From positions 1 to 41,160 of the forward strand of contig JALONP010000024.1 of assembly GCA_025454875.1 (NCBI GenBank): a stretch of 41,160 bases of DNA, written 5' to 3'. A program made the position numbers and the translations under genes. This document shows positions 1-41,160 of this stretch, piece by piece. Origin of the DNA: Bacteroidia bacterium. GTDB taxonomy: Bacteria; Bacteroidota; Bacteroidia; UKL13-3. Position 1 is the first letter of the stretch; each line of letters starts with the position of its first letter. The notes below the pieces were generated by a model. The model did no database searches. It was not told the DNA's origin and saw nothing but the letters and a program-made list of their open reading frames with translations.

Positions 1-118
1 CAATAGCAACGACAAAGGAGATATCTGTCCTCAAGATGTTTATGTATACCAAGTAAATGCAACATCGTTTAGTGGCAAAGCATACAAATACTCAGGGTCT
101 GTTACATTATTGAGGTAA
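1..118 (+). CDS. C-terminal end of a T9SS type B sorting-domain (gliding motility-associated, CHU_C) protein, partial
   Basis: An open frame enters from the left edge (first full codon at base 2) and stops with TAA at 116-118, giving 38 residues. The visible tail has the form ICPQDVYVYQV, then a glycine-lysine turn, and ends SGSVTLLR. This matches the end of the type B T9SS C-terminal domain (TIGR04131 / CHU_C), which typically ends CPxGVYVY...KxGxVTLIR. By family knowledge such domains direct large secreted proteins through the type IX system. The body of the protein lies outside the window, so its function is unknown. A hairpin terminator follows directly. Confidence 0.72.
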   Translation, partial: NSNDKGDICPQDVYVYQVNATSFSGKAYKYSGSVTLLR

Positions 119-135
119 CAAATCATATTTATAAC

Positions 136-166
136 AAAAAAGCCGGTGTACTCCACTGGCTTTTTT
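136..166 (+). terminator. Rho-independent terminator after the type B cargo gene
   Basis: A 13-bp stem (136-148 with 154-166, one G-T wobble) closes a 5-nt loop and ends in six T residues. The A-rich left arm and T-rich right arm let it work in both orientations, but it best fits the gene ending at 118. It sits about 45 bases before the next start codon, so the amidohydrolase gene probably has its own promoter. Confidence 0.8.
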
Positions 167-212
167 GTTTGCATACACAGCAACACAGTTGTTTTTTTAT
201 ATCTTGCCTAAA

Positions 213-3200
213 ATGAAATACATCCTTTTATACTTGAGTAGCTTTTGTTTTCTCACAACGATAGCACAAGTTACTTTTCCTGAAAATGGCCCCCAGCATC
301 TTGTTCAAAATCAAGTTGCGTTTATTCATGCAAACCTTCATACCAACTACAATACACTTATTGAAGATGCTACATTGCTTGTTCAAAATGGGAGGGTTGT
401 ATATGCAGGTAAATCAACTGCCATTCCCAAAGGCTACCTTGTTTACAATGCCACAGGTAAACATATCTATCCTGCATTTATCGAGTTGTATAGCAATTAT
501 GGAGTGCAGTTATTGCCCGAATCACAAAAATCCGAATCAGAAACGAAAGGATTTATTTCAGCAAAGAAGGGGGCATACCATTGGAACGAATCTATCCGCG
601 CAGAGTTTAATGCGGCCGCTGCATTTACAGCCGATGAAAAAAGAGCGAAACAACTAAGAGCAAGCGGATTTGCACTAACACTTTCTGCATTGCAAGATGG
701 AATTTGCAGAGGATCGGCAGCATTGGTTTATACAGCAAAAGGGAACGAGCATGAGCTAATTGCAAAGCCAAAAGTAGCAACCAGCTTTTCGTTTAACAGA
801 GGAACTTCAAAACAACACTATCCATCATCTTTAATGGGCAGCATTGCTTTGTTACGCCAAACTTATTATGACGCACAGTGGTACCAAAAGCAGAACAAGG
901 AAGTAAATTTTACGTTAGAGGCATTCGGACAATTGCAAAACCTTCCAGCCATTTTTGTTGCTGGAAATAAACAAAATGCTTTACGGGCGGCTAAGATTGG
1001 ACAAGAGTTTAATACATCATACATTATTAAAGGATCAGGCGATGAATACCAACGCCTAGAAGAAATAAAAGCTACGCAACTGCGCTTTATCGTACCAGTT
1101 AATTTTCCAAAACCATATGAAGTAGAAGATCCATTTATTGCTGAATATATAAGTACTGCCGACTTAAAGCATTGGGAGTTGGCTCCATATAATATTCGAA
1201 TGCTCATTGAGCAAAAAATTCCCATTGCCATAACAGCCGATGGCTGCAATGATGCTTCTACTTTTTTGAAAAACGTAAAAAAGGCAGTTCAATTGGGAAC
1301 TCCTGAATCTGAAGTCTTAAAGGCACTTACATATAATCCCGCACTTTGGTTAAAACAAGAAAAAGAGTTAGGCGCACTTACACCAGGTATGATTGCGAAC
1401 TGCATTATTACAGATGGCCCACTTTTCGCCAAACAAACTACCATCCTTGAAACGTGGATTAAGGGAATTCAATACCAAGTGAATGACCCACAAACACCCA
1501 TTTTATCTGGGTCGTATCAATTCAATATTCCACAAACAGGAAATGTAAAATTGGTAGTGAGTGAAGTTAACGGTAAACATGATTATAAATGGATTTCAAA
1601 AGACACATTGAAAGCAACTGTTTCGTATACGCAAACTGGGTTTCAATTAACCATTAAACCAAACCAAAATATCGATTCTTCAGTGCGGTTTGAATATTGG
1701 TTTACAGAAGTTGACAGCAGCAACTACCCATTTACGATTAAACAAGCAAAAGGATACTTAAAAACGAGGCAGGGTGATTTAGAGCCTACTCTTTTTTCAC
1801 AAATGCAATCAGGTTCCCCTAAGCAAGCAAGCCAATCAGATTCTATAGAATTGAATATGCCAGCACTTGTTTGGTTCCCATTTACAGATTATGGGCAATT
1901 AGCACTCCCCAAACAACAAGTTTATCTTATTACCAATGCAACTATTTGGACAAATGAGGCCGATAGCATTTTAATTGAAACCGATTTACTTGTAAAGGAT
2001 GGTAAAATTGCTGCAATTGGAAAAGGACTAAATGCAAAAGGCGCTACTGTAATTGAAGCGAAAGGAAAACATATCACATCTGGAATTATTGATGAGCACT
2101 CGCATATAGCTATAAGCAACGGAGTAAATGAAGGCACACAAAGCAGTTCTGCTGAAGTGCGTATCGGGGATGTATTAAACAGTGAAGATATCAATATGTA
2201 CCGTCAACTTTCGGGTGGAGTAGTTGCCGCTCAACTATTGCATGGTTCTGCAAATCCAATAGGTGGTCAAAGCGCGTTGATTAAGTTTAGATGGGGATTT
2301 GAACCTGAGAAACTAAAAATTGAAGGGGCAGATGGCTTTATCAAATTCGCTCTGGGAGAGAATGTAAAGCAGTCGAATTGGGGTGATCGCAATGTGTACC
2401 GATACCCACAAACCAGAATGGGCGTTGAGCAAGTCATGTATGATGCATTTCAGCGTGCGAAAGCTTACGAACAACTGCAAAAGGAAAGCAAGGAATTGCG
2501 CAAAGATTTAGAGTTAGAAGCAACACTCGAAGTACTAAGAGGAAAAAGATTTATCACTTGCCACAGTTATGTACAAAGTGAAATTAATATGCTGATGCAT
2601 GTGGCAGATTCGTTAGGGTTTAAGGTAAATACATTTACCCATATTTTAGAGGGGTATAAGGTAGCCCCACAAATGAAAAAGCATGGCGTTTCAGCGAGCA
2701 CATTTGCTGATTGGTGGGCATATAAATTTGAAGTGATGGAAGCGATACCTTATAACGCAGCTATTTTGCAGCAAATGGATATCAACACAGCGATTAATTC
2801 AGATGATGCAGAAATGGGTAGGAGGCTTAATCAAGAAGCTGCTAAAGCAATAAAGTATGGTGGTGTTACCGAGTGCCAAGCAATTAAAATGGTTACCCTT
2901 AATCCGGCTAAAGCCTTGCATTTAGATTCAAAAATGGGAAGTATTAAAGTAGGTAAAGATGCTGATATCGTTATTTGGAGCGCTCATCCATTGAGTATTT
3001 ATGCAATAGCAGATTATACGTTTGTAGATGGAATGATTCTATTTGATCGAAGTATGCAATCAACGTTACAACAAAACATAAAAGATGAACGTGAGCGTAT
3101 TATTCAAAAGATGATTAAAGCCAAACAAAATGGCGAGAAGGCGGAGAAGTGGCAATCTAAAATACAAGTAGAATACGAATGTGATGATGAAGAAGAATAA
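213..3200 (+). CDS. Exported tandem amidohydrolase-family protein (two amidohydrolase-like domains)
   Basis: This 995-residue protein starts with a signal peptide (MKYILLYLSSFCFLTTIAQ), which is why ATG 213 is preferred over an upstream TTG at 165 inside the terminator. It has two amidohydrolase / imidazolonepropionase-like halves: about residues 30-430 and about 565-980, joined by a beta-rich linker. The C-terminal half keeps metal-site residues of the superfamily: H629 and H631 (HSH), H784, H810 and D864/D865. The N-terminal half has the surrounding KHIYPAFIEL strand but no HxH, so it looks catalytically inactive. The substrate cannot be told; such proteins in Bacteroidota are periplasmic, often annotated as imidazolonepropionase or dipeptidase-like. 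The next gene, another amidohydrolase-like protein, follows within about 10 bases, so the two are probably co-transcribed and may form a complex (inference). Confidence 0.88.
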   Translation: MKYILLYLSSFCFLTTIAQVTFPENGPQHLVQNQVAFIHANLHTNYNTLIEDATLLVQNGRVVYAGKSTAIPKGYLVYNATGKHIYPAFIELYSNYGVQLLPESQKSESETKGFISAKKGAYHWNESIRAEFNAAAAFTADEKRAKQLRASGFALTLSALQDGICRGSAALVYTAKGNEHELIAKPKVATSFSFNRGTSKQHYPSSLMGSIALLRQTYYDAQWYQKQNKEVNFTLEAFGQLQNLPAIFVAGNKQNALRAAKIGQEFNTSYIIKGSGDEYQRLEEIKATQLRFIVPVNFPKPYEVEDPFIAEYISTADLKHWELAPYNIRMLIEQKIPIAITADGCNDASTFLKNVKKAVQLGTPESEVLKALTYNPALWLKQEKELGALTPGMIANCIITDGPLFAKQTTILETWIKGIQYQVNDPQTPILSGSYQFNIPQTGNVKLVVSEVNGKHDYKWISKDTLKATVSYTQTGFQLTIKPNQNIDSSVRFEYWFTEVDSSNYPFTIKQAKGYLKTRQGDLEPTLFSQMQSGSPKQASQSDSIELNMPALVWFPFTDYGQLALPKQQVYLITNATIWTNEADSILIETDLLVKDGKIAAIGKGLNAKGATVIEAKGKHITSGIIDEHSHIAISNGVNEGTQSSSAEVRIGDVLNSEDINMYRQLSGGVVAAQLLHGSANPIGGQSALIKFRWGFEPEKLKIEGADGFIKFALGENVKQSNWGDRNVYRYPQTRMGVEQVMYDAFQRAKAYEQLQKESKELRKDLELEATLEVLRGKRFITCHSYVQSEINMLMHVADSLGFKVNTFTHILEGYKVAPQMKKHGVSASTFADWWAYKFEVMEAIPYNAAILQQMDINTAINSDDAEMGRRLNQEAAKAIKYGGVTECQAIKMVTLNPAKALHLDSKMGSIKVGKDADIVIWSAHPLSIYAIADYTFVDGMILFDRSMQSTLQQNIKDERERIIQKMIKAKQNGEKAEKWQSKIQVEYECDDEEE

Positions 3201-3210
3201 ACAATACAAC

Positions 3211-4491
3211 ATGAAAGTTTTTTTGAATTGGATATGCACCCTCGCTGTTATTGTTTTATTAAGCAATGAAACTGCTGGTCAACAAAAGGTGTTAATTGTT
3301 AAAGGAGCAACCATTCATTTGGGAAATGGAATGTTGGTCGAAAGTGGTTGCCTAATCGTTGAAGGTGCAAAAATCAAACGGATAATAAACAGTGCAGATA
3401 CAAGTATAGCCGGAGCACGGTACATCAATGCAACAGGCAAACATATTTATCCTGGTATCATTGCGCTAAACAATATCATGGGATTAAATGAAATTGAGGC
3501 GGTAAGAGCTACACTTGATTTTAAAGAAACCGGTGAGTTTAATCCAAATGTGAGATCCGTTATTGCGTTTAACACAGATTCAAAAATTATCCCAACTGCA
3601 TTGTCTAATGGTATTTTATTTACCCAACCTGTTCCTCAAGGAGGCATTATTTCTGGTACTTCGAGTTTGATGCGAACAACTGGTTGGAATTGGGAAGATG
3701 CAGTTTTCAAAGTAGATGATGGCATTCACTTAAACTGGCCTGAAGAAATGGTTTATGGAGGATGGTGGGCAGAGCCATATAATGCACAACAAATCAAAAC
3801 AACACAAACAGTTCAAGCAATCGCGTCTTTTTTTCAACAAGCTAATCAGTATGCTCAACTGAGTAACCCGCCTCAATTAAATGCAAGGTTTGAATCAATG
3901 AAAGGGGTGTTTAATGGCACCAAACGTTTGTATGTGCATGCTTCTGGAGCAAAATCAATTGTTGCTGCCATTCAATTCTTGAAGCAATACCCTTCTATCA
4001 AATTGGTATTGGTTGATGCAACGCAAGCTTGGATGGTTAAAGATTGGATTAAAGAACAAAATATTCCTGTTGTATTCACAAATGTGCACCAATTACCAAC
4101 GCATCCGCATCATGCCATTGACCAGCCTTTTAAAACAGTAGCACAACTAGTTAATGCAGGCGTTTTGGTTGCCATTGCACATGCAGGATACTGGGAGGTT
4201 CGAAACTTGCCTTTTAATGCAGGCACTGCTGCTGCTTATGGCATCTCTAAAGAACAAGCATTGCAGTGCATTACCCTCAATCCAGCAATAATTGTTGGTG
4301 CAGACGCAACGATAGGATCATTAGAAGAGGGTAAAGATGCGAGTTTTGTAATATCCGAAGGTGATATTTTAGATATGAGAAGCAGTAGAGTAGTTCAAGT
4401 ATTTATGGAAGGTGTAGAGGTACCGATCGAAAACCACCAAAAGGCCCTATATCTTAAGTACATGAACAAATATGGGTTGGAGCCCAGGTAA
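3211..4491 (+). CDS. Exported amidohydrolase-like protein lacking the HxH metal motif
   Basis: A 426-residue protein with signal peptide MKVFLNWICTLAVIVLLS. In-frame ATGs at 3184 and 3187 (overlapping the upstream gene) and GTG 3181 are alternative starts; 3211 was chosen because it gives a compact signal peptide 10 bases after the upstream stop. The amidohydrolase fold signature is visible: an N-terminal composite beta sandwich with KHIYPGIIAL, a C-terminal segment with ITLNPA and a return to the sandwich (GSLEEGKDASFVI). The HxH after the KHIYPGI strand is replaced by LNN, the later barrel histidines are only partly kept (VHASG), and no clear catalytic aspartate follows AIAHAG. It is probably a non-catalytic partner or structural paralogue of the upstream tandem protein. 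The exact role is unknown. Confidence 0.82.
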   Translation: MKVFLNWICTLAVIVLLSNETAGQQKVLIVKGATIHLGNGMLVESGCLIVEGAKIKRIINSADTSIAGARYINATGKHIYPGIIALNNIMGLNEIEAVRATLDFKETGEFNPNVRSVIAFNTDSKIIPTALSNGILFTQPVPQGGIISGTSSLMRTTGWNWEDAVFKVDDGIHLNWPEEMVYGGWWAEPYNAQQIKTTQTVQAIASFFQQANQYAQLSNPPQLNARFESMKGVFNGTKRLYVHASGAKSIVAAIQFLKQYPSIKLVLVDATQAWMVKDWIKEQNIPVVFTNVHQLPTHPHHAIDQPFKTVAQLVNAGVLVAIAHAGYWEVRNLPFNAGTAAAYGISKEQALQCITLNPAIIVGADATIGSLEEGKDASFVISEGDILDMRSSRVVQVFMEGVEVPIENHQKALYLKYMNKYGLEPR

Positions 4492-4637
4492 TTGTCCAAA
4501 CCCAAAAAAACCGGGTCATGGGAAATAAGGAATGGGAAAAAATCCTATTCGAAACATACGGTTCATGAACGATAAATGAATGAACAAACGTTAATGTTAA
4601 ATCGCTTTATTAAATGTAAATACAAATCTGCATATTT

Positions 4638-5219
4638 ATGTCTAACCATTCGTCAAATCCTTGGACCACTTTAACAACAAAAGAAGTGTATGCTTCTCCA
4701 TGGATTAAAGTAGAACACCATGATGTGCTTAACCCAGCAGGTAAACCTGGTACTTATTCTGTAGTGCGGTTTAACAGTTGGGCAATTGGAATTGTGCCCA
4801 TTGATGAGCAAGGTTATACATGGATTGTAGGTCAGTACCGCTACCCGTTGGAATGTTACACTTGGGAAATTCCAGAGGGAGGTGGAAATAAATCAGGAAC
4901 ACCACTGGAAGCAGCACAACGGGAATTAGTTGAGGAATGTGGTATCATAGCTGAAACCTTCAAGTGCATTCAAGAGCTCCAACTTAGCAACTCTGCTACC
5001 GATGAGGTGGCATATTTATTTGTCGCCACTAATTTATCGTTTACACAATCGCGGCCGGAAGAAAACGAACAACTCAGCGTTAAGAAAGTTCACTTTGATG
5101 AGTTGTACACCTTGGTTGCCAATGGCAGTATTACAGATAGTTTGAGTGTTGCTGCTGTCCTCAAAATTCAACTGATGCGACTGGAAGGAATGTTAACTAT
5201 CCAACCACTAATTGAGTAA
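4638..5219 (+). CDS. NUDIX hydrolase, ADP-ribose pyrophosphatase-like
   Basis: A 193-residue cytoplasmic protein with a NUDIX box around residues 81-103. The core metal-binding part REL-VEE (R95, E96, E99, E100) followed by CGI is intact, preceded by IPEGGG, which is typical of ADP-ribose/nucleotide-sugar pyrophosphatases (NudF type). The first glutamate of the canonical box (Gx5E) is a threonine here, a mild departure. By family knowledge it would hydrolyse a nucleoside diphosphate linked to another moiety; ADP-ribose is the best guess but not proven. The start ATG gives the expected N-terminal beta strand (WIKVEHHDV). The stop lies 7 bases before the next start, suggesting one transcript with the lipoprotein and Kazal-domain genes. 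Confidence 0.9.
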   Translation: MSNHSSNPWTTLTTKEVYASPWIKVEHHDVLNPAGKPGTYSVVRFNSWAIGIVPIDEQGYTWIVGQYRYPLECYTWEIPEGGGNKSGTPLEAAQRELVEECGIIAETFKCIQELQLSNSATDEVAYLFVATNLSFTQSRPEENEQLSVKKVHFDELYTLVANGSITDSLSVAAVLKIQLMRLEGMLTIQPLIE

Positions 5220-5226
5220 AAGGATA

Positions 5227-5661
5227 ATGCGTTTGTTCACACTCTTCATATTAATTGCATTAACAGGTTGTGGCTTAAACCGAAAGGATTCGAAAGGTTT
5301 GAAGCAAGGAAGATGGGTTTTGTATTACGATGAACAACAAAAGCAATGCATGTGGAAGGGCCGTTATAAAAACGGGGAACAAACTGGTAAATGGACCTAT
5401 TATACGCCAACTGGCAAGAAGTATTTAACCGAAAAATACATGCAAGAGCGTATTTGGACCACCTATTACGACTCTTTACAACGTAAGCAACTTCAAGGGT
5501 ATGCCAATTATATCGAAACAGAAGATACAGCCTATTACAGATGGGAAGGAAATTGGTATCATTTCGACAACTTGGGTCAGGTTGATAAAATTTCGTTTTA
5601 CAAAATGGGTAAATTCGCATGGTTTGTTCCAGTTCCAAAATCTAAGTCAAATCGCAAGTGA
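5227..5661 (+). CDS. Small lipoprotein with MORN-like repeats
   Basis: A 144-residue protein. ATG 5227 is chosen over TTG 5212 because it gives a clean lipoprotein signal, MRLFTLFILIALTGC, with lipobox LTGC and lipidated Cys15. The mature part has MORN-variant repeats, visible as KQGRWVLYYDE, KNGEQTGKWTYY and similar Gly-x-Trp-x-Tyr-Tyr strings, between about residues 25 and 120. Such YwqK/MORN proteins are common in Bacteroidota envelopes, but their role is poorly defined. It is probably attached to a membrane facing the periplasm or surface. Its TGA overlaps the GTG start of the Kazal gene by four bases (GTGA), so translation of the two is likely coupled. Confidence 0.75.
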   Translation: MRLFTLFILIALTGCGLNRKDSKGLKQGRWVLYYDEQQKQCMWKGRYKNGEQTGKWTYYTPTGKKYLTEKYMQERIWTTYYDSLQRKQLQGYANYIETEDTAYYRWEGNWYHFDNLGQVDKISFYKMGKFAWFVPVPKSKSNRK

Positions 5662-6131
5662 AAAGCATAGCTGTAGTATTTTTAATGATATGTTGCGTTC
5701 AACTCAAAGCCCAACAATTTGGTTGCATTGACTCTTTGTCAATAAGTCCAGGATTTTTTTGTCCAAGTGCAGAGTATTACCCGGTTTGTGGGTGTGACCA
5801 AAAAACATATCGAAATGTATGTGATGCGCAAAATAGAAATGGAGTTCGAACATATACGGATGGGTCGTGCTCAGGGTTTGAGTTTGATTTGCTACCCAAC
5901 TATTCTCCGTCATTAATTAATTTTACATTGGTACAAGCCAATCCGCAATTTGCAAGGCTTTTTGTGGTTGATATGGCAGGTAGGATTTGGATACAACGCG
6001 ACATACCCGCAGCACCCCGTACTTTTTTATCAATCGAAATTGGGAGCTTAAATTATGGAACCTATTTGGTTTATGTGTACAATTCTCAAGGCACATACCG
6101 GTTTAATAAGTTTGTTCGAACCCCTGGATGA
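5658..6131 (+). CDS. Secreted Kazal-domain protein with a T9SS type A-like C-terminal domain
   Basis: A 157-residue protein starting at GTG 5658, required because the signal peptide begins there (MKSIAVVFLMICCVQLKAQ). Residues 23-71 form a Kazal-type module with six cysteines (23, 35, 44, 46, 55, 71) and the hallmark PVCGCDQKTY then NVC. Kazal modules inhibit serine proteases; if the alignment holds, the reactive P1 residue would be Ser37, two after the second cysteine. The remaining 85 residues form a beta-rich tail with a VDMAGRIW strand, LNYGTYLVYV and FNKFVRT, resembling a short type A T9SS sorting domain. This suggests export by the type IX system. Inhibitory activity is inferred from family only. 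Confidence 0.78.
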   Translation: MKSIAVVFLMICCVQLKAQQFGCIDSLSISPGFFCPSAEYYPVCGCDQKTYRNVCDAQNRNGVRTYTDGSCSGFEFDLLPNYSPSLINFTLVQANPQFARLFVVDMAGRIWIQRDIPAAPRTFLSIEIGSLNYGTYLVYVYNSQGTYRFNKFVRTPG

Positions 6132-6217
6132 CAAAAATTCTAACCGTGGATAAACACCTGTAAACCCACAATAGACAAAGACTAATGGCTCAGTTACGCA
6201 TCAAGAGAAAGGTTTTT

Positions 6218-6235
6218 TTCACAATTTGTTGTGAA
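6218..6235. repeat. Inverted repeat TTCACAA-N4-TTGTGAA over the -33 region of the rplM promoter
   Basis: Perfect 7-bp arms (6218-6224 and 6229-6235) around the spacer TTTG. It coincides with the -33 element of the ribosomal-protein promoter, where a dimeric regulator could bind. No specific regulator is suggested by the sequence, and it could be chance in AT-rich DNA. Confidence 0.4.
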
Positions 6236-6259
6236 TTATGAAATCATCCCCTATTTTTG
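6226..6259 (+). promoter_or_regulatory. Bacteroidota-type promoter for the rplM-rpsI-rpsB-tsf block
   Basis: The -7 element is TATTTTTG (6252-6259), an exact match to TAnnTTTG. TTG at 6229-6231 (20 nt upstream) and TTTG at 6225-6228 can serve as the -33 element. The transcript would start around 6265, leaving a leader of about 30 nt before the GTG start of rplM. Confidence 0.7.
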
Positions 6260-6295
6260 CCACCCCTTAATAGAAAACTGTAAACCAATATCATT

Positions 6296-6739
6296 GTGGA
6301 TACACTAAGTTATAAAACCAAATCGGCCAACAAAGCCACTGTTCAAAAAGAGTGGTTCGTAGTAGATGCTGAAGGCCAAACATTAGGTCGCTTTGCAAGT
6401 AAAGTGGCTAACATTCTGCGCGGTAAACACAAGCCAAGCTTTACTCCTCATGTAGATTGTGGAGACAATGTGATTGTCATTAACGCAGATAAGATTCGTT
6501 TCACCGGTAACAAGTTTGCTGATAAAGAATACGTTTTTTATTCTGGGCATCCAGGTGGCCAGCGTTTTGTTACTGCAAAAGATATGATGGCTAAAAAACC
6601 TACCTACTCTGTAGAGCATGCAATTGAAGGTATGTTGCCAAACAATAAATTAGGTGCTGAGATTTTTAGAAACCTTTATGTATATGCAGGTTCCGAACAT
6701 CCACACACAGCACAACAACCTAAACCTTTAAAATTCTAA
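6296..6739 (+). CDS. rplM: 50S ribosomal protein L13
   Basis: A 147-residue protein of the usual L13 length. It starts at GTG 6296: the N-terminus [17 protein letters not shown] is the typical Bacteroidota L13 beginning, and no ATG is available there. The L13 core is clear: [37 protein letters not shown] and YSGHPGG, ending with a C-terminal YAGSEHPH segment. It is an early assembly protein of the large subunit that binds 23S rRNA. It is followed by rpsI after 6 bases, the near-universal rplM-rpsI pair. Confidence 0.98.
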
Positions 6740-6745
6740 GAGCAG

Positions 6746-7132
6746 ATGGAAGCTATTAACGCATTAGGAAGAAGAAAAACATCAGTGGCTCGCGTTTATT
6801 TGAGCGCTGGTGCAGGCAGTTTTACGGTAAATGGCAAAGACATGAAAGTGTATTTCCCGACCTTAATGTTGCAAAACGATATTAACCGTCCATTCGAACT
6901 TACAAACACTGTAGGCCAGTTTGATATTAAAGCCAATATTGATGGTGGAGGAGTTTCAGGCCAAGCTGACGCTTTAAAGTTGGCTATTTCGCGCGCATTG
7001 GTTAAACACAACGCTGAATTAAAACCTGCATTGAAGGTTGAGTCATTATTAACTCGTGACCCTCGTATGGTTGAGCGTAAAAAGCCAGGTCAGAAGAAAG
7101 CCCGTAAACGTTTCCAATTCGTAAAACGTTAA
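6746..7132 (+). CDS. rpsI: 30S ribosomal protein S9
   Basis: A 128-residue protein of normal S9 length. It opens INALGRRKTSVARVYL, carries the GGGVSGQADALKLAISRAL helix, and ends DPRMVERKKPGQKKARKRFQF followed by VKR. The basic C-terminal tail ending in arginine is the part that reaches the P-site tRNA in the ribosome. Second gene of the rplM operon; rpsB follows after 27 bases. Confidence 0.98.
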   Translation: MEAINALGRRKTSVARVYLSAGAGSFTVNGKDMKVYFPTLMLQNDINRPFELTNTVGQFDIKANIDGGGVSGQADALKLAISRALVKHNAELKPALKVESLLTRDPRMVERKKPGQKKARKRFQFVKR

Positions 7133-7159
7133 TTTAGATATACCGATTATATATTAAAC

Positions 7160-7900
7160 ATGACAAAAATAACTCAAGAACAATTGTTAGAGGCTGGTGT
7201 TCATTTCGGACATCTTACCCGCAAATGGAATCCAAAAATGGCTCCTTACATTTTTATGGAGAAAAATGGAATCCACTTGATTGATTTAAATAAAACCGCG
7301 GCAAAACTTGACGAAGCCTCAGAGGCCCTTAAAAACATCGTAAAGTCTGGCCGTAAAGTTTTATTTGTAGCAACAAAAAAACAAGCAAAAGAAATTATTG
7401 AAACCGAAGCTGCACGTGTGAACATGCCTTTTGTTACCGAGCGTTGGTTGGGTGGTATGTTAACTAACTTTACCACAGTTCGTAAGTCGATCAAAAAGAT
7501 GCAAACCATTGATAAAATGGCTACAGATGGTACTTACCAAAACATCAATAAAAAGGAGCGTTTAATGCTGGAACGTGAAAAAGCCAAATTGCAGAAACTT
7601 TTTGGTGGTATTGCCGACTTAAACCGCTTACCTGCAGCGTTGTTTATTGTTGATATTAAACGTGAACATATTGCCATCGCTGAAGCACAAAAACTAAACA
7701 TCCCAACATTTGCAATAGTTGATACTAACTCTGATCCAACAGTAGTTGACTATCCGATTCCTGCAAATGATGATGCTGCAAAGTCAATTGCTTTAATTGC
7801 ACAAGTAATGACAAATGCAATCGCGGAAGGATTAAGTGAGCGCAAACGTGATAAAGAAGCAGAAGACAAAGAAGCTGCTTCTGCCGAAGCGGAAGGATAA
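7160..7900 (+). CDS. rpsB: 30S ribosomal protein S2
   Basis: A 246-residue S2 protein. Family signatures are [21 protein letters not shown] at the start, the [12 protein letters not shown] strand-helix, [11 protein letters not shown], and IVDTNSDP in the C-terminal half. The protein ends in an acidic, alanine-rich tail ([16 protein letters not shown]). It joins the small subunit late and contacts S1. Pairing with tsf, 74 bases downstream, is conserved in bacteria; here a hairpin with a T tract lies between the two genes and may reduce read-through. Confidence 0.98.
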
Positions 7901-7910
7901 TATTCTTAAG

Positions 7911-7935
7911 AAATCGGCTTAGGCCGATTTTTTTT
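7911..7935 (+). terminator. Hairpin with T tract between rpsB and tsf (possible attenuating terminator)
   Basis: A perfect 8-bp stem (7911-7918 with 7923-7930) with a TTAG loop, continuing into eight T residues (7928-7935). It has the form of an intrinsic terminator placed inside an otherwise co-directional rpsB-tsf pair, so it may let only part of transcription reach tsf. Confidence 0.6.
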
Positions 7936-7974
7936 AATCATTTTTTTAATCAAAACTTTAAAACAAAATACAAT

Positions 7975-8808
7975 ATGAGTACTATTAGTGCTGCTGATGT
8001 AAACAAATTACGCCAAATGACCGGTGCCGGTATGATGGACTGTAAAAAAGCGTTAACCGAAACAAACGGTGATTTTGATGCCGCGGTAGATTACCTGCGT
8101 AAAAAAGGTCAAAAGGTTTCGGCTGCAAGAGCTGACCGCGATGCCAAAGAAGGAGCTGTTATTGCCAAAACTTCTGCTGATAAAAAAACAGGGGTGATTG
8201 TTTTGCTAAGTTGTGAAACAGATTTTGTGGCTAAGAATGAAGATTTCGTTGCCTTTGCACACCAGGTTGCAGACATCGCTCTTGCTCATAAACCAGCCGA
8301 TGCTGATGCATTAAAAGCATTGGACATGGGTGGCTTACCAATTAGCGAACGCTTGATTGAACAAGTTGGAAAAATCGGTGAAAAAATTGATGTAAGCCGC
8401 TATGAGATTGTAACAGGAGAGAATATTGTTCCTTACATCCACGGTTCAAACCGTTTGGGTGTATTGGTAGCACTTAACAATGCTGCAACTGAGGCAAATT
8501 TCACTGCTGGTAAAGATGTTGCAATGCAAATTGCCGCGCTTAATCCTTTAGCATTGGATAAAGATGATATCGATCCTGCAATTGTTGCAAGAGAAATGGA
8601 GATTGCCAAAGAACAAGTAAAGGCAGAAGGCAAACCTGAAAACATGATTGAAAAAATAGCTCAAGGTAAATTGGGTAAATTCTATAAAGAGTCTACACTC
8701 ATGAACCAAGAGTTTGTAAAAGACAGTTCAAAAACCATTGCACAAATGTTGGATGGTGTTGAAAAGGGACTAACAGTTACTTCATTTAAGCGAGTAGCTT
8801 TGGGTTAA
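7975..8808 (+). CDS. tsf: Translation elongation factor Ts
   Basis: A 277-residue EF-Ts, the nucleotide exchange factor for EF-Tu. The N-terminal UBA-like module carries VNKLRQMTGAGMMDCKKAL, followed by VDYLRKKGQK. The core contains the EF-Tu-contacting TDFVAKNEDFVAFA segment, HGSNRLGVLVAL and the C-terminal LMNQEFVKDSSKTI stretch. Length and domain order are normal. It is separated from rpsB by a hairpin and followed by a very strong terminator, marking the end of the block. Confidence 0.98.
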   Translation: MSTISAADVNKLRQMTGAGMMDCKKALTETNGDFDAAVDYLRKKGQKVSAARADRDAKEGAVIAKTSADKKTGVIVLLSCETDFVAKNEDFVAFAHQVADIALAHKPADADALKALDMGGLPISERLIEQVGKIGEKIDVSRYEIVTGENIVPYIHGSNRLGVLVALNNAATEANFTAGKDVAMQIAALNPLALDKDDIDPAIVAREMEIAKEQVKAEGKPENMIEKIAQGKLGKFYKESTLMNQEFVKDSSKTIAQMLDGVEKGLTVTSFKRVALG

Positions 8809-8830
8809 TTCCTGTTTAAATTAGCGAATG

Positions 8831-8866
8831 AACGCGCCCCGCACCTTAGTGCGGGGCGCGTTTTGT
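8831..8866 (+). terminator. Strong rho-independent terminator after tsf
   Basis: A perfect 14-bp GC-rich stem (8831-8844 with 8849-8862), loop CTTA, then a run of T residues. It is far more GC-rich than its surroundings and closes the rplM-tsf transcription unit. Confidence 0.92.
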
Positions 8867-8961
8867 TTAAGTGCGTTACGAATATGCAAACACAATTGTT
8901 TGATAGCCTGTACATGATAAGTCCAACAGCAGTGACGCATTCCATTTTCTGTAGCTTCTTT

Positions 8962-8991
8962 TTTGTTTGGTAGCATTTTCTGCTAACTTGC
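8962..8991 (+). promoter_or_regulatory. Promoter for pyrH
   Basis: TTTG (8962-8965), then 18 nt, then TAACTTGC (8984-8991), one mismatch from TAnnTTTG. A start near 8997 would give a leader of about 25 nt. It follows the terminator after tsf, so pyrH needs its own promoter. Confidence 0.55.
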
Positions 8992-9021
8992 GCTGATTTT
9001 AATCTGTTCCTTCTATTTGTT

Positions 9022-9729
9022 ATGAAATACAAACGTATACTATTAAAACTTAGTGGCGAATCGCTAATGGGCGATCAACAATATGGAATTGATGCCAAAA
9101 TATTGGATCAATATGCCAAAGACATCAAGGCCGTAACAGATAGTGGGATAGAGGTTGCCATTGTAATAGGTGGTGGCAATATTTTTAGAGGAGTACAAGG
9201 AGTAGCTGGAGGCATTGTTGATAGGGCACAAGGTGATTATATGGGTATGCTTGCTACTGTAATCAATGCAATGGCTTTGCAAGGTGCGCTCGAACGTGTT
9301 GGAATCAAAACACGTTTATTATCTGCAATTAAAATGGAGCAAATTTGTGAACCTTTTATCCGTAGGAGGGCAATGCGTCATCTTGAAAAAGGCCGTGTGG
9401 TTATTTTTGGTGCAGGTACAGGAAACCCTTATTTCACCACAGATTCTGCTGCATCTTTACGCGCAGTTGAAATTCAAGCTGATTTGGTTTTAAAAGGAAC
9501 AAGGGTAGATGGAATTTACACTGCAGATCCTGAAAAAGATAAAACTGCAACCCGTTACCAAACCATTACATTTAGTGAGGTATACGAAAAGGGTTTAAAT
9601 GTGATGGATTTAACCGCTATAACTTTATGCCAAGAAAATAATTTGCCTATTGTAGTGTTCGATATGAATAAGCAAGGCAACTTGTTGCAGGTATGTAAAG
9701 GTGAATCCGTAGGCACATTGGTGCATTAA
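9022..9729 (+). CDS. pyrH: UMP kinase (uridylate kinase)
   Basis: A 235-residue enzyme of the amino-acid-kinase fold that phosphorylates UMP to UDP with ATP, in pyrimidine nucleotide synthesis. The N-terminal [17 protein letters not shown] holds the ATP-contacting Lys and Gly-Glu, followed by the [10 protein letters not shown] loop, [16 protein letters not shown] and the [13 protein letters not shown] segment, all typical of bacterial PyrH. Length is normal. It stands between tsf and frr, as in many bacteria, with a terminator upstream and its own promoter. Confidence 0.98.
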
Positions 9730-9786
9730 CAACGATATATTTAACGCTTTATCATTATTTTCGAATACGTATAATTATTACCAACT

Positions 9787-10353
9787 ATGAGTGACCCAAG
9801 GCTAAAAACAGTTTTTGACGATATGAAACTTGCAATGGACAAAGCTATTGACCATGCAGCAAATGAATTTACAAAAATCAGAGCAGGTAAGGCACACCCA
9901 AGCATGCTTGACGCAGTTAAAGTTGAGTATTATGGCGATATGGTGCCACTTAACCAAGTTGGAAATATTTCGACACCCGATGCGCGTACCTTGCAAATTC
10001 AACCTTGGGAAAAAAATATTATCCAAGCTATTGAGAAAGGAATTGTAATTGCAAACCTTGGTTTTACACCAAGCAATGATGGCGCTGTGGTACGTGTTAC
10101 GCTGCCAATGCTAACCGAAGAGCGGAGAAAAGAAATTGTGAAAAAAGTAAAGGCTGAGGCAGAGCATGCTAAAGTTGCAATACGCAATATTCGAAAGGAT
10201 ATAAACGAGACAGTAAAAAAACTTCAAAAGGAAGGTTTACCTGAAGATGAAGCTAAAACTGCTGAAGCCCAGGTACAAAAAAATACAGATGGGTATATCA
10301 AAAAGATTGATGATTTAACTGCAGCTAAAGAGGCTGAAGTGATGACTGTTTAG
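9787..10353 (+). CDS. frr: Ribosome recycling factor
   Basis: A 188-residue protein (family about 185). Together with EF-G it splits post-termination ribosomes. Signatures are the long-helix segment FTKIRAGKAHPSMLD, VEYYGDMVPLNQVGNIS, the IQPWEK strand, VRVTLPMLTEERRKE and the C-terminal helical bundle VRIT-like region (KVAIRNIRKDINE). It lies 57 bases after pyrH; a weak -7-like TATTTTCG lies in the gap, so it may be read from pyrH and from its own promoter. Confidence 0.98.
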   Translation: MSDPRLKTVFDDMKLAMDKAIDHAANEFTKIRAGKAHPSMLDAVKVEYYGDMVPLNQVGNISTPDARTLQIQPWEKNIIQAIEKGIVIANLGFTPSNDGAVVRVTLPMLTEERRKEIVKKVKAEAEHAKVAIRNIRKDINETVKKLQKEGLPEDEAKTAEAQVQKNTDGYIKKIDDLTAAKEAEVMTV

Positions 10354-10405
10354 GTGATTGACCGCAGTATGCAATTGGCTCAGATAGCTTAGTTTATCAA
10401 ATGAA

Positions 10406-12403
10406 ATGAAACAACCCAAACACATACTGCTACTCACTCTTAAAACGGTGGGCATTTTGTTCGCTCTAACCGTCATATTATTTTTTACTCTTCGTAATTC
10501 ACTACTCCAACGCACGTTAAAACAAGTGAGCGATAAGCTCTCCAATCGCTATCAGTGCACACTCGCCATTGGGCAAGCCTCATTTAAAGGGTTGGCTGGT
10601 GTGCAATTAAACCAAATTACATTGGTACCTAATAATGCCGATACCATTTTACAAATTGGCAGTGTTCAAGCAAGTATTAGTTTATGGTATGCACTTGTTG
10701 GAGACATACGCTTGCAAGAATTGGAAGTGATGAATGGATTTATTCAACTAACAAAGAATGAATCAGGCCGAAACGTAGACGCTTTTATTAAGGGTAAAAA
10801 AGAGTCAGACTCGCTTGTTACGCCTAATGCGTCCGATAAGGTTGCAGAAAAGTTGAATTACGCAAAACTTGCATATAAGTTTATTACCAAAGCGCTTAAC
10901 TTGGTTCCTACCCACATGCAACTGCAAAACCTTTCGTTGCGGTTAAATGATATGGGATACAAAGTGGCAATTGATCTAGAAACGCTAACCTTATCAGCAA
11001 AAGAGCTTCAGTCTTTCATTGCAGTTTCGTCTGACGAGATTAGCCAACGATGGAAAATTACTGGATTAGCAGACCCTAGAGGCCGCACTGCTGATCTTGA
11101 ATTTTTTAATACAGATACAGGTAAAATCTTGATACCATATTTGAACCAACGGCTGAACATGCTTTGCGGATTTGACTCCATTAAACTCAATCTTGCATCA
11201 GTACAAATGGATGGAGAAGAATTGAGCATTAAGGGATATGCCGCTGTTCGAAATTTTATGATTAACCATCCAAAAATTGCAAAGAAGGATGTAGTCATTG
11301 ACCAAGCTAGGTTTGATTATGCTTTTAAGGCAGGTGCCGATTTTGTTTGCCTCGATAGCACATCAACCATACAGTTTAACAAGGTATTGTTTGTGCCTTA
11401 CATCGGTTTGCAAACGGCTGAGGATACCATTTACCAAATGCATATCAACATTCCAAAAATGGTGGCGCAAGATTTTATTTCATCACTTCCTGAAGGGTTA
11501 TTTTCACATTTTAAAGGGATGGAAACAACAGGTTCTTTCGAATACAGACTTGATTTTGTCTACAATGAAAATAAACCACAGAACCTTGTATTTGAAAGTA
11601 CGCTCAACAAACATGAATTTAGAATACTACGTTATGGTGAAGCCAATTTGAGTAAACTAAATGCCGATTTTGTTTATACACCAATTGAATATGGTCGCCC
11701 TCAAAGGCCAATTTGGGTAGGTGCGGCTAATCCAAACTTTACACCACTTGACCAAATTTCACCTTATCTTCAAAAATGTGTGCTTACAACTGAAGATCCA
11801 TCTTTTTTTTACCATAGGGGATTTATTGACGAAGCGTTTCGGCAATCAATTATTAAAAATATTCGCAAACGAAAATTCGCTCGGGGAGCAAGTACCATTA
11901 GCATGCAATTGGTAAAGAATGTGTTTTTAACAAGAGAGAAAACCATCTCCAGAAAATTGGAAGAAATTTTATTGGTATACATTTTAGAGAATAATCGGAT
12001 AAGCAATAAAGAGCGAATGCTCGAAGTGTATTTTAATATTATTGAGTGGGGGCCAAACGTATACGGGATAGGGGAGGCAGCCCAGTTTTATTTTCAAAAA
12101 AGACCAATTGATTTAACTTTAAACGAGTGTTTATTTCTGGCTACAATCATTCCTCGACCTAAAGGTTTTATGTGGCGTTTTGGTAAAGATGGCAATTTGA
12201 AACCATTTGCAGATAAGCAGTTCTCTTTCTTAACAAATTTAATGATGCGCAGAAACCTCATCACCGATCAAGATACGTTGCAGCGTCAACTGCCATTGCT
12301 CATCTCCGGAAACGCCAAACAATTTATCAAAATTACAGCAGATACTTTAGTCTCCGATTCTGTGTTCTTAGACGAAGAAGGTCGAATTATCTTGGCAGAG
12401 TAA
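10406..12403 (+). CDS. Membrane-anchored GT51 peptidoglycan transglycosylase with an AsmA-like N-terminal region
   Basis: A 665-residue protein with an N-terminal membrane anchor (residues about 7-30, LLTLKTVGILFALTVILFF). Residues about 35-420 resemble the AsmA/TamB-like beta-strand region seen in some Bacteroidota transglycosylases. From about 430 to 620 is a GT51 domain with family motifs: LTTEDPSFFYHRGF with the putative catalytic Glu463, RGASTISMQLVKN, TISRKLEEILL and MLEVYFNIIEWG followed by YGIGEAAQFYF. This domain polymerises lipid II into glycan strands on the periplasmic side. There is no penicillin-binding transpeptidase domain, so it is monofunctional. It converges on the M28 peptidase gene with a 2-base gap and no room for a terminator. 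Confidence 0.88.
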   Translation: MKQPKHILLLTLKTVGILFALTVILFFTLRNSLLQRTLKQVSDKLSNRYQCTLAIGQASFKGLAGVQLNQITLVPNNADTILQIGSVQASISLWYALVGDIRLQELEVMNGFIQLTKNESGRNVDAFIKGKKESDSLVTPNASDKVAEKLNYAKLAYKFITKALNLVPTHMQLQNLSLRLNDMGYKVAIDLETLTLSAKELQSFIAVSSDEISQRWKITGLADPRGRTADLEFFNTDTGKILIPYLNQRLNMLCGFDSIKLNLASVQMDGEELSIKGYAAVRNFMINHPKIAKKDVVIDQARFDYAFKAGADFVCLDSTSTIQFNKVLFVPYIGLQTAEDTIYQMHINIPKMVAQDFISSLPEGLFSHFKGMETTGSFEYRLDFVYNENKPQNLVFESTLNKHEFRILRYGEANLSKLNADFVYTPIEYGRPQRPIWVGAANPNFTPLDQISPYLQKCVLTTEDPSFFYHRGFIDEAFRQSIIKNIRKRKFARGASTISMQLVKNVFLTREKTISRKLEEILLVYILENNRISNKERMLEVYFNIIEWGPNVYGIGEAAQFYFQKRPIDLTLNECLFLATIIPRPKGFMWRFGKDGNLKPFADKQFSFLTNLMMRRNLITDQDTLQRQLPLLISGNAKQFIKITADTLVSDSVFLDEEGRIILAE

Positions 12404-12405
12404 TA

Positions 12406-13776
12406 CTACTTTATTCCGTATTCACTTATAATATAAGCCAGGCTCGATATTGCCGCAGCTCCCAATTCAAGTTCCCTTTTATTTATTTTATCAAAAGTGT
12501 CAATCGCAGTATGGTGGTAATCAAAATACCTTTGCGAATCAGGTATGTACCCAATTAGCACGCATCCATGTTTGCGTAATGGGCCAATATCTGTTCCCCC
12601 TCCACCTTGTTTGATATAATCGATATCATATGGTTTTAACAAAGGAACAAACTGCTGTAGAGCCAAACAGGCGCTTGTATCACTCACACCAAAACCGCGA
12701 GGAGTGAACCCACCAGCATCACTTTCAATTGCCGCTAAGTGTTTTTGTGTTTTAGCTAAAGTAGCATATTCAATGCCACCCCTTACACCATTCTCTTCAT
12801 TCATAAACAACACACAACGAATTGTTCTTTTGGGCTTATAACCCGATTTTTGAAGCAACCTCAGTGCTTCGATGCTTTGCACAACTCCTGCACCATCATC
12901 ATGTGCTCCTTGTCCATTGTCCCACGAATCTAAGTGGCCACCCACCACGATTATTTCTTCGGGGTTCATTGTTCCTTTCAGTTCCCCAATCACATTGTAT
13001 GATAACACATCGGGGTATTGTTGGCACGTTTGTCTAAAGTAAAACGTTACACTACCTGCACTTTTAAGTTTAAGCAACATGCTCAACTCATCAGCATCTA
13101 CTGTGCTAATTGCACAAGCAGGAATTTTTGGGATAGAGTCAACATAATTGGTCATTCCTGTATGCGGGTTGGTGTCATTTGCGAGCGTTAAACTTCGAAC
13201 AATCACTCCAATGGCCCCATATTTAGCGGCTTCTATTGGACCCTGACCTCGCTGGTTTCCTGCTTCTCCATAGGCTCTTCCAGTCTGGATATATTCAGGG
13301 TTCATTGGCCTGTTAAAAAACACGATTTTCCCACTAATGTATGTTCGTCCTAATTTTGCTAATTCATCAAAATTACGCACCTCTACTACTGGCGCTTCAA
13401 TTCCATTTGGACCTGTACCCACGGAATTGCCTAAGGCACAAACACGCATACGCTTTTGTTCTTTACCTTTGGTTACCCATGCAGTTTCTTTTTCGCCACG
13501 CACCCAATGTGGAACCATCACTTGTTGCAAATACACCGTATCAAATCCATTATTTTTCATAAGATTATATGTGTACGTTACGGCTTGTTCCGCTTGTGGT
13601 GACCCACTTAATCTACCGCCAATTTGTGTACATAAATACCTTAGATTTTGGTAACACTCGCCTTTGGTTAATGCCTCGGAATATAGTTTGCGAATAAATA
13701 TTGAGTCATTGGTTTGGCTATAGCCAACTTGACTCGTTATGGTTGCTAAAATGAGCAAAACAGTTTGAAACTTCAT
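12406..13776 (-). CDS. Exported M28 family metallopeptidase (carboxypeptidase Q-like)
   Basis: A 456-residue protein. Start ATG 13776 is preferred over a 16-residue upstream extension because it opens a signal peptide (MKFQTVLLILATITSQVGYSQ). A protease-associated (PA) domain insert lies around residues 110-250. The M28 zinc site is complete: H281 in GGHLDSW, D293 in AHDDGAG, E327/E328 in MNEENG, D353 in ESDAGG and a histidine of YHHTAID (421/422). It would remove amino acids from peptides in the periplasm or outside the cell; the PGCP/carboxypeptidase Q subgroup is the closest I recognise. The start overlaps the stop of the upstream dehydrogenase-like gene by four bases (ATGA), implying translational coupling. 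Confidence 0.93.
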   Translation of the reverse strand: MKFQTVLLILATITSQVGYSQTNDSIFIRKLYSEALTKGECYQNLRYLCTQIGGRLSGSPQAEQAVTYTYNLMKNNGFDTVYLQQVMVPHWVRGEKETAWVTKGKEQKRMRVCALGNSVGTGPNGIEAPVVEVRNFDELAKLGRTYISGKIVFFNRPMNPEYIQTGRAYGEAGNQRGQGPIEAAKYGAIGVIVRSLTLANDTNPHTGMTNYVDSIPKIPACAISTVDADELSMLLKLKSAGSVTFYFRQTCQQYPDVLSYNVIGELKGTMNPEEIIVVGGHLDSWDNGQGAHDDGAGVVQSIEALRLLQKSGYKPKRTIRCVLFMNEENGVRGGIEYATLAKTQKHLAAIESDAGGFTPRGFGVSDTSACLALQQFVPLLKPYDIDYIKQGGGGTDIGPLRKHGCVLIGYIPDSQRYFDYHHTAIDTFDKINKRELELGAAAISSLAYIISEYGIK

Positions 13777-14459
13777 AGATTGAATGGTTCGTTTAGTAAA
13801 TATTGACGCTTGAGTAACGGACAAATTTTATAACGCTCATCGTGGGTATCTGTATACACTGATTCTAGTACTTCATATACATTCGAAATACCAATTAGAT
13901 TAGCCCATTCAAATGGTCCCATCGGATAATTTGTTCCAAGTTTCATGCTAACATCAATATCATGTATTGTTGCGGTACCCTCTTGTAAGGTATAACAAGC
14001 TTCGTTAATAATCATACAAACAACACGTGGAGTTGCCATCCCTACTCTGTCTTTAACAACAGCAAACGCAACTTCCATTGAGCTTAATAACTTCTCAATT
14101 TGTGGTTGGTCATTTGTTTTGTACAAGCTTATTTCAAGTAAATTTCTCTCGATAAATGTGGGTAATGCATTGATACCAACCAATACACAGTCTACTGGTT
14201 TTGCATATTCAGATACAGCTTGTGCTAAACTTTTTTTAACTGCTGAAACCAGAACGAGTTTGCCTTTAAGTGGGGCATAATGAATTAAAGTAAGTTGGTC
14301 TTGTTCATCAAAGGCAAGGTCGAAAATCAAATCGAACACATCTAAATGAGCTGGAATTTGTTCCAACTCGTCTATGGTAACCCATTCGGCATTTTGAGAG
14401 GTAAGAAGTTGTTGGATAGCAGCAATTCTTGTTTTTTCACCTCGTGCAAATATCTTCAT
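13773..14459 (-). CDS. Degenerate 3-hydroxyacyl-CoA dehydrogenase-like protein
   Basis: A 228-residue protein starting at ATG 14459. The C-terminal half, about residues 135-220, clearly matches the 3-hydroxyacyl-CoA dehydrogenase C-terminal domain: RVGMATPRVVCMIINEACY, LQEG, then DIDVSMKLGTNYPMGPFEW. The N-terminal half looks like a worn Rossmann domain: no GxGxxG nucleotide loop is visible, and the usual catalytic-His segment (GxHFFNP) reads VGINALPTF, with Asn where His belongs. It is shorter than normal enzymes (about 280 residues). It probably does not oxidise hydroxyacyl-CoA, but may bind a CoA ester or act structurally (inference). It is coupled to the M28 peptidase gene by a 4-base overlap and divergent from RidA. 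Confidence 0.78.
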   Translation of the reverse strand: MKIFARGEKTRIAAIQQLLTSQNAEWVTIDELEQIPAHLDVFDLIFDLAFDEQDQLTLIHYAPLKGKLVLVSAVKKSLAQAVSEYAKPVDCVLVGINALPTFIERNLLEISLYKTNDQPQIEKLLSSMEVAFAVVKDRVGMATPRVVCMIINEACYTLQEGTATIHDIDVSMKLGTNYPMGPFEWANLIGISNVYEVLESVYTDTHDERYKICPLLKRQYLLNEPFNL

Positions 14460-14480
14460 CAATGAAAAGTATTATTGTAG

Positions 14481-14488
14481 CAAAAATA
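14481..14488 (-). promoter_or_regulatory. -7 promoter element for the dehydrogenase-like / M28 peptidase pair
   Basis: On the minus strand this reads TATTTTTG, an exact TAnnTTTG match, placing transcription start near 14475, about 16 nt before ATG 14459. No good TTTG lies at the right distance upstream. A weaker plus-strand match (TATTATTG, 14470-14477) lies directly beside it and could serve RidA, so the two promoters would overlap. Confidence 0.45.
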
Positions 14489-14502
14489 ACAATCACCAAA
14501 CC

Positions 14503-14889
14503 ATGGAAAAGAAAATAATTACAAGTGCCAATGCCCCTGCTCCAATCGGACCGTACAGTCACGCTAATCTTGTTGGAAACACCCTGTATGTATCGGGTCA
14601 AGTTGCCAAAGATGCCAAAACTGGAGAGATGATCCAAGATACAATTGAACAAGAAACCCAAAAGGTAATGGAAAATTTAAAGGCCATTTTACACGAAGCA
14701 GGAATGAGTTTAAGTCATGTTGTAAAAGCAACCATTTACTGTATTGACTTGGGCAATTTTGCTGCTATCAACCAAGTATATGGGTCATATTTTAAAGAGC
14801 ATTTTCCTGCGCGTGAAACTGTACAAGTGGTAAAATTGCCTTTAAATGCGAATGTAGAAATTAGTGTAGTCGCAATAAAAGGTGATTAA
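14503..14889 (+). CDS. ridA: RidA family reactive intermediate (enamine/imine) deaminase
   Basis: A 128-residue cytoplasmic protein of normal RidA length. Motifs are ANAPAPIGPYSHA at the start, LYVSGQVAKDAKTGEM, the LKAILHEAGMSLSHVVKATIY helix-strand, and PARETVQVVKLP containing the active-site arginine (R104, equivalent to Arg105 of E. coli RidA). The family forms trimers that hydrolyse reactive 2-aminoacrylate-type enamines/imines released by PLP enzymes. It is divergently transcribed from the dehydrogenase-like gene, with 43 bases between starts. Confidence 0.95.
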   Translation: MEKKIITSANAPAPIGPYSHANLVGNTLYVSGQVAKDAKTGEMIQDTIEQETQKVMENLKAILHEAGMSLSHVVKATIYCIDLGNFAAINQVYGSYFKEHFPARETVQVVKLPLNANVEISVVAIKGD

Positions 14890-15045
14890 CAAAATGCGTT
14901 AGGATAAGTTTTCCGAAGAAATATTTTTTTGAAATAAACAACTCGAATCGGCTGTAATGCAAGCATTCGTTGATTTGTCAAAAAATTATGTCACAACCAA
15001 TTGTTCACTTTGCTGTCTTAATGAGCAAACTAAACAATTAATCGT

Positions 15046-16776
15046 ATGAAGAAACTTTTCCTATCACTAATGAGTGCAGCCGCAATTGGATTGTCGGTAC
15101 AAGCACAAACGGCCAGGGTAATGGCAATTCACAATTCTGCTGATCCAGCTGTAGATACTGTTGACGTGTATGTACTCGTAAATGGATCTCAAGCTACAAA
15201 AGTTGAAAATTTAGGTTTCCGCCAATCAACTGGCTTCCTTACACTGCCTTCTGGGGTTCCTGTACGCCTAGCATTTGCACCAAAAACAAGTACAACCTTA
15301 GCTGATACCTTGGTTGGGTTTGGCTACACCCTTGATGCTAACCAAACTTACGTATTAATGGCTCAAGGCCATGTTGCTTCAGGTTTTACTCCACAAAAAC
15401 CTTTTGAATTAGCAGTAATTACTCCTGCATTCGAACGCAATGCTTCTGGTGGTGATTCTACTATCTTAAATATTGTTCATGGCTCTACAGATGCCCCAGG
15501 TGTTGATATAGAAGTGAGAGGCCCACAAAACTTCTTACTCGCTGTAAATGATTTACAATACAACCAAAATACGGGTTATGTAAAGGTAAAAGAAGACAAC
15601 TATTTTGTGGACATCTATGCTGCAGGTGCAACCAATGCACTTGTTACATTTGGGGCTCCACTTAAAACGTTAAATTTGGGCGATACTGCTTTGGTGGTTT
15701 TTGCTTCAGGGTTCTTGAATCCTGCGGCTAATAAAAATGGGGCTTCGTTTGGGATATTTGTAGCAAATGCTGGCGGTACAGTGCTTCCATTGCCTGTTGA
15801 GTCAACATTTAAATTGCAAGCATTTCATAATTGTGCTGACCCAATTGCAGATACGGTTGATGTTTGGTTAATTAACAGAACAACAAATGTAAGTCAACGA
15901 GCCATACCAAATTTTGCATTCCGTACTGCAACCCCTTTCTTAACATTGCCTGCTAATCAAGAATTGGCATTAGGTGTTACATTGCCTGGCGCCCCATTGG
16001 CCGATACAGTTTATGTAGAAGAAATTGGTAGCGTTGTTGGAGGATTTGTAGCATTAGGGGTTGCAACAGGCGTGTTGGATGATAGCAAATTCGAGTCTAA
16101 CCCAAATAACAACTCAATTGATTTTGAAATTACTGGTTTAGGTGCGTTAACACAAGCTGTAAATCTGGGTCAAGTGTCACTTCAAGTGTACCACGGAAGC
16201 ACAGATGCCCCGGCAGTTGATGTGCGTGCTCGCAATGTAGGGGCTCTTTTTGAAGCATTGGAATACGGAGATTTTGGTGAAGATTACTTGACAGTACCTG
16301 CACAAGATTACACCATTGATATCACTGCAGCAGGCAGCACAACACCATTGGTTTCGTACGTGGCGCCATTGTCGGGTTTTGCAGATTCAGCGTTGGTAGT
16401 GGTAGCCTCAGGATTTTATTCACCAAACGTACCGCAAGGCTTAGATGTAGGAGCCGGATTTGAACTTATTGCCGTTACTCCAGGTGGAAGGGCAATTAGC
16501 TTACCTGTTTTCAATAGTGTGGCTTCAGTGTCGGCAAAGGCAATTGGGGTGTCAGTGTATCCAAATCCTGCAACTGATTTAGTCAATATCTCTCTGCCGT
16601 TAAATAATTCAACAGCCTACAAAGTAACCTTACTTGATGTTACAGGAAGAGCAGTGTGGACTAAAGAAACTACAACATCAATGGAGATAAACACAAGCAA
16701 TTGGGATAAAGGTGTATATATGATTTCACTTGAAAGTGCGAATCAAACAGCCTATCAAAAAGTACTACTTAAATAA
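15046..16776 (+). CDS. Secreted DUF4397-repeat protein with T9SS type A sorting domain
   Basis: A 576-residue protein with signal peptide MKKLFLSLMSAAAIGLSVQAQ. It holds two tandem copies of a DUF4397-type unit, about residues 22-240 and 262-480. Each copy has two halves marked by AIHNSADPAVDTVDVYV / HNCADPIADTVDVW and HGSTDAPGVDIEVR / HGSTDAPAVDVRAR. The C-terminal 75 residues (VYPNPATDLVNISL ... GRAVW ... GVYMISL ... KVLLK) form a textbook type A T9SS sorting domain, so it is exported by the type IX system and anchored or released at the surface. The repeated DSALVVFASGF strings support an internal duplication. DUF4397 has no known activity. It converges on the PorE-like gene across a shared strong hairpin. 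Confidence 0.9.
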   Translation: MKKLFLSLMSAAAIGLSVQAQTARVMAIHNSADPAVDTVDVYVLVNGSQATKVENLGFRQSTGFLTLPSGVPVRLAFAPKTSTTLADTLVGFGYTLDANQTYVLMAQGHVASGFTPQKPFELAVITPAFERNASGGDSTILNIVHGSTDAPGVDIEVRGPQNFLLAVNDLQYNQNTGYVKVKEDNYFVDIYAAGATNALVTFGAPLKTLNLGDTALVVFASGFLNPAANKNGASFGIFVANAGGTVLPLPVESTFKLQAFHNCADPIADTVDVWLINRTTNVSQRAIPNFAFRTATPFLTLPANQELALGVTLPGAPLADTVYVEEIGSVVGGFVALGVATGVLDDSKFESNPNNNSIDFEITGLGALTQAVNLGQVSLQVYHGSTDAPAVDVRARNVGALFEALEYGDFGEDYLTVPAQDYTIDITAAGSTTPLVSYVAPLSGFADSALVVVASGFYSPNVPQGLDVGAGFELIAVTPGGRAISLPVFNSVASVSAKAIGVSVYPNPATDLVNISLPLNNSTAYKVTLLDVTGRAVWTKETTTSMEINTSNWDKGVYMISLESANQTAYQKVLLK

Positions 16777-16797
16777 GTGGTGGATTAGTTTAAGAAT

Positions 16798-16831
16798 AAC
16801 AAGGCCTGTATCTTTTGATCAGGCCTTTGTT
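16798..16831 (+). terminator. Hairpin after the DUF4397 gene
   Basis: An imperfect stem (16798-16808 with 16820-16831, one bulged base) with AAGGCCTG/CAGGCCTT core and a short T-rich tail. It lies just before a much stronger hairpin and may act together with it. Confidence 0.5.
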
Positions 16832-16833
16832 AT

Positions 16834-16878
16834 AAAAGAAGAAGCCGATAAATCATGTATTTATCGGCTTCTTCTTTT
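16834..16878. terminator. Perfect 20-bp bidirectional terminator between convergent genes
   Basis: A perfect 20-bp stem (16834-16853 with 16859-16878) and a 5-base loop, with an A-rich outer left arm and a T-rich outer right arm, so it reads as a terminator from either side. It lies 13 bases from the stop of the PorE-like gene and about 58 bases after the DUF4397 gene. Confidence 0.9.
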
Positions 16879-16890
16879 ACCTAAATAAAA

Positions 16891-18945
16891 TTACCTGCGT
16901 GGCGGTTGTGTTCCAGGTTTTGCTGGTGTTCCGCCTCTAGGAGCTACTGTTTTATCTTTGGTGTCTTTCATCTCTTGCTTATTTTTAGGGATGTATTTAT
17001 TGTCTAATAAACGGAAAGTCGTTCTTCTGTTTAATTGGTGCTCTTCTTCAGTACATTTACGTTTTACGTATGTTCCTTCGCAAGCACAATCATTTACTAG
17101 TGAACTCTCTCCATATCCTTTTGCTACCATACGCTCTATATCAATACCTTTTGAACTGATATAAGCTACAGCTGAATCAGCTCTTCGTTGAGAAAGATTT
17201 TGGTTGTAAGCAGAATCAGCACGACAATCTGTATGGGAACCTAATTCGATGCGAATGCGAGGGTATTTTTTGAGTAGTGTTACCATTGTATCAAGAATCA
17301 ACGCTGCATCGGGTCTAATATTGGCTTTATCTAAATCGTAATAAATACCTTCAAGGGTAAATACTGTTGTAAAATCAAATGGTGGCAACATAAAGTCTTG
17401 CACCAAATCAGTAGATACTTCAAATGGACGTGTTGATTGTGATTCGATTTTACTATCATAATAATCTTCTTTGGCTGCGAACAACTCATAATCTGTTTTT
17501 GCCTTCAAGTTAATTTTGTAACCACCAGTTGCATCCGTGCGAATAACCAATTTACCCGTATCTGAACTACTTGTAATGGTTATCGTGGTATTTGGCAACA
17601 ACTCTTTGGTAGCAGAGTCGCGAACAACCCCACTTAAGGTAAAGAGCAATGGAGTCATGTAAAACCGGTAAATATCGTCTTGGCCTCTTCCTCCATCTCT
17701 GTTTGAAGCGAAGTATCCGCTTTCTTTATCTTTAGCCATGATAATACCAAAATCATCACCACCCGAATTAATTGGACTTTTCATGTTAATTGGAGTGCTC
17801 CAATCAGCATTTTCACCTTTTGTAAAGTAGATATCAACCCCACCTAATCCAACATGACCATTTGAAGAGAAATAAAGTGTTCCATCTTCTGCAATGAATG
17901 GATACATTTCGTCACCCTCTGTATTAATTGTTGGGCCTAAGTTAATGGGATCACCCCAAGTTTTTCCGCGTTTAGAATAAGTTACATACCAGAGGTCTTT
18001 GCCGCCAAATCCGCCAGGCATATCTGATGAGAAATAAAGAACATCCCCTGCCTTGTTTAGAACCGGATGCCCACATGTAAATGAGTCAGAACTGAAGGAT
18101 AATGGAGCAGGATCAGACCATAATGTTCCGTTTGCGGTTGCTTCATATATTCTGCAATTGTTTCCTTTACCATCTTTACCATTGCATTGTGTATAATACA
18201 TGGTTGTATACTTGGCATCAAAAGTTGGTGTACCGTCATTGTAAGGAGTATTCACCACATCTTTGTCTACTAATGCTGGGATTTCATATTTAATCACATT
18301 CGGATTTTTCTTTTCAGCCTTAAATACAACCTTATACAAATCGGTATGCCCGTTGCCAGTCCATCCGTATACTTTTCCGCTAGCACCTTTTTCCCTATCA
18401 GAGGTAAAATACAGTTCATTTTTTTTGTAAAATGCCATACCAAATTCACTCCACTTTGTGTTGAGTGATTTTACATTTTCGACAACGTAACGGGTTTTTT
18501 CGTTCTTCCACTTAAGCGCTTGTTCGCATCCTTGTATTTGTGCGGGTACGCGAGCATCAGAAGGGTTTTTCTTAAGATAATTGTTGTACTCAATAATCGC
18601 TTCTGAATACTTTGAGTTGTTTTTAAGCATTTGAGCTAATTGGTACTGTGCTTCAGCGTTATTAGGGTCTCCTTTAACGGCTTTCCGGTACCAGTTTTCG
18701 GCATTTTTAGCATCATTCGCGAGCCTGTAGCATTCAGCGGTTTGGAAGCAAGCTTCATTTTTTTCTTCTTTCTTTTTGGTTTTGCTGTAAACTGCTTTGT
18801 AGTTCTCGCCAGCAGTAAAATACTCTTTCTTTTTGAAGGCTTCCCTTGCTGCTGTCATACTTCCTTTAGAAGGGCCGCATGAAGTAATAAAAATAGCTGC
18901 CGACAACACCACAAAAAGTGCTGCCAATGAGTTTGTTTTTGTCAT
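16891..18945 (-). CDS. porE: PorE-like OmpA family lipoprotein (TPR, beta-propeller, regulatory and OmpA domains), T9SS-associated
   Basis: A 684-residue lipoprotein: MTKTNSLAALFVVLSAA with lipobox ITSC and lipidated Cys23. Domain order: TPR repeats about 30-140 (AENWYRKAVKGDPNNAEAQYQL); a PD40 beta-propeller about 165-420 (repeated LYFSSD/LYFSSNG and DDIYRF); a carboxypeptidase regulatory-like domain about 427-510 (LSGVVRDSATKELLPNTTI); and an OmpA-C peptidoglycan-binding domain about 530-655, with D573 and R588 in the positions that grip diaminopimelate. This order matches PorE (PG1058), which tethers T9SS components to peptidoglycan in Porphyromonas. The basic, proline-rich C-terminal tail is an addition. 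Related OmpA/PD40 lipoproteins are numerous in Bacteroidota, so orthology is likely rather than certain. It follows glnN by 46 bases. Confidence 0.78.
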   Translation of the reverse strand: MTKTNSLAALFVVLSAAIFITSCGPSKGSMTAAREAFKKKEYFTAGENYKAVYSKTKKKEEKNEACFQTAECYRLANDAKNAENWYRKAVKGDPNNAEAQYQLAQMLKNNSKYSEAIIEYNNYLKKNPSDARVPAQIQGCEQALKWKNEKTRYVVENVKSLNTKWSEFGMAFYKKNELYFTSDREKGASGKVYGWTGNGHTDLYKVVFKAEKKNPNVIKYEIPALVDKDVVNTPYNDGTPTFDAKYTTMYYTQCNGKDGKGNNCRIYEATANGTLWSDPAPLSFSSDSFTCGHPVLNKAGDVLYFSSDMPGGFGGKDLWYVTYSKRGKTWGDPINLGPTINTEGDEMYPFIAEDGTLYFSSNGHVGLGGVDIYFTKGENADWSTPINMKSPINSGGDDFGIIMAKDKESGYFASNRDGGRGQDDIYRFYMTPLLFTLSGVVRDSATKELLPNTTITITSSSDTGKLVIRTDATGGYKINLKAKTDYELFAAKEDYYDSKIESQSTRPFEVSTDLVQDFMLPPFDFTTVFTLEGIYYDLDKANIRPDAALILDTMVTLLKKYPRIRIELGSHTDCRADSAYNQNLSQRRADSAVAYISSKGIDIERMVAKGYGESSLVNDCACEGTYVKRKCTEEEHQLNRRTTFRLLDNKYIPKNKQEMKDTKDKTVAPRGGTPAKPGTQPPRR

Positions 18946-18977
18946 TTGTGGACTTCTTTTCCGTTAAACAATAAAAA

Positions 18978-18985
18978 CAAGTATA
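18978..18985 (-). promoter_or_regulatory. Weak -7 promoter element upstream of the PorE-like gene
   Basis: The minus strand reads TATACTTG, one mismatch from TAnnTTTG, with an AT-rich TTTT 19 nt upstream. Start near 18972 would leave a leader of about 27 nt. It would allow expression independent of the glutamine synthetase gene, but the match is weak. Confidence 0.3.
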
Positions 18986-18991
18986 GGTAAA

Positions 18992-21181
18992 TTATTTAAC
19001 GAATAAAAGTTCCCTGTATTTTGGCAATTTCCACAAATCGTCTTCAATTATAAATTCAAGAGCATCACTGCTTTTACGAATTTGTTCAAACAACGGTTTT
19101 ACCTTATGGCAAAATGCAACAGCTCTTTTATGTGTATCGGCTATATGGTGGGCTTTATCCATTTCAGCAATCATCTTTTCTACATTTTCACGTATATGTT
19201 TTACATATTTTGAGATTTCTTCGATGAATTTAAATTGAGCATCGTAACCTGTTTTGGTTACGCCAATTGCCTTTAGCGCAGCAACATTTTCAGAAAGTTT
19301 TTGTTGGTAACTCAAAGCACTTGGGATCACATGCGAAATAGCTAGTTGAGCCAGTACTTTGGCTTCAATATCAATTTTCTTCACATAACTCTCTTGCATA
19401 ATTTCGTAACGTGCTTCAAGTTCTCTGCTATTGAAAATAGCATTGCGTTCAAATAATTGTTTTGAAGTACCCGAAATATATGCGTTGAGTGCCTCAGGTG
19501 TTGTTTTGATATTGGACAAGCCTCTTTTGCTTGCTTCTTTTACCCATGCATCACCATATCCATTTCCTTCAAATAAGATGGTTTTTGAAGATTTGTAGTA
19601 TCCTTTTAATACATCAAGAATCGCTTCTTCTTTTTTCTTACCTTTCTTAATTTGTCCATCTACTTCTACTTTGAACTTTTTAAGTTGGTCAGCCATAATC
19701 GCATTAAGTACGATCATTGCGTTGGCGCAATTTGCAGACGAACCAACGGCCCTGAATTCAAATTTATTTCCTGTAAATGCGAATGGAGAAGTCCTGTTGC
19801 GGTCAGTGTTGTCAAGTAAAATCTCAGGTATTTTCTGAATATCGATTGATGTTTTTGAGGCTTTGGCGGCTTGAGACTTTGATTTGGTTGAAACCAAATC
19901 TTCCAGCACTTGGGTAAGTTGAGTGCCAATAAATACACTCATAATTGCTGGAGGCGCTTCGTTTGCTCCAAGTCGGTGGTCGTTTGCCGCGCTCGCTATG
20001 CTCGCGCGGAGCAAATCGGCATGATCATGAACCGCTTTAATTGTATTGACAAAAAAGGTTAAAAACTGCAGGTTGTTTTGCGGTGTTTTACCAGGAGCCA
20101 ATAAGTTCACACCCGTATTGGTTATTAAGCTCCAATTATTGTGTTTACCGCTACCATTTACACCAGCAAAGGGCTTTTCGTGGAGTAGTACTTTAAAACC
20201 ATGTCGTTGAGCTACTTTTTCCATTACGTCCATTAACAATTGGTTGTGGTCAATGGCAAGGTTCACTTCTTCAAAATTAGGAGCGCATTCATATTGAGAG
20301 GGTGCTACTTCGTTATGACGGGTTTTGAGTGGAATGCCAAGTTTATAACATTCGATTTCAAAATCAATCATAAAACTTTGTACCCTTGGCGGAATTGAAC
20401 CAAAGTAATGGTCTTCGAGTTGTTGACCTTTTTCTGGAGCCAAGCCCAAAAGGGTTCTTCCAGTTAAAACCAAATCAGGGCGAACATTGCTCAAAGCAGC
20501 ATCAATTAAGAAGTATTCTTGTTCAATACCCAATGATGCCATCGCTTTAGTTACATTTTTATCAAAGTATGATGCACAAACATCCACCACTGCGCGTTCT
20601 ACAGCGTGTAATGCTTTTAAAAGCGGAGCTTTATAATCGAGTGCTTCACCGGTGTATGCTACAAAAATAGTCGGAATGCAAAGGGTACTTCCATTGCTTC
20701 CTTCCATAATAAATGCTGGTGAGGAAGGATCCCACGCAGTATAGCCTCTAGCCTCAAAAGTATTGCGTAGTCCTCCGTTAGGAAAACTTGAAGCATCGGG
20801 TTCCTGTTGCACCAAAGCACTACCTGAAAACTTTTCTATGCTTCTACCATCATCTGTTGGTTCGAAAAAAGCATCATGTTTTTCGGCAGTGGCGCCTGTT
20901 AAAGGCTGAAACCAATGTGTGTAATGAGATGCACCACGTGTCATTGCCCAGTTTTTCATTCCTGCTGCAATTTGATCGGCTATCTTACGATCTATTTTTT
21001 CACCTTGTTGAATTGCATTTGAAACTGCTTCATAAGCCTCTTTGCTTAAAAACGATTTCATCGCCTGATCATTGAATACATTGATGTTAAAATAATCAGA
21101 TACTTTGTTTGATGGAGCAGAAACAGCAACCAATGAACGGCTTTGTGCTAATTCAAGGGCTTTAAATCGTAAAGTTGACAT
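18992..21181 (-). CDS. glnN: Glutamine synthetase type III
   Basis: A 729-residue enzyme, the normal length of GSIII and far longer than GSI/GSII. It makes glutamine from glutamate, ammonia and ATP. Conserved stretches are SLGIEQEYFLID (metal/ATP region), the basic KTRHNEVAPSQYECAP loop, the GSGKHNNWSL segment with substrate-contacting Gly/His, NDHRLGANEAPPA and the RTSPFAFTGNKFEFRAVGSS region. The ATG at 21181 gives the standard GSIII N-terminus (LRFKALELAQ). GSIII is the usual nitrogen-assimilation enzyme of Bacteroidota. No PII or regulator gene is nearby. The upstream 149 bases (21182-21330) show no clear consensus promoter. Confidence 0.98.
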   Translation of the reverse strand: MSTLRFKALELAQSRSLVAVSAPSNKVSDYFNINVFNDQAMKSFLSKEAYEAVSNAIQQGEKIDRKIADQIAAGMKNWAMTRGASHYTHWFQPLTGATAEKHDAFFEPTDDGRSIEKFSGSALVQQEPDASSFPNGGLRNTFEARGYTAWDPSSPAFIMEGSNGSTLCIPTIFVAYTGEALDYKAPLLKALHAVERAVVDVCASYFDKNVTKAMASLGIEQEYFLIDAALSNVRPDLVLTGRTLLGLAPEKGQQLEDHYFGSIPPRVQSFMIDFEIECYKLGIPLKTRHNEVAPSQYECAPNFEEVNLAIDHNQLLMDVMEKVAQRHGFKVLLHEKPFAGVNGSGKHNNWSLITNTGVNLLAPGKTPQNNLQFLTFFVNTIKAVHDHADLLRASIASAANDHRLGANEAPPAIMSVFIGTQLTQVLEDLVSTKSKSQAAKASKTSIDIQKIPEILLDNTDRNRTSPFAFTGNKFEFRAVGSSANCANAMIVLNAIMADQLKKFKVEVDGQIKKGKKKEEAILDVLKGYYKSSKTILFEGNGYGDAWVKEASKRGLSNIKTTPEALNAYISGTSKQLFERNAIFNSRELEARYEIMQESYVKKIDIEAKVLAQLAISHVIPSALSYQQKLSENVAALKAIGVTKTGYDAQFKFIEEISKYVKHIRENVEKMIAEMDKAHHIADTHKRAVAFCHKVKPLFEQIRKSSDALEFIIEDDLWKLPKYRELLFVK

Positions 21182-21330
21182 GCGTAATTATGTTTAAACG
21201 TGGTGGTGAATTCTGAATGTGCGAAAATCCAATTATTTCCCATTTTTTACCACATATTTTTACACTTTTTGCCCACAACTACCATTGATTGTGTTATAAT
21301 TACACTAAGTAGAAGCAATTTCTTATATTG

Positions 21331-21663
21331 CTATAAAAGCTCTTTCATGGGGTCCCAAAACTTAACATCAAAGTCAATTACTTGATCGTTTTTAACTATC
21401 ACACCCTCCGCTTCTAATAACTCTTGCATTCGGGTTGGTGTTGCGAAATGGTGCTTGCCTGTTAGCAAGCCATTTCTATTCACCACTCGTTGGGCAGGTA
21501 CATCGGGTAGGCTGTGAGCAGCGTTCATGGCATAACCAACCGTGCGTGAACTCTTAGCAGCACCTAAATACTTTGCTATGGCCCCATACGAAGTAACCCG
21601 GCCTTTCGGTATCAGTTTCACTACTTCATATACATCTTCAAAAAAATGTGATTGTTGGCTCAT
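21331..21663 (-). CDS. MGMT/alkyltransferase-like protein lacking the active-site cysteine
   Basis: A 110-residue protein made only of the DNA-binding domain of O6-methylguanine-DNA methyltransferases. It has FFEDVYEVVKLIPKGRVTSYG and AKYLGAAKSSRTVGYAMNA, typical of the family. The methyl-acceptor motif PCHRV reads PAQRV here (A57, Q58, R59), so it cannot accept an alkyl group. By family knowledge such alkyltransferase-like (ATL) proteins flip and flag alkylated guanines for nucleotide excision repair; classic ATLs often have Trp at the Cys position, here it is Ala. It is divergent from the TrpF-like gene. A TTACTTTG box lies just before the start codon. Confidence 0.9.
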   Translation of the reverse strand: MSQQSHFFEDVYEVVKLIPKGRVTSYGAIAKYLGAAKSSRTVGYAMNAAHSLPDVPAQRVVNRNGLLTGKHHFATPTRMQELLEAEGVIVKNDQVIDFDVKFWDPMKELL

Positions 21664-21717
21664 GAATTACAAAGTAAATAATTGAATCTGTTTTTCAGAA
21701 TTCAATTTAGAGGAGTT

Positions 21718-21748
21718 TTTGTTTCTAGTGCTTTGCTTCATACCTTCG
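21718..21748 (+). promoter_or_regulatory. Promoter for the TrpF-like gene
   Basis: TTTG (21718-21721), 19 nt, then TACCTTCG (21741-21748), one mismatch from TAnnTTTG. The expected start (about 21754) falls on the ATG at 21753, so the mRNA may be leaderless. Confidence 0.45.
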
Positions 21749-21752
21749 CAAG

Positions 21753-22370
21753 ATGCAGTATGCAACACATATCAAACTTGGAAAAATCAACAATTTAAGT
21801 GATGCCCGATTTGCAGCAGCAGCGGGAGTAGATTATATTGGATTTTGTTTCGACCCATCTTCAGCAGCGTATATCACCCCAATTAAAGCCAAAGAAATAA
21901 TAGATTGGCTAACGGGAAGCACAATCATAGCTGAGTTTGGCAATCAATCGGAAGTGGAGATGAAGGACATTGCCGATTTACTGGATATAACAGCTATACA
22001 ACTTGAAAATAGTCTTGTTCCTGAGTCGCTTTTATTGTTAAACAAAGCCATCATTAAGCGTGTAGATATCGCTGATTTGAACGACAATACCATTAGTGCA
22101 ATGGTAAGTAAATACAGTGAGTCGGTTGATGCATTTCAGTTTTACCCACAACATGCCATTAGCCAATTTTCACAAGGGGTATTGGTAAATCTCAATCAAA
22201 AGGCCAAGTTGTTTTGGGAAGTGCAAGGAAGTGCATTGGAGATTAAGAATTGGGTAGAAAAATACAAACCATTCGGTATTCATATTGATGGAGGCGATGA
22301 AGAAAAAGCAGGAATACGCGATTTTGACCAACTCAATGAGTTGTTTGATACATTAAGAACAGAAAACTAA
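21753..22370 (+). CDS. TrpF-like (phosphoribosylanthranilate isomerase family) TIM-barrel protein, probably not a canonical isomerase
   Basis: A 205-residue protein whose first third aligns by eye with TrpF: THIKLGKINNLSDARFAAAAGVDYIGFCFDP matches the VKICGITNLEDA...GADALGFIF pattern. The catalytic cysteine of the KICG motif is replaced by glycine (Gly10), and the C-terminal phosphate-binding region ends IHIDGGDEEKAGIRDFDQL rather than the usual SSGVE...PGVKD form. The length fits a TIM barrel (TrpF about 200-210). No other tryptophan genes are nearby. It is probably a diverged paralogue with a new or lost activity; a true but unusual isomerase cannot be excluded. Its stop overlaps the convergent aminotransferase gene by four bases. 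Confidence 0.72.
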   Translation: MQYATHIKLGKINNLSDARFAAAAGVDYIGFCFDPSSAAYITPIKAKEIIDWLTGSTIIAEFGNQSEVEMKDIADLLDITAIQLENSLVPESLLLLNKAIIKRVDIADLNDNTISAMVSKYSESVDAFQFYPQHAISQFSQGVLVNLNQKAKLFWEVQGSALEIKNWVEKYKPFGIHIDGGDEEKAGIRDFDQLNELFDTLRTEN

Positions 22371-23635
22371 ATTGAATCGATGAAATTTAACAAGGCATCA
22401 ATATCAGAAGATTGGTTGTAAATATGTGTTGAAACACGTAAGCAGTTAATTCCATTTTCAGGTACCAACCGTATTCTGATTTTTTTTGACATCGCTTGCG
22501 CATAAAGCGTTTCTGGATTCATGCGAGTGGATTTGAACCCAATCATTCCTGCATATGATTCTGCTTCGGTTGGTGTAAGAACCTCAACTTTATTACTTAA
22601 TGAAAGAAGTCCTTGAAGTGCATATGTTCCAAGTGTTTTGACCCTGTCAGAAACTGTCTTCATTCCAATAGCGGAGAAAAATTCAATACTCGCATCAACA
22701 CCTTTATACAAACCAAGATTTTGAGTTCCTCCATAATATTTGTGCGCCCCTTTTGCATATGGCCCCATTTGAATTGGATTAGATGCCAAGTTCCAAAGTG
22801 CGCTGTCGCTTCCACCTCCCACAAAATAAGGTTGAATGATGTCTTGGGCAGATTCTTTCACATATAAAAAACCGGTACCCTTAGGGCCCAGCATCCATTT
22901 GTGACAACAGCTAGCGTATGCATCACAACCAAGTTCGTGCATATTGAGCTCTAACATGCCTGGTCCGTGAGCGCCATCTACAACTACAAATAAGCCCTTT
23001 GTTTTAGCCATTTTGCTGATTTCTTTTATCGGCATTACCTGTCCTTGGCTGCATAAAACGTGCGGTATGGCAATCACTTTTGTTCGAGAAGTAATTAATG
23101 ATTCAATTTGTTTTAACGTTGCGTTTGCAGATGGTTCGGGATTAAAAGGCACAAGTTTTATTCCATGTAACTTTTGGCGGTTAAGCCAAGGGAAGGCATT
23201 TCCAACATGTTCATGGGTTGTAACAATTACTTCATCGCCTTTTTTTAAAGGTAAGCCCCAAGTGTAAATATTAATGCCTTCAGTGGTGTTATGGGTTAAA
23301 GCAATTTCATATTGATTAGCACCAACAAATGTGGCAATTTTTTGAGGCGTTAAATCCCAACCACTGTAGTTACCAAACTGGTCACCCTCCATCATTCCCT
23401 TGTGCACCGCATCAATCACAGCATAAGGCGAAGGCCCCATTGTTCCATTATTTAGGTACCGCCAACTTTGATCAAGCGGAAACAACCCCCTTAGTTTTAC
23501 CCAATCAATATTGGCTTTTTCATCAACCAATGTTGATAGGGTTGGTTCCGACACAGTAGTTTTGGGCAGCCTTATGCCAATACCTAAAGTGGCAGCCGCT
23601 GATTGTTGAATAAAACGCCTTCTTGAGGTAGTCAT
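22367..23635 (-). CDS. Tat-exported class V aminotransferase-fold PLP enzyme (isopenicillin-N epimerase / cysteine desulfurase-like)
   Basis: A 422-residue protein with a twin-arginine signal, MTTSRRRFIQQSAAATLGIGI. The class V PLP fold is clear: NNGTMGPSPYAV near the start, THNTTEGINIYTWGL, VVVDGAHGPGML (PLP-ring aspartate), and CCHKWMLGPKGTGFLYV with K246 as the PLP-binding lysine. C-terminal MIGFKSTRMNPE and RVSTHIYN segments match isopenicillin-N epimerase-like members. The export signal means it folds with its cofactor before transport and works in the periplasm. The substrate is unknown; related proteins in Bacteroidota carry the same Tat leader. It is divergent from anmK and ends across the TrpF-like stop. 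Confidence 0.9.
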   Translation of the reverse strand: MTTSRRRFIQQSAAATLGIGIRLPKTTVSEPTLSTLVDEKANIDWVKLRGLFPLDQSWRYLNNGTMGPSPYAVIDAVHKGMMEGDQFGNYSGWDLTPQKIATFVGANQYEIALTHNTTEGINIYTWGLPLKKGDEVIVTTHEHVGNAFPWLNRQKLHGIKLVPFNPEPSANATLKQIESLITSRTKVIAIPHVLCSQGQVMPIKEISKMAKTKGLFVVVDGAHGPGMLELNMHELGCDAYASCCHKWMLGPKGTGFLYVKESAQDIIQPYFVGGGSDSALWNLASNPIQMGPYAKGAHKYYGGTQNLGLYKGVDASIEFFSAIGMKTVSDRVKTLGTYALQGLLSLSNKVEVLTPTEAESYAGMIGFKSTRMNPETLYAQAMSKKIRIRLVPENGINCLRVSTHIYNQSSDIDALLNFIDSI

Positions 23636-23721
23636 TTGTTCAAAGATGGGAATTTAGTTTCATTTTCAGATATTGAATTGAATGACGTCTATATTTTAAC
23701 AGAATTGCATACTATTGTTGT

Positions 23722-24774
23722 GTGAAAACTTATCGGATGATTGGCGTTATGAGCGGGACTTCGCTCGATGGCTTAGACTTGGCATATTGTGTTCTACAAA
23801 AACTCCCTACTGGCTGGACATACACCATTGAAGTTGCGCAAACAATTCCTTATTCACAAACATGGTACACACGGTTAAAGGAATTACCCAACCAACCCAT
23901 GTTTTTGTTGCCTAAAACAGATTCTTTTTTTGGTAAATATATAGGTCAATGTATCAACCAATTCATTAAAGAACACACATTGCAAGTAGATTACATTGCA
24001 AGTCATGGGCATACTATTTTTCACAATCCAGACGAGAATTACACTACTCAAATAGGCAGTGGCGCAGCCATTTATGCCGAAACAGGTATACCAACTATTG
24101 TCGATTTTAGAAGTGTTGACGTAGCATTGGGAGGACAAGGAGCTCCGTTGGTTCCAATTGGCGATGATCTTTTATTTTCGGAGTATGATGCGTGTTTAAA
24201 CTTGGGAGGATTTGCCAATATCAGCTTTCAAAAGGATGGATATCGAATAGCGTTTGATGTTGTTCCATGTAATTTGATATTAAACGAATATGCGCAGCAG
24301 GTTAATAAACCATATGACGAAAATGGTGAAATGGCACGTTCAGGTGTTTTGATTCCTGATTTATTAAACGCATTGAACAGTTTGTCGTATTACCATAAAG
24401 GGGCAGCAAGCAAGAGTCTTGGCCGGGAATGGGTTGAAATGCATATTTATCCAATTACCAACCAATTTAATATGCGTATTGAAGATATTCTATGTACCTT
24501 AACCGAACATATCGCTTTGCAGATAGCACCTTATTGTAAGCCAAGCACCTTAGTTACCGGAGGTGGAACTTATAATAATTACTTACTTGAAAGACTTGAG
24601 TTATTAAAACCATCAAATACAATAATTGCGACTCCCGAAAGTAACCTTATTAACTATAAAGAAGCATTGATTTTTGCCTTATTGGGGTGCCTGAGGGTGG
24701 AACAAAAACCAAATGTATTTCCCTCTGTAACGGGTAGTAAGTATAGCAGTATTGGGGGGTGTATTTATGGTTGA
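23722..24774 (+). CDS. anmK: Anhydro-N-acetylmuramic acid kinase
   Basis: A 350-residue enzyme that phosphorylates and opens 1,6-anhydro-MurNAc to MurNAc-6-phosphate, recycling peptidoglycan. The N-terminal MIGVMSGTSLDGLDLAYC is the AnmK phosphate-loop signature, followed by ASHGHTIFHNP, IGSGAAIYAETGIPTIVDFR, GGQGAPLVPIGD (catalytic Asp region), NLGGFANIS and LVTGGGTYNNYLL. The GTG at 23722 gives the usual lead-in MKTYRMIG; ATG 23737 is the alternative and would lack five residues. A TACTATTG box at 23710-23717 sits immediately upstream, so the mRNA may have almost no leader. The GT51 transglycosylase in this window also acts on peptidoglycan. Confidence 0.96.
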   Translation: MKTYRMIGVMSGTSLDGLDLAYCVLQKLPTGWTYTIEVAQTIPYSQTWYTRLKELPNQPMFLLPKTDSFFGKYIGQCINQFIKEHTLQVDYIASHGHTIFHNPDENYTTQIGSGAAIYAETGIPTIVDFRSVDVALGGQGAPLVPIGDDLLFSEYDACLNLGGFANISFQKDGYRIAFDVVPCNLILNEYAQQVNKPYDENGEMARSGVLIPDLLNALNSLSYYHKGAASKSLGREWVEMHIYPITNQFNMRIEDILCTLTEHIALQIAPYCKPSTLVTGGGTYNNYLLERLELLKPSNTIIATPESNLINYKEALIFALLGCLRVEQKPNVFPSVTGSKYSSIGGCIYG

Positions 24775-24937
24775 ACATCATAATGAATAGTTCAATAGTG
24801 TATAATAAACACAAATAGAGAATTCATTTTTATTAAGGATGAATGGTAGGCTGGAGGCAATGAGTTGCATTATTAGTTTTTAAATAAAAAGGTAGCCTAA
24901 TTATACACATTTTTTATTGGTCATAATTTTCAGACTA

Positions 24938-24970
24938 TTTGGTTGTTAGCGCAAAATTGGCTTACTTTTG
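24938..24970 (+). promoter_or_regulatory. Promoter for the first giant surface protein
   Basis: TACTTTTG (24963-24970) is an exact TAnnTTTG match; TTG at 24943-24945 (17 nt before) and TTTG at 24938-24941 (21 nt before) are -33 candidates. Start near 24976 gives a leader of about 19 nt to ATG 24995, which argues against the GTG at 24980. The rest of the 220-base gap after anmK shows no other signal. Confidence 0.72.
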
Positions 24971-24994
24971 CGTGATTGAGTGTATTATAACCTT

Positions 24995-27900
24995 ATGATT
25001 CAGAACCTGCTTAACTACTCCCGAGCCATTTTGGGTTGCCTAATAATGGTATGCTTTACACAATTGGTGTATGGACAACAGTTGTATAATATTTCTGGAA
25101 CTGCAACTGTTTTGCCAAATGAAGATGGAGTTGAATTGACGCCAGAAGCCAATACACAAGTTGGTTGGGCCTACTATAGTAGTAAATTTAACTTGTCTGT
25201 AAAAGACAGTTTGGTATTCAAAATCTTTTTAGGAGATAACAATGGAGGTGGTGCAGATGGAATGGTATTTATCATGCATAATGATGTAAGAGGGTTCTCT
25301 GCTAGAGGTTGTGCCGGAGAAACAATGGGATATGGAACCCATCCTGATGGGTTAAGTTCCGCTGAATGCGGTTTTGGAACCCGATCTGCCATTACACCTT
25401 CGTTAGCTATCGAATTTGATACTTACCCAAATAGTTTTGATCCTACTTTCGACCATATTGCTTACCTAGAAAATGGAAATGTAAACCACGGATCTAACTT
25501 TATCGATGTTGGTGGTAATTTAGATAACAATGTTGAGCATGACTTCAAACTGGTTTGGGATCCGAGTCTAAATAACCTTAAAATATACTTAGATAATACC
25601 CTGATGTTGGATACAACAAGGGATATTATCAACTCAGTTTTTGGTGGTACAGCTCAGGTTTTTTGGGGTTTTGCTGCCTCTACTGGTGGGTCAGTTAACC
25701 AACAATATTTCAGGCTAATTGATGACAATGTTATTGTGGTAACTCCCACAGTTACTTCAATAGCAAGTGGTAATTGGTCAACCCCATCTGTTTGGAGTAC
25801 GGGTGTTGTACCAAACCCTGATGACAGTATTATTATTTCGGCAAGTCATACTGTAACCATTGATCAAAATGTCTCGGCTAGGGCAATATCAGTTTTAGCT
25901 ACAGGTATTCTTCAGTTTGAAGCCACTACCAACCGGACGGTTACGCTTACAAGCGGTATGTATATTTTAACCGGTGGAACCTTACGCTCCAACCCAACTG
26001 GTGTGGCGCTGCATCAACTTAACTTAGGAGGCAACCTATCCAATGCAGGAACACTTGATTGCAATACAGGCATATCTGCAGGCTTGAACATCACATTTAA
26101 CAACGCGTTTCGAAACCAATTTTTGAATTTAACGGGCGCAACACTCACTGACTGGCGAAGATTGACCATTAACAAGGCTAATAATAACTTTGCTGTAGTA
26201 TTACAAAGCGCATTAAGCTTTACTGAAACTAACGATACATTGGTTCATACTTGGGGAAGAATTGACCTAAACGGTAACAGTTTAACCTTAGGCAGTTATT
26301 ATGAAGTAGCCAACAGCTCTTCATTTTCTGGAAGTTCAAGCTCAAACTTAACTTTGAGTGGAAGCAGTGCAACATTTAACAATATCAGTTTTTTTGCAGG
26401 AGCGCAAGTGCTCAATAACTTTACAGTTAGTAGGAATGCTGGTTTGGGTACTGCGTTAACGGTAAATGGTGTTTATACCTCAAGTGTTGGCTCCTTAACC
26501 CAAGGCACTTCTTTAGCATTAAATGGAAACATTGTTTTATCAGGCGGAACAATTACGGTGGGTACCAATACATTAACAATTGGTAGCAATTCTATAACAA
26601 GATCGGCTGGAGGCATTAATCCTGGCACTGGAACAATAACCTTTAATAATTCGAGTGCACTTGTGGTGCCAGTTTCTTTATTTACAGCTGCCTTGAATAA
26701 TTTAACCATCGCGTCTTCTGGCGGGGTTACACTTTCGGAGAATTTATCGGTTAATGCTACAACTACACTTACTTCAGGTACACTCAGCGTAGGTGCAAAT
26801 ACTCTAACCGCTGCAAATTGGGTTAATAATGGAGGTCAACTAAGCACTACGAGTGGAGGTGTCACCTTTAACGGAGCTACCAGAACAATTGGAGGTACTG
26901 CGAGTACCAATTTTGGAGTGTTGACTGTTGCGAACAATACCACAGTAACAATGAACAACAGCAACAGTTGCGCTTCATTTGTGTTTGCTACTGGGGCCAA
27001 TGCCAGCACATTCACACATGGTACAGGGGCTGTTCTCACGGTGAATGGAGCGGTTACCATACCAAACCCTTCTGCGAGCGTTGTGAAAAATTGGGCCATT
27101 AATGCTGGAAGCGCAACTATTTCTGGAAATGTGAACATTGGAAATAACTCGTCAACACTGAATCAAGTTGCAAGAATTACTGTTACTACAGGTAGCATAA
27201 CAATTTTAGGAAACCTGGTTTTTTCTTCTAGTAACAATCCCAATGCTAATTTGAATATCAATACCGCTGGTGCCACAGTCAATCTTGCAGGGGTTTTTTC
27301 TAATATCACCCAAGGCAGTATTACTGCGAGTGCAACAAGTAATTTTAACTTCAATGGTACGGTGAATCAAATTATCCCGATGGCCAATACCAATATTACA
27401 TTTGGAAATTTGATAATCAATAACACTAATGTAAATGGTGCCACTGTGAATGGAAATATTTCAACGGCTAGGCTATTGGGGAATATATCGGTGAATAGCG
27501 GATTGTTTAGAACGGGTGGTGTGTCTGTCACCATGTCGAACGGTAGAAGTATCACGGTTGAATCTGGAGCAACATTCAATGCGGGAAGGTCAGTTATTTC
27601 TTTTGGTACTGGAACAAAATCGTTCACTATTAACGGCACGTTAATTAGTTCAAATCTTGTTGGCTTTTCAGGATCTGCAACAGCAACGATTAATTCTACA
27701 AATGCGCCAACATTCGCGCTTACCAATGGCACCTTTATATTTGACTCTTCGGGTGCGCAAGTGGTTACGAGCAGGACAGATTATGGCAATGTTATTTTAT
27801 CAAACGGAAGTAAAACCATCAGTGCAGGTAGTTTTACTGTTGGTAATTTAACCATTAATACAGGAGCCACATATAATGGTGGTACAAACAACCCAACACT

Positions 27901-30900
27901 TACTGTAAATGGTAATTTTACAAATAATGGAACATTTACCTCTGGAACCAATGTAACTACTTTTGCTGGCAACGCGCCTCAAACGATCGGAGGTACAACA
28001 GCAACAACGTTTAGCGGGAATGTTTCTTTCTCAGGAACAGGTCAGGCTACATTATCCAACAATATCAGTGTGGCTGCTAATCGTACCCTCACTGTTAATG
28101 CGAATAAGACATTGGACCTTGGATTATTTACAGCTAATGCTGCTAACACCACCAATACGTTGGTTCTTTCGGGTACGTTAAAATTAGGAGCAGCTACTGG
28201 CGGGCAAACAGGAAGTAATTTCCCTACAGGATACAATACAATTACCATTAATGCTGGAAGTACAGTTGAATACAATGGTGCTAATACAATAACCCAAACT
28301 GTTTATTCATCCGGAACAACGGCTTATTCCAATCTTATACTAACTAACGGAACGGGTTCTGGAACCGCTTTCAAACGTTCAACTGCTAGTTTTTCTGTGG
28401 GCTCTACATTTGAAGTGAAATCAGGGGTGCAGTTTACGCCCGCTGCTTTGAATGTAATTAGTGGAGCGGGTTCCCTCATAGGCAATGGAGCCATTGATGT
28501 TACAAACAGTCCTAATAACGTAGCGACCCAATATACTTTAACAAGAACAGGATTTTCAGGCACAATTGGAACAGGTTTTAGTGGAGCAATTGCAGGAGGA
28601 ACATATTCCAACCTAACACTAACAGGAACTGGGGTGCAAGCATTATCGGGAAATATTATTGTAACAGGAAGTTTAACCATTGGATCAGGTACACAAATAG
28701 ATCCAACCACAAGTGATTTTAGCATTACATTAAGTGGCAATTGGGTAAATAATGGCAATGGTATTAGTACCCAAGCAGGCAGTTCGGTGATATTTAACGG
28801 AACAAACCAAACGATTAGTGGCAATACGACTAGCTTCAATAGTTTAACCATTAGTTCAGGTACAACCACGTTAGCGGTTAATACAACCATTCTCGAGAAC
28901 CTTACTGTATCTGCTGGAGCAACCTTAAGCTTAGGTACATTTACCTGCAACCGTTCAACGAGTGGTGGAACCCTTACGGTTGCAGGTTTATTGCAAGTTG
29001 CCGGAGCAAATAACTTCCCTGCTAATTTTACTACCAGAACAATGACAGGCGGTACGGTAGAGTTTAATGGTTTAAATTCTGTTACACAGCAAATTGGAAC
29101 GGGATTTACTTATAATAATTTGTTGCTCACCAACGGCAGTGGAACAGGAAATGCTGCTAAAACAAGTGCGGGCAACTTCACAGTGAATGGTAATTTAACC
29201 ATTTCGGAGAATTGTACGTTTACCCCCGCTGCTGCCAATGTCGTGAGTGGAACAGGTACTTTAACGGGAAATGGCACAATTGCGATTACAAGAACAGCCG
29301 CAACTCCTGATTTAAATTCACAATACAACCTAACGAATAGGGTGTTAACAGGTTTAACCGCGAATTACTCGGCTGCAGCAGCTCAAACAATCAATGCACA
29401 TACCTATGGGAACCTTTTGTTAAGCGGAAGCAACACAAAAACAATAAGCGGTGGAGCAGTATCCGTAAATGGCACGCTTACAATCAATACGGGAATAACC
29501 TTAGCCACAGGTGGCAACAATATCAATATTGGGGTAAATTGGGTGAATGATGGAACATTTTCTGGAACGGGCACTGTAACATTCAATGGTTCGAGCAACC
29601 AAAGTATTTCGGGCACAAGTACAACTCCTTTTAATAACTTAACAATTAGCAATAGTGGATCGGATAGCGTATTTGTTGCTTCCAATATCACCGTAAGTGG
29701 TAACTTAACGGTAAATGCTAATTCTACGTTGGTTCCATCCGCTACCGCTACGGTTGGTGGAACAGGAACTTTATTGGGATCGGGTGCTATTTTGGTAAGC
29801 AGCACAGCTGCAACTCCGTTAACAACCCAGTACACAATTACCAATCGTACACTTACAAGTTTATCAGTTAATTACGAATCAACAACTGCTTCTACCATTA
29901 CCGCGGCTTCTTATGGAAGTTTGTTAATTACAGGAAGCAGGGGAGGTAATTCAGTTACCTTAGCATCAGGCACAATTGGAATTGCCAATACCTTTTCACC
30001 AGCAGTCGAATTTACCTCGGGTAGTTACATCACAACAGGCAATACGATAGACTTTAATGGCAGTTCTTCGCAAACAATTCCTTCCTTTAACTATCAGAAT
30101 TTAACCATAAGTGGATCTAGAGGAGGTAATACAGTAACACTGGCTGCAGATACAATTGGCGTTGTTGGGGTATTATCATTCACAGCTACCAATCTGAGCT
30201 ATGGAATTACAGGCAGTACTATTGAATTTAGAGGTTCAGGAGCACAAACAATCCCTGCGTTTAACTATTTTAACTTATTGATAAGTCAAGCAAGAGGTGG
30301 CGCAAATATCACCCTCGCTACTGGAACAATTGGGGTAGCTGGAGCGGCTTCACTTACAGCAACAGGAATAGGTTCAATTGTAAACGCAGGCAATACAATG
30401 GATTTTAATGGATCAAGTTCTTTTGAAATTCCACCATTGAGTTTAAACAACCTAGTTGTTTCTGGCAATAAAAATGGAGGCGTTGTGACCCTTGCTCCTG
30501 GAACCATTTCTGTAGCAGGTTCATTTATTAATACGGCCACTAATGTTGGAAGTTATGTTACCACCAACAATACCTTTCAATACTCTGGCAGTGGAACACA
30601 AACAATTGCAGCATTTGGGTATAATAATCTGAGTTCTACAAATGCTGACCGAATTTTATCGGCCACAGCAGATATTCAAATAGCCGGAACGTTTACCCCA
30701 GGAACTGGAAACTACACAACAACTAACTCAACAGTTGTTTTTAATGGAAGTGCCTCACAAACGATACCTCCACTAAACTATTTTAATTTAACCTCAACCT
30801 CAACGGGTTCAAGAACCTTCGGAACCGCAGATACGATTCAAATTGCCGGAACATTTACCCCAGGTACTAATAGTTACACAACGGTAAATTCCACCGTTGA

Positions 30901-33900
30901 GTTTCAAGGCACATCAGCACAATCTATCCCTGCGTTTAATTATCATAATTTGGTAGTAAGCAATAATAGAGGTACAAATAATATTACCCTTGCTTCTGGC
31001 ACCATCGGTGTTGGAGGTACATTCACCAACAATGCTAGCTTCACAAGCGGAGGATTTGTTAGTACAAATAATACCATCAACTATAATGGTTCGGGGCCAC
31101 AGTCTGTAGCAGCATTCAATTACAACAACTTAACAATTTCTGGCCCACGCACTGCTGGAGATATCACATTCCCTGCGGCAGTCGTTGGGATAGCAGGAGT
31201 TTTTAATCCAAGTGCAGCTTTTTCTTCAGGCACTTACATCACTTCCTCTGGAACGATTAATTATAATGGGAGCAGCAATCAAAGCATAACTGGGTTTACT
31301 TACAATAATTTAAGCTTAAATGGAGGCAGCACCAAACTGGCAGTTGGTTTACTTACCATTAACGGATTACTTGATATTGGGTCAGGTGTATTGTCACTTG
31401 GAACATCTAATCTTATTCTGAATGGTACGTATTCGAGCAGCGGTTCAATAAGTGGAACATCTTCGTCAAGGTTAATTATTAACGGAACGGGAGCCTTGTC
31501 TGCATTCTCATTTCAAAGTGGCGGACAAGCATTAAAAACATTAATCTTAAACAGGACTTCAGGTAATTTTATTTTAGGATCGAATATTGCCATTGCGGAT
31601 TCGCTTACCCTTACAAATGGAAATGTGATCATCGGTTCGCAAACACTTACTATTAATGGAGTTATTACGCGTACAAATGGATTGCTGCAAGCAGGCTCTA
31701 CGTCAAATCTGAGTATTGGTGGTTCAGGCACTTTAAACAATCTATTATTTGTTACCGGAACAGATTCATTTAACAATGTTACGATTAACCGTTTAAGCAG
31801 TGGTCTTGTTTCGCTTGCAAGCAGTTGGAAAATTGGGGGAGTCCTTACATTAACACAAGGGTCATTAGCTATTGGCAACAACACATTGATTTTAAATGGA
31901 ACATCGACTAGAACAAATGGGTTCTTGGCTGGAAGTGCCAATTCAAATTTAACTATTGGTGGTACGACAGGAGGAGAATTTGGCTTTATTGCATTTGCTA
32001 CCGGAGACGAAACCTTGCAAAACTTAACCATAAATAGGTCTGGAGTAAATGCGAATGTTACGTTAGCAAGCAACCTTACGGTTAACAATGTTTTGGAAAG
32101 AACAAATGGATCATTTACGTTAGGCATAAATACCCTCACCTTAAACGGAACAGTAACAGGACCGAATGGATTTGTGGGTAGCAATAGTTCAAGCATTGTA
32201 ATTGGGGGGAGTGGTAATTTTGGCACATTAAGACTTGTAACCAATACCAATTTATTGAACCTAACAATTAATAGAAGCTCCTCTGGTTCTGTTACTTTAG
32301 GAAGTAATTTAGGAATTGCGTCAACGGGTGGGATTACGCTAAGTAATGGAGTATTGGTCTTAAATGGAAATACCTTAACCATAAATGGTAACCATTCACG
32401 CACTAGCGGTACAATAACAGGAAGCAATACTTCAACAATTGTACTAAGGAGGGGGCTTCCTTTTTCAAGTGCACTTGCATTTACCGCAGGGGCACAAGAA
32501 CTTGGTGTACTCACAGTGAATGGGGCGGGTGGTTCTTTTCCTCTTGGTAGCGACCTCACTGTTCTAACAACCCTCAATATGAACCAAGGTGTCTTGAGTA
32601 TTAATAACCAAACGCTAACAATCGAGGGACAGATTAGTGGTACGAATGCTACTTTTAGTGGGAGCTTGAATTCGAGCTTGGTTATTAATGGAACAGGTCC
32701 GCTAACAGCGTCTAGCATTGGTTTCACTACTGGAGCTCGAGAGTTAAATACATTTACCTTTAACCGGGCTGGTGCTTCACTTAATTTAAGTAGCGATTTG
32801 GCCATTTCAAATATTGGAAATTTCGAAGAAGGTACATTGAACTTAAATGGAAACACCCTCACACTTCAAGGGACTGTTAATCGAACAAATGGATTGATTA
32901 ATGCTTCTGGAGTGAATTCAACAATCGCAATGAATGGAAGTGTTTCGCAAATCATTGCTGATGATATTTTTGTAGACACCCTTGTACGTAACCTAACCAT
33001 AAACAATGCATCTGGGGTAAGCATGGTTGGTAAAATAAAACTTACAGGGATATTAACACCAACTGCTGGAACCCTCACCACAAATGATAACTTGGTATTA
33101 ATCAGCAACGCTTCTGGAACCGGAAGAATTGCAGCTGGCTCTGGGTCATATATTACAGGAGATGTTACAGCCCAGCGTTTTGTTGATTCTACCGGCAGAA
33201 GGTGGCGCTTTATGGCAAGTCCAGTAACAGGCACAACTGTGCAAGATTGGCAAGATGAAACACATATTACTGGCCCTGGTGGTGCTGTAAACGGTTTTGA
33301 TCCAAGCAGCAATAACACGCCTAGTATTTTTAGCTACAATGAATCATTACCTGGTGATTTAAATCAAGGTTTTGTTGCTCCAACAAATATCAATCAAGGT
33401 TTAGGAGTGGGCGTGGGTTACCGGATATTCATCAGAGGAGACAGAACTCCATCTAGGTTAACAGGATCACTCTCTACGCAAGGCGCAGTTACACTTGATT
33501 TGGTGGGTCCTGTGAATATAGGCGATATCTCCATGCCAGTTACATATACTTCACATAATGGTGTTGCAAACGATGGTTGGAATCTACTTGGTAATCCTTA
33601 CCCTTGTGATTACGATTGGAATGCATACCATGATGCTGGCAGGAATGATGTTATTGATTCAACAACGGGCACAAATTATACAAAAATTAGCCCAGTGATT
33701 TATGTATTAAATGCAATCTCTAACGGTTATGATTCTTACAATGCAAAATCAAATATTGGTATTGGTGCATTGTCAGGCGGGATTATTCCGCATGGGGCTG
33801 CTTTTTGGGTGAAAGCAACGGCATTGTCTCCTTCAATGACTTTTGTAGAACCTTACAAAACAAATTTAAGTGCAGGCAATATTTACAAAGCTGAGAATAC

Positions 33901-34876
33901 GGCCTTTAGAATCAAGTTGATTAGAGATGGTATCAACACGGATGAACTCGCAGTGAAATACATGACCGGGAGTATGGTAAATTTTGATGGTTATGATATT
34001 CAAAAATTATCTGGGGCCGTTAATATATCTGCTTATGGAGCAGACAGCATATTGCTCGCAGCCACAGTGAGGCCAATTCCTTTGGGCAATGATACCATTA
34101 GATTACGCATTGCAGTGGGGTCAAGTGCATCTATGAATGGAACATACACACTTGATTTTCGTAATACAGAATCAATCTCCTTACTCGACCAGCTCTGGCT
34201 GGTAGACAACTATTTGGGTACCATAACAGACTTGCAATTAAATCCTACATACACGTTTACGATTACTACGAGTATCTCAGCCACGCAGGGCTCAGGTCGT
34301 TTCTATTTGGTAGTTGGAAATAATAGCCAATTGCCAGTTACGTTGATTCAATTTAGGGCCCGTTCTATAGATGGTCAGAAGGTTGGCTTGACATGGAGTA
34401 CCGCTCAAGAAATAAACAATAAAGGATTTACGGTTGAGCGAAGTATTGACGGTAAAACGTTCAATCCAATTGGTTTTGTTGATGGTAAAGGAAATGCAAA
34501 TAGGCTTTCAAACTACTCATTTGACGATTTGGTTCCAGAAGCAAACAATTTTTATCGCTTGGCGCAAATTGATTTTAGCGGGGATACCTATTATTCACAA
34601 GTGATTCAAGTGAAATTAAACAACAAAACTACCGACCAAGTGTTGATTTCACCAAATCCTGTAAGAAGTGGTGGTACGATCAGTTTGCAATCTGGAGATA
34701 GGCAACTGAAAGGCTATCGAATTCTTGATTACAATGGTCAATTCCTTCAAGAAGGGTTTATACAAAACCAATCGAATGAATTGTTAATTCAAAATTGGCC
34801 AACAGGAGTGTACTTTTTACAATTACTACTGGAGGACGATACCTTGATTGAGGAAAAGTTAGTTATTGCAGATTAG
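24995..34876 (+). CDS. Giant T9SS-secreted lectin/beta-repeat surface protein (probable adhesin)
   Basis: A 3293-residue protein with a signal peptide (MIQNLLNYSRAILGCLIMVC). Residues about 30-245 form an L-type (legume-like) lectin domain with ADGMVFIMHN, IEFDTYPN near residue 140 and FDHIAYLENGNVNH, the usual metal/sugar-binding region. A SGNWSTPSVWS module follows near 259. Residues about 270-2720 are Gly/Thr/Ser/Asn-rich beta-strand repeats of several classes (listed separately), probably a long beta-solenoid stalk. Near 2730-3010 is a Bacteroidota domain with RWRFMASP and GWNLLGNPYP. A FnIII-like segment (about 3110-3205) and a type A sorting domain (ISPNPV to KLVIAD) end the protein. 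It is predicted to be exported by T9SS and to bind glycans or surfaces (inference). Modules are shared with the next gene. Confidence 0.9.
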   Translation: MIQNLLNYSRAILGCLIMVCFTQLVYGQQLYNISGTATVLPNEDGVELTPEANTQVGWAYYSSKFNLSVKDSLVFKIFLGDNNGGGADGMVFIMHNDVRGFSARGCAGETMGYGTHPDGLSSAECGFGTRSAITPSLAIEFDTYPNSFDPTFDHIAYLENGNVNHGSNFIDVGGNLDNNVEHDFKLVWDPSLNNLKIYLDNTLMLDTTRDIINSVFGGTAQVFWGFAASTGGSVNQQYFRLIDDNVIVVTPTVTSIASGNWSTPSVWSTGVVPNPDDSIIISASHTVTIDQNVSARAISVLATGILQFEATTNRTVTLTSGMYILTGGTLRSNPTGVALHQLNLGGNLSNAGTLDCNTGISAGLNITFNNAFRNQFLNLTGATLTDWRRLTINKANNNFAVVLQSALSFTETNDTLVHTWGRIDLNGNSLTLGSYYEVANSSSFSGSSSSNLTLSGSSATFNNISFFAGAQVLNNFTVSRNAGLGTALTVNGVYTSSVGSLTQGTSLALNGNIVLSGGTITVGTNTLTIGSNSITRSAGGINPGTGTITFNNSSALVVPVSLFTAALNNLTIASSGGVTLSENLSVNATTTLTSGTLSVGANTLTAANWVNNGGQLSTTSGGVTFNGATRTIGGTASTNFGVLTVANNTTVTMNNSNSCASFVFATGANASTFTHGTGAVLTVNGAVTIPNPSASVVKNWAINAGSATISGNVNIGNNSSTLNQVARITVTTGSITILGNLVFSSSNNPNANLNINTAGATVNLAGVFSNITQGSITASATSNFNFNGTVNQIIPMANTNITFGNLIINNTNVNGATVNGNISTARLLGNISVNSGLFRTGGVSVTMSNGRSITVESGATFNAGRSVISFGTGTKSFTINGTLISSNLVGFSGSATATINSTNAPTFALTNGTFIFDSSGAQVVTSRTDYGNVILSNGSKTISAGSFTVGNLTINTGATYNGGTNNPTLTVNGNFTNNGTFTSGTNVTTFAGNAPQTIGGTTATTFSGNVSFSGTGQATLSNNISVAANRTLTVNANKTLDLGLFTANAANTTNTLVLSGTLKLGAATGGQTGSNFPTGYNTITINAGSTVEYNGANTITQTVYSSGTTAYSNLILTNGTGSGTAFKRSTASFSVGSTFEVKSGVQFTPAALNVISGAGSLIGNGAIDVTNSPNNVATQYTLTRTGFSGTIGTGFSGAIAGGTYSNLTLTGTGVQALSGNIIVTGSLTIGSGTQIDPTTSDFSITLSGNWVNNGNGISTQAGSSVIFNGTNQTISGNTTSFNSLTISSGTTTLAVNTTILENLTVSAGATLSLGTFTCNRSTSGGTLTVAGLLQVAGANNFPANFTTRTMTGGTVEFNGLNSVTQQIGTGFTYNNLLLTNGSGTGNAAKTSAGNFTVNGNLTISENCTFTPAAANVVSGTGTLTGNGTIAITRTAATPDLNSQYNLTNRVLTGLTANYSAAAAQTINAHTYGNLLLSGSNTKTISGGAVSVNGTLTINTGITLATGGNNINIGVNWVNDGTFSGTGTVTFNGSSNQSISGTSTTPFNNLTISNSGSDSVFVASNITVSGNLTVNANSTLVPSATATVGGTGTLLGSGAILVSSTAATPLTTQYTITNRTLTSLSVNYESTTASTITAASYGSLLITGSRGGNSVTLASGTIGIANTFSPAVEFTSGSYITTGNTIDFNGSSSQTIPSFNYQNLTISGSRGGNTVTLAADTIGVVGVLSFTATNLSYGITGSTIEFRGSGAQTIPAFNYFNLLISQARGGANITLATGTIGVAGAASLTATGIGSIVNAGNTMDFNGSSSFEIPPLSLNNLVVSGNKNGGVVTLAPGTISVAGSFINTATNVGSYVTTNNTFQYSGSGTQTIAAFGYNNLSSTNADRILSATADIQIAGTFTPGTGNYTTTNSTVVFNGSASQTIPPLNYFNLTSTSTGSRTFGTADTIQIAGTFTPGTNSYTTVNSTVEFQGTSAQSIPAFNYHNLVVSNNRGTNNITLASGTIGVGGTFTNNASFTSGGFVSTNNTINYNGSGPQSVAAFNYNNLTISGPRTAGDITFPAAVVGIAGVFNPSAAFSSGTYITSSGTINYNGSSNQSITGFTYNNLSLNGGSTKLAVGLLTINGLLDIGSGVLSLGTSNLILNGTYSSSGSISGTSSSRLIINGTGALSAFSFQSGGQALKTLILNRTSGNFILGSNIAIADSLTLTNGNVIIGSQTLTINGVITRTNGLLQAGSTSNLSIGGSGTLNNLLFVTGTDSFNNVTINRLSSGLVSLASSWKIGGVLTLTQGSLAIGNNTLILNGTSTRTNGFLAGSANSNLTIGGTTGGEFGFIAFATGDETLQNLTINRSGVNANVTLASNLTVNNVLERTNGSFTLGINTLTLNGTVTGPNGFVGSNSSSIVIGGSGNFGTLRLVTNTNLLNLTINRSSSGSVTLGSNLGIASTGGITLSNGVLVLNGNTLTINGNHSRTSGTITGSNTSTIVLRRGLPFSSALAFTAGAQELGVLTVNGAGGSFPLGSDLTVLTTLNMNQGVLSINNQTLTIEGQISGTNATFSGSLNSSLVINGTGPLTASSIGFTTGARELNTFTFNRAGASLNLSSDLAISNIGNFEEGTLNLNGNTLTLQGTVNRTNGLINASGVNSTIAMNGSVSQIIADDIFVDTLVRNLTINNASGVSMVGKIKLTGILTPTAGTLTTNDNLVLISNASGTGRIAAGSGSYITGDVTAQRFVDSTGRRWRFMASPVTGTTVQDWQDETHITGPGGAVNGFDPSSNNTPSIFSYNESLPGDLNQGFVAPTNINQGLGVGVGYRIFIRGDRTPSRLTGSLSTQGAVTLDLVGPVNIGDISMPVTYTSHNGVANDGWNLLGNPYPCDYDWNAYHDAGRNDVIDSTTGTNYTKISPVIYVLNAISNGYDSYNAKSNIGIGALSGGIIPHGAAFWVKATALSPSMTFVEPYKTNLSAGNIYKAENTAFRIKLIRDGINTDELAVKYMTGSMVNFDGYDIQKLSGAVNISAYGADSILLAATVRPIPLGNDTIRLRIAVGSSASMNGTYTLDFRNTESISLLDQLWLVDNYLGTITDLQLNPTYTFTITTSISATQGSGRFYLVVGNNSQLPVTLIQFRARSIDGQKVGLTWSTAQEINNKGFTVERSIDGKTFNPIGFVDGKGNANRLSNYSFDDLVPEANNFYRLAQIDFSGDTYYSQVIQVKLNNKTTDQVLISPNPVRSGGTISLQSGDRQLKGYRILDYNGQFLQEGFIQNQSNELLIQNWPTGVYFLQLLLEDDTLIEEKLVIAD
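27430..28560 (+). repeat. Module in the first giant gene homologous to the super-repeat of the second giant gene
   Basis: The encoded residues match the second protein almost colinearly for about 370 residues. Shared landmarks are SFGTGTK..TINGT, TGATYNGG/TGATYNGA, GNFTNNGTFTSGT, GGQTGSNFP, LTNGTGSGTA/LTNGSGSGTA and FTPAA.NVISG.G. The closest matching stretch in the second gene is about 36880-37930. DNA identity is only moderate, so the duplication is old. Confidence 0.75.
29909..31320 (+). repeat. 53-60-residue repeat class, nine units, inside the first giant gene
   Basis: Nine units are marked by a (F/L)NYxNL anchor at about 29909, 30087, 30259, 30436, 30614, 30772, 30935, 31115 and 31295, spaced 158-180 bases and in frame. 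A typical unit reads TIxFNGSSSQTIPxFNYxNL, then a Gly/Arg turn, then VTLAxGTIGVAGxF. The units with SGSRGGN are the most alike. Confidence 0.8.
31400..32970 (+). repeat. About 81-residue repeat class, six units, inside the first giant gene
   Basis: Six units carry an LxNLTINR-like anchor at about 31532, 31769, 32015, 32251, 32501 and 32743, spaced 236-250 bases. Each unit continues with LASNLxIxxxLTLTxG, then LxIGxNTLTLNGTxxRTNG and a SNSxLxIGGSG segment. This class is distinct from the 53-60-residue class just before it. Confidence 0.8.
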
Positions 34877-35056
34877 GATTTCATATAGATTAAGCTGTTG
34901 TTTTTGCTAAATAAGTGGTTGTAAAAGCAGATGTTTTGTAAATATCAAGAGTTTCTAGTTGATGCAACCTGAATTTACAAATTGTCATCCTAATAATGGG
35001 TTTTAGCATTAAATAGTGCTGACTAAGGGATTTAATGCAACATTAACCTGTATGCA

Positions 35057-35088
35057 TTGGTATTGAGTCGTATTTTGGTATATTTTTG
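35057..35088 (+). promoter_or_regulatory. Promoter for the second giant surface protein
   Basis: TATTTTTG (35081-35088) matches TAnnTTTG exactly, with TTG at 35057-35059 (21 nt before). Start near 35094 leaves a leader of about 21 nt. The 238-base gap after the first giant gene (34877-35114) shows no hairpin terminator and no other gene. Confidence 0.65.
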
Positions 35089-35114
35089 CTTGATTTTTAG
35101 ATAAGTATATATTG

Positions 35115-38100
35115 ATGAAAACAATTAGTATTCAACGCGCATTTTTGAGTTTGATCTTTACTTTTTTGGGATTATTTTCTCAATTAAGACAGGCCAATGC
35201 ACAACTATTGCTAGATCCTGCCAGTTCCGGAGGTCCCTTAAGCAATGTAGTTGCATCATCAGGGAGTGCTAATACTTCTATTGCAATAGCTTACTCTATC
35301 AGGCAACTCAAAACCACCTATGACCATCCAGCAACCATTACTCCTCCAGCTGCCGTTACTGGATTTACAAATTCAACACAACCACTCTTGCGCGTTCGTA
35401 GAAGTTTTGACAACGCTCAATTGGATATTGGTTATGATATTAATGGGAACTTAGATTCTGTAACCCTCAAAAACTTCGTTACAGGGAAAATTGGAATCGC
35501 AGGACCAACCAATCCAACTGCAAGTGGTTTTGTTACGGTGTGGTATGATCAAAGTGGAAATAGCAGGGATGCATTTCAAACAAACACAAGCCAGCAACCA
35601 CGAATCATTAATGCGGGTGTGATAGAACGAAATTCAGGTGGTCAAATAGGATTTTATGGTGTAAGCGGTGGGATGCTTGAGCATCAAACAAGTGCTGGTG
35701 CCCCTATGAATGAACCTGCTGGTATCAATATTTATGGAATTGATGCAGATCGGACAATGACAGTGGTATCACAACCGAGAGTGTATGCAAACGGTGGAGC
35801 TGCTGATGGAGGAGGTACTTACTTAATTGACAGGAACGGAAGCACCGGTGATCAAGACAGGCCATTAACTTGCTTAAAAGCAGTTAACAACAATTGGACC
35901 GCTCAAATCAGGAATTTGGCCGGAGATATATCTTCAAGTTTTGAAGGCTCAGTGCCTATTTCAACCTCACGTAGTGATAATGTATTTTTATTAAGATCAG
36001 GTGATCTGTATTCGTTGTATGTAAATGGAATATTTGCGGGCAGCAATACTTTAACCGGTGAAAACCGAATGACTCCTGTTCGTATAGGATACGGAACAAA
36101 CACGGGTGAACAAGTGTATTATGGTGAGTTCATATTATTTCCATCAGCATTAAGCAACACAAATTTAACAGCCCTAAACAATAGCCAAAACACCTACTTC
36201 GTGCTTGGCCCTTCTCCTGGTACTTGGACTGGATTATTAAGCAGTGATTGGAATACCGCAGGCAACTGGAGTAACAATGCTGTACCTTCATCTATTACAG
36301 ATGTTACAATTCCTGCTGGAGCTACAACACCACTTGTTATCACTTCAGGTCAAACAACCTTAGCTACTAAAAAATTAACTATTGCATCTGGTGCAAGTGT
36401 AACCATTAATGGAAACATCAATGTGAATGATAGCTTTGTAATGAATGGAACAACAACGGGTACAGGAACCATTACAATGTCAGGTGCATTGCGTCAAACC
36501 ATCAGGGGTACAGCAGGTGCAAGTATCAATAATTTGGTTATTGCCAATACAACCGACACCGTTTGGGCAAGCACCAATATCAATATTGCAGGTACATTAA
36601 CCATTAATGCAAATGCGGAGTTTGGAGCCGTTGCCACAGCAATTGTAAATAGTGCCGCTGCCGCTGGAACTATTACGGGTAATGGAACAGTATTGGTAAC
36701 ACGCACAGCTTCTGTAGCCGATTACCAGAGTCAATATCGTTTTACAACCAATACATTAACCAACTTAACCGTAAACTACCAAGGTGCTGGCGACCAATCC
36801 ATCAACCTAGGTTTAAACCACGGAAACTTAGCAGTTTCTGGTTCTGGTATTAAAACATTAAGTGGAGCGATTTCAGCTACCAATGTAACAGGATCAATTA
36901 CAGTTAATGCGGGCACCTTAAGCACTGCAAACAATAATATTGGTTCACCCACCAATCGAACAATCACGATTGGTCCAAACGGTATACTTGATGCCGGAAG
37001 TGGTATTATTTCATTCGGAACTGGAACCAAAACAATCACCATTAATGGTACTTTTAGAACAGCTAATACAAATGGTTTCACGGGCTCTGCCACAACGGCA
37101 ATCGCTAATACAAACACGCCAACGGTAACGCTTGGTGCTGCTTCAACGATTGAATATTCGGCTGCCACTGCACAAACGGTAACCGCACGCACTGACTATG
37201 CAAACCTTACGATGAGCAATGGCTCGAAAACAGTTTCGGGAACGATTACATTATCAGGAGCGCTTACGATTAATACAGGCGCAACGTATAATGGTGCTGC
37301 TAACCCAGTACTCACAGTAGCCGGTAATTTTACCAACAATGGAACATTTACAAGCGGAACAGGAGCAGTAACATTTAATGGAACAACTGCACAAACAATA
37401 ACAGGAGCTACCACATTTGGGGGAAATGTTGTTTGGAGTGGTGCTGGACTTAAAACATTGGCTTCCAATATTGTTGTTACTGGCGACCAAAATATTAACA
37501 GCGGTGCAACGCTCAATTTGGCAACATTTACTGCAAACAGAAGCGCTGCAGGAGGCACTTTAACAGTTGCAGGTACGTTAAGAGTAGGAGGTAATACTGG
37601 TGGACAAACAGGAAGCAATTTCCCACTCAATTTTACTACCAATACCCTTTCTGGAACTGTTATTTATGATGGCTCAAATGCAATTACACAAACCGTGTTT
37701 GCCACAACCTATACCAATATTACATTAACAAATGGAAGCGGTTCAGGAACCGCCAATAAAATATCTACGGCAAGTTTTACAGTAAATACAGGAAATTTTA
37801 CAATTAATACAGGTGCTAGGTTTACACCGGCAGCAGCCAATATTATCAGTGGAACTGGAACATTAACCGGAACTGGAATTGTAGAAGTAACAGGTACAGA
37901 TTTACCAACACAATATACCATTACCAATAAGGTTCTAACCAACCTAACAATCAACTACGCAGGTGGAACCCAAACTATTCCTAGTGGGACGTACTCGTCT
38001 TTAACAGTAACTGGTGGCGGAACTAAAACCTTGGGCGGAGCGGTTACCGTTACAGGTTCTGTTACCATTGATGCAAGCAATACCCTTGATGTATCTGCAA

Positions 38101-41100
38101 GTAACTTTGCTTTAAACGTTGGAGGTAATTTTACCAACAATGGAACCTTTACGCAAAGAGCAGGGACAGTAACGTTAAACGGGTCGGGATCCCAAACAAT
38201 TTCTGGCTCTACCACAACCACATTTAACAACTTAACCATCTCTAAAACCACCGATACAACCTTTGTTAATTCTAGTATCAATGTATCGGGTACCTTATCG
38301 ATTGGGACTTCGGTTAATACCGTATTTTTTCCTTCTGCCACTTCCATCATTAATGCTACGGCTGCTGGAACCCTTTCAGGAACTGGCGGAACAATTTATG
38401 TTACTCGTGTTTTAGCTACCGCTGATTTTAGAACCCAATACAATTTTAGCACATATACATTAACTAACCTCACTGTTAATTATTCTGGTGCTGGTAACCA
38501 AACCATCAATATCACAGGAACTCCTACTATTAATTATAGCAATTTAGTGGTGAGTGGCTCAGGTACTAAAACGGTTAATGGAGCTATTACTGGTACAAAC
38601 GTTACTGGCAATATTACGGTGAGTGCTGCAACAATGAGCATGAACAACCAAAATCTGGGCTCACCTGCAAATAGAACTATCACAATAGCTGTTGGCGCTA
38701 TATTTGATGGTGGATCGGGCATAATTTCATTTGGCGCTACTACAAGAGTTATCAATATTAACGGAACATTTCGAACTGCTAACACTACCGCTTTTTCAGG
38801 CAATGTTAATGCTTCAATAAGCAACACGAATACACCTACGATTACACTTGGAACTGCTTCTACTATTGAGTATTATGCGGCAGCAACGCAGCCGGTAACC
38901 GCCAGAACTGATTACGTGAATGTAACATTTACGGGAGGTTCGAAGACACTTCCAGCAGGCACGAGAACAATAGCTGGCAATTTGTTAATTAATGCGGGGG
39001 CTACCTACAATGGTACAACCAACAATCCAGTAATCACCGTTAATGGGGATTTTACCAATAATGGAACATTTAATCAAGGCACTGGGACTTTTACCTTAGG
39101 TTCAACAACCACCCAAAGTGTAGGGGGCACCACCACTACCAGTTTTGGTAATATTACTTTTAGCGGATCAGGTGGAGTAGCTACATTAACAGCAAATATT
39201 CAAATAACAGGAAACCTTACAGTAAGCACGGGTAAAACATTAAACCTGTCAACATTTACCGCAAATAGAACGGCCGCTGGAGGCACTTTATCTGTTGCGG
39301 GCACCTTGAGGGTTGGAGGAACTACAGGAGGGCAAGCTGGAAGTAATTTCCCATCTAATTTCACCACATTTACCCCAACAGGTGGAACCGTTGAATATTA
39401 TGCAAATGGCGGTACAACCCAAACGGTATTTGCTACAACTTATAATAACTTAACGCTTACCAATGCTAACGGGTTGGATACAGCATTTAAAATTTCAACA
39501 GGAAATATAGGAATAGGTGCTGGAACGTTTAGCATCGGTTTGCGTGTTCGTTTTCAACCAGCAGCAGGAAACGTTATCACCGGTGCAGGTGGAACCCTAA
39601 CAGGATTTGGCTCAATTGATGTTTCTGGAACTGCAGATTTGGCAACGCAATACAATATTACTACGCGTACGTTAACTAATCTTACAGTTAATTATACGGG
39701 GACTACACAAACCATTGCTGCGGGGACCTATCCGTTGTTAACTATTTCGGGTGGTGGAACCAAAACACTCGGTGGAGCGGTTATTAGTACGGGTACGGTT
39801 ACCATTAATTCTGGTAATACGCTTGACGTTTCTACTAGTAACTTTACCTTAAATGTTGGGGGCGATTGGACCAATAATGGAACCTTTGTGCAGCGTTCGG
39901 GTACAGTTAACTTTGATGGGATTAACGCACAAAGCATTGGAGGAACAACAGCTACTACATTTAACAATTTAACCATCAGCAATACGGCTGCTGCCGTTTC
40001 CGTAACCAATAATATCAATGTTCAAGGTACCCTTAATGTTAACGGTACAAATGCCCAACTTTCTCCTTCGGCAACCAGCGTAATCAATAGTGGAGGGGCT
40101 GGAACATCTATCTTAACTGGTACTGGAATTGTTTATGTTTCGAGAGTCGCAGTGACTGCCGATTTTAAAAATCAGTATGTTTTTAATACATACACATTGG
40201 GAACATTAACTGTTAATTACAATGGTAGTGGAAACCAAACTGTTAATTTCGGGGGAACGCCCGCAGTTAACTACAGCAATTTGATTATTAGCGGTAGTGG
40301 AATTAAAACAATGGATGCAGCAATTACTGCAACAAACCTAACAGGCAATCTCACGGTTAACTCAGGAACCTTCTTTACCAATAACTTGAATATCGGTTCA
40401 CCTGCCAATCGAACAATTACGGTAGCCACAGGCGCAATATTTGATGCTGGTACAAGCGTTATTACTTATGGAGCAACCATTAGGGTATTAAACCTAAATG
40501 GAACATTTAGAACAGCTAATACCAACGGTTTCTCTGGAGGGGCTTCTACTTCTATTGCTAGCACAAACACTCCAACACTTGTGTTAAATAGTGCTTCAAC
40601 TGTTGAGTATTATGGTGTAGGCGCGCAAACCATTACGTTGAGCCATAATTATGGTAATTTGCAAATCAATGGAGTTGGAACCAAAACGTTAGCCGCAGCT
40701 ATTACAACCACCAACGTAACCGGAGATATCATTGTATCATCGGGTAATTTAAGTAATGGAGGATTTGCGATTACCGGTAATAATGACAACGAAATTAATA
40801 TTGGGGCTGGTGATTCATTATCATTAACAAGCACTTCAAGTTTCCCAAGCGGCTTTGGTACATTTACCATTGCCAATACAAGTACAGTATTGTATTCGGG
40901 TGCAAATCAAAACATTGCCAGCCGCAGCTATGGAAATTTGGTAGCATCAGGTACCGGCACAAAAGTTTTATTAGGCAATACCACTGTTAATGGAAACCTA
41001 ACAACAAGCGGTACTGGTTTTAGCGCCTCTAGTTTCACATTAACTGTTAACGGCAATTGGATAAACAATGGCACATTTACAGCATCAACGAGTACGGTGA

Positions 41101-41160
41101 TATTGAGTGGAACAAGTTCACAGGGGATATCAGGAAGTACATCACCAACGTTTAATAACT
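35115..41160 (+). CDS. Giant beta-repeat surface protein with GH54/LamG-like head, partial (runs off the window)
   Basis: ATG 35115 opens a signal peptide (MKTISIQRAFLSLIFTFLGLF, cleaved near ANAQ), and the frame stays open to the last base: 2015 residues, no stop. Residues about 30-350 resemble the alpha-L-arabinofuranosidase B (GH54) / concanavalin-like fold: AIAYSIRQLKTTYD, LRVRRSFDNAQLDIGYD, TVWYDQSGNSRDAFQ and QQPRIINAGV, then LYSLYVNGIFAGSN. Whether it is catalytic cannot be told; many Bacteroidota surface proteins reuse this fold for binding. A TWTG...DWNTAGNWSNNAVPS module follows near 368. From about 400 on it is Gly/Thr/Asn-rich beta-strand repeats with a 566-579-residue super-repeat. 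A T9SS sorting domain is expected beyond the window. It is probably a paralogous adhesin of the preceding gene. Confidence 0.88.
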   Translation, partial: MKTISIQRAFLSLIFTFLGLFSQLRQANAQLLLDPASSGGPLSNVVASSGSANTSIAIAYSIRQLKTTYDHPATITPPAAVTGFTNSTQPLLRVRRSFDNAQLDIGYDINGNLDSVTLKNFVTGKIGIAGPTNPTASGFVTVWYDQSGNSRDAFQTNTSQQPRIINAGVIERNSGGQIGFYGVSGGMLEHQTSAGAPMNEPAGINIYGIDADRTMTVVSQPRVYANGGAADGGGTYLIDRNGSTGDQDRPLTCLKAVNNNWTAQIRNLAGDISSSFEGSVPISTSRSDNVFLLRSGDLYSLYVNGIFAGSNTLTGENRMTPVRIGYGTNTGEQVYYGEFILFPSALSNTNLTALNNSQNTYFVLGPSPGTWTGLLSSDWNTAGNWSNNAVPSSITDVTIPAGATTPLVITSGQTTLATKKLTIASGASVTINGNINVNDSFVMNGTTTGTGTITMSGALRQTIRGTAGASINNLVIANTTDTVWASTNINIAGTLTINANAEFGAVATAIVNSAAAAGTITGNGTVLVTRTASVADYQSQYRFTTNTLTNLTVNYQGAGDQSINLGLNHGNLAVSGSGIKTLSGAISATNVTGSITVNAGTLSTANNNIGSPTNRTITIGPNGILDAGSGIISFGTGTKTITINGTFRTANTNGFTGSATTAIANTNTPTVTLGAASTIEYSAATAQTVTARTDYANLTMSNGSKTVSGTITLSGALTINTGATYNGAANPVLTVAGNFTNNGTFTSGTGAVTFNGTTAQTITGATTFGGNVVWSGAGLKTLASNIVVTGDQNINSGATLNLATFTANRSAAGGTLTVAGTLRVGGNTGGQTGSNFPLNFTTNTLSGTVIYDGSNAITQTVFATTYTNITLTNGSGSGTANKISTASFTVNTGNFTINTGARFTPAAANIISGTGTLTGTGIVEVTGTDLPTQYTITNKVLTNLTINYAGGTQTIPSGTYSSLTVTGGGTKTLGGAVTVTGSVTIDASNTLDVSASNFALNVGGNFTNNGTFTQRAGTVTLNGSGSQTISGSTTTTFNNLTISKTTDTTFVNSSINVSGTLSIGTSVNTVFFPSATSIINATAAGTLSGTGGTIYVTRVLATADFRTQYNFSTYTLTNLTVNYSGAGNQTINITGTPTINYSNLVVSGSGTKTVNGAITGTNVTGNITVSAATMSMNNQNLGSPANRTITIAVGAIFDGGSGIISFGATTRVININGTFRTANTTAFSGNVNASISNTNTPTITLGTASTIEYYAAATQPVTARTDYVNVTFTGGSKTLPAGTRTIAGNLLINAGATYNGTTNNPVITVNGDFTNNGTFNQGTGTFTLGSTTTQSVGGTTTTSFGNITFSGSGGVATLTANIQITGNLTVSTGKTLNLSTFTANRTAAGGTLSVAGTLRVGGTTGGQAGSNFPSNFTTFTPTGGTVEYYANGGTTQTVFATTYNNLTLTNANGLDTAFKISTGNIGIGAGTFSIGLRVRFQPAAGNVITGAGGTLTGFGSIDVSGTADLATQYNITTRTLTNLTVNYTGTTQTIAAGTYPLLTISGGGTKTLGGAVISTGTVTINSGNTLDVSTSNFTLNVGGDWTNNGTFVQRSGTVNFDGINAQSIGGTTATTFNNLTISNTAAAVSVTNNINVQGTLNVNGTNAQLSPSATSVINSGGAGTSILTGTGIVYVSRVAVTADFKNQYVFNTYTLGTLTVNYNGSGNQTVNFGGTPAVNYSNLIISGSGIKTMDAAITATNLTGNLTVNSGTFFTNNLNIGSPANRTITVATGAIFDAGTSVITYGATIRVLNLNGTFRTANTNGFSGGASTSIASTNTPTLVLNSASTVEYYGVGAQTITLSHNYGNLQINGVGTKTLAAAITTTNVTGDIIVSSGNLSNGGFAITGNNDNEINIGAGDSLSLTSTSSFPSGFGTFTIANTSTVLYSGANQNIASRSYGNLVASGTGTKVLLGNTTVNGNLTTSGTGFSASSFTLTVNGNWINNGTFTASTSTVILSGTSSQGISGSTSPTFNN
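36591..38288 (+). repeat. Super-repeat copy 1 (566 residues) in the second giant gene
   Basis: The boundary is set at the GTLxI strand. The order of landmarks is: ADYQSQYRF, LTNLTVNYQGAGDQSI, NRTITIG, SFGTGTKTITINGTF, ARTDYANL, TGATYNGA, GNFTNNGTF, TANRSAAGGTLTVAGTLRVGG, GGQTGSNFP, GARFTPAAANIISGTG, LPTQYTI, SNFALNVGGNFTNNGTF. The same order recurs in the next copy. Confidence 0.82.
38289..40025 (+). repeat. Super-repeat copy 2 (579 residues) in the second giant gene
   Basis: It repeats the landmark order of copy 1: ADFRTQYNF, LTNLTVNYSGAGNQTI, SPANRTITIA, NINGTFRTANT, ARTDYVNV, GATYNGTTNNP, TANRTAAGGTLSVAGTLRVGG, GGQAGSNFP, RFQPAAGNVITGAGG, LATQYNI, SNFTLNVGGDWTNNGTF. The length differs from copy 1 by 13 residues, a whole number of codons. 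Confidence 0.82.
40026..41160 (+). repeat. Super-repeat copy 3, cut by the window end
   Basis: It begins as the other copies do (ADFKNQYVF, LTVNYNGSGNQTV, SPANRTITVA, NLNGTFRTANTNGFSGGA), but after about residue 200 it moves into a different strand order (NNDNEINIGAGDSLSL), so it is either divergent or a shorter variant. The rest lies outside the window. Confidence 0.7.

Follow-up and report, generated by a model that had tools for sequence, protein, structure and literature searches.

The giant gene pair and its surroundings

The window, that is, the whole stretch of DNA analysed here, is a complete contig (C37; 41,160 b) of an assembly comprising 2.98 Mb in 37 contigs. It carries two giant genes that are adjacent and on the same strand, as a preliminary description of the sequence had proposed: their open reading frames span positions 24980-34876 (3,298 codons) and 35112-41159, both on the plus strand (Table 1). 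The assembly truncates gene 2, since the contig ends at position 41160. All 36 remaining contigs were examined at either end for overlap and open frames that might continue gene 2 (one of them, C4, 2.8 kb, is all N), and none does. T9SS tails lie at the end of C32 and the start of C34, neither of them linkable to gene 2. The genes upstream of the pair are ordinary and encode an OmpA/PD40/TPR protein, glutamine synthetase III, a phosphoribosylanthranilate-isomerase-like protein, an aminotransferase and AnmK. The pattern TTG-N-TAnnTTTG, which we take to be a Bacteroidetes-type promoter motif, occurs ahead of each giant gene, and the two may therefore be separate transcription units; the scan of the window for this pattern returned 16 matches in total, 10 on the plus and 6 on the minus strand.

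Table 1. Features of the giant gene pair and its upstream anchor, in window coordinates
Feature	Position	Strand	Basis or remark
anmK (anhydro-N-acetylmuramic acid kinase)	23722..24774	+	Pfam AnmK 1.8e-65; syntenic anchor of the giant-gene locus
Promoter-like motif, Bacteroidetes-type, before gene 1	24939..24970	+	Pattern scan
Gene 1, giant putative surface protein (3,293 aa, counted from the ATG)	24995..34876	+	ORF 24980-34876
Gene 1 signal peptide	24995..25075	+	Plausible by eye, ...LVYG/QQ
Gene 1 head, L-type (legume) lectin	25085..25717	+	PF18483 E 1e-33, PF00139 9e-12, PDB 7elv 4.1e-20
Gene 1 G8-like segment, head/stalk junction	25793..25987	+	PF10162 E 1.4e-6
Gene 1 stalk block common with gene 2, ~1.4 copies of gene 2 super-repeat	27347..29761	+	
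Gene 1 stalk, ~59-aa repeats	29837..31339	+	Residues about 1620-2120, tile comparison
Gene 1 stalk, ~80-aa repeats	31337..33079	+	Residues 2120-2700, tile comparison
Gene 1 post-stalk C-terminal module	33269..34645	+	Weak fn3-like part, fn3 E 0.023
Gene 1 T9SS C-terminal sorting domain	34646..34867	+	PF18962 5.5e-8, 33.4 bits vs cut-off 27
Promoter-like motif, Bacteroidetes-type, before gene 2	35057..35088	+	Pattern scan
Gene 2, giant putative surface protein (at least 2,015 aa)	35115..41160	+	ORF 35112-41159, open at contig end
Gene 2 signal peptide	35115..35201	+	Plausible by eye, ...RQANA/Q
Gene 2 head, diverged GH54-like (AbfB N-terminal)/LamG-type	35247..36200	+	Alignment with relatives' GH54-like modules
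Gene 2 G8-like segment, head/stalk junction, weak	36264..36467	+	PF10162 E 0.013
Gene 2 super-repeats, ~579 aa	36732..40760	+	Full copies 36732-38435, 38436-40172; partial third 40173-40760

Por_Secre_tail, the T9SS sorting domain, is matched 118 times in the window's own genome, which is thus rich in T9SS substrates; to our knowledge, the T9SS is confined to Bacteroidota. The highest-ranking of these matches falls in a protein with DUF4397 repeats encoded at positions 15046-16776. The same contig encodes a TPR/PD40/carboxypeptidase-regulatory/OmpA protein at positions 16891-18945, an architecture presumably associated with the T9SS component PorE.

Different heads on the two proteins

The two heads had been described as different carbohydrate folds, and this holds. 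The gene 1 head spans positions 10-213 of the 215 in the Lectin_L-type profile (117 bits) and has the motif E-x-D-x-x-x-N ... D ... H (IEFDTYPNSFDPTFDH, aligned to VEVDTWLNDFDAPATTDH of 7elv), which we take to be the metal/sugar site of L-type lectins. Searched alone, the gene 2 head matches only Laminin_G_3, with E 0.03-0.06. Seven domains from related giants align with it and match ArabFuran-catal (PF09206), and a profile of all eight aligned domains matches AbfB (1wd3, 2.8e-7) in its N-terminal segment only. Seven of the eight alignment rows match PF09206 and the gene 2 row does not, with no match at E 10. A full GH54 catalytic domain was not found: the similarity of the relatives stops at profile position 90 of 315, corresponding to AbfB residue 88, and the catalytic residues presumably lie beyond this point. 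Because the similarity is limited to the first ~90 positions, a catalytic role is unlikely, and the gene 2 head probably lacks catalysis. A single-sequence fold prediction of this head reached a pLDDT of 35.7, which is too low, and was not used. An NCBIfam search gave no match. Homologues of the C-terminal module of gene 1 are present in all 64 family genomes tested.

A shared stalk block with a predicted beta-helix fold

The two stalks had been proposed to be colinear between 27430-28560 in gene 1 and 36880-37930 in gene 2. Both intervals fall within a larger common block, which extends over about 27347-29761 and 36774-41055. Gene 1 residues 790-1594 align with the ~579-aa super-repeat of gene 2 at 345 bits over 850 columns, colinear for ~800 aa, and in tile BLASTP comparisons gene 1 residues 901-1140 fall on gene 2 residues 661-891 with 51-59% identity, a match that lies within the intervals first proposed. 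As controls, we compared the real pair with the best of 100 shuffles: residue shuffles reach at most 23.5 bits and shuffles of 20-aa blocks 96.7, while other beta-strand giants reach no more than 94. The self-comparison thus yields a signal in excess of generic low-complexity likeness (345 bits versus 97 or less).

At the DNA level, the two genes are recognisably identical only in short runs of 29-89 bp. The shared units are 48-54% identical in amino acids, and their fourfold-degenerate sites agree in 25-34% of cases, against ~30% by chance; this saturation shows that the stalk sharing is ancient, with the protein sequence conserved since. The two full super-repeat copies within gene 2 are 64% identical in amino acids, and their fourfold-degenerate sites agree in 40% of cases (29% by chance).

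An AlphaFold prediction for positions 27347-28774 of the block, made from a five-row alignment of window sequences, is nearly all beta (pLDDT 78.7, pTM 0.80) and models as a right-handed parallel beta-helix (beta-solenoid), so the shared block is predicted to have one fold. VIA-align assigns the predicted block Z values of 14.6 with Vag8, 12.6 with SRRP and 11.9 with EtpA; the beta-helix is a common repeat fold, and these values therefore support shape, not function. Foldseek alone found no match below E 0.03 in the PDB.

The anmK locus in related genomes

In the following, G000 denotes the window's own genome, G001 a sister species and other G numbers further genomes of the family. Of 39 genomes of the family, 37 have anmK. 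Directly 3' of it, in 12 family genomes other than G024, lies a dehydrogenase gene, read from its sequence as being of the glutamate/leucine type; in G024, a giant broken by a frameshift is placed between the two genes. G015 has a giant after anmK and its dehydrogenase at another place, and the G009 contig stops inside a giant-like frame 3' of anmK. In G020, the dehydrogenase lies on a different contig from anmK and is preceded by a giant-like gene whose frame is broken. In the window's own genome the dehydrogenase is located inside contig C24, not after gene 2. The proteins of G009, G015 and G024 begin at the G8-like segment and have no head.

In the sister species, anmK is followed by giant A, the larger of the two giants there, then by accessory genes over ~56 kb, and then by giant B and the dehydrogenase; both giants carry GH54-like modules. 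The heads at the locus thus range from none (G009, G015, G024) through GH54-like (G001) to lectin plus GH54-like (the window). One or two giants occupy the locus in several other relatives, where their heads differ or are absent. A scan of named genomes added only three distant relatives, with 27-32% identity. Following the genes 3' of giant A in the sister species gave no partner contig for gene 2.

Gene 1 residues 2388-3294 match the tail of giant A (564 bits, 938 columns) and the gene 2 head matches the heads of giant A (82-92 bits); recombination has thus moved modules around within the locus as a whole. The lectin head of gene 1 has no match in G001. The best matches of the gene 1 tail are giants of other genomes rather than of its own, and the tree of the C-terminal module is star-like and does not resolve the orthology of whole syntenic giants. 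The tails of giants A and B contain a direct repeat of 1,733 bp with 98.96% identity, indicative of recent module homogenisation.

Giant A (L147, L146; G001:C1:2624626-2641086) consists of frames of 2,668 and 2,869 codons separated by one TAA, which stands in-frame after residue 2668, inside a conserved repeat motif, and may represent decay, a sequencing error or switching. A frame of 4,769 codons with one TAA also occurs in G010:C3. In the accessory segment between the two giants (G001:C1, about 2568700-2624600; L243-L245, L146) there are two restriction-modification pairs, in which restriction genes of HaeIII type and NgoFVII type accompany C5 methylases, along with IS110-type transposases, MBOAT and a C39-type ABC transporter.

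Other tandem giants

We compared the stalks of 27 long proteins, mostly from the window's own genome; 43 of the 351 pairs match, and the window pair ranks fourth among them. The best stalk similarity (1,167 bits) belongs to two other adjacent giants, located on C5, which share a stalk of 2,147 columns with 41% identity. Further same-strand giant neighbours are found in relatives, for example in G015:C47, G062:C137 and G006:C63. Tandem giants that share modules are a usual feature of this genome and its relatives, and the window pair, while not unique, is mainly a good example of the general pattern. Its value lies in a one-locus comparison, across its own species, the sister species and other genera, of the exchangeable heads, stalks and tails of T9SS giants.

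The C5 region (G000:C5:142500-170000; L216, L217) contains three consecutive T9SS giants of 2,965, 2,696 and 2,422 codons, of which the first two form the pair just described. Between two genera, L225 (G000:C13) and L231 (G015:C47) have a 356-column stalk segment that is 57% identical, a likeness exceeding that between the window genes; transfer or strong constraint may account for it.

Possible role and origin of the pair

The homology of the heads, the predicted stalk fold, the T9SS tail of gene 1, the shared block and the synteny suggest, with a probability of roughly 70%, that the pair encodes surface rods of beta-helix fold, exported by the T9SS and tipped with exchangeable heads of glycan-binding type, and that giants turn over at this locus. 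Both proteins would be exported via Sec, cross the outer membrane via the T9SS and be held at the cell surface by a C-terminal sorting domain, which gene 2 presumably encodes beyond the contig end. Each would consist of a rigid rod, a parallel beta-helix thousands of residues long, whose N-terminal end, the one most distant from the C-terminal anchor, bears a head of carbohydrate-binding type: gene 1 has an L-type lectin, gene 2 a GH54-like/LamG domain that is probably non-catalytic. The most likely role would be that of surface adhesins or glycan-catching fibrils, and the two heads may differ in specificity and ligands. The locus beside anmK would gain, duplicate and recombine giants, thereby reshuffling stalk, head and tail modules between neighbours.

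As to origin, the preliminary description had envisaged duplication of a stalk module followed by head exchange. Stalk sharing and head turnover are supported by the common block, the different heads and the varying heads at syntenic loci, but a history of a single duplication is not established. The combination of a gene 1-type tail and a gene 2-type head in one G001 protein argues for repeated shuffling over one duplication plus one head swap, which is just one of the routes that could have led to the pair.

Among the alternatives, the best placed, though well short of even odds, is that two unrelated giants became neighbours and then swapped the stalk block by recombination between repeats. 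It is consistent with the restriction of homology to part of each stalk, with the stalk blocks shared by non-adjacent giants (C2 and C5, 378 bits; C13 and another genus, 57% identity) and with the 99% identical tails of two G001 giants; the highest stalk similarity in the window's own genome, however, is between adjacent genes, which tandem duplication fits equally. Slightly less probable is a tandem duplication of one whole giant, with the N-terminal head later replaced in one copy. The adjacency of the genes on one strand, their common stalk block, the G8-like segment after both heads and the two giants at the same locus in the sister species agree with it, but residues 272-790 of gene 1 and 372-540 of gene 2 are unalignable beyond the weak G8 match, synonymous sites are saturated and the gene 1 tail is best matched in other genomes. 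Whole-gene duplication and transfer of the stalk block are inseparable here because the tail of gene 2 is missing from the assembly.

A degradative role, with heads acting as enzymes of GH54-like glycan hydrolysis and rods forming extracellular degradative complexes rather than adhesins, is improbable: the head family does resemble GH54 AbfB, but over profile positions 10-90 of 315 only, the gene 2 head has no PF09206 match of its own, and L-type lectins are binding domains. That the likeness of the genes reflects nothing but Thr/Gly/Asn composition is refuted by the shuffle controls and the long colinearity, even though composition is biased in most giants (T+G+N+S fraction 0.37-0.53).

Returning to surface rods with exchangeable heads, we tentatively consider the site 3' of anmK a dedicated diversification locus, where giants would recombine via their repeated stalks and near-identical tails, swap heads and accept accessory islands (restriction-modification, IS110) between two giants; this is a speculative extension, and strains could then quickly gain new surface-binding combinations.

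Comparison with known systems

The T9SS beta-strand-repeat/G8 giants of Bacteroidota resemble the window genes in a putative signal peptide, G8-like start, predicted beta-helix repeats and, for gene 1, a C-terminal module with Por_Secre_tail; the window genes differ in the L-type lectin or GH54-like head added in front, and the other giants at the anmK locus are headless or have several heads. Fibrillar adhesins of the CshA type probably differ from the window giants in folds and anchoring. They are alike in head exchange: the published account describes ligand-binding domains exchanged between adhesins through domain shuffling of the ligand-binding fold (PMC10952558). In Apilactobacillus kunkeei, the consecutive genes Giant1-5 encode extracellular beta-solenoid proteins of 3,000-8,000 aa, diversified by intragenic recombination (PMC12863079). 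These resemble the window genes in forming a giant-gene cluster and in their beta-solenoid domains, but the host is Gram-positive, the beta-solenoid is N-terminal and not a stalk, and the T9SS is absent. Giant-gene clusters (PMC12863079) and head shuffling (PMC10952558) thus have published precedents.

A literature search with the term 'beta strand repeat-containing protein' found nothing relevant. The beta-helical autotransporter and two-partner adhesins Vag8, UpaB and EtpA and the SRRP binding regions depend on type V or accessory Sec secretion. They resemble the shared block in its predicted beta-helix, with Z values of 10-15 at a sequence identity of only 10-17%.
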